IMG/VR virus record: IMGVR_UViG_3300007516_004456
Coordinates: 1 to 60,976 of that record
Source of the DNA: a virus
DNA length: 60,976 bases
Direction: 5' to 3' (one strand)
The notes below the pieces were generated by a model. The model had not been told where the DNA came from, ran no database searches, and saw only the letters and a list, made by a program, of their open reading frames with translations. The translations under genes and the position numbers were made by a program. Each line of letters opens with the position of its first letter. The first letter of the stretch is position 1. This document shows, one piece after another, positions 1 to 60,976 of this stretch.

Positions 1-2
1 CT

Positions 3-1223
3 GCTTTTGCATCGTTTAATACGGTACAGGAAGTTAATGCAGATAAGGTTGCTATTTCTGGATTTAATGGAAGCAAATTGCCTCTTGCCCCAAATCAAGT
101 TTTTATTAATGGTAGAAACGCAACAGCTAAGCTTAATAATGCTGTTTCCGCAGAAAGATTGTTTGATAAAACGTTTGTTGTTTGCGATCTTGATAATGAT
201 CGGGTTTTATTGATAGACGACGATGGGAATTTGATTAAAGGGTTTGGTTCAAATAATGTTTTATCGGATTCTTTTTTCCCATTAATGTCTAATTATAATC
301 CAGATACAGGAGTGTTGTCTATCGCTTTGACGCAGGCGATTGATCCTGGATCAGTAGATGTAACAAAGATGTCTTTGTTTATTGGCTCTACTAAATTGCC
401 ATTTTCTGCTTTGGACGTGGTTCAAGATAATAATAAAGTTGGAGCAGCAGTTGAAATATTACTTTCTTCTTCTAAAGTGTCAGCTTTGCTTACTACTAAT
501 TCAACGAATATTAGAGTTGAGATTCGAGATGGTGCTTTCCCGTTGAATTTTGAAAGCAGCGACAGTAATCCATTGTTTGCTGGCTTACTGCCTGTTTCTA
601 TTTCCTATTTTACATTTATTGATGGTATCGTTCATCCTGTTTTTGCGATGATTACTGAAACGGACGAGAATTGGCTTATTTGTAATTCTATTACTCCAGA
701 ACCAAAACCAGAACCAGTACCAGGTGCTCCTACAGAGGAAGAGGAAGAGGAAGAGGAAGAAAATACAGTTACGGCTATTATTGAAATAAATCCTGATACT
801 CAAGCTACTACTTTTAGTTACAATGATGTTGTTTTTTCTTCTCAAGCACTTGGGTCGGTTGCAGAGATAGGTTATAATAGTATAGTTATTGGAGCATTGG
901 TAAAATCTACCGATACATTATCTGTTGCCGAGGAAGATAAAACGGGATTAGAGTCGTATAGAGGAGTTGTATTAATTTTGGATAAAACTTCAAAGAGCAT
1001 ATCGTTAAGATACAACTCTCCTGATGGTTTATATCCTTCCGATGTGGCAGTAACGTCAGGTGGAGAGATTTTAGTTGCTGAATCTAGTTTGATCTCGGTA
1101 GCAGGTAGAGTGATTCGTCTTGATCTTTCTGGAAATATACAGTGGCAAATTGGAAATGGTCGGTTTAAGGCAATTAATGATGCCCGTCCTAGAAATAATA
1201 GCAATGTTGTTATAAGTGTTTAA
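3..1223 (+). CDS. Putative virion/tail adhesin protein, C-terminal part (5' truncated)
   Basis: The frame is open to the left edge of the window, so the true start lies outside; an internal TTG at 78 is only an apparent start. The visible C-terminal ~406 residues have a beta-rich N-terminal half and a Pro/Glu hinge (EPKPEPVPGAPT followed by about nine Glu, nt ~703-762). The last ~150 residues look like NHL/YncE-type propeller blades (GLYPSDVAVTSGGEILVAES, then GRVIRLDLSGNIQW). No enzymatic motif is visible. It is the first of a run of giant structural genes, and its stop codon lies one base before the next ATG, suggesting co-translation. A virion structural or receptor-binding role is inferred from context. 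The exact family is not recognised. Confidence 0.7.
   Translation, partial: AFASFNTVQEVNADKVAISGFNGSKLPLAPNQVFINGRNATAKLNNAVSAERLFDKTFVVCDLDNDRVLLIDDDGNLIKGFGSNNVLSDSFFPLMSNYNPDTGVLSIALTQAIDPGSVDVTKMSLFIGSTKLPFSALDVVQDNNKVGAAVEILLSSSKVSALLTTNSTNIRVEIRDGAFPLNFESSDSNPLFAGLLPVSISYFTFIDGIVHPVFAMITETDENWLICNSITPEPKPEPVPGAPTEEEEEEEEENTVTAIIEINPDTQATTFSYNDVVFSSQALGSVAEIGYNSIVIGALVKSTDTLSVAEEDKTGLESYRGVVLILDKTSKSISLRYNSPDGLYPSDVAVTSGGEILVAESSLISVAGRVIRLDLSGNIQWQIGNGRFKAINDARPRNNSNVVISV
736..761 (+). repeat. GAGGAA-type hexamer run encoding a poly-Glu hinge
   Basis: A purine-rich simple repeat of alternating gag/gaa codons encodes about nine consecutive Glu after a Pro-rich stretch. It separates two beta-rich parts of the first protein and probably forms a flexible charged hinge. 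The unit is in frame, so copy changes of whole units would alter hinge length without breaking the gene. Confidence 0.75.
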
Positions 1224-1224
1224 T

Positions 1225-4200
1225 ATGACTCGTTTAATTTTAAATCCTAAATCCGGTACTCGCAATCAAGCGAACAATATTGAGTTCAAAATTGAAGGGC
1301 TTGATTATTCAAATATAGTTCGTGTGCATTTTGAAAATGCCACGGTTGGTGTTCCTGTTCTTTTATTAAATAGTGAACATAATTATATTGAGGTTCCTGC
1401 CGGATCATCTTTGATTAGCGGTTTTGTTGATCTTCAAATTCCAGAGTTTAGTTCAAATGTTGTAGCGTCTATTTACGCTACTGTTTCTATGAAGCAGGAA
1501 TTTGGAGGGTTTGAGCCAGTAACTATTTTGCACGATTTTTATGAAATAGTTCATGAACAGTCTAAGAGTTTACCTGGTAAATTTTATATTACTCCTACAT
1601 TTGCGGCAGAACGAGATTTTTGTACTATTCACGCAGACGCCGAACCAGATAAGACCTATGTTGCATCTATTAATGATAAAAGATATGCAATACGTACTAA
1701 TGCAGAAGGTAAAGGAACAATCTCTTTCCGATGTCGAGATGTTCTTGGTCCTTCTGTTTCTAGATCAATACAAAAATTTCCGCTAGAAATATATACTGAC
1801 GATTCTAATTTTACCGAGAGACTATATTCAGGTTCAGCAATAAATGTATTACCTGATTCTTTAATAGCGGCAGCTACATGCATTGAAAGCGGATCGACGA
1901 CATTGCCTGATGTATGTTATGTTAACGAATCTGGTAACGAGGTAGTAAGAACCTCTGCTATTGCTCAAACTGAAAATACAGCAGGAGGTTTGACTGCTGA
2001 CGTTACTACAGGTGGAACAGTAAGTACATGGAGCTCTTTGACTGATGTGCAGGCAGAAGGGGTTTCTGCTGTTATAGGCCCGAATAATAAGGTTTTTCTT
2101 GCAACCTCATCAATTGTAACAAGTGGATCGGATAGATATGGTCAAATATCTGTTACTATTAGAAATTCAACATTTGACAATGCTGTTTTTCCGTTATCTT
2201 TGGGGGCGGTTATACCTGATGATGATTTTGGGCATTTAAGAATTGTTATTCCATCTGCAATTTATGATAATATATTAACGACATCTGGATTGAAGATGCA
2301 CATATTTCATGATACTTTTAATTTTGCTAGCTATGATGTAAGTATGCTTGATGTCGCTAATAATGTTTTGGTTTCTACTCCAACAAATATAGATAATCAA
2401 AGTCTAATTGATAATGTTCCATTTTTATTGTATTACAATTGTGCGTCAACGATATCGCCGGCATCGTATACGTTGCCGCTTATCAAAGATAAAGACGCCA
2501 ATGAAATATCGGCTGCGAATCCGTCAATTGCCATTCGTCCGGGACATATGGGACTTTGGAGAGATTTTTACGTTTATATAGTAGCAGAGGGAACTGTTGG
2601 TCGTACTAGTCAATTGTTTCTGTATACGTTATACGTTCAAGATACAGCAACGTGTGCTTCAACTCCCGAGAATTCTGGAATTGTTGATAGTAATAAAACT
2701 TTTGGATTTGCCGTGAAGCAATACGGATGGAAACAGTTAACTTTTGGTAGTGCCGCTCAGGGTGAGAATCGTAATCCTAAAGCGGTTTGTGACAATACTG
2801 GTAATCTACATATTTTCTGGGAGAGTGATCGCTCTGGCATTAGTCAAGTATATTACGGGATGCTAGGTCCGTCTCAGCGATCATTAAATGGATGTTTAGC
2901 ATCAGTTATTGATCGTCATGAAGATTTTTTGAGAGATAACGACGATAAGCCACATGACTATACAGATAATTCTCTTTGGCAGCCAATCACAACTACCGCT
3001 ATGGATTTATCCCGAATTATAGATGAATTTACTGTTGGTAATATGTGGTTAGAGAATGAAACTGGTTCTGGTACTGTTACTATTACAGATAACGAAACCA
3101 TAGGGATTCAGGGTAATCCTCTTAAAGATCAAGCTATTGCATTTGCTGTTCTAGATAAAGATGTTGACGGTAACTCGTTTGATCGTTTTGACCAATTGAG
3201 TTTCGGTTTTAGTTTTGATATAGTTGATAATTTAGCAGAAGTAGCTCTAACGGAGAAAGATATTGACGCTTTATATGTAAGTTGGAAAAATGGATTCACA
3301 TCTACTCCGGACACAGACGCAACTAATGCTATTTATTATGTGCAAAATGGTAATAAATTTCAGGTTGGTCGATTGGATGAAGTTTACGATACTATTATTC
3401 CCATTGCCGGTTCTTATGATTATTCTGCTGCTCGAACTAATCTTGACCAGCAAGTTGCAGCAATATCTTCAGTTTTTCAAGCCAATCTATCTAGAGATGA
3501 TTCAACATTGAAAAACTATATGCTTTCATTGATGCCTGAGAAGGTTATCTTTAGAGCAAAAAACACTCAGTCTCAGATAGAAAGCGGGTTATCTGATTCG
3601 GAATATATCGAAGAGACAGAAAATACGATTCTTACTGGTCGATATAAACTTGGACTGTTTATTAAAACAAACAATGATTGGCTTAATGACGCAGCAGATG
3701 TTCCTAAATATGCATTGTTTCGTCAGTCGGAACAATCTTTTAATTTTCAAGATGCAAAAAATATTCAAATAGGTGTTCATTACGCTAAGCTGTTTAGTGA
3801 AGATGCTGGAGCTGTATTTACATGCGGAGATCAAATAGCAGCGCTTTCACAGACCGTCGATCACAGAATCAATTCCGGTAGGAATCGACATTCAATTGCA
3901 AAAATTGGAGATCGTATTGGTGTAGCATTTATACAGAACAATAGCACGAATGATCTATATTACACCGAGATTGATCCTAATACTAGAGAAACGCATCCAT
4001 ATGGGCCAGTTGCGGTAGGCGTTGATTATGAGAAAATTAAATTGGTCGAACATCAGAATAGACCAGTTATTGCCTTTTCTGCAACTGCGGCTTATGGCGG
4101 AGAATTGAAAACGATAACTTATAATGGATCGTCTTGGGATGATGCCGTTATTGGTGATGTTTCGTCAACAGATCCATCTGCTTTTGATATTGCTGTTATT

Positions 4201-7200
4201 AACGGTCAACTATCTGCTGTTTTTCGACCTGAAGGCGGGTCGTCTGGAGAGTTAACATATAGTGTTAAAGGGTTATTTTCTTGGGTGGAAGCGTCAATGC
4301 AACCTGCATCGCTTAGTGGAGGAATGTCTACAGTTAAGGGAGAACCGATACTGATTGAGTTTAATGATAATCCGCATATTTTCGTATGTGGTTCATTTGT
4401 TTATTATACTTCATTTAATTCTACAGTATGGGGGAGCTGGAAATCAACCTCTCTAACCCCAGACGATTATTCAAGCTTTGCCGTTTCTTCTGATGAGAAG
4501 TATATGCATGGAGTTGTTGGTGATGCTAGTAAAATCTATCATTTTAGAACAGATGGAAGTTCGTCTGCATCGAAAACGGTTTCGGATATCAACAGTGCGT
4601 ATATTGTGGGGCTTACATCTGTTGGAGGAAAATTATATGCGGTTGCCAGAGAGACCGTTGAAGGGTTGAGGTCTCTGAAAATATTACAGCAAACAGAGAG
4701 TGGATGGAATGAAGTATATGGTAGCGATATTGACACGCCAATAGCAAGCGATTTTTATGATCTTTCTATAACGAATGCTTTTGGCAAGCTTTATATAGGT
4801 ATTCAAAACGGTATTGAGACTCCCATTGATACTGTCGATGAAGATTTTCGTATTAGAGAAGTAGGGGTAAACTCAAACGAAGGATATTATGTTGGGGATA
4901 TTCTTATAACGGTTGATAATGCCGCAGCTATTTCACAGGCATTTTATACGAAGATTCCTTCGGTTGTTTATTCTGATGATATTGTTCAGGTGACGATGAC
5001 GATGAAAGATTCTATTGGAGAAGGGGTTTACGCCAATGGGGAGACCGTCTATGCCGGAGCTAAAACAGGAACAGTTGTTAGTTGGAATATTGGCAATCGA
5101 ACCTTAGTTATCAGCACAAATTATTCCTGGGAAATTAATGATATTGTGATTGGAGCTGCTGCTTATTATCATACTGAGACAGTAAGCAACGAAGAAGCTA
5201 CTCGTCTATCAGGTTGTCATCAGAATTTTGCTATTGGTGTTGGATTCCCTGGTGGAGGCAAGCTCCGTAAGAACGATAGCATGAAATATTTGCCTGACAT
5301 TTACGATGACGGGGATGTTGATTTAGAATTCTCTAATATTAAAATAGGGTTATATCCATTCACTTTAGATATAACTTTATCAGAGTTTGATGGATTTACT
5401 CGGAATACTCTCGATATGATTGTTCCTTCAGCCTTGCCGGAATCTCTATCTCAATTGTTTTCATTTAGTGGTTCTTCTGATTGGAGACTAACGCTAGGGA
5501 CAGATATAGAAAACAATAGCTACGTTAGTTCTACGTTTGCTCAGGTTCCTATTACATTTGCAGGGTTGAATGTCAATCCGTGTATCGCTAAAGATAACGG
5601 TGATACAATGAATCTTGTTTGGCAATCAAACCGTAGCCGTTACTGGAACATCTATACTAGTCATGACAATATACTGTCTCATCCGTTTCGTTATGAGACG
5701 CAAGTTACAAATACCAAAAGTAACAGCATTATGCCTAGAAATGCTGTCGATTTTAATTTTAACCGTATGGTTGTTTGGCATGATAATCGTTTTGGGCATT
5801 ATCAGGTTATGTCGGCTCGTGCTAGCGGTGAAGATTCTTATGGAGAATCATTTAATAGACGCAATGTTCGAGGTGGTGGATGTGAAACAAAGAGAAATGC
5901 AGAAGATATTATATCTTCTGATGAATATATATTGGTTCAACCGGAGGATGGTTGTCCAATTGAATTTATGGTTACGAATAATAGTCAAACTCAAGTAGGA
6001 TTTCATTTTATCGTGAGATTCTTTAGCGATGCTGCTTTGCAGAATGAAATATTTGTTTTATCATCTCTTGATGATCCTTTACCATTTGCCGTCAATAGCG
6101 TTGATTTATCGGCAGACGGCTATATCGCCGATCCGCTTGAACAATTTGAGATTGCTATCGATCATGAGAAACTTTCTATATCAGAAGAAGCACTTTTTAA
6201 CTCTTTACATTATATAACGTTGCAGCCAATTTGTTTGATTGTACTTTGTACTCAACCTTGGTCTCAGATACAAAGAGCGACTCCAGTAACGTCTGATAAT
6301 TATGGATCGAACAATGCGATGCAGTTTGGAAGATCAGTAGCTATAGGACATGAATGGATGGCTGTAGGAGCTCCTCTTGACAATGAAAGCGGGAATACGC
6401 AGGGAGCTATTTCTGTTTATCGTCATTTTTCGGATGGAACATTTTGGGAATTCAAAAATAGATTTACCCCATCCGGTAATCCTTCTAATTCTGAATTTGG
6501 AGCGTCTATATCTATTGGCGGCGATACTCGCATATGTGTAGGATCGCCTGGTGAGGAAGCTGTTTACTTCTATCAGCTTAATGGAGATGTTTTTGAATAT
6601 GCAGACAAGATTACAAAACCAACAGGCGCAAATGGATTTGGATCATCGGTTGCTATGTCGGGGCGTTATGCGGCAATAGGAGCACCGGACGATAGTGCTT
6701 CTGATGGATTGGTTTACATCTATAAAGATGATGGGTTAGGGAATTATTCTCTAGTTGACACTCTTGATCCTGCTGGAGGCGCAGCAGCGGAATGCGGTAC
6801 GTCTGTAGCGATGTATGGGAATAATGGAGAGTATGTTTTGATAGGCGCTCCGCAGCACACTGGAGGTACTGGCAAAGTTTATCTTTATAAAAATAACGGT
6901 TCTGACACATATGTTGCAGTAGCGGCTAGTCCTTTTACAGCTAGTGATGCTGGATTGAGTAATCTTTTTGGAAGTTCTGTTGCTATTGACAATAATCGCT
7001 TTATTGTTGGAGCTCCTGATAACGGAGTAGGGGCGGCATATGTTTTTCTAGATTCCGGCGGAGATGCTTGGGCAGAAGAAGAAAAATTAATTTCAGGTGA
7101 TCCTGTAGGAGTTGATTCATTTGGTGCATCGGTAGACATAGATAGTAGTATTCCTATTTCGGCTCCCATTGCTATTGCTGTTTGCGGAGCAACCTTAGAT

Positions 7201-7470
7201 GATCGTTCCGAAATAGATGGTGGAGCGGCATATGTATTTGAAAAAGAAAATGCAGCAACCGGGTGGAATGAAGTTCGTACTTTAGTAATGTCTGATGCTG
7301 CCGCTAACGATCAATTCAGTGGCGCTGATAAAGGATTAGCAATATCAGGTTCAGGTACATTTATTGCAGTTGGTGCCGCATTAAAAGATACGGACATCAT
7401 GACAGATAGAGGCGTAGTTTATATTTATGATGCATGTTCTAGTTTAAGTTATCCCGATATTTTTGGGTAA
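1225..7470 (+). CDS. Giant virion protein with C-terminal seven-bladed FG-GAP (integrin-alpha-like) propeller
   Basis: A 2,081-residue protein. The ATG at 1225, one base after the upstream stop, is preferred over an in-frame GTG at 1216 inside the upstream gene; neither has a clear Shine-Dalgarno. The N-terminal ~500 residues are Ig-like beta-rich sequence. Blade motifs with a conserved Trp appear near residue 530 (FWESDRSG), 1462 (VWQSNRSR) and 1515 (VWHDNRFG). Residues ~1700-2075 hold seven FG-GAP-type repeats, each opening with FG-S-V/I and carrying a V/I-G-A-P or V/I-G-S-P core (for example FGSSVAIDNNRFIVGAPDN). Seven is the count of a closed integrin-alpha-type propeller. An FRV/FIVRFFSD-type beta module at ~1590 recurs in two other proteins here. 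Function is inferred as tail fibre or baseplate adhesin binding a host surface ligand. No signal peptide or membrane segment is seen. Confidence 0.8.
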   Translation: MTRLILNPKSGTRNQANNIEFKIEGLDYSNIVRVHFENATVGVPVLLLNSEHNYIEVPAGSSLISGFVDLQIPEFSSNVVASIYATVSMKQEFGGFEPVTILHDFYEIVHEQSKSLPGKFYITPTFAAERDFCTIHADAEPDKTYVASINDKRYAIRTNAEGKGTISFRCRDVLGPSVSRSIQKFPLEIYTDDSNFTERLYSGSAINVLPDSLIAAATCIESGSTTLPDVCYVNESGNEVVRTSAIAQTENTAGGLTADVTTGGTVSTWSSLTDVQAEGVSAVIGPNNKVFLATSSIVTSGSDRYGQISVTIRNSTFDNAVFPLSLGAVIPDDDFGHLRIVIPSAIYDNILTTSGLKMHIFHDTFNFASYDVSMLDVANNVLVSTPTNIDNQSLIDNVPFLLYYNCASTISPASYTLPLIKDKDANEISAANPSIAIRPGHMGLWRDFYVYIVAEGTVGRTSQLFLYTLYVQDTATCASTPENSGIVDSNKTFGFAVKQYGWKQLTFGSAAQGENRNPKAVCDNTGNLHIFWESDRSGISQVYYGMLGPSQRSLNGCLASVIDRHEDFLRDNDDKPHDYTDNSLWQPITTTAMDLSRIIDEFTVGNMWLENETGSGTVTITDNETIGIQGNPLKDQAIAFAVLDKDVDGNSFDRFDQLSFGFSFDIVDNLAEVALTEKDIDALYVSWKNGFTSTPDTDATNAIYYVQNGNKFQVGRLDEVYDTIIPIAGSYDYSAARTNLDQQVAAISSVFQANLSRDDSTLKNYMLSLMPEKVIFRAKNTQSQIESGLSDSEYIEETENTILTGRYKLGLFIKTNNDWLNDAADVPKYALFRQSEQSFNFQDAKNIQIGVHYAKLFSEDAGAVFTCGDQIAALSQTVDHRINSGRNRHSIAKIGDRIGVAFIQNNSTNDLYYTEIDPNTRETHPYGPVAVGVDYEKIKLVEHQNRPVIAFSATAAYGGELKTITYNGSSWDDAVIGDVSSTDPSAFDIAVINGQLSAVFRPEGGSSGELTYSVKGLFSWVEASMQPASLSGGMSTVKGEPILIEFNDNPHIFVCGSFVYYTSFNSTVWGSWKSTSLTPDDYSSFAVSSDEKYMHGVVGDASKIYHFRTDGSSSASKTVSDINSAYIVGLTSVGGKLYAVARETVEGLRSLKILQQTESGWNEVYGSDIDTPIASDFYDLSITNAFGKLYIGIQNGIETPIDTVDEDFRIREVGVNSNEGYYVGDILITVDNAAAISQAFYTKIPSVVYSDDIVQVTMTMKDSIGEGVYANGETVYAGAKTGTVVSWNIGNRTLVISTNYSWEINDIVIGAAAYYHTETVSNEEATRLSGCHQNFAIGVGFPGGGKLRKNDSMKYLPDIYDDGDVDLEFSNIKIGLYPFTLDITLSEFDGFTRNTLDMIVPSALPESLSQLFSFSGSSDWRLTLGTDIENNSYVSSTFAQVPITFAGLNVNPCIAKDNGDTMNLVWQSNRSRYWNIYTSHDNILSHPFRYETQVTNTKSNSIMPRNAVDFNFNRMVVWHDNRFGHYQVMSARASGEDSYGESFNRRNVRGGGCETKRNAEDIISSDEYILVQPEDGCPIEFMVTNNSQTQVGFHFIVRFFSDAALQNEIFVLSSLDDPLPFAVNSVDLSADGYIADPLEQFEIAIDHEKLSISEEALFNSLHYITLQPICLIVLCTQPWSQIQRATPVTSDNYGSNNAMQFGRSVAIGHEWMAVGAPLDNESGNTQGAISVYRHFSDGTFWEFKNRFTPSGNPSNSEFGASISIGGDTRICVGSPGEEAVYFYQLNGDVFEYADKITKPTGANGFGSSVAMSGRYAAIGAPDDSASDGLVYIYKDDGLGNYSLVDTLDPAGGAAAECGTSVAMYGNNGEYVLIGAPQHTGGTGKVYLYKNNGSDTYVAVAASPFTASDAGLSNLFGSSVAIDNNRFIVGAPDNGVGAAYVFLDSGGDAWAEEEKLISGDPVGVDSFGASVDIDSSIPISAPIAIAVCGATLDDRSEIDGGAAYVFEKENAATGWNEVRTLVMSDAAANDQFSGADKGLAISGSGTFIAVGAALKDTDIMTDRGVVYIYDACSSLSYPDIFG

Positions 7471-7473
7471 TTC

Positions 7474-7758
7474 GTGAAAAATAAATATATAACTAAAGCA
7501 CAACCTATACAGAGAGCTGTTCAGATGCATCTTGACGAATTGGTAAAACTGTCTAAAGGCACAAGCGACCCATCTAATTGTGTTGACAGTATTCTTGAAA
7601 GTGTTATACATCAAAAAGGAGCTGACATTTTAGTGCCGGAAGAAGTTTTTAATAAATATTTTGGTAAAAATAATGATAATTTAGATTTGAGGAATAAGTC
7701 AAAAGACTGTAAGGATTGCAGTAGACAGCAACGCAGATCAATGCAAGATAGAAAGTAG
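7474..7758 (+). CDS. Small hypothetical protein with C-terminal CxxC
   Basis: A 94-residue, mostly helical, charged protein starting at GTG, 3 nt after the upstream stop. The Lys/Arg-rich C-terminus contains a CKDC pair (C-x2-C), and a further Cys occurs in the middle. It resembles no family I recognise. It sits between the integrin-like virion protein and a glycosyltransferase, so it could be a small chaperone or adaptor for the structural operon, but this is guesswork. The start is supported only by position, because no strong ribosome-binding site precedes it. Confidence 0.6.
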   Translation: MKNKYITKAQPIQRAVQMHLDELVKLSKGTSDPSNCVDSILESVIHQKGADILVPEEVFNKYFGKNNDNLDLRNKSKDCKDCSRQQRRSMQDRK

Positions 7759-7773
7759 TTATTCTTAAGGCAT

Positions 7774-7785
7774 TTTTGATCCGAT
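7774..7785 (+). promoter_or_regulatory. 12-nt motif TTTTGATCCGAT before glycosyltransferase gene (copy 1)
   Basis: The 36-bp gap before the glycosyltransferase gene contains TTTTGATCCGAT ending 9 nt before the ATG. The identical 12 nt occurs at 38410-38421, ending 8 nt before the first gene of the glycosyltransferase cassette. Neither gene has a Shine-Dalgarno, so the motif could be a promoter element, a non-canonical translation signal or a repressor site. Which of these it is cannot be decided by eye. Confidence 0.4.
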
Positions 7786-7794
7786 CATATTCAA

Positions 7795-8892
7795 ATGGCG
7801 GATATTAGCTATATATCTTTTTTGAATCATTCCGGTTACGGCCAGGCGGCTCGTGACTATATTTTATCAATTAGTCGTCACACTGATCACAATCTTTTTC
7901 TGAAACCAATAGGAGCGCTGCCGAGTTTACCTGGGGTTAGTGCTAATCAATTTGCGGAGTTGAAGCCCTTTATCAATAGGAAGTCACCGGATAGCGCTAT
8001 TACAGTGTTACATTGTACTCCATCAATTTCTCGTCGTTTTCAAAAGAGATGTAATCGTAAGATTGGATTTGCCACATTTGAAACATATGAACCTCCACAA
8101 GATTGGATTCGGTCTTTAAATGACAATGATGCGGTTATTGCTCCATCAAAGTTCAATTTTGATACTTTTGCTTATGCTGGTGTGAACAAGCCTATGTTTC
8201 ATATTCCTCATTCCATTGATACTGTTGTGTTTAATCATAATGTTGAACCTTTAACTAAATATGATCGGTTTACTTTTTTGTTTTTTGGAGCTTGGAAGCT
8301 AAGAAAGGGCTATGAGGGATTAATTGAAAGCTGGATGCTTAATTTTGCCAAATCTAAAGATGTGCAATTAATTATTAAAACAGATAAACCGTCTAAGGCA
8401 GAGAAATATATTGAAATAAGTTGTAAGACATTTGGACATTTGAGAAGGGATATTGCCCCGATTACAGTAGACAAGAAAGTATATGATGAGTTTGGGCTGG
8501 CTCGTTTGTTGAAATCTGTTGACTGTTTGATTGCTCCCTCTCTCGGTGAAGGATTTGGTCTTCCTGGGTTACAGTCTTTAGCGGTTGGCACGCCAGTAAT
8601 AACGACTAAATTTTCAGGCGTTTTAGACTACGCTAGCGACGAAACGTGTTATATGCTTGAGCCAAACAACTTTGTTTTGAAGAGTTGTCTTGATGATATT
8701 CCTCAATTCAGAAAACATAAATGGGCAATAGTATCGACTACTAGAATCTCTGAAGCTATGAATTTTGTTCGAAACAACATCTTAGAAATGCAGCAAAGAA
8801 CAGAGGTCGCTCGACAATTAATTCAGAATAAGTTTAGGTACGAGATTGTTGCTAAACAGTTTAACGAAATGCTGCAATCCATTTACGGATAA
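7795..8892 (+). CDS. Glycosyltransferase, GT-B fold, GT4-like
   Basis: A 365-residue putative retaining glycosyltransferase that would transfer a sugar from a nucleotide-sugar donor. The C-terminal half shows the GT4 (RfaB/Glycos_transf_1) pattern: FLFFGAWKLRKGYEGLIESW starting around residue 160, LIIKTDKP, and a donor-site region GEGFGLPGLQSLAVGTPVIT around residues 250-269. The second Glu of the usual E-x7-E pair is Gln here, so donor binding or catalysis may differ. The N-terminal half has HSGYGQAARDYI, like other GT4 acceptor domains. It is embedded in a run of virion structural genes, 6 nt before the next one, which suggests glycosylation of virion proteins or of host surface glycans; this is inference. 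The ATG start lacks a Shine-Dalgarno but follows the shared 12-nt motif. Confidence 0.85.
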   Translation: MADISYISFLNHSGYGQAARDYILSISRHTDHNLFLKPIGALPSLPGVSANQFAELKPFINRKSPDSAITVLHCTPSISRRFQKRCNRKIGFATFETYEPPQDWIRSLNDNDAVIAPSKFNFDTFAYAGVNKPMFHIPHSIDTVVFNHNVEPLTKYDRFTFLFFGAWKLRKGYEGLIESWMLNFAKSKDVQLIIKTDKPSKAEKYIEISCKTFGHLRRDIAPITVDKKVYDEFGLARLLKSVDCLIAPSLGEGFGLPGLQSLAVGTPVITTKFSGVLDYASDETCYMLEPNNFVLKSCLDDIPQFRKHKWAIVSTTRISEAMNFVRNNILEMQQRTEVARQLIQNKFRYEIVAKQFNEMLQSIYG

Positions 8893-8898
8893 TCTATT

Positions 8899-11679
8899 AT
8901 GCCTCAATCGATAGCGATACCTTATATTGACATTTGCTGGGTCATTGACGAATCAGGCTCAATGTCCGGTGAACACGCTTGGATGGCGACAGCTATTCCT
9001 TCTTTAGAGAATGGGTTAGTCAGTATTGGATATAAAGCATCTAATATACAATGGGGATTGGTTGGTTTCGGTCGTGCTGCAAGTAAAGGCGGACCTTTAG
9101 CTCAATTGCACACACAATTAGGCACAATGTCAGATATACTTACCGGAGTTGGTAGACTTTTTACTACTGGATCGAAAGAGGATGGGTATGAGGCTATCAA
9201 GTTTGCCGTAGACAATATGGTTTGGCGAGATTTTTCAGTTAAAGCAATTATTCTAGTGACAGACGAAAATAGAGATATTGAGGACGCTACAGTTACGCAA
9301 TCTAGCTGGATTAACAGTATGAATAGTCGAGGAATTGTTTTAAACTCGATTCTCAACATAGCCATTACTGGTCCAGGAACTCCTCCGGCAGTCATTGGAG
9401 TTTCATCTGACGGAACTGCGTATAGTGAAGACGGTAATGGAGGGTGGACTTCTCAATCTGGACTGTCTTTCAGTATTAATGATGGACCAGGAGGGGCTGG
9501 TTCGGCAGTTGATTATGCAATTCCGACATTAGTTTACGGTGGTGCTGTTTGGTCTTTGCTTATTTTGAGAAGCGGAGGAAAACAAGCATCTTCATTTGCT
9601 TCAGCATTTACTTATGTTAAAGTTCTTGAGATTTCTGGTTCTCCTCCTTCTGAGGAAACCGAATGTGAACATGAGGTATCTCCGGAAAGTATAGCATGGT
9701 TTTGTTTTAAAGAAGAGGAAGAAGATGACAATATAGATACCGTGATAGATACTACTGATTATACTATTCCGGAAGGATCGGGTGGAGTAGACGCAGGTTT
9801 ACATTTTCGTATTACCTTTTACGCTGATCCAAATCGGAGTTCGGTTGTTGATTCTGCGTTTTCTTTGACTGACCAAAACCGATGGTCGTATAGAGACAGT
9901 GATTTAAGTTTGATTTCTTTGCCGGGTTGTGGAATGCCAATTGGCGATCAACGGGTTGTTATTGTTTATAACCCTAAAATTTTGCCTTCACACCTTATTG
10001 AAAAACAACATGAGGTTCCTGTTTCTGCTGACGGGACTTTAGAAAAATCCCTTGTCTGCGGTGTGACTTATTATGTTTCTGTTGATGTTTATTCTGGTAG
10101 TGGTTTTGTTAATGTTCAAGAGTTGACTTATATAGCAAAATGCGGCAATATTCAAAATGAGATAATAAAAATTTATGACGAAGATGCTGCTCGTTGGATT
10201 TGTAGTGGTCAAGGACAATCAGACCAGAGAGTTACGGAAACTTCCAATAATGCATTGTACCCAGCAATCTCAGGGAACTCAAGAGGTCTATTTAAGATGG
10301 CTTGGGAAGATCATCGTTTTACGAGCACTAATGGATTTATTCAGGATCGTAGAATTTATTCTGCTCATTACAATAGTAATCAAGAAACAATGTGGTCATC
10401 TGGACAGGGGTTCCAGGATAATCAGATTGATGCTGATTTTGGGTTCCCAATTATATTGACTGATTTTTTACAAAACTACTATTTACTTTATTCTAGATTG
10501 AATGAGGTTTATGAAAATAGAATAGTTGTTTCTGATGAAGTTGTAGCAGTAGATGTTTCTACTGTTTATGAATCAACTTTACCTGAAGATCAGACACTTT
10601 TAGTGTCTCAGACAGATCGAGATGTTGAGCAGTATTTGAAAATAAGAGTATACGACCAAGACGTGAAAGGCTCTTTTGTTAGATCGGACGAATTTGCAAC
10701 AGTTGTTGTTGAGGATGGTTTAATTCGTTTGGATGTTAACACTTTACCGAATGCATATGCTATCCGTCTCAGAAATGACCAAAATGAAAATTGGACTGAT
10801 TGGTTGCCTTTAGCTCATGGAACGACAAATCAATTGCCTAATGCTCCTGCCTCTCCTTATAAGGATGTCCTTAAACCCCACCAGATCGATTCTGAGCGAT
10901 TTGTTATTCCTTGGGTTCTATCCCCCGGCAATGGAATCAAAAGAGTTTCAGGGCAACTGCTGACGCTTCTGGGGGTTACTAAGTCTTTTTCGATGGAATG
11001 CATGCTTAATATGAAAGAATTAGCATATTCTGTCAAATTTTTCTCTGACTCTAGCCGATTGATTCCTCTTAGCACCTACCAGGGGTCGTCAATCTCTAAA
11101 AGCGGAACTGTTTATATAGAGGTTGAATTTGACGACAAAGATCGTTTAGAAAAGATTACTACTCTTTCTGCTATTAGTGATTACAGTTGGCTCCCTTCTG
11201 ATTTGACGACTGCTATTCTGACGTTCAATGTTGTACAAGAAGGGATAGAGGATCAGTATAATTTAACACTTACTCCTGTTAGTGGTTCTCCTGGAGTTTA
11301 TAGTGGGTCATTTATCGTGTCGGTAAATGATGGAGTGATTAATAAAGATGGAACTTCATTGGTTGTTGTCAATTTGCCTGATCCGTTGCGTAGATTTTTC
11401 TCGCCGAATCAAACAGCAGATACTTTTACCGGAGACAAGAACAGATTGATTTTCGGAGCTGCCGATCCTATTAATGCTATGAACTTACCTTTAATGGGAG
11501 ATAATCGTAGAAATTATCAACCATATTTCAATTCCGTTGATTCTGATACAATAATTAATAAAGATAATCTTGGTAAAGAGAAGACGTCTATGACGTTGGA
11601 TGAATTTAAAAATTTATATAGCACAGATGATCCTCGATTTGTATTTGGAAATCCCAAGCAACAGAGGGAGGATAAGTAA
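8899..11679 (+). CDS. Virion protein with N-terminal VWA (MIDAS) domain
   Basis: A 926-residue protein. Residues ~8-240 form a von Willebrand factor A domain: a first strand ending in the metal-binding DESGS (D17-x-S19-x-S21), a second strand (WGLVGFG), a helix start at GSKEDGYEAI, and ILVTDENRD supplying the last MIDAS Asp. VWA domains bind protein ligands through a divalent metal. An acidic linker (FKEEEEDDN) follows. Next comes a beta module (FRITFYADPNRSS, ~305) that also occurs in two other proteins here, then a propeller-type blade (MAWEDHRF, ~467) and further beta-rich sequence. It has no signal peptide or transmembrane segment. The gene follows the glycosyltransferase by 6 nt and shares the A of its TAA stop with the next ATG (TAATG). 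The role is inferred as tail or fibre assembly or adhesion. Confidence 0.8.
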   Translation: MPQSIAIPYIDICWVIDESGSMSGEHAWMATAIPSLENGLVSIGYKASNIQWGLVGFGRAASKGGPLAQLHTQLGTMSDILTGVGRLFTTGSKEDGYEAIKFAVDNMVWRDFSVKAIILVTDENRDIEDATVTQSSWINSMNSRGIVLNSILNIAITGPGTPPAVIGVSSDGTAYSEDGNGGWTSQSGLSFSINDGPGGAGSAVDYAIPTLVYGGAVWSLLILRSGGKQASSFASAFTYVKVLEISGSPPSEETECEHEVSPESIAWFCFKEEEEDDNIDTVIDTTDYTIPEGSGGVDAGLHFRITFYADPNRSSVVDSAFSLTDQNRWSYRDSDLSLISLPGCGMPIGDQRVVIVYNPKILPSHLIEKQHEVPVSADGTLEKSLVCGVTYYVSVDVYSGSGFVNVQELTYIAKCGNIQNEIIKIYDEDAARWICSGQGQSDQRVTETSNNALYPAISGNSRGLFKMAWEDHRFTSTNGFIQDRRIYSAHYNSNQETMWSSGQGFQDNQIDADFGFPIILTDFLQNYYLLYSRLNEVYENRIVVSDEVVAVDVSTVYESTLPEDQTLLVSQTDRDVEQYLKIRVYDQDVKGSFVRSDEFATVVVEDGLIRLDVNTLPNAYAIRLRNDQNENWTDWLPLAHGTTNQLPNAPASPYKDVLKPHQIDSERFVIPWVLSPGNGIKRVSGQLLTLLGVTKSFSMECMLNMKELAYSVKFFSDSSRLIPLSTYQGSSISKSGTVYIEVEFDDKDRLEKITTLSAISDYSWLPSDLTTAILTFNVVQEGIEDQYNLTLTPVSGSPGVYSGSFIVSVNDGVINKDGTSLVVVNLPDPLRRFFSPNQTADTFTGDKNRLIFGAADPINAMNLPLMGDNRRNYQPYFNSVDSDTIINKDNLGKEKTSMTLDEFKNLYSTDDPRFVFGNPKQQREDK

Positions 11680-13136
11680 TGAGCGAGCTTGATACTAGTA
11701 GCGTTGAGCCGGTTATATCTATCTCTAGTCCTCATGGAGGCGAGAGTATTTTCGAGCGACAAATCACTGTGCAATGGCAACCAAATGTGTTGCCTGATAC
11801 TTATTTTGGTGGATTCTATGAGATTTTCTATACCGATAATTATCGTTTGGACGAAGAGAACGATTGGCGAATTATAGGGACAGCACCTTTTGCTTCATCG
11901 TCATATCAATGGGTGTTGCCGAACGGTTTATATAGCGATAGATGCCGTCTGTCTATACGAGTTAGATTTAGAGATGCAAGTTGGGGTCGCATGTCGGTCT
12001 CTCCTGGGGATTTTGCAATTCGTAGAAAAATTATTCACGCTCCTACATTTGTGTCTCCTTTATCTAATTCTCATTACGAACAAGTAGTGCCAATAGTGTT
12101 TGATTCGGCGGCGATCAGAAATAGTGCTTCTAGAAATGCGTACTATTATGTTTTTTATGATAGTGAAAAGAAAGGGATTGATTGGCGTCAGATAGGAAGA
12201 GAATTACGAGTTGGAGAAACTTTATTTTGGGATGTGTCTGTACTACCGTCGTCTAACGACTATAGGTTAAGAGCATTTCTTGTTGATGGTGTAGGAAATA
12301 GGTCGAAAGGCGTTTTTGTTAACAATATAAGTATAGGACATAAAGGAAGGTTAATTGTTGATACGGTAGCACCTCAAGGAAGTATTGTTGTAGCTAATAG
12401 ACAGCAGTATGTTCGTGAACGAGATGTTATTCTTCAATTGTTTGCAATAGACGAGCTAACCGGAGTTGCTTCCGCTGAGATTACTGAGACTAACGTAACC
12501 GATAATACTACCACAAATTCCGAAGAACCACATGCTCAGGTTAAGAGCTGGACTCTTAGTGAAAACGATGGACGTAAACGATTACAGGCTGTTTTCACGG
12601 ATAATGCTGGAAATAAACTCAGTAGTTCAGTATACAAGTATGCAAGAACTTATTTTGACGTTAATGCTGAGATTATTGATATAGTTAAATTAACTGACGA
12701 TATTTATGTTTTAGTTTCTGGTTCTTCGCCGGCATTATATCAAGGACAGAATATTTGGCTTACTCTATCGGACACTCCAACGGCAATGGAAGTCTATTCT
12801 GGAACTATATATATTGGGACTAGAAACTCTATTAATAGAGGAAAATTGAGCATAGTTAGTGGGTCAGATATTATAGAGGCAATTGAGTTTACGTCTAATG
12901 ATTCATCTATTAATGCTATGGAGGTTATTGATACAACTCTTTATATGGGATTACAGAATGGAATGTTGTATTCTTATGATGGAACATCGTTTACTCTATT
13001 AACTACTTTTGGATTTAAAATAGCAACTCTTGTTGCTAAGGATGATGTTTTAATTATTGGTTTTGAAAATTCTTCGGATATTTATGTGTATGATGGTATG
13101 TCGTTTGTTCTAGCAGAGGTATTGAATGGCAGTTAA
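11679..13136 (+). CDS. Putative virion protein, Ig-like domains plus propeller repeats
   Basis: A 485-residue protein starting with an ATG overlapping the previous stop (TAATG), preceded by a good Shine-Dalgarno (GGGAGG). Residues ~1-225 look like two Ig/FN3-type beta domains (FVSPLSNSHYEQVVPIVFDS). A module beginning VDTVAPQGS at ~227 with FTDNAGN is related to the DTTPPQG module of the large protein at 17212-22983. The C-terminal ~150 residues contain propeller-type blades (AMEVYSGTIYIGTRN; AMEVIDTTLYMGLQNGMLYS). No enzymatic residues are seen. It is likely another fibre or baseplate component co-translated with its neighbours; the exact role is not recognised. Confidence 0.65.
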   Translation: MSELDTSSVEPVISISSPHGGESIFERQITVQWQPNVLPDTYFGGFYEIFYTDNYRLDEENDWRIIGTAPFASSSYQWVLPNGLYSDRCRLSIRVRFRDASWGRMSVSPGDFAIRRKIIHAPTFVSPLSNSHYEQVVPIVFDSAAIRNSASRNAYYYVFYDSEKKGIDWRQIGRELRVGETLFWDVSVLPSSNDYRLRAFLVDGVGNRSKGVFVNNISIGHKGRLIVDTVAPQGSIVVANRQQYVRERDVILQLFAIDELTGVASAEITETNVTDNTTTNSEEPHAQVKSWTLSENDGRKRLQAVFTDNAGNKLSSSVYKYARTYFDVNAEIIDIVKLTDDIYVLVSGSSPALYQGQNIWLTLSDTPTAMEVYSGTIYIGTRNSINRGKLSIVSGSDIIEAIEFTSNDSSINAMEVIDTTLYMGLQNGMLYSYDGTSFTLLTTFGFKIATLVAKDDVLIIGFENSSDIYVYDGMSFVLAEVLNGS

Positions 13137-14109
13137 TAAATCGGATATTAAATACTATTTAACTAGCTTAGAGGAAAGTATAGCGCAATCTTATGGTTCG
13201 CAATCTATAGGCGGATATATCAGCACAACGTTGTTATATCCGGAAACTACTTTATCTGTGGCATCTGTTCTTACTACAGATACGACTTCTTTTAGCCTGA
13301 CTAATATTACTAATTTTTCTGGGTTGGAATACGTCGGAATAAACAATGAGGTAATTCAAGTTCCTTCTATTAGTAGCACTTCAATAGATGCAACTACTCG
13401 ATCTTTAAACGAAAGAGTTAATGCTCATGATAATTTAGATAGAGTATGGGGATTATCTAGGAGCGGGTTATTTAATACTCAATTTAATGTTGAACGTAAA
13501 CAATTTCGTTGTATTGCCATTAAGAATACCTCTACTACTGAGACGGCGTTTGGATTGACTATCTATTTACTTAGTAATAGTTATAACCAGTCATCTAATA
13601 TTCGTATTGCTATAGAAACACCTCAAGCAGACTATGAATCAAGCTCAGCAACGGGAGGTTCGGAGATTCAATTGATTGATAGTTCGTTAATTGGACAGTT
13701 TCTAGATGACCATTTTGAGGATTGTTTACTATCTATGACGAGTGGTAGTAATTCCGGTCAGGCTCGTATCGTTTCTTCTTTTGATTCTGCTACTGGAACT
13801 TTTGTTCTAGATTCGTCGATGCCTTCTGATATAGAATCAGGTGATACCTATACGATTGATCCTACTCCTGCTCAAAGATTGGCTTCTGGAATTATATCTC
13901 CATCTATTAATTCTGGTTTAGTTACAACGTTCCAGTCTCCTTCTGCCGCATCTCCTTTAGGTATTAATGTTAACGGAGAGCGAGATCATGGTGATGATTT
14001 GCAAGCGAATGATGTTATCTATGTCTGGATTGAAAGAACTTTAGTGAAAAACGCAATGTCTAAAAATGCGAATTCTGGTATGATAGGAATTCGCTATTCG
14101 GATACATAA
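13126..14109 (+). CDS. Putative tail/baseplate structural protein
   Basis: A 327-residue beta-rich protein whose ATG overlaps the upstream gene by 11 nt, with GAGG six nt upstream of the start. It contains SMTSGSNSGQARIVSSFD around residues 205-222, resembling the T-x-G-x-x-x-G-Q-x-R-x-I element found in many phage tail and fibre proteins. A region near residue 75 (YVGINNEVIQV) is also typical of phage structural proteins by appearance. It is Ser/Thr-rich with no visible catalytic motif. Placement between fibre-like genes supports a virion role; a finer assignment is not possible. Confidence 0.6.
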   Translation: MAVNKSDIKYYLTSLEESIAQSYGSQSIGGYISTTLLYPETTLSVASVLTTDTTSFSLTNITNFSGLEYVGINNEVIQVPSISSTSIDATTRSLNERVNAHDNLDRVWGLSRSGLFNTQFNVERKQFRCIAIKNTSTTETAFGLTIYLLSNSYNQSSNIRIAIETPQADYESSSATGGSEIQLIDSSLIGQFLDDHFEDCLLSMTSGSNSGQARIVSSFDSATGTFVLDSSMPSDIESGDTYTIDPTPAQRLASGIISPSINSGLVTTFQSPSAASPLGINVNGERDHGDDLQANDVIYVWIERTLVKNAMSKNANSGMIGIRYSDT

Positions 14110-14110
14110 T

Positions 14111-15100
14111 ATGGCTTGGAATACTAATTTAAAACTTTTTCTTTCATTTTCATCAATCAATATTATTGATGAGGTTGATGGTGGTGTTTTTTCTGCGGTT
14201 GGAGATCAAAATATTGAGATCGATAGTGTTCGTGGGATGCAGATGAAACGAAGTCAAAGCATATCTGGTTCTACTGATTTGGATATTCCTGGAACGGGGT
14301 TAGCGTCTGTCGCTTTTTGGTTATATTCAACAAATCCTGGACTTGCTAGAAATCCGTCTACTGGAGATTTAGAACCGATTCAGATGCCTATTTTTGATGT
14401 TTTCGTTGACGGTGTTGATTTTGTTATGTTGGCCTATGAGGAAACTCAGCTAAGCGGTAACAATGTTCTTGTATTTAAGGCGTGGGATTCTAGTGAAGTA
14501 GAATATACGGTTACAAGCAGTGAATATACTGTTGATCGTTGGCATCATTTTACTTTGATCGTAGACGGATCAGGGTCGGCGACAATGACTATTGTTATTG
14601 ATGGGCTTACTGATATTTCTACAGGTGGTCTTCTTGCGGATTTGAATACTGGTTCTTCATATACTACTTCTATTAACAGATATGCTCCGGGAAATATATA
14701 TCAAAAGATTGGCAATACAGGAATAATTGATGATTTTTTGTTTTTTAATACAAATTTAGCAACAACAGCGATAGCGGAATTAATATATGCTGGTCCGGAA
14801 TTTGTTTATGATACACAGTACGCAGACGATCATGAAATTTATTTACCATTGATCTATGATGATCCCTATGCAGTTACAACTTCTGCTTTTATTTCGGATG
14901 GTGTGCAATTACATGCAACTCGTTCTGATGGCTTATTGCTTTCTGGAGAGAGGATTCTATGGCAGCGACGTTTACGTTTTGATGGACAAAATATTGATGA
15001 AAATGATTTGCCAAAAGATATATCGATAAATGGTGCTGGCGTAGTATTTGGGAATAATAGTATTAAGATTACGGATGGGATAATATCTCTACACAAATGA
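14111..15100 (+). CDS. LamG/concanavalin-like lectin-domain virion protein
   Basis: A 329-residue protein with a laminin-G/concanavalin-A-like jelly roll over residues ~45-220. The visible signature is VAFWLYS, then VDRWHHFTLIVDGSG and MTIVIDGL, followed by IDDFLFFN, the usual order for the LamG/Pentraxin fold. Such domains commonly bind glycans or proteins. The ATG starts one base after the upstream stop, and the gene ends in an ATGA overlap with the next one. No Shine-Dalgarno is evident, so translational coupling is likely. A receptor-binding or fibre-tip role is inferred. Similar LamG domains occur in the proteins starting at 15097 and 29409. Confidence 0.7.
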   Translation: MAWNTNLKLFLSFSSINIIDEVDGGVFSAVGDQNIEIDSVRGMQMKRSQSISGSTDLDIPGTGLASVAFWLYSTNPGLARNPSTGDLEPIQMPIFDVFVDGVDFVMLAYEETQLSGNNVLVFKAWDSSEVEYTVTSSEYTVDRWHHFTLIVDGSGSATMTIVIDGLTDISTGGLLADLNTGSSYTTSINRYAPGNIYQKIGNTGIIDDFLFFNTNLATTAIAELIYAGPEFVYDTQYADDHEIYLPLIYDDPYAVTTSAFISDGVQLHATRSDGLLLSGERILWQRRLRFDGQNIDENDLPKDISINGAGVVFGNNSIKITDGIISLHK

Positions 15101-17199
15101 GTATACAGATTACATCATATATTAATGGACAGAATGCATCATCTTCTGTGATTCGAGTAACAGATCAAAGGGTTACGGTGTCATGGGTAGTGGTTCAGGA
15201 CGTTATTCTGATCCCAAGCGAATACGCTCTTGAGACAGATACAACTAATCAAACTGGTTATGAGATTCGCATTGGAACAAGCTTGACTAATTGGGGAGTG
15301 TCTGCTTTTATTGGAGATCTTTATCAAAGCGGAGTTGAAGTTTCTGTTGAACAGCAAGTTGCTAGAGACTTTGTTAATTTAACTAGAGGCGTTCTTTACT
15401 ATGGACAGGTACGTCTTTATGACGATGCAGGGCGAACAAGTGATTGGGATACATTCCAGTTTAGATTTAATACGCTTCCGGAATTATCATCTGTTTCAAT
15501 AAGCCCTGACGATCCATCGTTAGATACAGACATAGATCTGCAATATGAATTTAATGCTATTGATGTGACTGCTACTGGAACAGTTTTGACTCGTTGGTAT
15601 AGAGATGGACAGCGACAGCAACATCTAGACAATGCTTTAAGTGTTAATTCTCGCTTTCTGAGATACGGAGACACCTGGTCCGTTGATGTATTTCCATATG
15701 ACGGATATCAATCTGGTCCTCGTATGAGTACTCAGGCTGTTACTGTTGCTACCTCATCTCCTGTTGCTTCCAATGTTCAGATTTTACCTGAAAATCCTAA
15801 TGAAAACGATATTCTTAAGGCGGATTTTACTTTTGCTGGCGACATAGAAGAAGATAATAGTAGAATTAGATGGTTTGTTAATGATTCTCAGATTACATCC
15901 GAGAATGACAAACAGTATGTAAGGTTAAATTTTTCTGCTGGAGATATTGTCCGTTGCGAAGTTCAACCTTTTGATGGTTATTCTTTAGGATATTCTATTA
16001 GTTCATCAGAGGTTACGATTTTAGCATCTTCGTTTTTTGTTTATAATATTAGAATAAATGGGGATATTAATACACAAAATGTTTCATCACAACAACCATT
16101 AATTTCTTGGGATGTACGATCTCCTGTAAATAGATCTCATCAATATGCATCGGTTAGAATAGGTTCATTCTATGGAGACGGAAGTGCATATTCTGAGGTT
16201 TTGGAAATTGATGGTAATGAAGTTTCTATACCTGTAAATACGCTTGAACGAGGTAGAGATTATTATGTTGCAGTCTCGGTAAGTGACACAACGACTTTTG
16301 ATCGTTATGCATTTGCTAAATTTTCAACTATTGGTTCACGATGGGCGGAAGAAGTTTCTAATAGTACCGGCTGGACAATGGAAACAGTTTTTGAGATAGT
16401 CAGTGGTAGCGATAATAATGAAAATAGACAGATTGTTAGAATCAGCGATGGGTCGAAATTTGCTGAAATAAAAATTCATCCCAATAGAATATCTTTGTTA
16501 TCTAGTGAATTGACAGAGAGTCTAACTCAAACAATGACGGGATCTAAAACATTAACTGTCGCAGGGCATGGTAGTGATATTAAAGTTTATCTAGATAGTG
16601 ATTTAGTAATAGATGGAACCGGACTATTTAATCAAATAGATAACGAAAGAGTGCTTGAATTTGGAACACAGAGCGAAAATAAATTAGGAGTTCGTTATTA
16701 TGCTTTCCAGTATTCAACGGCTGGGTCGTTTGAGCCTGGAATATCATCGCAATATAATTCATTGCAGTTCTACCCGTTAATTTCTTTTGGAGATGTTGAT
16801 GCAATTGCATCTGCTAGCGAGTTAGATGATGATGAGGTTAATATCTTCGTTGCCGTAAACAATAAGGAAGAAGGTTCTTCGACTATTTATAGTATAGAAA
16901 AGTATCAGCAAGCAGTTACTTTGCCAACTGTTCCTCGTACGTTAACTCCTGTTTATTCTATTTCTCGATCTCCTGATGGTAAATATGCATTTTTAGGACA
17001 TGCGAGAGGAGCAAGTCGCATTAAGGGATATGCCATACCTGCTTGGGACTATTCTGTAGACCTGACATCTAATGGGTCGGAGGCTACTATGGCATCTGGA
17101 TGGAGACTAGTACAGAATGTAGGTTCTAATGTTTCAAGTTTTGATTCTGATGGATTGGAGATTGATACGACCTTTTCTAATGTAGGGGCAATAACTTAA
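15097..17199 (+). CDS. Ig/FN3-repeat virion protein with LamG-like domain
   Basis: A 700-residue protein whose ATG overlaps the previous stop (ATGA). Residues ~130-225 and ~225-310 form two related Ig-like repeats with the pattern ...P-x-x-P-x-x-x-D-x-L..Y.F....RW(Y/F)..., each ending in a V-x-P-(Y/F)-D-G-Y segment (VDVFPYDGYQSG; CEVQPFDGYSLG). The same repeat recurs three times at the C-terminus of the 2,972-residue protein. An FN3-like domain follows (~325-415), then a LamG-like region from ~420 (STGWTMETVFEIVSGS). The tail resembles a propeller strand (SISRSPDGKYAFLGH). No enzymatic motifs are seen. It is probably a fibre or baseplate protein. Confidence 0.65.
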   Translation: MSIQITSYINGQNASSSVIRVTDQRVTVSWVVVQDVILIPSEYALETDTTNQTGYEIRIGTSLTNWGVSAFIGDLYQSGVEVSVEQQVARDFVNLTRGVLYYGQVRLYDDAGRTSDWDTFQFRFNTLPELSSVSISPDDPSLDTDIDLQYEFNAIDVTATGTVLTRWYRDGQRQQHLDNALSVNSRFLRYGDTWSVDVFPYDGYQSGPRMSTQAVTVATSSPVASNVQILPENPNENDILKADFTFAGDIEEDNSRIRWFVNDSQITSENDKQYVRLNFSAGDIVRCEVQPFDGYSLGYSISSSEVTILASSFFVYNIRINGDINTQNVSSQQPLISWDVRSPVNRSHQYASVRIGSFYGDGSAYSEVLEIDGNEVSIPVNTLERGRDYYVAVSVSDTTTFDRYAFAKFSTIGSRWAEEVSNSTGWTMETVFEIVSGSDNNENRQIVRISDGSKFAEIKIHPNRISLLSSELTESLTQTMTGSKTLTVAGHGSDIKVYLDSDLVIDGTGLFNQIDNERVLEFGTQSENKLGVRYYAFQYSTAGSFEPGISSQYNSLQFYPLISFGDVDAIASASELDDDEVNIFVAVNNKEEGSSTIYSIEKYQQAVTLPTVPRTLTPVYSISRSPDGKYAFLGHARGASRIKGYAIPAWDYSVDLTSNGSEATMASGWRLVQNVGSNVSSFDSDGLEIDTTFSNVGAIT

Positions 17200-17211
17200 T
17201 GAGGTCAGATT

Positions 17212-20200
17212 ATGACTGATATCATCGACGATAGATTAGAACCAACATGTGAAGATCCTTCACAGGATTCTACTGAATATTGTTATTTTGGAGACCTTAG
17301 TGTCGATCAGTACAGCTCGATTCATGGAGGTAAGTGGTATTACGCTCATGACAAGCCAGGTACTCCATGGCATGATCGTGTTGACAATACGAAAGGTTGG
17401 ACGTTTGATTTTACGCTGCGTGTTATTGCCGTGGAAAACAGCGAAGGTTTAACTGAGACGGTAAAACCTGACGGGTTAGGTGTTTATGTAAACGACGGCA
17501 CAGCAATGGAAGTTCTTTACTTTTTTACACAAGAGATTGTTTTCGAAAATGCAGATGTAAAAATTTTATACGACACGACTGCGTTAACTGATTATCGATT
17601 GCTTGGTAAAGGGAATGGTTTGCAATTATTTGCTAAATCTAATACTGAGGTTCAATATAAATTAATTGCTGATGTTCCGTTTAAAGAGACGGCTTCCGTT
17701 GAGGATAATTCTAGCAAAGCTGCTCAGGTTGTTGATACAAATGGAGATATTCATGCAGTTTGGCAAAATGATGGTGGAGGTTTGTCTAAAATTTATTATG
17801 CTAAATACACAAACAGCACATGGTCCGATCCTGAATTGTTGCTATCCGATGAATTCAACTCATTAAATCCAGATTTGACTGTTGATTCTCGTGGCTTTTT
17901 GTATTTAGTATATGAGTCTCGTCGAGGGGAACAATCTACTGTTGGTTTTATGTACAAAAATTTGATCGGTTGGAGCTCTCCTGAATTTTTAGGAGGAGCT
18001 GCTGATTGGGCGGTTAATCCGTCTATAGCGGTAGATAGTAATGATAATGTTCATATTGTGTGGGAAGATGATAGATTATTACATCCTGAAATCTTTTATG
18101 CTCGCAGACTTCGACAGACAGGGACATGGGACAGCGTTTACGCTGATCCTTACACTGGCGGTTTTGGAGAACATGAAGCAGTTCATAGAGCTACACAAAC
18201 TGATTTAGGGGCATTTAGACCATCGATTACAACTTATCACCAGAGAGTATATATCAGTTATACAGAAAAGCTTTCTGACGATACTAGCACAATATCTTTA
18301 ATGGAATACAGTCAAACTACGGAATCTTGGTCCGGTCCTGTTGATGTAATCAATGGAGAATATGCGGCTCGTCGAGCGGATCATTCTGATATTCTTTCTC
18401 ATGTTAGTGGTAATATATTTGTTGTTTGGCAGGATGATACTACAGGAGTAGAAGAGATTTACAGTGCTACACTCTATTCTAGCATGCTGTTCATGAATGC
18501 TGCGATACAGTTAACGGATGCAGGAACCATTGCTTATCGCCATCCGAAATTATCAATGCATTCGACGAATGGAAATTTGTATGTAGTTTGGTATGGAGAA
18601 TCTCTAACAGCAGAAATAGGAGCTGTTATAAACGACGACACTCTATTGTCATCGGGTAATTCTGCAATCTATTTAGCTTCATATGATTATCTTAATAATG
18701 ATTGGCGTAGTAGTAATCAAGGGGAATATGATACCATATTCACAACCGTAAAAGATAGAAGGGCAATGTCTCCTGCTGTTCCTAACAGTTTTACTGGATC
18801 ATTGCATATTTTGTACGATGCAATAGAATCCGAATCTGGTGGTGACGGATATCTGCCACAGACTGAATTTTATTCTGAAATTTATGATGGTATTTATGAC
18901 TTGTCGGAGGTAGAAACATTCGCATTTGTAGACGAAGAATACGTTGAAAGAGACATACAGATAAGCGGTCAAGGTTTACGGAAAGAGATTAGGTTTGGTG
19001 ACTTTTCCAATGTTTTGAGTTGTAATTTTATCTTTGAAAATATAAATTACTATCTTGGAGATGCTGTTAACCCTTTAGAAGTTCTTGCAATTTCCCCAAA
19101 ACAATTTGGGTTTGATGAAATGAGGGTTTTCGATTCTGTTGTTAACAATTATGGTGATGCATGGTTAGCGACAACAAAGGGTTTGATATTTTTTTATAAT
19201 TCAGATAATACAATATATCGTCCATCGAATTTAACTTCAGAAATTATTCGTGGGGTTGCTTTTTCTAGTGATAATGTTATATTTTGTGTCGCATTAGGAC
19301 GTAAAATATATTACAGTACAGATCATGCAACATTTGTAGAATTGACAGGTCACGCTTTGACAGATAATGACGACGGAGAGATTACTAGTATCGCTTTTGA
19401 CGATCAAAATCGTATGATTTTAGGTATGGAAAAAGGTATTAGAATTTTTAATATTATTGTAACCAATGAGTTTGATAATGTTTTATCTATTACTGGGTCG
19501 AAAGAAACTATTTCTGAGGTCGAAGGGGAATATGTAACATGTGTTGAGTCTGATGTAAATAACGTTATTTGGATTGGAACTAAAAATGGATTGGTTCGAT
19601 TGTTTAAATCCAATACATTGCGATTTACAACAAATCAGGGGTTGCAGTCAAATTATATAAATGGAATTGCTTTGCGTAGCCCATCTATTCGCTATATAGC
19701 AACTAGATCGGGAATAGCTCGTATGGTTGGATCTAGTATAGACTCAATGGATTCGAGCAATGTTGATATTTTATCCAATAATGTTAAAGCCGTTTCTTGG
19801 ACTGATCCAGATATCCTTTGGGCTTCCACGCTGTCTTACGTTAATCAAATTAAGGTTGATGATTTTGATGGCAATCACACTGTTGTGCGATATGGACCTA
19901 GCGATTATTCTTTGGAGTCGGATGCTTTCGATGACCAAAGAACATTTTTTATTAACGTAGAAGGTTCTGCTTTTGAAAATGTCAGTATCCCAGAAAATGC
20001 AGTTGTTGAGATTTATTTAAATGGAAACAAGATAGATTTTGGATATGAATTATCAAGAAGTCAAAAGGTTTTGCGATTTTTAATGGATTTGCAATCATCT
20101 GATATTATTGATGTTGTAATACGAAATGATGTTAAGATTTACACTTCGTTATCACAAAATAGAGCTGCCGTTGCATCTCAGGGGGCAAAGACTATTGAAG

Positions 20201-22983
20201 TTCACGAAATGAAGGTTATTGATGGAGATTTATACACCTTAGTTACAGGTAGTGACAATGAGGTTAAAATCATTGATCCTTATATTGATTTGCCGCATCA
20301 AGAAGTCATTATGGATACGACTCCCCCACAGGGACAAATGTTGGCAACGATATTAGGTGGCACTCTAGTTAATGTTTCAATCTCTGAGATTGATGAATAT
20401 ACTCCACTTGATAATCTCTCTGGTGTTAACCAGATGATACTGTCTAATTTTTCGAATTTTACAAGTGATGGATATACGACTCTTTCTGCAATTGATTTTT
20501 CGATAAACATAACACATGATCTTGGTATTACATCTGGAACTCAAAGCACACTTTGGACTCCAGATGGCAGCAGAAACCTTGATCGACTTCGGCTCATTAA
20601 AGATACATCTTTGGTTAATAAATTATGGCTTGGATCGTCTGGACCTGCTGAAGTGTATCAGTCTGATGTCAATATTTCATCTTTTACTTTTGTGCAACAG
20701 TTAGAATCTTCTATAACTTCGTATGTCGATTTTGTAATAGATTTGAATGGTTTAGTCGTTGTTGGTGTTGGTTTTGATTCTAGTAATGCTAAGGTTTATG
20801 TTTCGAATTCCGCACAAACATCTTTTGTTGCGGCTGGTACCGTAAATGGGTATAGAATTCAAGGCGTAACTAAACTAGATGGAAAACTTTATATTGGAAC
20901 TGGTAAAGCTACAGATGGTAAGGGTCGCATTTATTCATTTGATGGGAGTTCTCTTACGGTTTTATTGGAAGACGTAGGAGATACTGTATATTCGCTTTGT
21001 AATGACGGAATTGCTCTTTATGCCGCAACAGGTGATAATGGTAGATTATATCATATTGATTTAGCGAATTTAACGGCATTGATTATTCATACCGATGCTG
21101 ATACGGCATTATTGTCTACTGAAGTTGTATCTCTAGATGGAAATAGGTTTCTTTTCGCCGGAAACAGCGATAGTGGCAATATAGTTCGCACTCCAGTTGA
21201 AGGTTTTACGATTTCAACATCATTTAATACTACAGATGCACAAGTAACAGTGCTTAGAGTATTTAATGGTGATCTTTATGCAGTAGTAGGAGCTGTGGTT
21301 TATAAACTAGAAAGCGGGGCATGGGTGTGGCAGTTTACTCATTCTGTAAACATTAACGATATAGCTGTTACTTCCGATGACACTTTGTACGTTGCGTCGG
21401 ATAGTAGTTTGTCTGTAAAAATTGCGGAATCGCTTAATCGTCGTATTTATTTGAAGCTTATCGATAGAGCAGGAAATGAGTCTGATACTATATTTTATGA
21501 TGTTTCTATTTCTGATTTGCAGGATTTAGTAAATGAAAATCAACTTATTGAGATAGATTCTACAGGAACTACAGTATTCAATATATCAGGTGAGAGTGAT
21601 TTTTATTCTGGTATCAGGGTAGACGAAGAAAGAGGTGAGTATATTAGTGAGATTTTCAATGGAACTAATGAGATTATTAAATGGGATACATTGACATATC
21701 AAGCAACAATTCCAACTAATACTGCTATTAAGTTTTACGCTAGATCGTCTGTATCTAGAACAGATATATTAACGCAAAATTGGCAATCTATTACATTCGA
21801 ATCGTCAAATTCAACAGATATTTCTCATTTTAGTGGGCAGTTTTTCCAGTTTAGAGTAGATATGACAAGCGAGCAGCGAGATATTAGTCCGTCTTTGAGT
21901 CAGGTTGTAGTTCGATCTGTAACTGGCGAATCTGTTCATTTCTTCTCTTCTAATTTTACTTTGGGAAGCAAAATAAGGAAGGGAATATTGACAAGCGAAG
22001 AATTAGTACCAATTGCAGCGGATATTGTTTTTGGCATTAACACTACAGACTCAGTTGATTTTTCTGATTATCAAATTATTGATACAAATAGAGTGTTTGA
22101 TTCTATTGGAGTTGGAGAGAATATGAGAGTTGGTATTAAGCTTCTTACTCCAACGAGAGGGTTGTTGTCTGAAAGTGATATTAGCGAATACGGACCTTAT
22201 TCTACAGATGTTTTTGAAAACACTGTTGATTTTGATTATACGAATAGTGGGGCGACAGCTATATTTGATTTTAGGGTAACTCTATATGAGGATGTTGATT
22301 TATCTAGAGAGGTAGCAACATTATTTACTTCAGAAGATTCTGATGGGTTTAGTATAGATGGAGCTGCGTTTCCATCCGGAGGAAAAAAAATAGCGTCCGG
22401 TAGTAGTATAAGCGTTTTGTTTACCGTACCATTTACAGCTAATATACTTTGTAATACTTTTTACTTTATTAAAATAGAATCATATAATAGTATTTCGTTT
22501 GAGACGATATCTGACAGTAAAACTTTTATTTACGCTTGCAATCCATCTTTCGTGGATAATCTTGATTTTGATTTTACGAATATTACTGGCAGTGCAAAGA
22601 CATATAATTTTCGAGTAAGAACATATAGTGATCCTGAACGAACAACTCTAGTTCAGACATATTATAGCGGAAATAACACAACAGGATGGTTTGTTGATAG
22701 TGTGCAGTTAGCTGAAGGAGGAATTATAGTATCTTCAGGTGAAACTGTAGCTGTAAACTTCACTCCAGACACTAGCGATCTTGAAGCTAATAGACTTTAC
22801 TTCTTTATAATTGATGTATTTGATGGTAGCCAGTTTGTTCTTGCTTCGAATTCCTATACTTTCCAATTCCTCGATATTAGTAGTGAAATATATTGCGGAC
22901 CATACAGTGATGTTCCTGTAGTTAAAAATTTTGGCGTGATGTTCGAGCTTGAAAATAGCGAACATCTAACATTAAACCAGTAA
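17212..22983 (+). CDS. Giant multi-propeller virion protein with duplicated C-terminal beta module
   Basis: A 1,923-residue protein; the ATG is preceded by GAGG 8 nt upstream. The N-terminus (TKGWTFDFTLRV) resembles the LamG-like domain of the preceding gene. Residues ~165-420 form a propeller with blades HAVWQNDGGG, LVYESRRG, IVWEDDR and VVWQDDTTG. Residues ~630-850 look like two-component-regulator-type propeller blades (VIWIGTKNGLVRLF; IATRSGIARMV). A DTTPPQG module follows at ~1035. A third propeller spans ~1120-1420 (KLYIGTGKATDGKGRIYSFD). The last ~220 residues are two copies of a ~111-residue module (from ~1671 and ~1782; VDFDYTN / LDFDFTN). It is probably a large tail fibre or adhesin. 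No hydrolase active site is identifiable. Confidence 0.7.
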   Translation: MTDIIDDRLEPTCEDPSQDSTEYCYFGDLSVDQYSSIHGGKWYYAHDKPGTPWHDRVDNTKGWTFDFTLRVIAVENSEGLTETVKPDGLGVYVNDGTAMEVLYFFTQEIVFENADVKILYDTTALTDYRLLGKGNGLQLFAKSNTEVQYKLIADVPFKETASVEDNSSKAAQVVDTNGDIHAVWQNDGGGLSKIYYAKYTNSTWSDPELLLSDEFNSLNPDLTVDSRGFLYLVYESRRGEQSTVGFMYKNLIGWSSPEFLGGAADWAVNPSIAVDSNDNVHIVWEDDRLLHPEIFYARRLRQTGTWDSVYADPYTGGFGEHEAVHRATQTDLGAFRPSITTYHQRVYISYTEKLSDDTSTISLMEYSQTTESWSGPVDVINGEYAARRADHSDILSHVSGNIFVVWQDDTTGVEEIYSATLYSSMLFMNAAIQLTDAGTIAYRHPKLSMHSTNGNLYVVWYGESLTAEIGAVINDDTLLSSGNSAIYLASYDYLNNDWRSSNQGEYDTIFTTVKDRRAMSPAVPNSFTGSLHILYDAIESESGGDGYLPQTEFYSEIYDGIYDLSEVETFAFVDEEYVERDIQISGQGLRKEIRFGDFSNVLSCNFIFENINYYLGDAVNPLEVLAISPKQFGFDEMRVFDSVVNNYGDAWLATTKGLIFFYNSDNTIYRPSNLTSEIIRGVAFSSDNVIFCVALGRKIYYSTDHATFVELTGHALTDNDDGEITSIAFDDQNRMILGMEKGIRIFNIIVTNEFDNVLSITGSKETISEVEGEYVTCVESDVNNVIWIGTKNGLVRLFKSNTLRFTTNQGLQSNYINGIALRSPSIRYIATRSGIARMVGSSIDSMDSSNVDILSNNVKAVSWTDPDILWASTLSYVNQIKVDDFDGNHTVVRYGPSDYSLESDAFDDQRTFFINVEGSAFENVSIPENAVVEIYLNGNKIDFGYELSRSQKVLRFLMDLQSSDIIDVVIRNDVKIYTSLSQNRAAVASQGAKTIEVHEMKVIDGDLYTLVTGSDNEVKIIDPYIDLPHQEVIMDTTPPQGQMLATILGGTLVNVSISEIDEYTPLDNLSGVNQMILSNFSNFTSDGYTTLSAIDFSINITHDLGITSGTQSTLWTPDGSRNLDRLRLIKDTSLVNKLWLGSSGPAEVYQSDVNISSFTFVQQLESSITSYVDFVIDLNGLVVVGVGFDSSNAKVYVSNSAQTSFVAAGTVNGYRIQGVTKLDGKLYIGTGKATDGKGRIYSFDGSSLTVLLEDVGDTVYSLCNDGIALYAATGDNGRLYHIDLANLTALIIHTDADTALLSTEVVSLDGNRFLFAGNSDSGNIVRTPVEGFTISTSFNTTDAQVTVLRVFNGDLYAVVGAVVYKLESGAWVWQFTHSVNINDIAVTSDDTLYVASDSSLSVKIAESLNRRIYLKLIDRAGNESDTIFYDVSISDLQDLVNENQLIEIDSTGTTVFNISGESDFYSGIRVDEERGEYISEIFNGTNEIIKWDTLTYQATIPTNTAIKFYARSSVSRTDILTQNWQSITFESSNSTDISHFSGQFFQFRVDMTSEQRDISPSLSQVVVRSVTGESVHFFSSNFTLGSKIRKGILTSEELVPIAADIVFGINTTDSVDFSDYQIIDTNRVFDSIGVGENMRVGIKLLTPTRGLLSESDISEYGPYSTDVFENTVDFDYTNSGATAIFDFRVTLYEDVDLSREVATLFTSEDSDGFSIDGAAFPSGGKKIASGSSISVLFTVPFTANILCNTFYFIKIESYNSISFETISDSKTFIYACNPSFVDNLDFDFTNITGSAKTYNFRVRTYSDPERTTLVQTYYSGNNTTGWFVDSVQLAEGGIIVSSGETVAVNFTPDTSDLEANRLYFFIIDVFDGSQFVLASNSYTFQFLDISSEIYCGPYSDVPVVKNFGVMFELENSEHLTLNQ

Positions 22984-22984
22984 G

Positions 22985-25900
22985 ATGCCTCTTTTTTCTC
23001 CAACATATCAGTTAGCCATGTTTTTGCCGGGCGAAGGTTTTTCGGTTAGCGCTGATCGTGCGCGAATGGAGATTATTGACAACCAGCTTGGATTTTTGCA
23101 CGATATAGTAGGAGACGGTCGTATTACAGGCTGGGCTGTTACTGACACTTCTTCTGGCGGTATTCCGTCTATCAATATTAGTGCAGGGATGGGTATAATT
23201 GATCGGTTTGTTGTTCGATCTTTTGGTAGTTTTGATATTACTTTGCTTGATAATAGAGAACTATATCTTTATATGAGGCGTAAGCAAAATATCATTGGTG
23301 GATTTAGTGGTTTTTCGGATATGGCAAATTATGTTCATGTCGATTCTGCTGACGTTGATCCTTATACTGGATTGAGTGATCCAGCTCCACCTATAGGATT
23401 TAGTGTAACATCTAGTTCTCGTAATAGTATTTCGCTAACATGGGATGCTAATTCGGAACCAGATTTTAATCGTTATATTGTGCAGCGAAGTCCTGATGGA
23501 CTGACCTATACTAAGATAAAGCAAACGACGTTAACAAGCTATGTCGATATTAATTTAACTCAAGATACGACTTATTATTATAGATTAATTGCTGTAGATT
23601 TGAGTGATAATGAGTCTGATCCATCTCCTCTTACAACAAGTACTCAACAAGATTTAAGAACCCCGCTTAATGCTAGTTTGATTAAGGGATTTGGAGGAGA
23701 TGGGATTATACAGATTTTGTATTCCGATTCGCCGCTTGGAGAAGTAGACCATTATGAGGCTATCATTCAAGAGGTTGACGGTGAATTCCAGGTTTTAGGA
23801 TCATCATTTATAGTGACTGCATCAGTTGATGATAGCTTATTGATTATCGAAGACAATATTGACAATGGATCAGTATATAAAGTCCAGTTTTATGCCGTTA
23901 GCGTAAATGGAATAACTTCAGATCAGGCTACTTTTTTTGTTTTTCCGGCAGCTGATTTTGGACCAACAGAAGTTTCGGATATAGATGTAAGCTTTGCTGC
24001 CGGAGGTAATACTGACGGTAATATTGCGGTAACAGTTTCTTGGACACCGGGTGGTAGTGAATACGAAACTCATCCTGATGCTTATGTTTTAAAATTTTTC
24101 ACTAATGACGGTCGAGGATCAAACACCATTACAGTATCTAGTTCAACGAGTCGTACTGTAATGGTTCTTAATTTTACTTCGGCAAGTGGAACAAAATTTG
24201 AGCTTATTACTCCTAGAACTGATTATATAGTTAGGGTGCAAGCAAAAAATACTGATGGGGATATTAGTAATGGTATATTCCGTTTTTTTGAAACACCGAC
24301 ATTCAAACCACTTTCTATGCCCCGCAATCTATCAGTCACTAAAGAGACTGATTTGGTTATCATGGTATCTTGGGATAATAGTACAAGTATATTTACTCAC
24401 AACGTTTTAACTATCACGAGACAATATCTTGTCGATAGCTCTACTACGATTTTATTGAATGGATTAAATATTGGGGCGGTACGGTCTTATTCTCTTGATA
24501 GTTCAGTATTTCTGGAAAACTCCATATATACTTTTCAGCTTGTTGCTTTGGATGAATTCGGTAATGTTAGTCCAACGGCTACTGGGTCTTATACTACGAC
24601 AGCAACAAACCTTACAGATCGCCCTCCCGTTCCTGATAATCAATTTGTGGTGTATGGAGATAAATTAGCTAGTTTAACATGGAAGGAGCCGGATACAGAA
24701 GATTTTGAAGTAGCTTATTATCGTATTTGGCGGGCAAGTACAATTGTTCCTGTCTTGGCTAGTCAATTTAGTCTTATTGAGACCGTTCCCGCAGATCAAT
24801 TGCAATATGTTGATTATACGGTTGAGAACGGAACAGGATATTCATATTTTGTAACAACTGTTGATGTTTTGGGTAGAGAGTCAGAAAATCCTATTAATGA
24901 TGGATATTTTCGATATCCTTTGTTGACTGCTCATCCAACAGCGAATGCTCAATTTTCAAATACGGAGAATGTAATCGTTTCTCAGCAAAGTCAGACACCA
25001 GGAGATCCTGGTTTTTATAATGCTATTATTGCATGGGATTTGTCTACTGGTATTTTTGACGGTTATGAGATTTGGCGATCTGATAATAATACTTATGAGT
25101 TCATTGTGGTAGGACATGCCTCTCCTTCAGATACATCGTATGTAGATGAAGAAGCTTTATTAATTGATGGATATACTTATTACTATCTTGTTCGTAAATT
25201 TAGGAATGAAGTCGATCCTATAATATTGGAATCAGCAACATCCCCACAAGGTTCTATACTTATATCTAAAATTATTACATCAAGTGGATTGTCAACGATT
25301 GATGAGACGGTTGCAACCGAGCTAGAAAATATGGAAGACCCGATTCGTGCTGCTACTCAAATACAAATAAAATCTCATAAGCACAACTATCCAGAAAATG
25401 GAACGGATAAAAGAGTTAGCTTTAACGACAATTTTATTTTAGATGAGTGGACAACGACTGATTATCAAACATACACTACCGAGCAATCTGTTAGTGGATC
25501 AACTACATATATAGTTAAAGTAAATGGCAAAATTACAGATTTGCTTTATAGTTTTAATCTATCAACTGGCGTGCTTTCTTTTGAACGGAAGTTTTATTCT
25601 ACATTTAGTTTTGTTTCTGGTGAATTTGATTCAGCTCCAACTATTACTGTAGAATTGCAGGGAGCTTCTGAGACACAAGGAGAACTGCCGAATTTTAGAG
25701 TCGGTTCCTTAAGTTCGTCTCAATTCTCTAGCGGTCGTTTAAGGGTTGCGCAAATTCCAACGTATGACCATGAAGGTCGTTTGAATGAAAAACTTATTCC
25801 TACACAGGAAAATACTGAAACTTCTGATTATACAATATATTCGTTAGCGGATGTTTCTGAAACCCTTGGGGACGGAACGACTTTCTATGACCTTATTGGT

Positions 25901-28552
25901 GTTGTAGGAGAATCTGATGGATTATTGGCTGCTACCAGTAGAGGGGTATTAAAGAGTGACGATTTTGGTACTAGTTGGAATGCTGTATTTGAACCTAATT
26001 ATCCTACTACTAAGTTATTTTACTCTGCAACTGCTGGCAAATATTTTGTCTTAACTCCGGGGGGAGTATTTGCTAGTGACGGAGATTTATCTGATTGGGC
26101 AAGAACTAATGGACTAAACAATGATAAAATTATTCGGGATATTATTGAAGATAATAGCGGTAATATTTATGTGTCTACTGATCTTGGAGTTTCAACGATT
26201 GCCGCTGATACGATTGCAACTTCTTTAATATGGGAACAGTCTGCACTGTTTAGCGCTAGCAGTACAGAAGCATATGCATTGCTTTATGACGGCACAAGAG
26301 ATAGAGTTATTGCCAGTAATGAGTTAGGAGTTTTATCTTCAACGAATCAAGGAGCAAGCTGGGTATTTACTGGCGAATTTGATGAATTTATTAAGTTCTA
26401 CTCTTTGATTGAATCTGGCGGATATATTTTTGGGATTGCGAATAAATCTGTTTGGAGGAGAGGTCCGTCTGATTCTGTTTTTGAAAGAATAGCTGAAATT
26501 CCATCCGAAAAAAGTCGTCGAGCAGTTATTTATGAAGAACGATTATTAATTTCTACTGAAGATGGGTTGATTAGTTCTTCTGCTGGTGTTGATATTTTTA
26601 CAGCAACAGACATTGAGCTTGATCTTAATTTCCCGCAAATATCCCGTAATGGAAGAGCATTACCAGTAACGGCTATTGCTGTTGTTGATGGCTTGTTGAT
26701 GATTGGGACGGATAAGAATTTGTTCATTTCTGACAAAAATTATCGTCCATGGACACAATATAGTGAAACATGGTCGCAATATAACGAAACGGCTACCGTA
26801 GTTCCTACGATATATGTAAATAGTTCGGTTGTTATTGTTGGTGTTTATTGTGCGTCTGCTGGTGATTTGCAGTCAATAGTTTTTGATGAAAGAAATAAAC
26901 CTAATAGTATCGTTACTGTTGCTAATCAATATGCGATATTTACCGTAGAGAAAGGAGGCTGGTCTAATCTTCTATATGACGCTCCCGTAGATTTACGAGT
27001 AAATGCAACTACCATACAAAGTAATATTCAAGGATCAATTGAACGATCTACGATCTCTGCTATAAGTCTTCCGTCTGTTGCTGAAAGAACTTCTAATTTC
27101 GCTATAGCTAAAAATAAAAGAGCATCTCTCGTAGAGTCTATTTCAGCAATAGGTAGTAGTGAATCAGAAGACAGTATTACGGCTGCTGAATTAAGGAATT
27201 TGTTTTCGGATATCGAGGGATTTTTGTCGGAACTAATTCCTTCTGCGAGAGTTGTTATTATCGTTGATGAGAATGGAATAGAGACTTTTGCTTCTTTCGT
27301 ATTCCCAAATGTTAGTGCTAATTTTACTGGTGGAGCAATAGACGTAACAGAAGGAATTGTTACTTTTGCTTCAGCGTACGATAAATATGATGATTTGAGA
27401 ATAGATATTCATAAGTGTTTGGTTGATAATATCGGGGAGAACACTCATCAACAAATTGATGATGCTTTTGAAAATGTAAATTCAGGATTACCAGGCGGTT
27501 TGTCTGTTGTTCAGCAGGCAAATATTTTGAAGTTTGATATTTTTAATCAACGACAATGGCCGTTGGAGAGAATGACTATTAGTCCGCTGTATCAAGCATC
27601 GACTATTATTCCTGGAACGAGATCGTGGTACGACCGATTAAATTCTACTATTGATTATACAGAACAAATTTTAGAAGAAGATATTAATGGCAGCTTAGCA
27701 TACGCTTCAGCTGTTATTTATCTTTCTGCTTATGGTAGAGTTTTAGTTGGAGGTGATAACGGATTTTTGAGAATTAGTACTGATACGTTGAATATTGAAT
27801 ATGACCAATTCGATTCTGATGAGACAGATTTTACTAGAGCATTTGTTAATTTTAACAACAATCTTTATGCTTTAACAAATAGTCGTTTGTATAAGAGTGA
27901 AGATGGAGGAATGATTTGGGAGCCAGAAGATAGAAGTGGTTTACCTAACGATCTATTTAATATAGTAACTATTGGGGGGAATCTCATTATTAGTGGTTCT
28001 GGCGGACTTTATTTACGATCAGCTAATGATGCTAATTGGCAACAAGTACTTGAGTCAACTAACAATATTGAAGTGATTATTTCCCCGGACCTTTCATTCG
28101 CTTTCGATGGAGCGAAGGTATATTCATCGAATAGTGGTTTGGTTTGGAATGAAAAAAGCTCGTTTGTTCAGAGTTTTTCTATTCGTTCTGCTGTTAAATT
28201 CCGTTCTTTGATTTTTCTAGCGACTAGTGCTGGACTATACAAAGATGACGGTACTCTCTATAGTAGTAATGGTCGAGTCGGTCTAATCGATGTAGCTGGA
28301 GATGTTACACAATCAGCAGTACTTGGATTTAATGATGTTATTGTAAGCGACACTTCGGTTTATGCGGCATCTAGTAATGGATCGTATTACCAACTGTTGA
28401 GCAATGCTTGGACATTAAATACAGTATCCGCTTTAGATACTATTCATAAAATGTTATTAGTTGGAGACGATCTTTGGCTATTTGGGTATGATTTGCTGAA
28501 AGTTCCCGATTTAGAATTTCCGATAAAACTAACAACAGGGATTTCTGTTTAA
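22985..28552 (+). CDS. Giant FN3 and Asp-box (BNR-like) propeller virion protein
   Basis: A 1,855-residue protein starting at ATG one base after the upstream TAA. Residues ~130-760 contain about six fibronectin type III domains (for example SISLTWDANSEPDFNRYIVQ with TTYYYRLIAVD). After a linker around ~900, propeller sequence carries four Asp-box-like motifs: SDDFGTSWNAVF (~990), STNQGASWVFTG (~1118), SEDGGMIWEPED (~1638) and SSNSGLVWNEKS (~1715). Asp boxes (S-x-D-x-G-x-x-W) mark sialidase and BNR-type propellers, but the catalytic Arg triad of true sialidases cannot be assigned, so enzymatic activity is not claimed. The N-terminal DNQLGFLHDIVGDGRITGW may be a virion-attachment domain. Likely a fibre or receptor-binding protein. 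Confidence 0.7.
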   Translation: MPLFSPTYQLAMFLPGEGFSVSADRARMEIIDNQLGFLHDIVGDGRITGWAVTDTSSGGIPSINISAGMGIIDRFVVRSFGSFDITLLDNRELYLYMRRKQNIIGGFSGFSDMANYVHVDSADVDPYTGLSDPAPPIGFSVTSSSRNSISLTWDANSEPDFNRYIVQRSPDGLTYTKIKQTTLTSYVDINLTQDTTYYYRLIAVDLSDNESDPSPLTTSTQQDLRTPLNASLIKGFGGDGIIQILYSDSPLGEVDHYEAIIQEVDGEFQVLGSSFIVTASVDDSLLIIEDNIDNGSVYKVQFYAVSVNGITSDQATFFVFPAADFGPTEVSDIDVSFAAGGNTDGNIAVTVSWTPGGSEYETHPDAYVLKFFTNDGRGSNTITVSSSTSRTVMVLNFTSASGTKFELITPRTDYIVRVQAKNTDGDISNGIFRFFETPTFKPLSMPRNLSVTKETDLVIMVSWDNSTSIFTHNVLTITRQYLVDSSTTILLNGLNIGAVRSYSLDSSVFLENSIYTFQLVALDEFGNVSPTATGSYTTTATNLTDRPPVPDNQFVVYGDKLASLTWKEPDTEDFEVAYYRIWRASTIVPVLASQFSLIETVPADQLQYVDYTVENGTGYSYFVTTVDVLGRESENPINDGYFRYPLLTAHPTANAQFSNTENVIVSQQSQTPGDPGFYNAIIAWDLSTGIFDGYEIWRSDNNTYEFIVVGHASPSDTSYVDEEALLIDGYTYYYLVRKFRNEVDPIILESATSPQGSILISKIITSSGLSTIDETVATELENMEDPIRAATQIQIKSHKHNYPENGTDKRVSFNDNFILDEWTTTDYQTYTTEQSVSGSTTYIVKVNGKITDLLYSFNLSTGVLSFERKFYSTFSFVSGEFDSAPTITVELQGASETQGELPNFRVGSLSSSQFSSGRLRVAQIPTYDHEGRLNEKLIPTQENTETSDYTIYSLADVSETLGDGTTFYDLIGVVGESDGLLAATSRGVLKSDDFGTSWNAVFEPNYPTTKLFYSATAGKYFVLTPGGVFASDGDLSDWARTNGLNNDKIIRDIIEDNSGNIYVSTDLGVSTIAADTIATSLIWEQSALFSASSTEAYALLYDGTRDRVIASNELGVLSSTNQGASWVFTGEFDEFIKFYSLIESGGYIFGIANKSVWRRGPSDSVFERIAEIPSEKSRRAVIYEERLLISTEDGLISSSAGVDIFTATDIELDLNFPQISRNGRALPVTAIAVVDGLLMIGTDKNLFISDKNYRPWTQYSETWSQYNETATVVPTIYVNSSVVIVGVYCASAGDLQSIVFDERNKPNSIVTVANQYAIFTVEKGGWSNLLYDAPVDLRVNATTIQSNIQGSIERSTISAISLPSVAERTSNFAIAKNKRASLVESISAIGSSESEDSITAAELRNLFSDIEGFLSELIPSARVVIIVDENGIETFASFVFPNVSANFTGGAIDVTEGIVTFASAYDKYDDLRIDIHKCLVDNIGENTHQQIDDAFENVNSGLPGGLSVVQQANILKFDIFNQRQWPLERMTISPLYQASTIIPGTRSWYDRLNSTIDYTEQILEEDINGSLAYASAVIYLSAYGRVLVGGDNGFLRISTDTLNIEYDQFDSDETDFTRAFVNFNNNLYALTNSRLYKSEDGGMIWEPEDRSGLPNDLFNIVTIGGNLIISGSGGLYLRSANDANWQQVLESTNNIEVIISPDLSFAFDGAKVYSSNSGLVWNEKSSFVQSFSIRSAVKFRSLIFLATSAGLYKDDGTLYSSNGRVGLIDVAGDVTQSAVLGFNDVIVSDTSVYAASSNGSYYQLLSNAWTLNTVSALDTIHKMLLVGDDLWLFGYDLLKVPDLEFPIKLTTGISV

Positions 28553-28556
28553 GGAG
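28551..28556 (+). promoter_or_regulatory. Strong ribosome-binding site AAGGAG that fixes the next start
   Basis: AAGGAG overlaps the upstream TAA stop and lies 5 nt before the ATG at 28562. This supports ATG 28562 over the in-frame GTG at 28556, which lies inside the site itself. Confidence 0.7.
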
Positions 28557-28561
28557 TGTTG

Positions 28562-29416
28562 ATGACTCAAGTGAAACTAGCGCAGATTTTTGAAGTAGAT
28601 GGTTATTTTGAGCCTACTAAGGTATCTCTCTATCTTAAACGAGCAGGATATAATTCTGCTAGCTATTTCGATTTGTCGGATGATCCATCTATTGATTCAA
28701 CTAATTTTTCTAGCATATCACAAGGTAATGGTAGCGTTTTAATTCTTGAAGATATCTATAGTGGATGGACAGGAAACGGTTATTTGTCTTACCAGAGTAT
28801 TGCTGGGTCTGGCACAGATGCTATAGTGAGATATCCGATTAGGGCGTCGTCTGCCGGAATATACGACTTATGGTTACGGTACAGATCGTCTGCTGGATCG
28901 TTTTCTGCGGATATCTATATCGATGGAAATTTCGTTCAAACGATAACAGAGGTTCCTCCTTCTACTGATTGGGAATGGATTCAGGGAAGTTTTGTTGTAC
29001 CGGACAGTGAAACGCATACGCTTGGAATAGTTTTGAAGGAATTAAATACCTCTTTAGACAAGATATACATTGCTGCCAATTCAACCGATCCAAGTAATGA
29101 GTATGGCGGACCAGCGTTGACTGCGAGTCCATTTATAACGGCTCATCTTCAGCTATACACTTTAACGAACGAAGTTGAGCCTAACAGTCCGTTATTGATT
29201 TATGACTATTCTACAACACTTAGCGATATAGTTGCTGACGGTTGGTATAATTTTGCTCTTACTATAATAGATGGCTCCTCTTATGATTTTGACTCTTCGT
29301 ATGCAATAGTTTTTTCTACTAGCGGAGGAGGAAGTAAAAATTATTTAATTTGGGAATTAGTAGATAACGATGAATATTTTGCAACTCCTTCTGCAATAAA
29401 ATTTGAAAATGACTGA
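28562..29416 (+). CDS. CBM-like beta-sandwich virion protein
   Basis: A 284-residue protein; ATG 28562 is chosen because a strong AAGGAG lies 5 nt upstream. Residues ~60-175 resemble a carbohydrate-binding module of the CBM6/CBM35 jelly-roll type: GYLSYQSIAGSGTDAIVRYP, then AGIYDLWLRYRSSAGSFSAD, IYIDGNFVQTI, WEWIQGSFVV and TLGIVLKE. This order (open face, Y-x-L-W-x-R, D-G, W-x-W) is typical, but the sugar-binding residues are not certain. The C-terminal ~90 residues form a second beta-rich domain, perhaps for virion attachment. The stop overlaps the start of the next giant gene by 8 nt. Glycan binding is an inference. Confidence 0.65.
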   Translation: MTQVKLAQIFEVDGYFEPTKVSLYLKRAGYNSASYFDLSDDPSIDSTNFSSISQGNGSVLILEDIYSGWTGNGYLSYQSIAGSGTDAIVRYPIRASSAGIYDLWLRYRSSAGSFSADIYIDGNFVQTITEVPPSTDWEWIQGSFVVPDSETHTLGIVLKELNTSLDKIYIAANSTDPSNEYGGPALTASPFITAHLQLYTLTNEVEPNSPLLIYDYSTTLSDIVADGWYNFALTIIDGSSYDFDSSYAIVFSTSGGGSKNYLIWELVDNDEYFATPSAIKFEND

Positions 29417-32400
29417 TATTAATAATAAAGACTATTATGGCGTTCAAGATGGTTCTTCGTCACTATCCGAAGATCAGTGGCATATCAACTACACTCAACG
29501 ACATGCATTTCGTATTTATAGCGATTTTGATTCTGTAGACGAAGATAACCGTAGAATCCTAACAGAAGCAGCAGACCCGCAGACTAATGTTGTTGACGAA
29601 TTCACATCTGGGGCATCTGATAAAGTTTTTGTTCAAACTAAAATTGTTAATGATAACGCAGGCGGAGAAAATATAGAGTTAAATTTAGATGATCGTATCT
29701 TGACTATTTTGATGGATCAAAGCGGGAGTATGACCTGGAACGATAATGAGGGGTTGCGGCATGATGTTGCCGAGCGAGTCGTTTATCGTCTTTCTTCTAC
29801 TTATCCTGGAGATTTGAAGTATAATTTGATCCAGTTTAACGGGAAACCAATCAACACAACAATTTTTGCCGTTAAGGAAAATGACAAGATAGACGTTAAT
29901 AATGTGCAGAGTTTGGCAACTCGGTTTTTCCGAGATGAAGAATCTCGTTTTGCTGGCGCTAGAGTTGTCCGTAGAGAAGGAACTTATCCTACGTCTCCTT
30001 TAGATGGTGCTGTTGTTTCAGAGGGATTTCTCTCTAAGTCTTTTGATGACGGATTAACAGAAGGAACGGAGTATTTCTATAAAGTATTCACGTTTGACAA
30101 GAATGGCACATTTAGTAACGGAGTCCCTGTCTCTGGTGTTCCGAGAAACAGAATTATTCCTCGTGGTGTTTCTCAGTTTGATGCAACGGTGCTTACTGGT
30201 ACTGGGGTATCTATAGATGACAATGTAATTGGAGCTTGGCATTTTGATGAAGGATCAGGTACTATATCTTTTGACTTTACAAACAACTCTAATAATTTGA
30301 TTAGTTTGGAAACAGAGCCAATTTGGTACAATCCTGAAGATGTTCCAATCGGCGTGTCTGGGGCAAGATATAACGGTAGTACTTCTGGATATGTGACGAA
30401 CGGTGGATCGTCTAATCTGGCGTTAAGTAGCGGTAATGATATGACTATCATGTTTTGGATTTACCCTTTCACTGCAACTGTAAATGAAGCTGTAATAGAA
30501 AGAACAGCATCGGTAGATGGAACAACAGACGTTAATTATTTTGTAGGAAGAACTCCTACAGGACAAGTTATCGTTGGTGTGGAGTCTGATCCTAGTTTAT
30601 TTATAAGTACTGCGACTCCTTTAGCAGTTAATGCATGGCATCATGTTACTGTTACTTTTACGGAAACGGCAGTACCGAATGAATGGAGTATTAGCTTATA
30701 TATTGATGGTTCTTTTCTTGAGTCAGGGACACAAACACTTTCATCCGCTCCTATTGATGATGATATTGCAATGGATTTATCTATTGGTCATCACTATGCA
30801 ACTGGTAGTGCGGCGCTTGGGTCTGTTGGTAATTTCTTTGGAAGGATTACTGAAGTTAGTATTCATAATGTTATTCGTAGCGCTGTATATATCGAGACAG
30901 CGGCGGAAGTTTTTGTTCCAACTTCTATTTTCGGGGCAGATCAAGAGCATATTACCAGACAAGATCAAGATAATTCGGATCGTTTGTTTGTTCTTAGATA
31001 TGAGGTTCCTAATGATTTTAATTACTCAGGTGGTGAGGTTAGAATTATTCGTAAGACACAAAAATATCCTTCTCACGAAAATGACGGAGATATAGTTGTT
31101 GCTGAAACCGCCACAGTGGGAGAACATTTTATAACCGATTCATTTCCGGTTGTGTTCGGAGAGACTTATTTTTACCGGATATTTTCTAAGAACTTTATTG
31201 GCAATTATAGTTATCTAACTGATTCTCCCTTAGCGAAAATAAAAATACCTGAAGCATCTGATTATCTTATTAGTACGCTTGACGATCTATCTCCTGATTT
31301 ATTAACGGTGAGTGGGTTGTCCACAACTCCAGGTAATCGTAAAATTTGGATAGAGTGGCTTAATCCAACGTTAGAAGATCGTTTTGCTCTAGTTAAAGTA
31401 TATTATGCTGATGATGGTTTCCCTGTTATTGAAGACGGAGAAGTTAGTAGTGGAGAATTGATTTTTAGTGGGACTCTTAATGAAGAGAGTTATGTACATC
31501 GCAATATAAATAATGCTGAAGGAGCATTTTATACTGTTGTTGTCACAGACCGTTTTGGGCGGATATCTAATACTGCCAATGTTAGCGAAATTCCATCTAA
31601 TAGCGTAGATGAATCTTCTATACCGTTATTAGATGTAGAAAATGTTCATTATGAAGTTGCAAATAATCAGGCTCTTACAATAAAATGGGATAATCCTATT
31701 GAATTTACGGCAGATATTGAAGGATTCTTCGATGATACTATTTTAGTGTATGCTGCTTTGACGGATGAATTTGGAGAATCCATTTCCGATGATACGAATA
31801 TAACAATGCGTGTGACTTCTATTTTGGGGACTTCGACACAGGCGGATGATGTTTTTGGAACGACGAGACCAGTAAAGATCGAAGTTAATGATACATATAC
31901 GTTTGCTGTTGCTAATCCGTCAAATGGAATTATCAAAGGCACTTTGAAGATGAATGGAGATATCAATGTTCTTTCTCAGATGGAACTTGTTGATTTTGAA
32001 ATTCAAGTATTTGCATTTGTTCCAGATACAACTAGTGAATTATTAAAAAACGGAAAATACTCAAAAAATCTGTTTGAGTTTTTATCTAAATCTGTAACTA
32101 TAAGACTGAGAAATCCTTGGTTTGTGAAATTGACAAATCGAGATGAAAAAATAATATCTCATCTTTGCCGAGTTCAGTCTGATATTTTTGCATTTACAAC
32201 TTTTGTCGATGACGATATCAAAATAGAAAAAAAGATATTTGATGGGGCTTACATCAGAGGAACAAGTCCATTTTATGCGAGAGTAGAGGTTAAGTGGAAA
32301 GACCTTCCATTAAACAGTGCATCTACTGTTTCTGCTCGTATTTATGATGCGACTATGAATTTATGTGATGATTTGAAGAAAAACAAACCCAGTAGACTAG

Positions 32401-35400
32401 GCTTAAGCTCTACTGTTGTTACCCCTCAACGTAGTTTTCCTATTCAAAGAGGAACAATAGACGTTCTTGATTCGAAAGGAGAGCCAACGGGATCAACTAG
32501 AGAGATTTCTTTTGTTGATATTCCTATATCTCCTCCAAACCAGCCACAAGCAGCGTATTTGATAGTGCAGTCTAGATATGGTGGCTACGTTTCAACTCAA
32601 GAGATGTATTTGGTATTTCAAAATATTTTACAGATAGAATTGGATGCTGAGGCTCCTGTTGGCGATGGAGTTGATATATCTGAGCAACGCGCTAGTATTT
32701 ATATTATTAATCCTGATTTCCCAGAGGATATCACAAAAAGGACTACCGTTCCTGATCTAACAACTGTTCGATGGCGGTTAGTTGTATCCGATTTTGGGCG
32801 TAATGACATCCCGTTCTATTCAACAGATAATGTTCCTGCCACCAATGGAGTATTTTCCTATGCTCGTGGCGGAAGCTCTCGTAACATTTTTGTCGGTCCA
32901 ACTCGTGCTATTATACATATAATAGCAACGCCAGCCGGGCCAGTTCTATCAGGAGAGAAGTATAAAATTTCATCTACTATTGTTTATGACGGATTGACTG
33001 CAACTGATGAGGCGTTACTTGAAGTGTTGCCGCCGGGACATAAAAACAGGTTTGGTTCTCGTTTTTTAATGGAGTTTCCTAAGTATAAAAATGAATTATG
33101 GTCGGACGGAGAAGATTACGAGAAACTAATTATTACTCATGACGCTAATAGTTCGATTACAAAATATTCTGGCTGTTTTCGTAGCTGTGCTTTGAGCTTT
33201 GGTAATGATGTTATTCCATTAGTTGCCAATCAAATTGTTGGGATATTTTTTCCTGAAGGATGGGAAGCTATTTGGGGCGATGTTACTGAAGTTGTTGATC
33301 CCTATACGGGAAAAACTACATTACAAATAGGACCGGACGCAGAAATATACCCTGCTGTAAATGGTACTGGGTCAGCTCAGGTTTCGATTATGGAAGATCA
33401 GGATAGTACTCCTGTTTATTTTCGGGTTAATAAATATTACCCTCCAGTGCAAGTTGTTCTGTCTGCTCAGGATTTGATTTCTGCTACTTTTTTAAATCCT
33501 TGTGAGTGTTTGGGTATTTTAGGAGACAAACTGCAACCTTATGAAGAATCTATTTCTGGGGCATCAACGATTTTAATTGACGAATCTACCTATAGTATTT
33601 ATGGAGGTGGAAGGATTGCATCCGGTGTGCCTCCAACAATTCTTGTCCCCAAAGAACCTCTCAATGTTAAAATTGTTGATAGGCGAGTAAATGGGGTTCC
33701 GTCAAATACAGTCGTATTTGACGGGGAGTCTGTTAATCAACTAATAGTTGAGGTTAGTTTTGCTGGTAATCCGGTACCAGACGGTACTCCTCTTTCTGTT
33801 TTTACGACAGATTCAAATGGTTTTTTTGTTATACCAGAAGATAAGGTTATTTATACGGAAACCAGAATCGAAGAGCTTATTGATCCAAATAATGCTCGTA
33901 GTTATGCAACTATTTCTTTAAAGCCTATTGTTCCGGTTGAGGAATTTACGGAGACAATTGTAGTTACTAGTAACTACAATAAAATTGGTGATGTTGAAAG
34001 GTTAATGGCTGACTGTTTGACGATAAGCTATAGCCCCGATGATCCAAGCGATGAGATACAAGATATTTTCAGTGGTCAATTAGATAGGTATGATATCGAT
34101 AGCGATTCTTGGGTTAATCTTGATAGTATGCAGAATCCAAGAGGCGATGTTATTTTTGAAGCAGTTAACGGTAAGATATATGCCATCGGCGGATTATCTA
34201 GATCTACAGTTAGCTCTATTAATGAAGAATATGATCCTCTCACCGGAGATTGGTCGGCTAAAGAAATTATGCCTACATCTCGCTTCTCTGCTGTGTCTGT
34301 CGTCTTTGACAGTAAGATATATGTTATTGGTGGCATTGAAATAGATAATGATAGTAGTGATCTAAATGTATCTAGGGCTTTGGAGAGGTACGATCCTGTA
34401 ACAGATGAATGGGATGTTTTGACAAATATGCCATCGATTGATGTTGGAGAGGTTGATGAATTTACTTATGGAGTTGCTTTTGGAGTTGCTGAGTACGCAA
34501 ATGTTGGGGGCAACGATAGGATATATGTTTTGTGCGGAGTCCGAGAAATTGACTCTAATGGGAGACCGTCTCAATATAATGATCGTGTTCTATATTATGA
34601 TATAGGAACCGATACATGGTTCTATTCTAGTGTTTTAAGCGATGAGGATTTGACATCATATCAGAGAATTGCGCCGCAGGGATTTGTTCGTAGCTCTGAC
34701 AGTAATCTATACGTTGTTGGAGGATTGTTTTCTCCTGTTGATAAACAGCCAGATTCAACTATGGCTCGCCAGCAGTCTATTTTACTGAAAGACGCATTCA
34801 GTATTAATGTTACAACTCTTGCATTGACTGTCTCTGATGGTGAATTTTATGATTTACCTGAACCTCGTTTCCGAGCTGCAACAGTAAAATTCAGTGACGA
34901 TGTATATTTCGTTGGCGGAGGAAATGACAGATCGCTATTTCGGCGAACATTTGAAAAAATAGATACTTCATCCGATCCAATGGATAAGTCCGTTTTGACT
35001 TCTATTCCTCATGGAAGATCATCCGTTGGTGTCGCTGTAGATACAGATGATTATGGGGATCACATTTATATAGTAGGAGGATATCAAAGTGGTCGTAGTG
35101 CAGGATTTTTACAAATAGGGGTAACTTCTTTATCTAGCTCTGATTCATTGGCTGATAGTTTACTTGGAGATGGAAATTGGTTTCGTCTTGACGGTAAAGC
35201 AACGGCTTCTGTTCTACTTAACTTAAAAGATCAATACGGAGACCCACCTGATAGCGATGTGACGGTTGTTGCTCGCGGCTATTTAGTTTTGTTGGATGAC
35301 AAAGGAAAAGCTATTAATGGATTACCGGGATCGAAATTTATAGATGGAAACGAAAAATATAAAACGGCAGCTGAAAAACTTCGCAATGATACGTTGATTT

Positions 35401-38327
35401 ATCCCGTATTATTTGCCCAGAACGAAATAGTTGTTAGTGGTGGCAGTGATATTGTAACGTTACTTTCTCGTTCTGATGATTTGCTTGCATCTCTTAAGGA
35501 TATCGCTGATGTTCTTGGGTTAAGTTCGCAGGATATTGGTATAAATATAAGTGATAAAGTAGAGCATGGATTACTAATAAAAAGTGGAGTTGTTCGTCGT
35601 CCTTACGATATTTTTGTGCAGTTAACCGTTGTAGATGATACTTATTTTGGTCAAACCGTAAATAATATTCCAGATATATCGGGAGGAGCCGGAGGAACAT
35701 TAGATGATGAACAAAATTCAAGAGGAACAGACCTTTCAATTATTCCGGAAATAGGAGACGGAATAAGATGTGTTAAGGTTTATGGAACAAATACATGGAA
35801 AGGATATTCTAGAGGAGACGATATATCCAGATCGGGCACCTTAACAAAAGCTTTAACCGCTTTAGAAGATGGAATTTCGGGATTTCTATTTGATCTTGTT
35901 CCTCCGGCTATAGGACAAGTTAGTAGCCCTGTATTTAATTCTTATGTGGATATAGATTGGGTACCACAGGTTGATAATATTATAGATGATAATTCTACGT
36001 CTGCCGCAGATGTTATTGAGCAGATAGATATTTTGCGCAATTCGATTCCATTTGGAGCTTCAGCTTTATTTGATGCGATGGTTAATGCGTCCGATCTGTT
36101 GGTTGATGAATCTTTAGATAACATCTATAAACACATATATATTTATACAGATAATGAGTCCAACATGTCGGCAGTGACAGCAGATGAAGCTCTAGAAGCG
36201 ATTCAGTCTATTGACGGTGAACGAAAAGTTTCTCTTGTTGTAGGCAACTATTCTATAGTATCTCCTGTTACTCTTTCTGCTAAAGCAAATAGAAGTGATA
36301 CGGAATCACTCGATTATATCGCTAGCCAGACAGGCGGTCAAACAATTACAGTGCTTTCTGCGGAATTTGAAGATGATATAGTCAATATTATGATTGGTCG
36401 AGTTTCAGGCTCGATGGGATTCGGTTCAGCTGATTTTGTGATTGACTTGGGGCAATCTTCAGTACTTGATACTATTCGTTCTTATTTCGATTTACCAACA
36501 AATACAAATTCTAATTGGTCAGTTCAATTTAGCGAAGATGGTTATAATTTTGTCAATGGAACGGATCAGCTGAAACCAGAAGTAGAATTGGATGTTTCGG
36601 ATATAACAGCTCGTTATTTGAAATTTCATATTGAATTGCTAACTGGATTTAGTAATTTTACGGATGAAGTTTACGAGGTAGTGCCTACCGCTTCATCTCC
36701 ATCTCTAACACATATCACCATATCCTATGGTGAGCCAAAAGATACTGAGCTGTTTTTTAATACGGAGACGGCATTAACGGTTCCGCAGCAAGTTGTTGTG
36801 TCAGTAAATTCAAACAATTTGACAACCAATATTATTCAGTCTGGAGTTTCTCAAACCAATTCTCATCAATGGCAAGACTTTTTTAGTGGGTCCAAGCGAA
36901 TTATGGGCAAAGACGGTAAAATGCTATTGCCTATTCGTGTATCTAATAACGAACCCATAGTTGGTCCTGAACCTCTAGTCAAAGTAGATAGACTTACATA
37001 TAGAGTAGCTCAGGGTAAATGGGAGCCTGGTGCTATTATTAAGATTTTAGATAGCAATAATAATATTATTCTCGATAGTTCGTATCAATTGTTTCCCCGT
37101 AAAGGATTAATTGTTTTTAGTGAACCTCCAAGTGGCAGCATGACCGCTCAGATTGAATTTGGAAATACTTTGCGTGTTGGAGTGAAATTTTTGAATATGA
37201 ATCCTAACCAGTCTATTGAAATAGATGGGATAGGGTATATGTACAATACCAATGTAAATCTATTGCCTCCAGCGGAGAAAATAGCGCCAATTGCTCAAAA
37301 TCTGATTATCACGCCTTCAGAACTTCACCTGTTTGACAAAATCACAGCTAGCTATGAATTTATTGACGCCAATAATGACGAAGAAGATACTGATGAGACA
37401 AAGATTAAATGGTACATCAACAATGTATATATTAGTTATTTAGATGGTCTGTTAATCTGGAATGATATAGATAATCGATCTGATCTTCTTTATACTAGAG
37501 CTTTTTCGTTTGATCCAGATGCTTTAGATGAGAACGAAACGGTTTTATTGACAGCTCGCCGTCTCGGTCAATCGATTTTGAAAGCAGGAGATCAATTGTA
37601 TTTTACGGTAGAGCCAAGTGACGGTCAACTGTTTGGTGATGTGGTTAAATCAGAAGTTATGACGGTTTATGAAGATAATCCGTTAATAGATCAAATTGTT
37701 ATTAGAGGGCTTGATCGTAATTCTAAATTAAAAAACACTATTACCGCAGCAGATTCAGCCGTTTTGCAATTTAATATAGTTGCTGATACTGGCTCTAATA
37801 ATTCAGTTGTAATTTGGTATGTTAACGATGAAGTTTTCAAGAATGGAACAATTAATGAAGATGGGATGAATAAGATTACGTCTGGAGAAGAAATTGGTGG
37901 CGTAATAGCTTTGAAAATGAACAATGAGATTCGAGTTGAAGTTACTCCTCAAACCGATGGAGCGATTGGAGAGACAGTATCTAGTGCTTCTGTTTTAATT
38001 GGTAATGCTAAACCAAAAGTTTTAATAGCAGTGATAAGCCCTTCTGTTCCATCCGCTTCTCAGAATTTGTCTTTGGTATATCAGTTCGAAGACGCTGACA
38101 TTCAGATATCTTTAGATCTCAACCAAGATAATCTTTCTGTAGTGAAATGGTATAAGTCTGTGCTTAGTTCTTCATCAGGATTTTTGGAAATTGAAAGTCT
38201 TAGAGGAAAAACATCTGTGCCTTCGTCATCAACTAGTCGAGGGGAGTTTTGGAAAGCAGAAGTGACACCGTATGACGGAATTGATTTTAATGATCCAGTT
38301 TCAAGTAATGTTGTACTGATAAGGTAA
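29409..38327 (+). CDS. Largest virion protein: split VWA, FN3, LamG, Kelch, F5/8C-like and Ig repeats
   Basis: A 2,972-residue protein; ATG 29409 is preferred over the in-frame TTG at 29403. Order of modules: first half of a VWA domain with the MIDAS motif DQSGS (D103) and strand YNLIQFNG; FN3-like (~175-250); LamG (~272-495, with NAWHHVTVTF); FN3-like repeats to ~720; beta-rich sequence; Kelch propeller (~1555-1890, for example KIYAIGGLSRS, KIYVIGGIE, HIYIVGGYQSG); the complementary half of a VWA domain (GASALFDAM ~2216, IYTDNESN with D2248); an F5/8C (discoidin)-like domain (~2335-2425, VIDLGQSSVLDTI to ARYLKFHI); and three Ig-like repeats to the end. No signal peptide or membrane span is seen. 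An adhesin or baseplate hub role is inferred from module content and neighbours. Confidence 0.75.
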   Translation: MTDINNKDYYGVQDGSSSLSEDQWHINYTQRHAFRIYSDFDSVDEDNRRILTEAADPQTNVVDEFTSGASDKVFVQTKIVNDNAGGENIELNLDDRILTILMDQSGSMTWNDNEGLRHDVAERVVYRLSSTYPGDLKYNLIQFNGKPINTTIFAVKENDKIDVNNVQSLATRFFRDEESRFAGARVVRREGTYPTSPLDGAVVSEGFLSKSFDDGLTEGTEYFYKVFTFDKNGTFSNGVPVSGVPRNRIIPRGVSQFDATVLTGTGVSIDDNVIGAWHFDEGSGTISFDFTNNSNNLISLETEPIWYNPEDVPIGVSGARYNGSTSGYVTNGGSSNLALSSGNDMTIMFWIYPFTATVNEAVIERTASVDGTTDVNYFVGRTPTGQVIVGVESDPSLFISTATPLAVNAWHHVTVTFTETAVPNEWSISLYIDGSFLESGTQTLSSAPIDDDIAMDLSIGHHYATGSAALGSVGNFFGRITEVSIHNVIRSAVYIETAAEVFVPTSIFGADQEHITRQDQDNSDRLFVLRYEVPNDFNYSGGEVRIIRKTQKYPSHENDGDIVVAETATVGEHFITDSFPVVFGETYFYRIFSKNFIGNYSYLTDSPLAKIKIPEASDYLISTLDDLSPDLLTVSGLSTTPGNRKIWIEWLNPTLEDRFALVKVYYADDGFPVIEDGEVSSGELIFSGTLNEESYVHRNINNAEGAFYTVVVTDRFGRISNTANVSEIPSNSVDESSIPLLDVENVHYEVANNQALTIKWDNPIEFTADIEGFFDDTILVYAALTDEFGESISDDTNITMRVTSILGTSTQADDVFGTTRPVKIEVNDTYTFAVANPSNGIIKGTLKMNGDINVLSQMELVDFEIQVFAFVPDTTSELLKNGKYSKNLFEFLSKSVTIRLRNPWFVKLTNRDEKIISHLCRVQSDIFAFTTFVDDDIKIEKKIFDGAYIRGTSPFYARVEVKWKDLPLNSASTVSARIYDATMNLCDDLKKNKPSRLGLSSTVVTPQRSFPIQRGTIDVLDSKGEPTGSTREISFVDIPISPPNQPQAAYLIVQSRYGGYVSTQEMYLVFQNILQIELDAEAPVGDGVDISEQRASIYIINPDFPEDITKRTTVPDLTTVRWRLVVSDFGRNDIPFYSTDNVPATNGVFSYARGGSSRNIFVGPTRAIIHIIATPAGPVLSGEKYKISSTIVYDGLTATDEALLEVLPPGHKNRFGSRFLMEFPKYKNELWSDGEDYEKLIITHDANSSITKYSGCFRSCALSFGNDVIPLVANQIVGIFFPEGWEAIWGDVTEVVDPYTGKTTLQIGPDAEIYPAVNGTGSAQVSIMEDQDSTPVYFRVNKYYPPVQVVLSAQDLISATFLNPCECLGILGDKLQPYEESISGASTILIDESTYSIYGGGRIASGVPPTILVPKEPLNVKIVDRRVNGVPSNTVVFDGESVNQLIVEVSFAGNPVPDGTPLSVFTTDSNGFFVIPEDKVIYTETRIEELIDPNNARSYATISLKPIVPVEEFTETIVVTSNYNKIGDVERLMADCLTISYSPDDPSDEIQDIFSGQLDRYDIDSDSWVNLDSMQNPRGDVIFEAVNGKIYAIGGLSRSTVSSINEEYDPLTGDWSAKEIMPTSRFSAVSVVFDSKIYVIGGIEIDNDSSDLNVSRALERYDPVTDEWDVLTNMPSIDVGEVDEFTYGVAFGVAEYANVGGNDRIYVLCGVREIDSNGRPSQYNDRVLYYDIGTDTWFYSSVLSDEDLTSYQRIAPQGFVRSSDSNLYVVGGLFSPVDKQPDSTMARQQSILLKDAFSINVTTLALTVSDGEFYDLPEPRFRAATVKFSDDVYFVGGGNDRSLFRRTFEKIDTSSDPMDKSVLTSIPHGRSSVGVAVDTDDYGDHIYIVGGYQSGRSAGFLQIGVTSLSSSDSLADSLLGDGNWFRLDGKATASVLLNLKDQYGDPPDSDVTVVARGYLVLLDDKGKAINGLPGSKFIDGNEKYKTAAEKLRNDTLIYPVLFAQNEIVVSGGSDIVTLLSRSDDLLASLKDIADVLGLSSQDIGINISDKVEHGLLIKSGVVRRPYDIFVQLTVVDDTYFGQTVNNIPDISGGAGGTLDDEQNSRGTDLSIIPEIGDGIRCVKVYGTNTWKGYSRGDDISRSGTLTKALTALEDGISGFLFDLVPPAIGQVSSPVFNSYVDIDWVPQVDNIIDDNSTSAADVIEQIDILRNSIPFGASALFDAMVNASDLLVDESLDNIYKHIYIYTDNESNMSAVTADEALEAIQSIDGERKVSLVVGNYSIVSPVTLSAKANRSDTESLDYIASQTGGQTITVLSAEFEDDIVNIMIGRVSGSMGFGSADFVIDLGQSSVLDTIRSYFDLPTNTNSNWSVQFSEDGYNFVNGTDQLKPEVELDVSDITARYLKFHIELLTGFSNFTDEVYEVVPTASSPSLTHITISYGEPKDTELFFNTETALTVPQQVVVSVNSNNLTTNIIQSGVSQTNSHQWQDFFSGSKRIMGKDGKMLLPIRVSNNEPIVGPEPLVKVDRLTYRVAQGKWEPGAIIKILDSNNNIILDSSYQLFPRKGLIVFSEPPSGSMTAQIEFGNTLRVGVKFLNMNPNQSIEIDGIGYMYNTNVNLLPPAEKIAPIAQNLIITPSELHLFDKITASYEFIDANNDEEDTDETKIKWYINNVYISYLDGLLIWNDIDNRSDLLYTRAFSFDPDALDENETVLLTARRLGQSILKAGDQLYFTVEPSDGQLFGDVVKSEVMTVYEDNPLIDQIVIRGLDRNSKLKNTITAADSAVLQFNIVADTGSNNSVVIWYVNDEVFKNGTINEDGMNKITSGEEIGGVIALKMNNEIRVEVTPQTDGAIGETVSSASVLIGNAKPKVLIAVISPSVPSASQNLSLVYQFEDADIQISLDLNQDNLSVVKWYKSVLSSSSGFLEIESLRGKTSVPSSSTSRGEFWKAEVTPYDGIDFNDPVSSNVVLIR

Positions 38328-38429
38328 ACTCAATTTTTACCATACTTCCATAAGGTCACAATTTTATTTTTGCGAATTGGTTTCGGAACTACTGTGGAGA
38401 GCTAGGTCGTTTTGATCCGATGATAAAAT
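38328..38429 (+). other. Intergenic gap between structural operon and glycosyltransferase cassette
   Basis: At 102 bp this is the longest gene-free stretch in the window and separates two functional blocks, so it is the most likely place here for a promoter or transcript boundary. It is AT-rich and ends with the shared TTTTGATCCGAT motif. I see no strong hairpin followed by a T-run and no convincing sigma70 -35/-10 pair. Confidence 0.45.
38410..38421 (+). promoter_or_regulatory. 12-nt motif TTTTGATCCGAT before glycosyltransferase cassette (copy 2)
   Basis: Identical to 7774-7785 and ending 8 nt before the ATG of the GT2 gene, followed by GATAAAAT. A related string (ATCCGATGATTAA) occurs at 42712-42724 in another intergenic gap. 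Function is unknown; it could be a promoter, operator or translation-enhancing element. Confidence 0.4.
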
Positions 38430-39203
38430 ATGCAGCAACTATATCCAAGGTCCAACGCTACCTATAGAGTCTTTTTATCAGTTTTGACATATAACGGTCT
38501 TGCTGTCACTCAAAAATTCGTTAAGAAATTTTACAAGAATACTGATTCTTCTTTGGCTGTTCTCGCTATTACTGACAATGGCTCCACAGATGGCACCGGT
38601 GAGTTCCTGGACGATTTGCACGCTGAACATGATAATGTGTTGGTTACTAAGAACGACGAGAATAAGGGAGTAATAGGTGGCAGGAATCAAGGATTTGATT
38701 TATTCCTGGATTCCGATTCTGAATTATTATGTTTTCTAGATAACGATCAATTTGTTAGAGAAGGATGGCTTGAACAACATATTGCTGTTCTTGAGTCAGG
38801 ATATGGATTGGTGAGTGTTGAAGCGTGGGAGATGAGTGAGTCATTTATGCCGAGACGAAAAAATGTTAGTTTGAAACAGACATTCACTTATGTCGGTTGT
38901 GGAGGTATGTTGATTCGTAGAGAGGTTGTTGAGAAGGTTGGAAAGTTTGATGAGCAGTTTAATCCTAGTTGGTTTGAAGATCCGGACTACAATATACGAA
39001 CAAAAGATGCTGGGTTCCAGATAGGATGGAACATTTGTGCAAGGATAGACCATTTGCCACATCAAACATTGGGTAAAAGTCCAAATAAAAGGGAAATATT
39101 TTTACGAAGCTATAGCAGATTTAAGGAAAAGTATAAAAAAAGAAGACTTCCTCGTTTAAAGCAAAGATATATAGACGTATTTGACTGCGTTAAGTCTCAT
39201 TAA
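38430..39203 (+). CDS. Glycosyltransferase family 2
   Basis: A 257-residue inverting GT-A glycosyltransferase. The N-terminal nucleotide-sugar site is clear: SVLTYNG, then ITDNGSTDGTGEF near residue 49 and a DXD-type LDNDQF near residue 104 for the divalent metal. The C-terminal half has CGGMLIRREVVEKVGKFDEQ and WFEDPDYNIRTKDAGFQIGW, the ED-x-D acceptor/catalytic-base region seen in rhamnosyl- and glucosyltransferases of this family. It is complete and soluble, with no membrane segment. It begins a three-gene glycosyltransferase cassette directly after the giant virion genes. The donor sugar and acceptor are unknown. It has no Shine-Dalgarno and is preceded by the shared 12-nt motif. Confidence 0.9.
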   Translation: MQQLYPRSNATYRVFLSVLTYNGLAVTQKFVKKFYKNTDSSLAVLAITDNGSTDGTGEFLDDLHAEHDNVLVTKNDENKGVIGGRNQGFDLFLDSDSELLCFLDNDQFVREGWLEQHIAVLESGYGLVSVEAWEMSESFMPRRKNVSLKQTFTYVGCGGMLIRREVVEKVGKFDEQFNPSWFEDPDYNIRTKDAGFQIGWNICARIDHLPHQTLGKSPNKREIFLRSYSRFKEKYKKRRLPRLKQRYIDVFDCVKSH

Positions 39204-39257
39204 AATGTCAAAAAATCGAATATTTTATCACAATGTAGACTTTAATGTTAAATATTT

Positions 39258-40367
39258 ATGAAACTCGCAATAGCATCTAATTTTATGTATTCGCATGTTG
39301 GTGGGTCGGAGATTGTTCTTCAAGCTATATCTGAGCGTTTGACACAATCTTATGATTATGATGTGACTTGTTTTGGTAAGAATGTCCGTAAAAAAAATGT
39401 CCACAATAATGTAAAATATGAAGGCATTCCTACTCGCTATGAGGATTTTGTGTCCGGTATCAACAAAGGTGGATTTGATCACTTATTTGTGTACAGTGAT
39501 TATTTTATATTTTGGTCTAAAATGGTCGTGCAGCCAGATGCCATTAAGTGCTCTAAGTCTATAGCGCTTGTCGGGATGAATCAAATGATAGGTAATCCCA
39601 ACTTATCTAAATTTTTTCGACGGACGCATGATGGATTTACTGTAATAACACATTCTAATAATTATTTGGACCACAAAGAATGTACTAGATTAAAAATACC
39701 AGTTAAGGTTATTCCTAATGGTGTTGATCTGAAAGAGTTTGATGACTGTGAAATTGATTTTCGAAAGAGATTTGATATTCCAGATAAACCGATATTGCTT
39801 TGTGTTTCTAACTTTTTTCCGGGTAAGGGGCAAGATCATTTATCTAATATTCTACAGTATGTAACTTCTGATTTTTATCTTGTTTTGATTTCAACGACTG
39901 TAAGTATTCCTATGGCTAAAATGCTAGCCACTCAGGTAAGACAGCAGCTTGCACAAGGGCGTATAAAGCATAAGTTTTTGCAGGACATAGGGAGAGAATC
40001 CACTGTTGCGGCATTCAAGGCAGCAGATATTTTTGTTTTTCCTTCTTTGAAAGAAGTTGCCCCATTGGTTCTAATGGAGTCTATGGCGGCTAATACTCCT
40101 TGGATATCTATGCCTGTTGGTAATGCGACAGACCTTGCCGGTGGTGTTGTGGTTCAACATCCTCGTTACGATGTTCATCGTAATATAAAATATTCAGATC
40201 AAGCACATAAAATGTTTGGCGATGAAATAGAGTCATTGTTGAATGATAGAGATAGAAGAATGCGATTAGGTTCTAATGGTAGGGTTTGTATTGAGGAGAA
40301 TCATAATTGGTACGATATCTGCAAGCAGTACCACGAGATATTTAGTCATGGCTCAACCGTTAGTTAG
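39258..40367 (+). CDS. Glycosyltransferase, GT-B fold, GT4 family
   Basis: A 369-residue GT4-type glycosyltransferase. The N-terminus has FMYSHVGGSEIVLQAISERL, with the GG loop typical of the acceptor domain. The middle has the linker VIPNGVDLKEFD, and the C-terminal donor domain has ILLCVSNFFPGKGQDHL and ADIFVFPSLKEVAPLVLMES with an intact E-x7-E pair (~265-273), unlike the embedded GT4 gene at 7795. The gene overlaps the following GT2 gene by 20 nt, indicating co-translation. A 54-bp AT-rich gap precedes it, with no obvious Shine-Dalgarno. It probably acts in sequence with the flanking GT2 enzymes to build a short glycan; this is inference. Confidence 0.9.
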   Translation: MKLAIASNFMYSHVGGSEIVLQAISERLTQSYDYDVTCFGKNVRKKNVHNNVKYEGIPTRYEDFVSGINKGGFDHLFVYSDYFIFWSKMVVQPDAIKCSKSIALVGMNQMIGNPNLSKFFRRTHDGFTVITHSNNYLDHKECTRLKIPVKVIPNGVDLKEFDDCEIDFRKRFDIPDKPILLCVSNFFPGKGQDHLSNILQYVTSDFYLVLISTTVSIPMAKMLATQVRQQLAQGRIKHKFLQDIGRESTVAAFKAADIFVFPSLKEVAPLVLMESMAANTPWISMPVGNATDLAGGVVVQHPRYDVHRNIKYSDQAHKMFGDEIESLLNDRDRRMRLGSNGRVCIEENHNWYDICKQYHEIFSHGSTVS

Positions 40368-41133
40368 TGTAGTTACTACCGTTTACAATTGTGAGAAGTT
40401 TATTAAAGAGTCAATAGATTCTATAATAAGTCAATCGTTTCGGGATTTTGAGTTAATTCTTGTTAATGACGGCTCGACCGATGGAACTCGTGATATCTGT
40501 ATCTCGTATACTTCAGATAAGCGAGTTATTTTCATTGATAATGATAATAATAAAAAAATTCCAACAAGAAGAAATCAGGGTATTTCTTATGCAAAAGGTC
40601 GTTATATTGCTATTCATGATGGGGACGATGTTAGCTTGCCCTTTCGTCTTGAAAAACAGGTCAATTTGCTAGAGGGGAGTAATAGTGTTTTTTGTGTTGG
40701 ATCACATGCTATACAGATTGATCCAGAAGGGAACGAAACACACATAATGGATTATCCGCCAGAAACTCATGAGCAGATTGTGCATGATACAGTTGATAAA
40801 ACGATTAATCCGATGATTGACCCTACAACAATGTTTAATCGTAGAATTTTTAATTTTTTAGGTGGATATACCCTAGATCGTCGTTTTTGGTTGGTGCCGG
40901 ATTTTAATTTATGGATTAGAGCGTTAAAACTTGGTTTTAAATTCGCTAATATCCAAGAGCCGTTAATTAAATATCGTCACAATCCTTCCGGTAACACTTT
41001 AAAGTACAAAAGAGAGATGATTTTTCAGTTTGCTATTTTATGGAGGAAATTCGCATCCGATCATCTCCATATTATCAGAAATAAAATGGAAAGGAAAAAA
41101 CAGGGAACGGAAGGTCAAAAACTTGATTTATAG
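40348..41133 (+). CDS. Glycosyltransferase family 2
   Basis: A 261-residue GT2 enzyme. An upstream in-frame ATG at 40276 would add 24 residues read from inside the previous gene and lacking family similarity. ATG 40348 places the conserved first strand (LVSVVTTVYNCEKFIKESID) at the N-terminus as usual, so it is chosen. Motifs: LVNDGSTDGTRD (~40), RRNQGISYAKGRYIAIHDGD with DGDD metal site (~91), and the acceptor-side PDFNLWIRALKLGFKFANI plus a KYRHN segment. It closes the three-gene glycosyltransferase cassette. Substrate unknown. Confidence 0.9.
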   Translation: MAQPLVSVVTTVYNCEKFIKESIDSIISQSFRDFELILVNDGSTDGTRDICISYTSDKRVIFIDNDNNKKIPTRRNQGISYAKGRYIAIHDGDDVSLPFRLEKQVNLLEGSNSVFCVGSHAIQIDPEGNETHIMDYPPETHEQIVHDTVDKTINPMIDPTTMFNRRIFNFLGGYTLDRRFWLVPDFNLWIRALKLGFKFANIQEPLIKYRHNPSGNTLKYKREMIFQFAILWRKFASDHLHIIRNKMERKKQGTEGQKLDL

Positions 41134-41138
41134 AATAG

Positions 41139-41163
41139 TAAGTAGCAAAATACTCGCTGCTTA
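41139..41163 (+). promoter_or_regulatory. Hairpin directly upstream of a Shine-Dalgarno
   Basis: TAAGTAGC and GCTGCTTA can pair as an 8-bp stem with one U-G wobble around a 9-nt loop. The last A of the stem is also the first base of AGGAG (41163-41167), which lies 6 nt before the ATG at 41174. The hairpin therefore abuts the ribosome-binding site and may affect its exposure. There is no T-run, so a terminator is unlikely. Confidence 0.4.
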
Positions 41164-41173
41164 GGAGTGAATT

Positions 41174-41695
41174 ATGAAGCAAATACCAACGTGGCTTGAA
41201 GCCGCGCTACATCATCTTGTTTGTCCTAATTGTAATTATAGAATGCATCCTGGTGGGGTGATATCAATTGGTATCAAAAAGATATTTGATAGTAAAAAGC
41301 AAAAACAGACGGTATTGTTTTTTCGGCATGTTTGCAGTAAGTGTCGTTATTCAGCGGAAATAGATTCTGATGAAATGTCACTTGAGGATTTTGCCTTTGA
41401 GGTACTAGACGATCTTTCTAATAACATCGATAAAGAGAATCCGCCCAATAATTTTAAGGCTGGAGATCGTAAGGCGAGAAAAAAAATAATGAGTAAAAAT
41501 TTATCTTCTTCGAAAATAACACAATATGAGGCTGATGCCTATTCAAAGATGACAGATAAGTGCAAGAACCATGAAGAGTTTATGATAAGTATTGGTCTGA
41601 CTCACCAGCAAATTATTGACTCTAATAGTAACTTGCGAAAATTTAAGCGTAAAATTTCACCGCAAACGAGTAAAAAAGATGTACAAAATCAGTGA
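41174..41695 (+). CDS. Zinc-ribbon-like hypothetical protein
   Basis: A 173-residue protein beginning at ATG with AGGAG six nt upstream. Two Cys pairs, CPNC (C17/C20) and CSKC (C54/C57), form a probable four-Cys zinc ribbon at the N-terminus. The rest is charged and helical, with a basic stretch (GDRKARKKIM) around residue 100. It could bind nucleic acid or act in transcription or translation takeover, but no family is recognised. It overlaps the following gene by 17 nt. Confidence 0.6.
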   Translation: MKQIPTWLEAALHHLVCPNCNYRMHPGGVISIGIKKIFDSKKQKQTVLFFRHVCSKCRYSAEIDSDEMSLEDFAFEVLDDLSNNIDKENPPNNFKAGDRKARKKIMSKNLSSSKITQYEADAYSKMTDKCKNHEEFMISIGLTHQQIIDSNSNLRKFKRKISPQTSKKDVQNQ

Positions 41696-42692
41696 TTTTA
41701 AGATTGCCGAGATTTTTATTCGCAAAGTTTGCGATCTCAAGAATTGTGATTTTTATGATTTCGCTGTAACTGATGAAGATGTATGTCTTTGTAATGATGA
41801 TGCAATTAGTATTAGCGGGTGTGATCATATTGGACAAACTTATCTCAGAATTTTTTCTGAGTACATAAATAATATGAATACGTTATACGGACATATTATT
41901 GATAATGGGGATCAGGAAGCTATTATTAAAAGTACTGCTGTTATGATTCGTCGTATTTGTTTTTCTCCTTTAGTTTTTGGGGAGGGACAACCTGAAGAAC
42001 CTGTGGCATTGAAGCTATATCAGAAACCTTTGCCGTATCTTTTTATGAGAGATTTAGTGTGTCCTTTGTTTTCTGTTCCTCTTCAAAATGTCCGTATGAT
42101 TGCGATGAAATCTAGCACTCTTGATCCGGCTAAGTTTATACCTGAAGTGGACAGTATTGATGGAGATGGAGCTATTTTTGTCAATATGTCTATCGAAGAT
42201 TTGCCGATTCGTAATGCATTTCTTTGTATTGCATCTATGCATGCTCATGATTTAAATCCAGCAGAAGTAGTTAGGCAGCTTTATGACTCAGGTATGGCGT
42301 CAAAAATATCAGGGTTAGGAAGACTCGCTTTCCCTGATAGCAAAGATGTTGATAGTTTTGTCGGTTCATTAGCATCTTTTGCCGATTTAAGTGGTTTAGT
42401 AAAGATGAAGAAGCAAGCCCAGGTGTTCTCGCACCAGGGAACTTATGATCTTTGGTGGTATTTAGGTCTTATAGAAGGGATGCTAGAACCAGTAAGAGGT
42501 GCAGATTGGTCTACTTACGCAAGATTACACAAATATCTTGAAGATTTTTGGGAAGAAGTTGAAAAAGCCAGAGCTGATAGGGGAGGCGAACACGTACCGT
42601 TTGAAACACTATTAAGGATTAAATGGAAAGATTTCAAGACTCCCGAGAAGAAAACTCTACAATCGCTTTTATCGAATAACAGAGTTTGGTAG
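41679..42692 (+). CDS. Hypothetical protein, family not recognised
   Basis: A 337-residue soluble protein. ATG 41679 is chosen over an in-frame ATG at 41616 because it leaves a short overlap with the upstream gene and begins a plausible N-terminus (MYKISDFKIAEIFIRKVCDL). It contains paired Cys early (VCLCND) and a helix-rich C-terminal half ending in a charged region. I recognise no catalytic motif. Position between the glycosyltransferase cassette and the replication block gives no clear role. Confidence 0.6.
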   Translation: MYKISDFKIAEIFIRKVCDLKNCDFYDFAVTDEDVCLCNDDAISISGCDHIGQTYLRIFSEYINNMNTLYGHIIDNGDQEAIIKSTAVMIRRICFSPLVFGEGQPEEPVALKLYQKPLPYLFMRDLVCPLFSVPLQNVRMIAMKSSTLDPAKFIPEVDSIDGDGAIFVNMSIEDLPIRNAFLCIASMHAHDLNPAEVVRQLYDSGMASKISGLGRLAFPDSKDVDSFVGSLASFADLSGLVKMKKQAQVFSHQGTYDLWWYLGLIEGMLEPVRGADWSTYARLHKYLEDFWEEVEKARADRGGEHVPFETLLRIKWKDFKTPEKKTLQSLLSNNRVW

Positions 42693-42726
42693 TGAATCTT
42701 CTTATGTTAAAATCCGATGATTAACT

Positions 42727-42732
42727 AGGAGG
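42727..42732 (+). promoter_or_regulatory. Consensus ribosome-binding site AGGAGG
   Basis: A full AGGAGG lies 7 nt before the ATG at 42740, the strongest Shine-Dalgarno in the window, within a 47-bp gap that also carries ATCCGATGATTAA. Most other genes here have weak or no Shine-Dalgarno, so this small protein may be translated at a high level. Confidence 0.7.
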
Positions 42733-42739
42733 TCTTATT

Positions 42740-42994
42740 ATGAATCAAGAAGCAACGACTCAGAATCAGCAGATAGTAGCAATAATGACGCAGGACGAAC
42801 TGGTGCAAGAATTGAAAACAATACTTGCTCGCCAGACTGGAGCGATGAATCTTTTTCGAGAAGGAAGATGGTATCATGCTCATAATCGCTTTCAAAGCGT
42901 TAAAGATAAACTAGAAGCATTAATATTGCTGATAATTCCATCTAATACCATTATTGCAGAGGATGATATTCCGGCAGACGAGGCTCAAATATAG
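42740..42994 (+). CDS. Small helical hypothetical protein
   Basis: An 84-residue acidic protein, predicted mostly helical (DELVQELKTILARQTGAMNL; RFQSVKDKLEALILLI), preceded by a perfect AGGAGG. No family is recognised. Its TAG stop overlaps the GTG of the next gene by one base. Strong translation and small size suggest an abundant accessory factor, but no function can be named. Confidence 0.6.
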   Translation: MNQEATTQNQQIVAIMTQDELVQELKTILARQTGAMNLFREGRWYHAHNRFQSVKDKLEALILLIIPSNTIIAEDDIPADEAQI

Positions 42995-43281
42995 TGAGAA
43001 TTTTGTTAACGCCACATTGTCGTAAGATTGCCCAGTCGGTTGGGTTTGACGATAATACTTCGCGAGGATATATGAATAGTTATCCTGATGGCATTAGACA
43101 TATGTTTGATGAATTTGATGATCCTATGAAGAGGCGGAATAAGAAGCATCGAGATAAAAAGAAGAAATCCAGAAAGCGAGGACTTCCTATGCCTGATTCT
43201 ATTTCCCCTGGTAATATAGTATATCAGACAGGGTTGCGAACTCCGTCGCTTGGCGATGAAATGCCAAAATCTCCATTATAA
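42994..43281 (+). CDS. Small basic hypothetical protein
   Basis: A 95-residue protein with a GTG start sharing one base with the upstream TAG. A very basic segment (KRRNKKHRDKKKKSRKRG, ~46-63) suggests nucleic-acid or anion binding. The flanks are Pro/Ser-rich and probably disordered. It ends 5 nt before the SF2 helicase gene and may be co-translated with it. No family is recognised. Confidence 0.55.
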   Translation: MRILLTPHCRKIAQSVGFDDNTSRGYMNSYPDGIRHMFDEFDDPMKRRNKKHRDKKKKSRKRGLPMPDSISPGNIVYQTGLRTPSLGDEMPKSPL

Positions 43282-43286
43282 AAAGC

Positions 43287-46247
43287 ATGCCTGAACAAAA
43301 TTCTATTCAGCTGCGAATAACGCATAATTCGACTTTCGTAAACGGTCGTCTCGATAAACAGGTTTATCAGTCTCTTCGCAAAGCGATTGGATATACACCA
43401 GAAACTGCACGTTGGATGCAGTTTAAGCATCCAAAGTGGGATGGTCATATTTCTTGTGTTTGCTATAGTAGAAAGTATTGTAAATGTTTTATTAAAAAAG
43501 ATGGTACTCATTTCCCTACTGGATTATTATGGAAAGCGAGAGAGATTTTTGATAACTTTAATATTTCTTATTCTATTGTTGATAGTCGTTCTACGGTAAA
43601 AAAGACAATCTCTTTTTCGATGTCGGATACGTTCGAGTTAAGAGATTACCAGCAAAAGGTTGTCGATATCGCAGTTAAAAAAGAGCGAGGTATTATTCGC
43701 ATGGCGACCGGCAGTGGAAAAACCGCTTGTTCTGCTCATATTATTGCTAAGCTTGGTGTGTCTCCTTTTATATTTTATGTACCTTCAAAAGATTTATTAT
43801 ATCAAGCTAAGAATGAGTTTGAATCTTTTTTAAGACAAAATGGATTACCAATTGAGGTAGGAATTATAGGAGGTGGGCATAAAAATATTAAACCAATCTC
43901 TGTAATGACTATTCAAACGGCGGTTAGAGTTTTAGGAACAAAATATAAAAAAGTTGACGAAGAAGATCAAGACGATGATACGGACATTGATGATATCAAA
44001 CAGGATATCAGAGATTTGATTCGTTCTTCTAAGGGCATAATTTGTGACGAAGTACAGCATTGGGCAGCAGATACATGTCAGATTATTGCTGATGCATCTG
44101 AAGAATGTCGTTATCGTTATGGGATTTCTGCAACTCCATGGCGAGATATGAATGACGATATTTTGATTGATGCGTGTTTTGGTAAAATTATTGCGGATAT
44201 TAATGCATCATTTCTGATCGATAGAGGATTTTTGGTGCCTCCTGAGATATTTTTTATTCCTGTAGGAAATATGCGAGGGATTAAATTAACTAGTTATCCA
44301 GAAGTTTATCAGACAGCAATTGCGGAAAATGATCTTCGAAATTATTGGATTGCCAATCTTGCTCAGGTAATGAAACAGAACGGGAAAACAGTTCTTGTTC
44401 TTTGTCGTCTTATTAATCATGGTAATCTATTAGAGTCTTTGATTCCTGGTAGCGTATTTTTGCATGGAAGTGTTTCTGGGAAGAAAAGGCAAGAGCATTT
44501 GCAGTTGATGAGAGAAAAAAAGGCTCCAGTAACAATCGCAACCTCTTTGCCGTTCTGCGAAGTCATTCCTGTTAGGATTAAAGGGTTTGTTCGTTTGATA
44601 CAAATTGGGCATCTGGTAGAAAACCTGCATACAATAGTGTCAGAAGGTTACGTGGAAGCATTATGTTCTTTGGACGGTAAATCTGCTATCTGGCAAAAAA
44701 TTACAGGATTACATAAACATAAGCGGATGAATACTGTAAAAAGAGTACTAACAGATTATAATGAAGAAGTTTTGGTCACTGAAAATCATTCGCTTGTTGA
44801 TTACAACAAGGATCAAGTTAAACCAACGGTAGGAGGTTTAGCTAGTTGTCCTGTTTTTAATGAGTCTATAAGTTCGTCTACACTAATTGATTCAATTGAT
44901 CTTGTTGATTTGTTATCTTCGTTAGATGATCGGTCTATAGAGGTCGAATTACTTGGCCTTACTCAACCTATAATGAGAAAGTTGCGTACGTGGAATAAAT
45001 ACTGGACTGGTAATCATGTATGCAAAAATTCACGTCTTGCTGCGGATAGATACATTAAAGACAAAGGGAATGACTATAAAATAGCAATTAAACAGCTTAT
45101 AGATCATTTTTCTTACGAAAAAGGAAAAATGCGAGCTAAATTAGTTGATCTTAAAAATTGCAAAACAATATTTGATTTTTTTGAAGCAAGGATTTTTATA
45201 AGGCGTAGTAGAAAAGGGTTTTTTCTGCCAATACGGTTGCCGGTGACACGTGATTTGGCAATTTTATCGGGGTTAATGTGTTCTGAAGGACATATAAATG
45301 AAGCGTCATGCAAGACGTGTCGATCAAGATTCGATTGGATTTTCACTGGGCTATTACATAATGTTGACTCATCTGAGGGAAAGCATGATATTGATAAGAA
45401 AAACATACGTCAGATATTTAAATCTGCTTTTTATGGTTCTATTGGTAATTTTCATTTAATTGAAAACGATAAACAGATCAAGTTTAACAGTAAGTTGATG
45501 TATTTATTATTTCAGTCAATGGGACATATTAATTTAGACAGAGAGAAAAGAGTCCCTGATTATGTTTTTAATTCTAGTAGAGAAATTCAAGAGGCTTATT
45601 TATGGGGAGTGTATTTGGGAGATGGGAGCAAAAGATTAGATTATAGACCAGGCAAAAAAAAGTCTGATATTTTTAGTGCGTTGATTATATCTAGTTCTAG
45701 TCGAGAGATGGTTAGCGGTATAGTAATGTTATTGAAAATGATGGGTAAAAAATATTATATTACATATCAGCACGCTCATGGTCGCACTAAAAAAAGATAT
45801 CAAATATGTATTGGAGATTCTATAGACAAGTTACATCCAACTCGTTTGTTAGATAAAATAGGCAGTTCTACATTTGAACGAATACAAAGCGTTGTTGAAG
45901 ATACAGATATTTTAGATGATTATGTTTATGATATCACCGTAGAAAATTCCCATAATTTTGTTGCTGGAGTTGGATGTGTTTTGTGTCATAACTCGATTTT
46001 TGATGAAGGAATTGACTGCAAACCACTTGATACGCTTATACTTGCCGGTTCAGGGAAAAGTGCGACTCGTGCTTTGCAGCGTATTGGTAGATGTTTACGT
46101 CCGTATCCCGGAAAACAGTCTGCGACTATTATTGACTTTGAAGATCGTTGCAAATTTATGTTAAAGCACAGTAATCGTCGTAAAAAGATTTATCAGACAG
46201 AGCCTCGTTTTGCGATTAAATATATGGAAATAGATCAACCTAAATGA
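43287..46247 (+). CDS. UvsW-like SF2 DNA helicase, interrupted by an intein
   Basis: A 986-residue precursor. The helicase part has a Cys-rich N-terminal segment (CVCYSRKYCKC), ELRDYQQ, motif I MATGSGKT (139-146), motif II DEVQ, motif III SATPW, motif V ATS-IFDEGID and motif VI QRIGRCLR. An intein of about 483 residues (420-902) splits motif V; removing it rejoins TIAT with SIFDEGID and leaves about 503 residues, close to the size of T4 UvsW. UvsW-type helicases remodel stalled forks and recombination intermediates with ATP. The stop overlaps the following methyltransferase gene (ATGA). The name uvsW is not assigned because only motifs were read. Confidence 0.85.
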   Translation: MPEQNSIQLRITHNSTFVNGRLDKQVYQSLRKAIGYTPETARWMQFKHPKWDGHISCVCYSRKYCKCFIKKDGTHFPTGLLWKAREIFDNFNISYSIVDSRSTVKKTISFSMSDTFELRDYQQKVVDIAVKKERGIIRMATGSGKTACSAHIIAKLGVSPFIFYVPSKDLLYQAKNEFESFLRQNGLPIEVGIIGGGHKNIKPISVMTIQTAVRVLGTKYKKVDEEDQDDDTDIDDIKQDIRDLIRSSKGIICDEVQHWAADTCQIIADASEECRYRYGISATPWRDMNDDILIDACFGKIIADINASFLIDRGFLVPPEIFFIPVGNMRGIKLTSYPEVYQTAIAENDLRNYWIANLAQVMKQNGKTVLVLCRLINHGNLLESLIPGSVFLHGSVSGKKRQEHLQLMREKKAPVTIATSLPFCEVIPVRIKGFVRLIQIGHLVENLHTIVSEGYVEALCSLDGKSAIWQKITGLHKHKRMNTVKRVLTDYNEEVLVTENHSLVDYNKDQVKPTVGGLASCPVFNESISSSTLIDSIDLVDLLSSLDDRSIEVELLGLTQPIMRKLRTWNKYWTGNHVCKNSRLAADRYIKDKGNDYKIAIKQLIDHFSYEKGKMRAKLVDLKNCKTIFDFFEARIFIRRSRKGFFLPIRLPVTRDLAILSGLMCSEGHINEASCKTCRSRFDWIFTGLLHNVDSSEGKHDIDKKNIRQIFKSAFYGSIGNFHLIENDKQIKFNSKLMYLLFQSMGHINLDREKRVPDYVFNSSREIQEAYLWGVYLGDGSKRLDYRPGKKKSDIFSALIISSSSREMVSGIVMLLKMMGKKYYITYQHAHGRTKKRYQICIGDSIDKLHPTRLLDKIGSSTFERIQSVVEDTDILDDYVYDITVENSHNFVAGVGCVLCHNSIFDEGIDCKPLDTLILAGSGKSATRALQRIGRCLRPYPGKQSATIIDFEDRCKFMLKHSNRRKKIYQTEPRFAIKYMEIDQPK
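44544..45992 (+). mobile_element. Intein with LAGLIDADG endonuclease in SF2 helicase motif V
   Basis: A protein-splicing element of 483 codons. The N-terminal splice block reads SLPFCEVIPVRIKG, so residue 1 is probably Ser rather than Cys; starting at the later Cys would leave SLPF in the spliced helicase. Block B is EVLVTENHSLVDY. The C-terminal blocks read YVYDITVENSHNFVAG and CHN before Ser+1. Two LAGLIDADG-like helices, LSGLMCSEGHI (precursor residue ~660) and LWGVYLGDGSK (~772), indicate a homing endonuclease that could spread the element. Confidence 0.85.
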
Positions 46248-47365
46248 AGCCAATTCAATCTAATCATATTGATTTCGGTACTTTAAAATCAACCGATATG
46301 ATTCTTGGTCGAGCTGGTGCTGTACAACAGAAACTTGCTTCGATTGCGAATCCTTATATCGGGAATAAACGTAAGCTGTTTGTTAAGATTATCGAGATTT
46401 TGGATATACATAAAGTACCGTACTCTAGTGTGCTCGATCTTTTTGCTGGAAGTTGTTCTGTTTCATTAGGCTTTAAAAGACTAGGCAGTTCTGTTTTTTG
46501 CAATGACATAATGAATTGGTGTTGGGGGATAGGATTATCTTTGGTTGAAAATAATTCACTTTTTCCTTCAGAGAAACAGCGGCAGTTTCTTTTAGAAAAC
46601 GAAGTAGATCAATCTTACCCGATGTTTAAGATTCTGGAGACCAAATACGGTGATCGTTTTACTTCAAATGAGATAAATCGCATTGCCAATTATAGAGCCA
46701 ATGTTGATAATATTATCAATCAAATGCCTCACGGCTCTGTAGAAGGTACATATATGAATGCTTTGCTTCTTACTGGTATGTTGTTTTATATTCTAGAGAG
46801 ATGTTTTGTTGGTGGACGACTTAATAATGGACAGGTTCTTGCTAAAGTGAATCATAGAATTGCTCACGCTAGAAATGGTGGGCAAGAAATGAAATTCACG
46901 AAAATTACATATCCTGATTTTCGTATGAAAAATGGACCACTTTGTCATGCTACTCGTCTTGACGCAATTAATTTATTAACAATGAATCATCCTAAACTTG
47001 GCGAACGAGATTTAGTTTATATTGATCCTCCTTACGGGGGAGATCAAAGTGATTACGGTAAAATGTATGAATTTTGTGAAGATTATTGGATATGCGGCGA
47101 CTATTCAATGATGTCTAAGTCTCAAAAATTTATAAAAACCAAAGGGTATGCTGAGCATTTTGAAGATATCTTGATTTGTCTGGATAATTTTCCTAATTTA
47201 CTTTTTAGTTATAACGATAGTAGCTGGGCGGACATAGATAAAATCAAAGAAATAATTGGGGGATACAGAAAGGATGTTGTCGTTGAATCAGTCAATTACA
47301 AATACAACTATCGAGATCAAGAAGAAGATACGGGTGCAACTGAATATCTTATTGTTGCCAGATAG
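46244..47365 (+). CDS. D12-class N6-adenine DNA methyltransferase
   Basis: A 373-residue protein. The AdoMet-binding start NPYIGNKRK, then VLDLFAGSCSVSLGF, are motifs X and I of Dam-like alpha-class enzymes; the catalytic DPPY lies at residues 261-264 (YIDPPYGGDQSDY). These enzymes methylate adenine N6 in duplex DNA. The gene is coupled to the helicase by a 4-nt overlap. No restriction endonuclease is adjacent, so it is likely an orphan enzyme protecting phage DNA or marking it for replication or packaging. The target site cannot be read from the sequence. Confidence 0.85.
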   Translation: MKPIQSNHIDFGTLKSTDMILGRAGAVQQKLASIANPYIGNKRKLFVKIIEILDIHKVPYSSVLDLFAGSCSVSLGFKRLGSSVFCNDIMNWCWGIGLSLVENNSLFPSEKQRQFLLENEVDQSYPMFKILETKYGDRFTSNEINRIANYRANVDNIINQMPHGSVEGTYMNALLLTGMLFYILERCFVGGRLNNGQVLAKVNHRIAHARNGGQEMKFTKITYPDFRMKNGPLCHATRLDAINLLTMNHPKLGERDLVYIDPPYGGDQSDYGKMYEFCEDYWICGDYSMMSKSQKFIKTKGYAEHFEDILICLDNFPNLLFSYNDSSWADIDKIKEIIGGYRKDVVVESVNYKYNYRDQEEDTGATEYLIVAR

Positions 47366-47372
47366 GAAAAAT

Positions 47373-48299
47373 ATGAAAAGTGAACATCTCATTAGACAGG
47401 CTTTAATTCCAACTATAAAGAAAGACGGTTCAACTGTTCAATTTACAAAAAAGCACAAAAAGAGTGTTTCTGCGGCTCAGATTGAAAGGGAACATAATAA
47501 TTCAGGGGTTGAAATAACTGGCGAAGATAGTGCGAATAAAGTAAAATGGGGAGATCTAAATCAGAAGAAGCGACAATCCCTCAAGCCTTTATCAGAAAAT
47601 ATAAGCGAATGGAGCTTGAATGGATTTTTCCGTTATATTATGCGAAGATATGTGAAACAATTTGGACAAGGGAAACATTTAACCATTGGTAATGTTCTTG
47701 TCTTACAAAGACTAAAAGATGATTTGATTAAACAATTTGGGTTCTGCGATAATGTTTTAATGAAGAACTATATCGATTTTTTCTGGACAAATTATGCTGA
47801 TCGTGTATATCTGATGAAGGGAGAATTATATTTTAATGAGTTTCGAAGAAAAGCTATTATTACTCAGTTCTCCAGTGTTCACGATCATGCAAAAGCTATT
47901 TCTAAAATGACAACAACAACAATAACAGAGCATCCTAAGAAAAGCTCACTTTCTGTATTTTCTAAACACAATATGGATCAGACCTATTTGTTGGGTGTTC
48001 CGTCGTTGTTGATGGAATATGGGTTGATGTTGTCTGTTAATTTTCTAATGGTACAGAAAAAAATGGATCAGGAAAAATCTGTCATTCTAGTAAATAAAGC
48101 AATGGATATGATGAAGAATGAACAACATCGAACTAGAGTAGTAAGTAGAACGGTCAAATACTGGCCATTGCCAAGTAATTTTTATTTTCAAGATATAGAA
48201 TCTTTTTTGCACATTGTTAGTGAGAAAGAGTTAAAGGGATCAAAAACAGAAAATCTTGATTCTATATTCAAGGCATTTTCATTTTTAGGAGCTAAGTAA
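47373..48299 (+). CDS. Hypothetical protein, family not recognised
   Basis: A 308-residue basic, helix-rich protein. ATG 47373, seven nt after the upstream stop with AGGA nearby, is preferred over an in-frame start at 47256 deep inside the methyltransferase gene. The N-terminal ~60 residues are Lys-rich and likely disordered (FTKKHKKSVSAAQIEREHNN). The remainder contains RRYVKQFGQGKHLTIGNVLV and no catalytic motif I recognise. It lies between a DNA methyltransferase and IF3, so a DNA- or RNA-associated role is possible but unsupported. Confidence 0.6.
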   Translation: MKSEHLIRQALIPTIKKDGSTVQFTKKHKKSVSAAQIEREHNNSGVEITGEDSANKVKWGDLNQKKRQSLKPLSENISEWSLNGFFRYIMRRYVKQFGQGKHLTIGNVLVLQRLKDDLIKQFGFCDNVLMKNYIDFFWTNYADRVYLMKGELYFNEFRRKAIITQFSSVHDHAKAISKMTTTTITEHPKKSSLSVFSKHNMDQTYLLGVPSLLMEYGLMLSVNFLMVQKKMDQEKSVILVNKAMDMMKNEQHRTRVVSRTVKYWPLPSNFYFQDIESFLHIVSEKELKGSKTENLDSIFKAFSFLGAK

Positions 48300-48305
48300 A
48301 TAAGC

Positions 48306-48818
48306 ATGAGTACAGACAGTAGTATCGTTGCAAATGACGCTATTCGAGCATCAACCGTATTAGTTATTTCACCAGAAGGAGACAACCTTGGCGAGTTCAA
48401 TCGTCTTGCTGCGATATCTAAAGCAGGAGAGTTCGATCTTGATCTAGTTCAAGTTTCTCCATCGAATAATGGAACTCCGCCAGTATGTAAAATTATTGAT
48501 CTCGGCAAATATAAATACGAGATAAAGAAAAAACAACATCGTAAGCAAGTTAGACAGGACACTTCTTTGAAGGAGATTCGTGTTCATCTTCATACAGCAG
48601 AGCATGATTTGAATATTAAACACAAACGTATATCTGATTTTCTAATTAAACGCCATCCGGTTAAATATACTATGGACCTAAAAGGTTCCGAGCGAAGATT
48701 TATAGAAAAAGCAAAGCAACAAGTTGAGAATAATATTTCCCTATTTTCGGATGTTGCTACTTGGGATGATATTAGTGTTAGCGGAAGGCGGATTTCAACA
48801 ATTCTAAAACCGCAATAA
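48306..48818 (+). CDS. infC: Translation initiation factor IF-3 (phage-encoded)
   Basis: A 170-residue full-length IF3. The N-terminal domain has the conserved run FDLDLVQVSPSNNGTPPVCK followed by IIDLGKYKYEIKKKQ. The C-terminal domain has LKEIRVHLHTAEHDLNIKHK, then DLKGSERRF. IF3 binds the 30S subunit, prevents premature 50S joining and checks the start codon and initiator tRNA. Bacterial infC often uses AUU and autoregulates; here the start is ATG, so that control is probably absent. A phage copy would bias initiation toward phage mRNAs, many of which lack clear Shine-Dalgarno sequences here; this is inference. No ribosomal protein genes follow, unlike bacterial infC-rpmI-rplT operons. Confidence 0.93.
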   Translation: MSTDSSIVANDAIRASTVLVISPEGDNLGEFNRLAAISKAGEFDLDLVQVSPSNNGTPPVCKIIDLGKYKYEIKKKQHRKQVRQDTSLKEIRVHLHTAEHDLNIKHKRISDFLIKRHPVKYTMDLKGSERRFIEKAKQQVENNISLFSDVATWDDISVSGRRISTILKPQ

Positions 48819-48838
48819 ATACATTGTGAAGATAAATC

Positions 48839-48869
48839 TGTTAAATTGCGTTGCTTAACATTGCAATTT
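48839..48869 (+). promoter_or_regulatory. Two overlapping, mutually exclusive inverted repeats before the AAA+ gene
   Basis: TGTTAA (48839-48844) can pair with TTAACA (48855-48860), or AAATTGC (48843-48849) can pair with GCAATTT (48863-48869). The two stems compete for the same bases. The second ends immediately before the Shine-Dalgarno GGAG (48870-48873). The short 61-bp leader could be an operator or a translation switch. No T-run follows, so it is not a typical terminator. Confidence 0.35.
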
Positions 48870-48879
48870 GGAGACAGAT

Positions 48880-50529
48880 ATGGTGATCGACGAATTAACC
48901 GCCGAAGAGTGCGCAAAGCTGCTGTCCAAAATGGGGACTGAGGAGTTTACACAAGATTTTACAGCTCTTCTAAAAAGTCGATATCCACTTATATATATTG
49001 TAAACAATGAAGAACAGCGACTTATTCGTTATCTTCAATATCTTTCACGGTCTAAGGGTTATCGCATATACATATGGAATTGCGTAGATGGTCTATGCGA
49101 CATAGGCAGCGGAAATGTCGTTAATGCCGTTACAGAAGATATTAAGGATCCCGATGTTGTTTTGGATAAAATTATTGAGGAATCTGAGAACGAAGAATAT
49201 AATCAAAATCTTCGAAACGCAGGCATTAATGGCTCTATTTATGTATTGTTGGATTTCCATAGATTTATAGATGGAGCTGCGCCTGATACTGAAAGAAGAA
49301 TTAAAAAGATTACGCAAACGGAATCCATGACTCAGGTTATTGTGACCGGACCTTTCTATAAAGCAACACCGACACTTGAAGACCTTTTTGCTGTTTTAGA
49401 TTTTCCTCTTCCGAATGAAATAGAAATAGCTAATACTCTTTACAATATAGTTGATGCTGTATCCAGCAAATTGCCTACTTTAAGAAAGAAAACAAAAGCT
49501 AGGGAAGAAGAATTAATAAAAGCTGCATCCGGATTAACTCTTATGGATGCGCAGAGTGCGTACTCCAAATCTATTGTCCGTCATAAGACTTTTGATATAC
49601 CGACCATTTTGAAAGAAAAGAAACAGATCATTCGCAAAAAAGGGATTCTAGAGTATTTTGATTCTCATGTGACTATGGATGATGTTGGAGGTCTTGATAC
49701 GATGCGAGAGTGGTTTGTGCGTCGTAAACTGGCATTTAGTTCTGAGGCTCAGAAATTTGGACTCAAACAGCCAAAGGGAGTGCTAATGATCGGGACTCCA
49801 GGAAGCGGCAAAAGCTTGTCCGCTAAAGCTTGTGCTAGCTTATTTGAGATGCCATTGCTTCGTATGGATTTTGGCGCATTATTCGGGTCTTTAGTTGGAG
49901 AATCTGAGGGGACAACTAGAGACGCACTGAAGCTCGCAGAGGCTATTTCCCCTTGTTGTTTATGGATGGACGAAGTTGAAAAAGGATTGTCTGGGGGAAG
50001 CTCCAGCGGCTCTACAGATGGAGGTACGACTTCTCGTGTTATTCAAACTATTTTGACTTGGATGCAAGAGAAAGAAAAACCAGTTTTTGTTGTTTGTACG
50101 GCAAATGACTATGAACGCATTCCTCCAGAATTTATGAGGGCAGGCCGTTTTGATGAGGTGTTTTTTATAGATTTACCTACGCCACCAGAGCGAGTTGATA
50201 TTTTCCGTGTGTTAATTAAAAGAGCTAAAAGAGAACCAGAAAATTTTAACCTTCCTGAGCTTGCATCTGAATCTGAGGGTTATAGCGGTGCTGAGATTGA
50301 AAAATCTATTGACGAAGCAATATCAATGGTGTATCAAGATAGTAGGGGCAAAAAGGATATTGAGCAAAGTGATATTATATCTGCACTAAAAAGCTTTAAG
50401 CCGCTTTCGACGATTCGATCTGATTATTTTGAGAAAATCAGGGAGTGGGCACAGAGTAATTGCAGACTAGCTAATCGATCTCCAGAAAAGAAAGTAAAGG
50501 GATCAGGTAAGATAGATCTCGATGTATAA
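48880..50529 (+). CDS. Ycf46-type AAA+ ATPase
   Basis: A 549-residue protein. ATG 48880, six nt after GGAG, is preferred over TTG 48868. The N-terminal domain resembles Ycf46 proteins (RYPLIYIVNNEEQRLIRYLQ, then IYIWNCVDGL). The AAA+ core has DDVGGLDTMREWFVRRKLAF, Walker A GTPGSGKS (305-312), pore-like FGSLVGESEG, Walker B LWMDEVEKG (D364/E365), a sensor-type VCTANDYERIP and RAGRFDEVFFIDLP. Ycf46 is conserved in cyanobacteria and plastids and has been linked to photosynthesis and carbon use. Its role in a phage is unknown; remodelling of replication or virion complexes is possible. It overlaps the putative helicase-loader gene by 8 nt. Confidence 0.85.
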   Translation: MVIDELTAEECAKLLSKMGTEEFTQDFTALLKSRYPLIYIVNNEEQRLIRYLQYLSRSKGYRIYIWNCVDGLCDIGSGNVVNAVTEDIKDPDVVLDKIIEESENEEYNQNLRNAGINGSIYVLLDFHRFIDGAAPDTERRIKKITQTESMTQVIVTGPFYKATPTLEDLFAVLDFPLPNEIEIANTLYNIVDAVSSKLPTLRKKTKAREEELIKAASGLTLMDAQSAYSKSIVRHKTFDIPTILKEKKQIIRKKGILEYFDSHVTMDDVGGLDTMREWFVRRKLAFSSEAQKFGLKQPKGVLMIGTPGSGKSLSAKACASLFEMPLLRMDFGALFGSLVGESEGTTRDALKLAEAISPCCLWMDEVEKGLSGGSSSGSTDGGTTSRVIQTILTWMQEKEKPVFVVCTANDYERIPPEFMRAGRFDEVFFIDLPTPPERVDIFRVLIKRAKREPENFNLPELASESEGYSGAEIEKSIDEAISMVYQDSRGKKDIEQSDIISALKSFKPLSTIRSDYFEKIREWAQSNCRLANRSPEKKVKGSGKIDLDV

Positions 50530-51364
50530 GATAGAACCACTTAAAAGAGCTTGGACAAAGAAATTCGCACAAAAATATTGTGGACTAAATGATCCCTCTT
50601 CATGTGACAAATCTCCATGTCATTGTCAGCTGGCAGCAGAACTTACAGCGTATCTTCGTACTGTAATCCCTCATGATACGCTATCTTTGACTATTCACGA
50701 TCTTAATGGCAGAGGACAAGATGGAGAGATTCTTGTTGATGCAAAAATAATATTGAAAGCAAAACAACAGCTTTTGGAATATTGCTGGAAGCCTTCGGTT
50801 ACTCTTGATTCTATTGTTGCCAATATGGATATTGATTTGGATAATTTATCCATAATGGATCAAAGATATGTGGAGGGTCGCAATATAGCAGTTTATGCAT
50901 CAAATATGGACATTGAACGTCGCAGGTTTAGCCAGCACGGAAAAACATTGATTGCTTCTATAGTCATGAAGGAAGCTATTAAGCGTAGGGTGCATAATGA
51001 ACGGATTGAAAATTTCAATCATTCATATGCATGGGTCAACTATCAGAATCTTAAACAGTTATTGATATCAGATGACAATGCAGGGCAGTACTGTAGAATG
51101 TGTGATTGGCTTGTTGTCGATGATATAATTCCAGAAGAGAACGTAGTAGTGGATACTAAGGGAGGCAAATTTATAAAATCGCATACGGACCCGTTTTTTT
51201 TGGACCGACACCGGAATAATAAACCAACCATTTTGACGTTTAAGGTTAACATCGATGATACTCAATGGAAACTTAGTATGAATGATGCATTTGGAATTGG
51301 TATCAGTAAGATATTGAATGACCGTAAGACGGTCAAGATTTGTTTGTCTCAGGCTAGAATTTAA
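50522..51364 (+). CDS. Putative replicative helicase loader (DnaC-like, degenerate P-loop)
   Basis: A 280-residue protein. The N-terminus has a Cys cluster (C20, C28, C33, C35) that may bind zinc. Residues ~130-205 show a DnaC/IstB-like pattern: a degenerate Walker A, FSQHGKTLIASI (GKT 140-142, lacking the usual upstream Gly-rich loop), a strand YAWVNYQNLKQLL, and Walker B WLVVDDI (D200/D201). It sits between a AAA+ ATPase gene and the DnaB-type helicase gene, where loaders are commonly found. Loading of DnaB onto DNA is inferred; direct homology was not tested. An alternative is a catalytically altered AAA+ regulator. Confidence 0.55.
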   Translation: MYKIEPLKRAWTKKFAQKYCGLNDPSSCDKSPCHCQLAAELTAYLRTVIPHDTLSLTIHDLNGRGQDGEILVDAKIILKAKQQLLEYCWKPSVTLDSIVANMDIDLDNLSIMDQRYVEGRNIAVYASNMDIERRRFSQHGKTLIASIVMKEAIKRRVHNERIENFNHSYAWVNYQNLKQLLISDDNAGQYCRMCDWLVVDDIIPEENVVVDTKGGKFIKSHTDPFFLDRHRNNKPTILTFKVNIDDTQWKLSMNDAFGIGISKILNDRKTVKICLSQARI

Positions 51365-51369
51365 TCAAA

Positions 51370-54288
51370 ATGAATGTAACAGATAATTATAAAGAGCAAA
51401 AGATTCAGAATGAACGTAAGTTCATGAATCTGTTACTTAAAAATCAAGAACTTATTGACGACTATCTAGATAGTGGGATGGATGTTAATTTTTTCGAAGA
51501 AGATCATCGCCATTTTCTTAGATCAATGGTGTATGCTGCTCAAAAAGGATTCCATCTTACCGAAAGTTCATTTGATGATTATCTGAAAAAAGTTGTTACC
51601 AATATAGAAAGGCAAGCTCATCTTAATCTTTTTGATGAAATTGCTTCTGATGCCAATGATAGAGACGATTTTCCATCATTGATGAATAAAATCATTGAGA
51701 ATCACGTGAAGTCTCAGACGATGGAGTTCATGTTTGAATACGAGAAAGACGCTAAACATAAAAGTAGTATTATTGCTGCTCGTAAACTAAAAGAGAAACT
51801 AGATGGATTAGTTTCTGAGTCAGTATCTAACCGTAAAATTGTTTATGCTGATATACGAGAAATTTCCAAAACAGTTTACGAAGAAATAGCTGATGATTTG
51901 GATAATCCGAACAAATCAGAAGAAGCGGTTATTGTTTCGGGTATTAAAGAGATAGACCATATTCTTAGCGCTGGGTTTGAGGCAGGCAGTATTACTTTGT
52001 TTTGCGGCGATACCGGAGGATTCAAGTGTGGATGGTACAAGAATTTACATCAAATAGTCGGTGGGGAGCGTATCGATCTAGAAGAAATTCACAAGAGAGT
52101 TTCTGCTGGACAGACTGTATTTTTACAGCAATTGAACGAATCGACTGGAAAAATTATTACACAGCCAGTCTCCGCATCTTTTGATTCTGGTGTTAAGTAC
52201 TGCTATCGTATTACTACTAGTTTAGGACATGAGATTGTTGCAACGGCTGAACATCGACATCGCTTGTTTGATGGATATCAGAGAGTTAGTGCGATTTCTG
52301 CCGGAGATTATTTAGCTATTACGAGACGAACGGAAATGGGAGATGTTCAAGCATCTCACTCAGAAGCATTGTTTTTGGGGCTATTAATAGCAGAAGGTTC
52401 TACTGTTAGTGGTTGTCGTTTTACTAATTATGATGCTGATATCGTATGGAATATGCGAAGATCGTGTATTGATCTCGGTGGCAGTATGATCTGTAAACAC
52501 AAAAATAAAGTAAGGATCAAGGGGCAATATGAAGTACGAGATCTTTACGCAATTGTTGATAATTACGGTCTGAGGGGATGCAAATCTGTTAATAAAACCG
52601 TCCATTCATCTGTTTTTAGATGGAATAATCAATCTATATCTATAATGCTGCATGCAATGTTCAGTTGTGATGGACGATTTTTGGTTGAAATCAGCAAAAA
52701 ACATCAATATAAGATTGGGAAAAGAAAAGGTGAGGGTAAACGTAAATACAAAATAATGTATTGTACTTCATCGAATCAATTAGCTAAAGATGTTAGAGAT
52801 TTGTTATTAAGATTTGGAATTATCGCATCAATATTTGAATATAATTCTTACTATAAAGGTACTAACGGAGATAGACAGGTGGAAGGTCCGTCATGGCGTG
52901 TTGAGATTAGTGATGCTACTCAAATTATTAAATTCATCAAAGAAATCGGATTTATTGGCAAAAAGCAAAAATTAGCATTAAAGCATTTGTCGTATCTCGA
53001 AGAAATTATTAACAATCCTAATAGAGATATTATTCCATCTGCTGTTTGGAATATTATTGATCGTAAGTTTAAGGAATATGGTAAATCTAGAACTGGTTGT
53101 CGTCGTTTTTATAGAAAAGACGTACATTCTAACTGGAAAAAAGATTTAGGACATTGCGGGAGTCTTAAAAAGTCTATGAGCCGAGACTGTTTGAGAAAAA
53201 TATCTCATTATCTAGATGACGATGCAGAGTTATTAACAATTGCTAATAGTGATGTTTACTGGGATAGAGTTGTTTCTATCGAACCTATTGGATTACAGCA
53301 AACTTATGATTTATCAATGCCTGGTGATCATAATTTTGTTGCAAACAATATAGTAACGCATAATTCTACTATGATGATGAATTGTGCGTTGAATATATGG
53401 AAAGTCCAGCATAAAAATGTTCTTTACATACCTTTAGAAATGCCGCAAAAGCTTGTAATGTGCAAGATTTTATCTCGTGAAACAAAAGTTCTTTTTGAGC
53501 ATTTGATCCGTCCGTCTAGAATTGGTTTAGGTAATCCTGAAGAAGAAAAAGCAAAAGCACGAGAAATAATTAAGGGAAAGATAAAAAAAGAAATTGATTC
53601 ATGGGATCAAAAGGAAGGTAGTTTATTCTTGATGGACTGTATTTCGGAACGAGCTAAAGTATCCGTTTTACAGAGAGAAATTGAAAAACATTTGGAGATA
53701 TTTAATCCTGATTTGGTGGTTGTGGATTACATTGCGAATCTAGAGCCTGACAAATCACGCAGTGACCGTAATGATCTTGAAATTGGTGAGATTCTCTATG
53801 CTTTACAGCATTATGGACACGCTATGAGCTTTGCTGTTATTTCAGGAGCTCAAGTCGGAAGAGAAGCACTTAAAAGGCATCGTAAAGCAGGCGGTGAAAA
53901 TATTCAATTTTTCTCTGAAGACGTTCGAGGGTCACACGAGTACAGCTCTATTGCAGATAATATTTTCTTTCAGATGAAAGATGAGAATCAGCCTAATGAG
54001 CGATTGAATATTACGGCCGTCAAATCTCGTTGGGGTCCAACTGTATTTTTGAATGGTGAATCATCAGCTACTTTGTATGTCAATCCGGCAATTGGTCTTA
54101 TTACCAGTGCTAAACCGCAATATGAGTCAGATGATACCGGAGACATCCTTGATAAAGTAAATAATACGATTACTGATGAGCTTGATTTTGAATTTGATGA
54201 GTCCGAGCCAGAAAATCTGATGGAAGATGGAATTGATGTTGTTCCAGAAGATGATTTTGATAAGGAAATATTCAGTGGAAAGAAATAG
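51370..54288 (+). CDS. dnaB: DnaB-type replicative helicase, interrupted by an intein
   Basis: A 972-residue precursor; removing the intein leaves about 526 residues. The N-terminal helical domain (FMNLLLKNQELIDDYLDSGM) is followed by a RecA-fold core starting GIKEIDHILSAGFEAGSIT. The P-loop GDTGGFK-ST is split by the intein between Lys and Ser and has Phe in place of the usual Gly before Lys. Then come VLYIPLEMPQKL, Walker B LVVVDYIANL and VISGAQVGREA. DnaB hexamers unwind DNA ahead of the fork and recruit primase. The tail is acidic. The gene is flanked by the putative loader and by a CHC2 primase domain, consistent with a primosome operon. Confidence 0.9.
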   Translation: MNVTDNYKEQKIQNERKFMNLLLKNQELIDDYLDSGMDVNFFEEDHRHFLRSMVYAAQKGFHLTESSFDDYLKKVVTNIERQAHLNLFDEIASDANDRDDFPSLMNKIIENHVKSQTMEFMFEYEKDAKHKSSIIAARKLKEKLDGLVSESVSNRKIVYADIREISKTVYEEIADDLDNPNKSEEAVIVSGIKEIDHILSAGFEAGSITLFCGDTGGFKCGWYKNLHQIVGGERIDLEEIHKRVSAGQTVFLQQLNESTGKIITQPVSASFDSGVKYCYRITTSLGHEIVATAEHRHRLFDGYQRVSAISAGDYLAITRRTEMGDVQASHSEALFLGLLIAEGSTVSGCRFTNYDADIVWNMRRSCIDLGGSMICKHKNKVRIKGQYEVRDLYAIVDNYGLRGCKSVNKTVHSSVFRWNNQSISIMLHAMFSCDGRFLVEISKKHQYKIGKRKGEGKRKYKIMYCTSSNQLAKDVRDLLLRFGIIASIFEYNSYYKGTNGDRQVEGPSWRVEISDATQIIKFIKEIGFIGKKQKLALKHLSYLEEIINNPNRDIIPSAVWNIIDRKFKEYGKSRTGCRRFYRKDVHSNWKKDLGHCGSLKKSMSRDCLRKISHYLDDDAELLTIANSDVYWDRVVSIEPIGLQQTYDLSMPGDHNFVANNIVTHNSTMMMNCALNIWKVQHKNVLYIPLEMPQKLVMCKILSRETKVLFEHLIRPSRIGLGNPEEEKAKAREIIKGKIKKEIDSWDQKEGSLFLMDCISERAKVSVLQREIEKHLEIFNPDLVVVDYIANLEPDKSRSDRNDLEIGEILYALQHYGHAMSFAVISGAQVGREALKRHRKAGGENIQFFSEDVRGSHEYSSIADNIFFQMKDENQPNERLNITAVKSRWGPTVFLNGESSATLYVNPAIGLITSAKPQYESDDTGDILDKVNNTITDELDFEFDESEPENLMEDGIDVVPEDDFDKEIFSGKK
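52027..53364 (+). mobile_element. Intein with LAGLIDADG endonuclease in the DnaB P-loop
   Basis: A protein-splicing element of 446 codons (precursor residues 220-665), starting with Cys (CGWYKNLHQIVGGERI) and ending LQQTYDLSMPGDHNFVANNI, then VTHN before Ser+1. Block B is HEIVATAEHRHRLFD. LAGLIDADG-like motifs FLGLLIAEGS (~335) and LHAMFSCDGRF (~427) mark the homing endonuclease. Splicing is needed to restore the ATP-binding loop, so helicase activity depends on it. Confidence 0.9.
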
Positions 54289-54469
54289 TAAAATTTGTTC
54301 TCATTGCAGTACTCCTATAGATAGAGATTTGGATCATTGGCAAGGACAGCCATGTGGAGTTCACTATTTACAGGAATACGAATTAAGTGATGATCGATTT
54401 CACAGATGTGCTGATGGTAAGCAGGGAGTAGCGATAGATAAACCTACTTCTCAGAAAAAGAAAAAGTAA
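54275..54469 (+). CDS. Small Cys/His zinc-binding protein
   Basis: A 64-residue protein. GTG 54275 with AAGGAA 7 nt upstream is preferred over an ATG at 54227 deep inside dnaB. It has CSHC (C8/C11) and C27-x2-H30, plausible ligands for one zinc, plus a Lys-rich C-terminus. It overlaps the end of the DnaB gene by 14 nt and precedes the primase zinc-domain gene by one base, so it may be a small replication accessory protein. Family not recognised. Confidence 0.55.
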   Translation: MERNSKICSHCSTPIDRDLDHWQGQPCGVHYLQEYELSDDRFHRCADGKQGVAIDKPTSQKKKK

Positions 54470-54470
54470 A

Positions 54471-55052
54471 ATGTCGCAGCGATTGATTATCGAATATATT
54501 CTGAAAACGCACAAGATTACCGATTATCTGGCAATGCTTGGGATCGATCCCGTACATCATCATGGAGATAAGATATCTTATCTTTGTCCAGTCCATAAAG
54601 ATAGTAATCCGTCTTTCTATGTATATACACCTACAGGTGAATATCAAAATTTTTATTGTTTCGGATGTAAAATTCACGGTAATATCATACATCTTAAACA
54701 GAAAATAGAGAAGAAAAATTTCGGGGAAACTTTAGAAGGGCTTTCCGGAGGTGTAGATATAGGAAATATATCCGCAGCAGAAGTGATAGCAAATGGGTTA
54801 TTCTCTGTTCCTGATGAGTCTGGTTCTGTCGGTAAAATTGTATGGCAATTTAGTAGGATGGTACGGAAGTATTTAAATGATGTTAATCGAGATCCAGCAG
54901 AAGTTGCTTTTGTAGATCAAGCGATGCAAAAGGTTGATAAAAGAATTCACGAAATGAATGTTAGCGAACTTAAAGCAGCAAAAAAAAAGATGGCTGATTT
55001 GCTTTCTAATCGTAAGTTGAAAATCTTACAAAGTACAAAAAAAGACCAATGA
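54471..55052 (+). CDS. CHC2 zinc-finger primase domain protein (no TOPRIM)
   Basis: A 193-residue protein. Residues ~5-75 match the DnaG N-terminal CHC2 zinc-binding domain: a helical start (IIEYILKTHKITDYLAMLGI), then CPVHKDSNPSFYVY (C39, H42) and FYCFGCKIHGNIIHL (C63, C66). This domain recognises the priming site on single-stranded DNA. The catalytic RNA-polymerase/TOPRIM core of DnaG is absent; the C-terminal ~110 residues are helical and charged. It directly follows the replicative helicase gene. It may act in trans with a polymerase domain encoded elsewhere, or be a regulator. Overlap with the next gene is 4 nt. Confidence 0.85.
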   Translation: MSQRLIIEYILKTHKITDYLAMLGIDPVHHHGDKISYLCPVHKDSNPSFYVYTPTGEYQNFYCFGCKIHGNIIHLKQKIEKKNFGETLEGLSGGVDIGNISAAEVIANGLFSVPDESGSVGKIVWQFSRMVRKYLNDVNRDPAEVAFVDQAMQKVDKRIHEMNVSELKAAKKKMADLLSNRKLKILQSTKKDQ

Positions 55053-55855
55053 AACTTAATCATATATATAATAAATCCTGTGAGGATATGAGTGATTTAG
55101 ATGATGGATCAATTGATCTTATTGTCACTAGCCCTCCGTATTTTAATCTTAAAGAGTATTCTCAGTGGGATACATATGATGATTATCTTTGGTGGATAGA
55201 CGGGGTGATACTAGAATGTTATAGAGTTTTGCGACCAGGTGGATGGGTTTGCTGGAATGTGCAGGACAGTATTCCGTTCCCTCCTAGACTTTCTGCTGGA
55301 GAACGATATTCTGAGGCTTTGGCTTCTGATTCTATTAAAATGTTACAATCAGCTGGATTGTTTTATGAGAAAAGTATAGTTTGGTATAAGGGACAAGGGA
55401 CTGCTACCCAGCGTCTATTTGGTTCTTACCCTAGACCCGGTTTACTGTTAGTTAGTGGTTTGACTGAACATATTATTTTATGTAGGAAGCATAGAGGCAA
55501 ATACAAAAGAAAGATAACAAAAGATATTGAAACAAAAAGCTTACTAACTAAAGATGAATGGTCAAAATGGACACTTGATCTTTGGACGATATCGCCAGAA
55601 TCATCAAAAAGAATAGGGCATCCTGCTCCGTTCCCTGTAGAAATTCCATATCGTTTAATTAGGATGTTTTCATTTTACGGAGATGTTATATTAGAGCCAT
55701 TTTTGGGCAGCGGCTCAACAGCACTTGCGGCTAAGAAGGCAGGCAGGAATTTTATTGGATATGAAACAAGTAAGAAATATATAAAAATCGCTAAAGATAG
55801 AATTAGCTCGGTAGTAGATATTTTCGGAGATAAAAATGACAAAAACAATTTCTAA
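55049..55855 (+). CDS. Beta-class DNA methyltransferase (N4-cytosine or N6-adenine)
   Basis: A 268-residue enzyme with motif IV TSPPYFNLKEY (SPPY 28-31) near the N-terminus and the AdoMet motif EPFLGSGSTALAAKKAGRNF from residue 216 near the C-terminus, the order of beta-class enzymes. SPPY is more common in N4-cytosine enzymes, but N6-adenine activity cannot be excluded. A short basic linker (KHRGKYKRKI) separates them. It lacks a restriction partner. The gene couples to its neighbours by 4- and 20-nt overlaps. Confidence 0.88.
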   Translation: MKLNHIYNKSCEDMSDLDDGSIDLIVTSPPYFNLKEYSQWDTYDDYLWWIDGVILECYRVLRPGGWVCWNVQDSIPFPPRLSAGERYSEALASDSIKMLQSAGLFYEKSIVWYKGQGTATQRLFGSYPRPGLLLVSGLTEHIILCRKHRGKYKRKITKDIETKSLLTKDEWSKWTLDLWTISPESSKRIGHPAPFPVEIPYRLIRMFSFYGDVILEPFLGSGSTALAAKKAGRNFIGYETSKKYIKIAKDRISSVVDIFGDKNDKNNF

Positions 55856-56327
55856 AAGAATAGATATTCCAAAATATATTAAAGATCATGAAATAGAACC
55901 TAAAAATATATCGGATAATATTTTTTGCGGGAACATTGAAGAATTCATTGGCGGAGACAAACAGTCAATTGATTTGCTAATTGAACGCCTTAAAAAATTT
56001 AAAGAAATAGGAGAGAAGAAAGGTTTTGACGAGTTTAATATTTGGGTTGAGGGTGGATTTTGTCCTGAAGATAAAGAAACACTAACAATTGTAGCATCTC
56101 GTAAAGAGACAAAAGAAGAAATTGAAAAAAGAATTCAATCTATTATAGAATTACATAAAGATAAATGTCGAGAATCAAGGGAAAAAACAAAAAAACGTAA
56201 ACAGCGAGAAAAAGAGCATGCCATCAATATCCTCAAACGAGATGGATATACTATCAATATCCTCAAACGAGATGGATATACTATCAATATCCTCAAACGA
56301 GATGGATATACTATTACAAAAGATTAA
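55836..56327 (+). CDS. Hypothetical protein with triplicated 10-residue C-terminal repeat
   Basis: A 163-residue protein; the start overlaps the upstream methyltransferase gene by 20 nt. The N-terminal ~95 residues look globular (IDLLIERLKKFKEIGEKKGF), followed by a long charged, probably coiled-coil helix (KEEIEKRIQSIIELHKDK; REKTKKRKQREKEH). The C-terminus is three identical copies of INILKRDGYT encoded by three perfect 30-bp repeats. No family is recognised. The repeat could be a protein-interaction tail or a recent slippage expansion. Confidence 0.6.
   Translation: MTKTISKRIDIPKYIKDHEIEPKNISDNIFCGNIEEFIGGDKQSIDLLIERLKKFKEIGEKKGFDEFNIWVEGGFCPEDKETLTIVASRKETKEEIEKRIQSIIELHKDKCRESREKTKKRKQREKEHAINILKRDGYTINILKRDGYTINILKRDGYTITKD
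56223..56312 (+). repeat. Three perfect 30-bp tandem repeats inside a gene
   Basis: Units at 56223-56252, 56253-56282 and 56283-56312 are identical, each encoding INILKRDGYT in frame. There are no spacers, so this is a tandem repeat and not a CRISPR array. Perfect identity indicates recent expansion or selection or recombination keeping the copies equal. Copy-number changes stay in frame because the unit is divisible by three. Confidence 0.95.
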
Positions 56328-56344
56328 AAATCGGAAATACAAAT

Positions 56345-58285
56345 ATGAATGACTATGAAAATAAAATTATTCACGCAGATGTTATCGAAGGATTGAAACA
56401 GATTCCTGATGAATCCGTTTCACTAGTTTTCAGTAGCCCGCCTTATAATGTTCGTATATCATATGGAGGTAATCATGACGACGATATGCCTTATGCTGAC
56501 TATTTGAACTGGCTTAGGGGAGTCTGGATTGAGTGTAAGCGAGTACTTAAGCCAGGAGGACGCCTTATTATCAATATTGACGCTCCCACCAATCGTCAAG
56601 AGGATAGAGAGCAAGAATATCTGCGTCCTATTTATGCTGATCTGATTAATATGATGAAAGATATTGGTGGATTGTTGTTTAAGACAGAGATTATGTGGTA
56701 TAAGCAGAATGTAGCGGGACGTAAAACTGCTTGGGGGTGTTTTGATGAACAAACGAGAGTTGTGACTAAATCAGGCATTAAGAGATGGATAGATGTTACC
56801 GAAGATGATTATTTTTTGACTCTTAATCTCTCAACAAGGGATGTTGAATATCAAAAACCCCTTGGATTGGTTAAACGTCCGTACAAGGGGGCGATGTATA
56901 GGCTGAAGAACAAGACAACCGATTTGTTGGTGACTCCTAATCATAACATGATTGTTGAAGACTATCGGCAACGACTAAAATTGAGAGAGATGCAAAATTG
57001 TCCTAAATCTTTTCGAATGCCTAAGCACCATAATGGATTAAAATTCACCAACGAGGATGTGGAAAAATTTGAGATACCAACTTGCTCTTATGGGAAGAGA
57101 ACAAATCCGGCATATATCGAAAATGAATCATTTAGTGTTTTAATGGATGATTGGTTGAGGTTTCTGGGTATTTGGTTTACAGACGGTAATGTAGATTACA
57201 GTAAAGATAGAGGATATTATAAGGTATCGATTTATCAATCTAAACCAAAGTTTCTTTCTGAAGTTAAATCGCTTTTAGACCGACTTCCTTGGTTTTTTCG
57301 TTACAAAGCGAGCAAGACAGAATGGTATGTTTGCAATAAACGGCTTGCAGCATTCCTCTATCAATTTGGAGATAAGATTAATAGACAGGTGCCATCTTTC
57401 ATATACGATTTGTCTCCTCGCCAGAAAAGGATTTTTATAGATTGGTTATTCATTGGAGATGGACATAAGAGTGACAAGTGCAATGGATATCTCGCAATAG
57501 CATCCAGGGCATTTGTTGATGGAATAGTCCCGCTTTTTTATGAATGTGGGTTATTTGTTTCCATATCTCGCAAATCTGAAAAGTCTATGACGACGCAGAA
57601 TCAAAAGAATCGTTTGTTAAACGGTAAGGTTGTAAATTGCAACCACAGGTTATGGTTGATAAACATTTTGTCTTCTAAAAACTATTATATTGAAAAAGAG
57701 TACATTGATAAAATAGATTATGATGGTATGATTTATTGTGCTGAAGTTCCTAATCATGCTCTGTTGGTAGAGCGAAATGGTAAAATGGCATGGTCGGGTA
57801 ATTCTTATTGTTTGCCTTCAAACCCAAATATTCGTCGTTTGCATGAGTACGTTTTAGTTTGGTGTAAGGATCAATTTAAATTAGAGGGCGATTCTAATCT
57901 TGCAGATATTACAGATGAAGAGTTCCAACAATGGACAACATCTATGTGGTTTATTTCTCCAGAAACTAGAAACCTTGGGGGTCATCCTGTTCCTTTTCCA
58001 GAAGAGCTTGTTAAGCGAGTAATTAAACTTTTTACCTATCGAGAGAATTTGGTTTTGGACCCGTTTTCTGGTTCCGGGACAACTTGTGCTGTAGCCAAGA
58101 AGCTAGGTAGAAGATATGTTGGGATTGATAATAATCTTGATTTTGTGCAATATTCTAAAGATCGTTTGAGGTCAGTGGCTTCCGCTGATATGTTTGCTGT
58201 AGATAGAGACTCGTTAATGGTAAGACGAAATAGGTTGAAGAAAGAAGCGGGGAAAAGAGTAATAGAAACCGATATATTTAAGTGA
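56345..58285 (+). CDS. Beta-class DNA methyltransferase, interrupted by an intein
   Basis: A 646-residue precursor; removing the 355-residue intein leaves about 291 residues. The N-terminus carries SSPPYNVRISYGG (SPPY 31-34), then ECKRVLKPGGRLIINID. The intein splits the conserved TAWG-SYCLPSNPNIRRLHEY. The C-terminal part has GGHPVPFPEELVKRVIKLF and the AdoMet motif DPFSGSGTTCAVAKKLGRRY from residue 572. It is related in design to the methyltransferase two genes upstream. Target base and site are unknown. No restriction enzyme gene is nearby. It ends with a GTGA overlap to the next possible start. Confidence 0.9.
   Translation: MNDYENKIIHADVIEGLKQIPDESVSLVFSSPPYNVRISYGGNHDDDMPYADYLNWLRGVWIECKRVLKPGGRLIINIDAPTNRQEDREQEYLRPIYADLINMMKDIGGLLFKTEIMWYKQNVAGRKTAWGCFDEQTRVVTKSGIKRWIDVTEDDYFLTLNLSTRDVEYQKPLGLVKRPYKGAMYRLKNKTTDLLVTPNHNMIVEDYRQRLKLREMQNCPKSFRMPKHHNGLKFTNEDVEKFEIPTCSYGKRTNPAYIENESFSVLMDDWLRFLGIWFTDGNVDYSKDRGYYKVSIYQSKPKFLSEVKSLLDRLPWFFRYKASKTEWYVCNKRLAAFLYQFGDKINRQVPSFIYDLSPRQKRIFIDWLFIGDGHKSDKCNGYLAIASRAFVDGIVPLFYECGLFVSISRKSEKSMTTQNQKNRLLNGKVVNCNHRLWLINILSSKNYYIEKEYIDKIDYDGMIYCAEVPNHALLVERNGKMAWSGNSYCLPSNPNIRRLHEYVLVWCKDQFKLEGDSNLADITDEEFQQWTTSMWFISPETRNLGGHPVPFPEELVKRVIKLFTYRENLVLDPFSGSGTTCAVAKKLGRRYVGIDNNLDFVQYSKDRLRSVASADMFAVDRDSLMVRRNRLKKEAGKRVIETDIFK
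56738..57802 (+). mobile_element. Intein with LAGLIDADG endonuclease in a DNA methyltransferase
   Basis: A protein-splicing element of 355 codons (precursor residues 132-486). The N-terminal block is CFDEQTRVVTKSGIKRWIDV, block B TDLLVTPNHNMIVED, and the C-terminal blocks YCAEVPNHALLVERNGK, then AWSGN before Ser+1. The residue before the terminal Asn is Gly rather than the usual His. LAGLIDADG-like motifs LGIWFTDGNV (~274) and IDWLFIGDGH (~365) indicate an endonuclease. Confidence 0.9.
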
Positions 58286-58722
58286 TAGATATGGAATGCG
58301 AAATAGAGTTTGATGATATCACGGTAATTGAGGCTGAGGGTCTCTTTGAAGTTATTTATGAGATTATGAGTAACGATGGCGTTATTCTTGGTCCATGGGT
58401 TGTTAAAACAAACGCAAATATTATGACTCCGTATGGAGTTAGTTGGATTACCTTAGATCTATATAGTAATCGGGACATTTTTATTGTTGATTACAGTCCG
58501 TCTGTGAAAGATGTTTATTACAATCCAGATTTACAGGTGTTAGCTGAATGGGCTACAAAATCAGGATGGCATATGCCTAAAGTTACGCAGGATTTAGCTG
58601 AGACAAGTATAAATTTTTGGCAGCATTTTCGTCTTTCTGGACTTGTTGAAAGCGAATATCTAGAGAAGCGATATGGTAGATTACCAGAAATGGAGATAGA
58701 GGGAGAAGATGGTTTTGGCTAA
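58282..58722 (+). CDS. Hypothetical acidic protein
   Basis: A 146-residue acidic protein. The start is GTG 58282 (sharing GTGA with the upstream stop) or ATG 58291; neither has a good Shine-Dalgarno, and the first is preferred only for coupling. It looks like a small alpha/beta protein with aromatic-rich segments (WATKSGWHMPKV; SINFWQHFRLSGLVESEYLE). No family or catalytic motif is recognised. It overlaps the following zinc-ribbon gene by 14 nt. Confidence 0.55.
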   Translation: MIDMECEIEFDDITVIEAEGLFEVIYEIMSNDGVILGPWVVKTNANIMTPYGVSWITLDLYSNRDIFIVDYSPSVKDVYYNPDLQVLAEWATKSGWHMPKVTQDLAETSINFWQHFRLSGLVESEYLEKRYGRLPEMEIEGEDGFG

Positions 58723-58939
58723 TGAACCGGATCATATTTCTGAATGTCCAGTCTGTAGATATGCTTCAAAAGGATATCTTAATATCTATGGTAGAGTCTG
58801 CACTAAGTGTGGAGAGTTCATAGAACCGGATGTTGAACCTAAATTTGTGACGATAAATAACCAACAGAAGCAAAAAAATCAAGAGACGGTGAGATATCAC
58901 CTGCGTAAGAAAATGCGGAGAACAGATAATGTCAATTGA
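58709..58939 (+). CDS. Small zinc-ribbon protein
   Basis: A 76-residue protein with CPVC (C13/C16) and CTKC (C31/C34), a four-Cys zinc ribbon with the GRVCTKCGEF turn typical of RNA-polymerase-type or ribosomal zinc ribbons. The C-terminal half is basic (RYHLRKKMRR), suggesting nucleic-acid contact. It overlaps both neighbours (14 nt and 11 nt). The family is otherwise not recognised; it could be a transcription or translation accessory factor. Confidence 0.6.
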   Translation: MVLANEPDHISECPVCRYASKGYLNIYGRVCTKCGEFIEPDVEPKFVTINNQQKQKNQETVRYHLRKKMRRTDNVN

Positions 58940-59735
58940 GAGAGAAGATGCCAAAATCAGTTTGAATTTCACATATTCTCATGAAGATGAGGATAGGGAT
59001 ACAGAAATTAAGATTATGGTACAATTTGGTCAAACCGAGGAATTTGGTGATACTATATCGTGTAGCTCAGATGGCGAGGAGTGGTTTAGTTTTCCGGCTG
59101 AGTTTTTTAAAGAAGTCTCTGATTTTCTGGTGGAGAAAGGTGTTTTTATGCCGACATCTCCATCCCTTGATGCTGCTGAAAGAAAAGTTTCAATTATTAA
59201 TCGATCTACTACAGCAGCGATTACTCCTCCTTCGATTGAAAGAAAAGCTGCTATTCCAGTTCCTCCTAATGCTATTACCGCTCAACCAGTAACTACGTCT
59301 CCTGCAACAGCAACAATAATGTCTGATGAGGATTTGCGGTCTATAGATGAAACTGAACCAGTTGGAAGCTTGACGAGTGATCCAGCGTCCAATCAAACGT
59401 CTGTGATAGTGCCAGTAGCAGTTCAAGCAGCAAGACCGTCAGCAGCAAGACCGTCTTCTCCGATTAAGACAGCTCATCGTATTGACCCTAATGAGCAACA
59501 GGTTCAGCAGAATAAAGTCGGTATTGTTATTACGCCGGAGACAGCCAAGAGTATGCCAATTCCCAATCGTCCTGTAAAAAGGTCTTTGCCAGACGTAAAA
59601 GAAGAATCTCCATATCGAAGACCTATCCCAAGAGGACATTCATCGTCTAATGAGGGTTCATTGTTGCCGGATGACTTTGACCCAGCAACGGACGGAAATG
59701 AAGGACATATGCTTCCTGACGATTTCGATGAGTAA
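58929..59735 (+). CDS. Hypothetical protein with long disordered tail
   Basis: A 268-residue protein. Residues ~1-75 look like a compact beta domain (KISLNFTYSHEDEDRDTEIK; GEEWFSFPAEFFKEVSDFLV). Residues ~80-268 are Pro/Ser/Thr/Ala-rich and probably disordered. Two AARPS repeats and a duplicated acidic motif at the C-terminus (LLPDDFD and MLPDDFDE) may be short binding peptides. No family is recognised. The tail could tether a partner protein, for example on DNA or at the replisome, by inference only. Confidence 0.55.
   Translation: MSIEREDAKISLNFTYSHEDEDRDTEIKIMVQFGQTEEFGDTISCSSDGEEWFSFPAEFFKEVSDFLVEKGVFMPTSPSLDAAERKVSIINRSTTAAITPPSIERKAAIPVPPNAITAQPVTTSPATATIMSDEDLRSIDETEPVGSLTSDPASNQTSVIVPVAVQAARPSAARPSSPIKTAHRIDPNEQQVQQNKVGIVITPETAKSMPIPNRPVKRSLPDVKEESPYRRPIPRGHSSSNEGSLLPDDFDPATDGNEGHMLPDDFDE
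59426..59455 (+). repeat. Two perfect 15-bp tandem repeats
   Basis: AGCAGCAAGACCGTC occurs twice head to tail (59426-59440 and 59441-59455), encoding AARPS repeats in the disordered tail of the surrounding gene. It is a small in-frame duplication. Confidence 0.8.
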
Positions 59736-59740
59736 TAGTT

Positions 59741-59956
59741 ATGGAATATCGTTGTAAAAGTATTCCTATAACAAAGTTGCCTGTTGGGGCTAGAGGTTTG
59801 GGTCGCCCACTTTGTGATCTTTGTGCAACTAGAGACTGTACTAATCCAATTCAACAAAGACGGGTGGCGATATTCGGTGTTACAGTAAACATGCGAGTTA
59901 TTGATCGAGGTATGGATCCCGGTATGGTTATAGAGTGTGAGGGATTCACTCAATGA
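59741..59956 (+). CDS. Small Cys-containing hypothetical protein
   Basis: A 71-residue protein starting at ATG 59741. Cysteines at 5, 25, 28 and 33 (CDLCATRDC) could bind zinc, and a compact beta-like C-terminal part follows (VAIFGVTVNMRVIDRGMDPG). It overlaps the next gene by 4 nt. No family is recognised. It is one of several small Cys-rich proteins in this operon. Confidence 0.5.
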   Translation: MEYRCKSIPITKLPVGARGLGRPLCDLCATRDCTNPIQQRRVAIFGVTVNMRVIDRGMDPGMVIECEGFTQ

Positions 59957-60741
59957 TAAAAAAATTAACATGGTCTGATGCTGTTAAAATAAAAAGAACA
60001 GACAGGAAACAAAAAGAGCAGGCTGTTCAAATATCTGCCGATAATATGAATCGTATTGCTAATTATCATGGCACTTCAAAAATTTGTTATCCAGAATATG
60101 CAAAATCTTTTGATTATGTAATCTCCTGCTGTCCCTCTGTTAAGGCTAGTGAAGTATCTCTTTATTTTTGTCCAGCAGCATATTTAAAAAAAATAGGATA
60201 CGATAGGGTTGCTGGCTTCTATGACGTATCACATAGAGTCGTAGTTATCTGTGAAGATACTGATAAAATTACTGTCTCAAAACAAAATGGTCCGTTTGAA
60301 TCTGTGCGAGGTAAATTTGAGATAGATGAGATCATCGTTCATGAGCTTCTTCATTACGCTCATCATGCGATGGGATATATGGGTATAAGTATTAACCTGG
60401 AAGAAGAGTTTGCTTATGGAAATTCAGTAGGATATCTTAAAAAAAAGGGCTATTCTGACGAGGAAATTATCAGGTATAATTTTCTACCATATCTTATACA
60501 AACAATAAATACTCGTAAAATTTTCGCACAAGTTATTGGCGAACAACTTTCAACGCTGACTCCGGATAAACTAAAAAGACTTTTTAAGAAGCATGAACAA
60601 GAAATATTTGATATTGTCGAGGAAATTGCATTAGAAAAAGGTCGTAAGCTCATTTTGATCTATAGTGAACAAATAACAGATAATGTGTCGATAAATAAAT
60701 CTATGAAAACTAATAGGTTAGATTTTTTGGATTTATCATAA
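59953..60741 (+). CDS. HExxH zinc metalloprotease-like protein
   Basis: A 262-residue protein with a zincin motif HELLHYAHH (H130, E131, H134), preceded by a hydrophobic strand (FEIDEIIV) and followed at 150-152 by Glu residues (LEEEFAYGN) that may supply the third zinc ligand, as in gluzincins. The architecture resembles small soluble metallopeptidases, but no specific family is recognised. Lys-rich N- and C-terminal regions flank the core. Possible roles are cleavage of a host or virion protein. It starts in a 4-nt overlap with the upstream gene and shares a base with the next start (TAATG). Confidence 0.65.
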   Translation: MIKKLTWSDAVKIKRTDRKQKEQAVQISADNMNRIANYHGTSKICYPEYAKSFDYVISCCPSVKASEVSLYFCPAAYLKKIGYDRVAGFYDVSHRVVVICEDTDKITVSKQNGPFESVRGKFEIDEIIVHELLHYAHHAMGYMGISINLEEEFAYGNSVGYLKKKGYSDEEIIRYNFLPYLIQTINTRKIFAQVIGEQLSTLTPDKLKRLFKKHEQEIFDIVEEIALEKGRKLILIYSEQITDNVSINKSMKTNRLDFLDLS

Positions 60742-60976
60742 TGGCTTTATACCAGTTTAAGCATCCTGAGACAGATGAAATATTTGAAGAATTTCGACCT
60801 ATAAGTAAAAGAGACGAACCATTTATCGCTCCTGATGGAGTTAAATGTGAAAGATTAATAGTTCCAAGTAGTGTAAGTGTAAAAGATAACAGTAAGGAAG
60901 TTTGGGACTATAACGATTTCCGAGGAAAATCTATGCCAAAGTACGTTCGATATCGAGATGGTCATAGAGAGAAATA
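60741..60976 (+). CDS. Hypothetical protein, FmdB-like N-terminus (3' truncated)
   Basis: The first 78 codons of a gene that runs off the window. ATG 60741 shares its A with the previous TAA. The N-terminus MALYQFKHPETDEIFEEFRP resembles the start of FmdB-type zinc-ribbon proteins (M-P-x-Y-x-x-x-x-x-x-C-G...F-E), but the expected Cys pairs are not visible in this part; only one Cys occurs (GVKCERLIV). The call is tentative. Confidence 0.45.
   Translation, partial: MALYQFKHPETDEIFEEFRPISKRDEPFIAPDGVKCERLIVPSSVSVKDNSKEVWDYNDFRGKSMPKYVRYRDGHREK

Follow-up and report, generated by a model that had tools for sequence, protein, structure and literature searches.

The VWA domain is a textbook compact metal-dependent adhesion module. 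An ORF in a viral genome fragment raises the question of whether one such domain can be put together from two segments lying about 2,000 residues apart, as had been suggested from the bare sequence: an N-terminal segment with the DxSxS motif and first strands, a distant segment with the later MIDAS elements, and the intervening domains looped out. The fragment, termed the window, is the whole stretch of DNA analysed, an IMG/VR virus record of 60,976 bases.

The window and the ORF

Judging from its gene content (a DnaB-type helicase, a primase zinc ribbon, IF3, several inteins and DNA methylases), the window is part of a very large phage-like genome. The ORF with both VWA halves lies at 29409..38327 on the plus strand, as do all features described within it, and encodes a protein of 2,972 amino acids, known from its translation and 17 homologous records and numbered here from the ATG at 29409. 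Very large multidomain proteins with FG-GAP, FN3, LamG, VWA and Ig-like domains surround it; the flanks consist of multidomain binding-type proteins and, after the ORF, glycosyltransferases, and an AAA gene at 48868-50529 (PF00004 match) is ten kilobases off. This AAA ATPase matches phrog_8638, of unknown function, with 449 bits over almost its full length. Elsewhere in the window, six FG-GAP repeats (8.1e-42) occur in the 2,084-aa product of 1216-7470, which adjoins a weak NHL/propeller-type protein. LAGLIDADG-bearing inteins occur in each of 43287-46247, 51370-54288 and 56345-58285, all within one 60-kb window, the hosts being a ResIII/DEAD helicase, a DnaB-like helicase and a DNA methylase, respectively. 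A divergent translation initiation factor IF-3 is encoded at 48306-48818 and has counterparts in 47 other viral contigs, while the ORF at 55836-56327 carries INILKRDGYT three times in tandem at its C-terminus. The 926-aa product of 8899-11679 has an N-terminal VWA domain without interruption (residues 11-129, Pfam VWA 24.6 bits); a single stretch of it spans PF00092 positions 1-122, and it served as a contiguous control.

The insert between the VWA halves of the giant protein, residues 151-2162 (29859..35894), was assigned by Pfam and the homologue alignment to FN3-like, LamG, further unassigned and Kelch domains. As the halves were defined for joining (residues 88-158 and 2163-2340), they are 2,004 residues apart; the wide gap that had been claimed is present, and its figure of about 2,100 residues was slightly too high. 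Laminin_G_3 covers residues 326-492 (30384..30884; 46.1 bits, cut-off 27.6). The Kelch propeller (34074..35129) has its Pfam hits within residues 1556-1773 (Kelch_1, 2.9e-20), and its end at about residue 1907 was set from the gene break in relatives, where their ORF1 ends. Both the LamG and Kelch domains of the original prediction were thus confirmed by Pfam and the FN3-like one by fold, and the layout is kept in 17 other records. For the FN3-like domain after the first half, the alignment to FN3 structures starts only at about strand C. Strands A and B may correspond to PINTTIFAV (within 29859-30158) or to two predicted strands at 77-91; the latter, modelled before VWA strand 1, could possibly make the FN3-like domain a second interleaved domain. 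Right behind the second VWA part, VIA-align detected an F5/8C (discoidin/CBM32-like) sandwich at residues 2336-2443 (36414..36737), with Z about 8 to CBM32 and F5/8C chains (model 257-364). No recognised enzyme domain was found in the 2,972-aa protein.

Two parts of a VWA domain

The first part, residues 88-150 (29670..29858; core at ~93-146), comprises strand 1, DxSxS, helix 1 and strand 2, as indicated by Pfam VWA_2, by PF00092 profile positions 2-49 and by AF2. In the translation, DQSGSM begins at residue 103 and is followed by YNLIQF, in agreement with the MIDAS motif first noticed there. Pfam analysis of the full protein matched VWA_2 to residues 99-158 (profile positions 2-59 of 107), within the first half, and gave no VWA match in the second; in the PF13519/PF00092 test this match of the native protein, at 22.1 bits, was below the 27-bit cut-off. 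An AF2 model of residues 24-270, built from an alignment of 18 sequences (mean pLDDT 57), exhibited strand 1, helix 1 and strand 2 only, followed by FN3-like strands; model elements E73-80, H90-108 and E113-120 are residues 96-103, 113-131 and 136-143. In a fold search with this model, the matches were taken up by the FN3 domain, not the VWA part.

The second part, residues 2163-2332 (35895..36404; core at ~2185-2332), comprises helices 2-3, strand 4, helix 4, strand 5, helix 5, strand 6 and helix 6, the evidence being PF00092 positions 59-159 when joined, a PDB profile search, AF2 and VIA-align. GASALFDAM starts at residue 2216 and TDNESN at 2247, where the later MIDAS side had been placed. 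Alone, this half was too weak for single-sequence Pfam detection. When a profile of 14 homologues was searched against the PDB, seven hits were obtained up to E=10 and every one was a VWA protein, the best being GBS104 (E=0.005), with RrgA and TRAP also among the matches; searched alone, the segment therefore did not match a non-VWA fold. The AF2 model of residues 2080-2625 (15 sequences, mean pLDDT 58) had a VWA part consisting of helix, helix, strand, helix, strand, helix, strand and helix with no further strand, its strands being only strands 4-6 with their helices. By VIA-align, model positions 106-252 (window residues 2185-2331) were superposed on the VWA region beyond strand 2, with matches to TFIIH p34 111-238 (Z 10.8, rmsd 2.3, 128 aligned), the bacterial VWA 4fx5 (Z 9.9), the inter-alpha-inhibitor heavy chain, the CD11b I domain and vWF A3. 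The inter-alpha-inhibitor match, 334-474, is beyond residue D298 named in the entry title. Foldseek alone, with the larger model, gave mainly beta-sandwich and integrin chains with poor superposition.

In the separate AF2 models, both of modest confidence, neither half was a complete fold, so that an outcome of two separate complete folds was not obtained. Combined, the two models contain the element order beta1-alpha1-beta2, then alpha2-alpha3-beta4-alpha4-beta5-alpha5-beta6-alpha6, with strand 3 lacking a certain assignment. The proposed search of the joined segment against VWA profiles was performed with Pfam, and both VWA families exceeded their cut-offs: residues 88-158 fused to 2163-2340 scored 29.5 bits for VWA_2 (cut-off 27) and 28.3 bits for PF00092 (cut-off 23.8), with the first half covering positions 2-49 and the second 59-159 of the 174 PF00092 positions. 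Decoys were equal-length segments from the same 2,972-aa protein. The first half fused to any of four decoys scored 12.9-14.9 bits for PF00092 and 23.5-24.3 for VWA_2, and a decoy fused to the second half had no Pfam match; the true join exceeded the decoy joins by 13-15 bits on PF00092. These results supported the proposal of one VWA in two halves, which are complementary both on the profile and in the predicted fold. They also illustrate that profile scans miss domains whose halves are far apart, the whole protein staying under the VWA cut-offs.

Homologues and conservation of the MIDAS residues

Direct searches with the protein or its parts found no relatives among isolated phages except for Kelch or FN3 repeats, and single-sequence scans of viral contigs did not find them either. 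Because direct searches failed, the phage IF3 gene was used to reach huge-phage contigs; these records were searched, and a three-protein alignment led to 16 loci and then two more. Homologues are carried by 17 further viral records, with identities to the window protein of about 25-37%; one short pattern found no homologue in 84,980 cellular (bacterial or archaeal) genomes. Gene order on both sides is kept in nearly all of the records, and the homologues are therefore orthologues. No match to phage sheath, Baseplate_J or terminase families was detected in 12 related records, and the protein could not, therefore, be placed beside known tail genes. With the joined profile, the first half was detected in 18 records and the second in 17 (window included), one copy each; the record without a second half (L070) ends inside the gene. 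The halves were contiguous in none of the homologues and were 1,749-2,119 residues apart where both were complete. In L062 (same contig as L056), protein P0003 has a dockerin-like double motif, DLTGDGSVDSADF...GDLDGDGAITVKDM, at ~1290-1350, where other homologues have a short loop.

All three MIDAS elements of a VWA domain were found, distributed over the two parts. DxSxS after strand 1 is D103-x-S105-G-S107 (DQSGS, residues 103-107, 29715..29729), its D, S and S being invariant in all homologues. The Thr/Ser of the helix 2-helix 3 loop is Ser2218 (GASAL, 36060..36062), a Ser in every case and never a Thr, and the aspartate after strand 4 is Asp2248 (TDNE, 36150..36152); both are invariant among the 17 aligned sequences. 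All five residues are thus invariant in 17/17 sequences covering both halves (window included), while invariant positions make up only 4.1% of the protein overall, and the first half is its best conserved stretch. Covariation between the segments, another of the proposed checks, did not bear out the pairing. In a distance-matrix analysis the partial r was at first 0.39, higher than in all 37 control windows; this value was not robust across other windows and subsets, and rate covariation was dropped as support.

Division of the gene in seven relatives

Seven of the related viruses (L059, L060, L066, L067, L069, L071 and L072) have, in place of one ORF, an adjacent pair of about 2,000 and 1,000 residues. 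The break is at the same place in 7/7, directly behind the Kelch propeller, equivalent to residues ~1907/1908 (35127..35132) of the window protein. The first VWA half is consequently on one chain and the second on another, with all MIDAS residues kept. From ORF1 stop to ORF2 start, the distance ranges from -11 to +8 bases; the stops are TAA, TGA and TAG; and ORF2 is never in frame with ORF1, both alternative frames being represented. Such variety of stops, spacing and frames makes sequencing error, readthrough or a single conserved frameshift unlikely. In the tree, the seven group as one clade with a support of 1.0, which is most simply explained by one fission event. In L059 (16116-16305), ORF2 begins with an ATG at 16116, and its codon 62 is an in-frame TAA, the same frame continuing beyond; this TAA may be either a real break or a sequence error.

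Discussion

These findings make it likely that one VWA domain is rebuilt across an insertion of ~2,000 residues and, in one clade, across two chains. In the proposed assembly, the chain would exit a single VWA (integrin I-like) after strand 2 and re-enter before helix 2, with ~2,000 residues of FN3-like, LamG, Kelch and other domains between exit and return. A shared sheet would be formed by strands 2-1 from the first half and 4-5-6 from the second, and one MIDAS site by D103, S105 and S107 together with S2218 and D2248. In the two-gene clade, the products of the adjacent genes would build this VWA together. In the VWA fold, strands 1, 2 and 4 are parallel, with their ends at the MIDAS face; a chain inserted behind strand 2 would therefore exit beside the metal site. 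From the complementarity of the halves, their conservation and the fission pattern, we infer that they are in physical contact; metal binding and the role discussed below are likewise put forward as inferred. The original prediction of one enormous insertion holds for the window protein and fails for the clade of seven: there the halves are on two polypeptides, and hence no intrachain insertion exists. The clasp of that prediction serves as an image only.

LamG, Kelch, FN3-like and F5/8C-like domains are typical of binding proteins. On this domain content, and with a place in the virion suggested by context, the protein would be a virion surface arm with its ends held by the VWA, which might act as a joint for both ends of a long adhesive arm, and its metal face may bind a ligand. 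There is a somewhat better than even chance that the VWA exists only once assembled, from two polypeptides in the seven viruses or from the two ends of one 3,000-residue chain, each supplying half of the sheet and part of the metal site; the metal-bound domain would then be a latch by which a giant virion arm is closed or linked.

Pairing between subunits could occur even in the single-gene viruses, the first half of one copy with the second half of another, so that domain swapping would tie neighbouring chains into an oligomeric fibre. Such pairing would be one mode of the assembly described above and is compatible with it. The seven relatives with halves on different polypeptides favour it, since there the halves would have to be able to pair in trans, but the near-constant insert length (1,749-2,119 residues) suits cis pairing equally well, and in the single-gene viruses it appears rather unlikely. 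It is improbable that the segments are relics of one interrupted VWA, each now a small separate module without a joint metal site. The weakness of the second half by itself in Pfam would fit this reading, but both pieces retain their MIDAS residues, five in all, even in proteins with as little as about 25% identity, no other stretch of the protein is conserved as well as the first half, and separate pieces would each expose a central sheet strand (strand 1 or strand 4). Less probable again is that the two-gene arrangement reflects a sequencing artefact or a single protein made by programmed frameshifting; the in-frame stop at codon 62 of L059 ORF2 is a point in its favour, but seven contigs with three stop codons, gaps of -11 to +8 and both alternative start frames, broken always at the same domain border and forming a monophyletic clade, argue for a divided gene. 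A chance likeness between unrelated folds, suggested by the modest single-sequence scores, is scarcely credible in view of the decoy controls, the VWA-only profile matches, the fold match to the right part of a VWA and the conservation.

If a single VWA is indeed rebuilt in this manner, the protein would be a natural split-protein system, maintained in very divergent viruses and then divided by a gene fission in which every metal-site residue was kept, and would provide a direct test of the coding distance tolerated between the halves of a cooperative fold. It would possibly also be a metal-controlled joint in a virion appendage. Within the literature covered, to which subscription journals contributed little, no description was found of a split VWA, of an interruption on such a scale, of a gene-divided VWA or of such a phage protein.

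Comparison with known systems

Among the closest parallels are the armed-VWA pilus-tip adhesins. In the RrgA/GBS104/Mfa5 type, the VWA sits between strands B and C of an isopeptide-bonded Ig-like domain. These adhesins (RrgA, 2ww8; GBS104, 3txa/3tvy; PilB; Mfa5) likewise have a MIDAS VWA with inserts beside the metal face, and the second half has its closest PDB sequences in GBS104 and RrgA. In the adhesins, the inserts measure about 38 residues where they interrupt a beta strand and 98-123 residues between strand 4 and helix 4 (PMC7835359; PMC8179133), whereas here the stretch from strand 2 to helix 2 takes in ~2,000 residues with several complete domains, and one clade divides the domain between two genes. 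The ARM2 insertion of RrgA, GBS104 and Mfa5 is absent here, the connection from strand 4 to helix 4 being 10 residues in the model (E163-168, H179-187).

According to a review, the VWA proteins of jumbo phages are MoxR cochaperones and Ter proteins (PMC7824862). The MoxR AAA+/VWA pairs are also VWA proteins of large phages, but they are cochaperones paired with a MoxR ATPase (PMC7824862), whereas the VWA described here is part of a giant multidomain protein. It also differs from the VWA of the window's own ORF 8899-11679, from the same genome region, which is uninterrupted. The inserted I domains of integrin alpha chains and TRAP have the fold and MIDAS in common with it, TRAP being a PDB match and the CD11b I domain a fold match. 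In integrins and TRAP, however, the VWA is a contiguous module, while in the giant phage protein it is the interrupted host.
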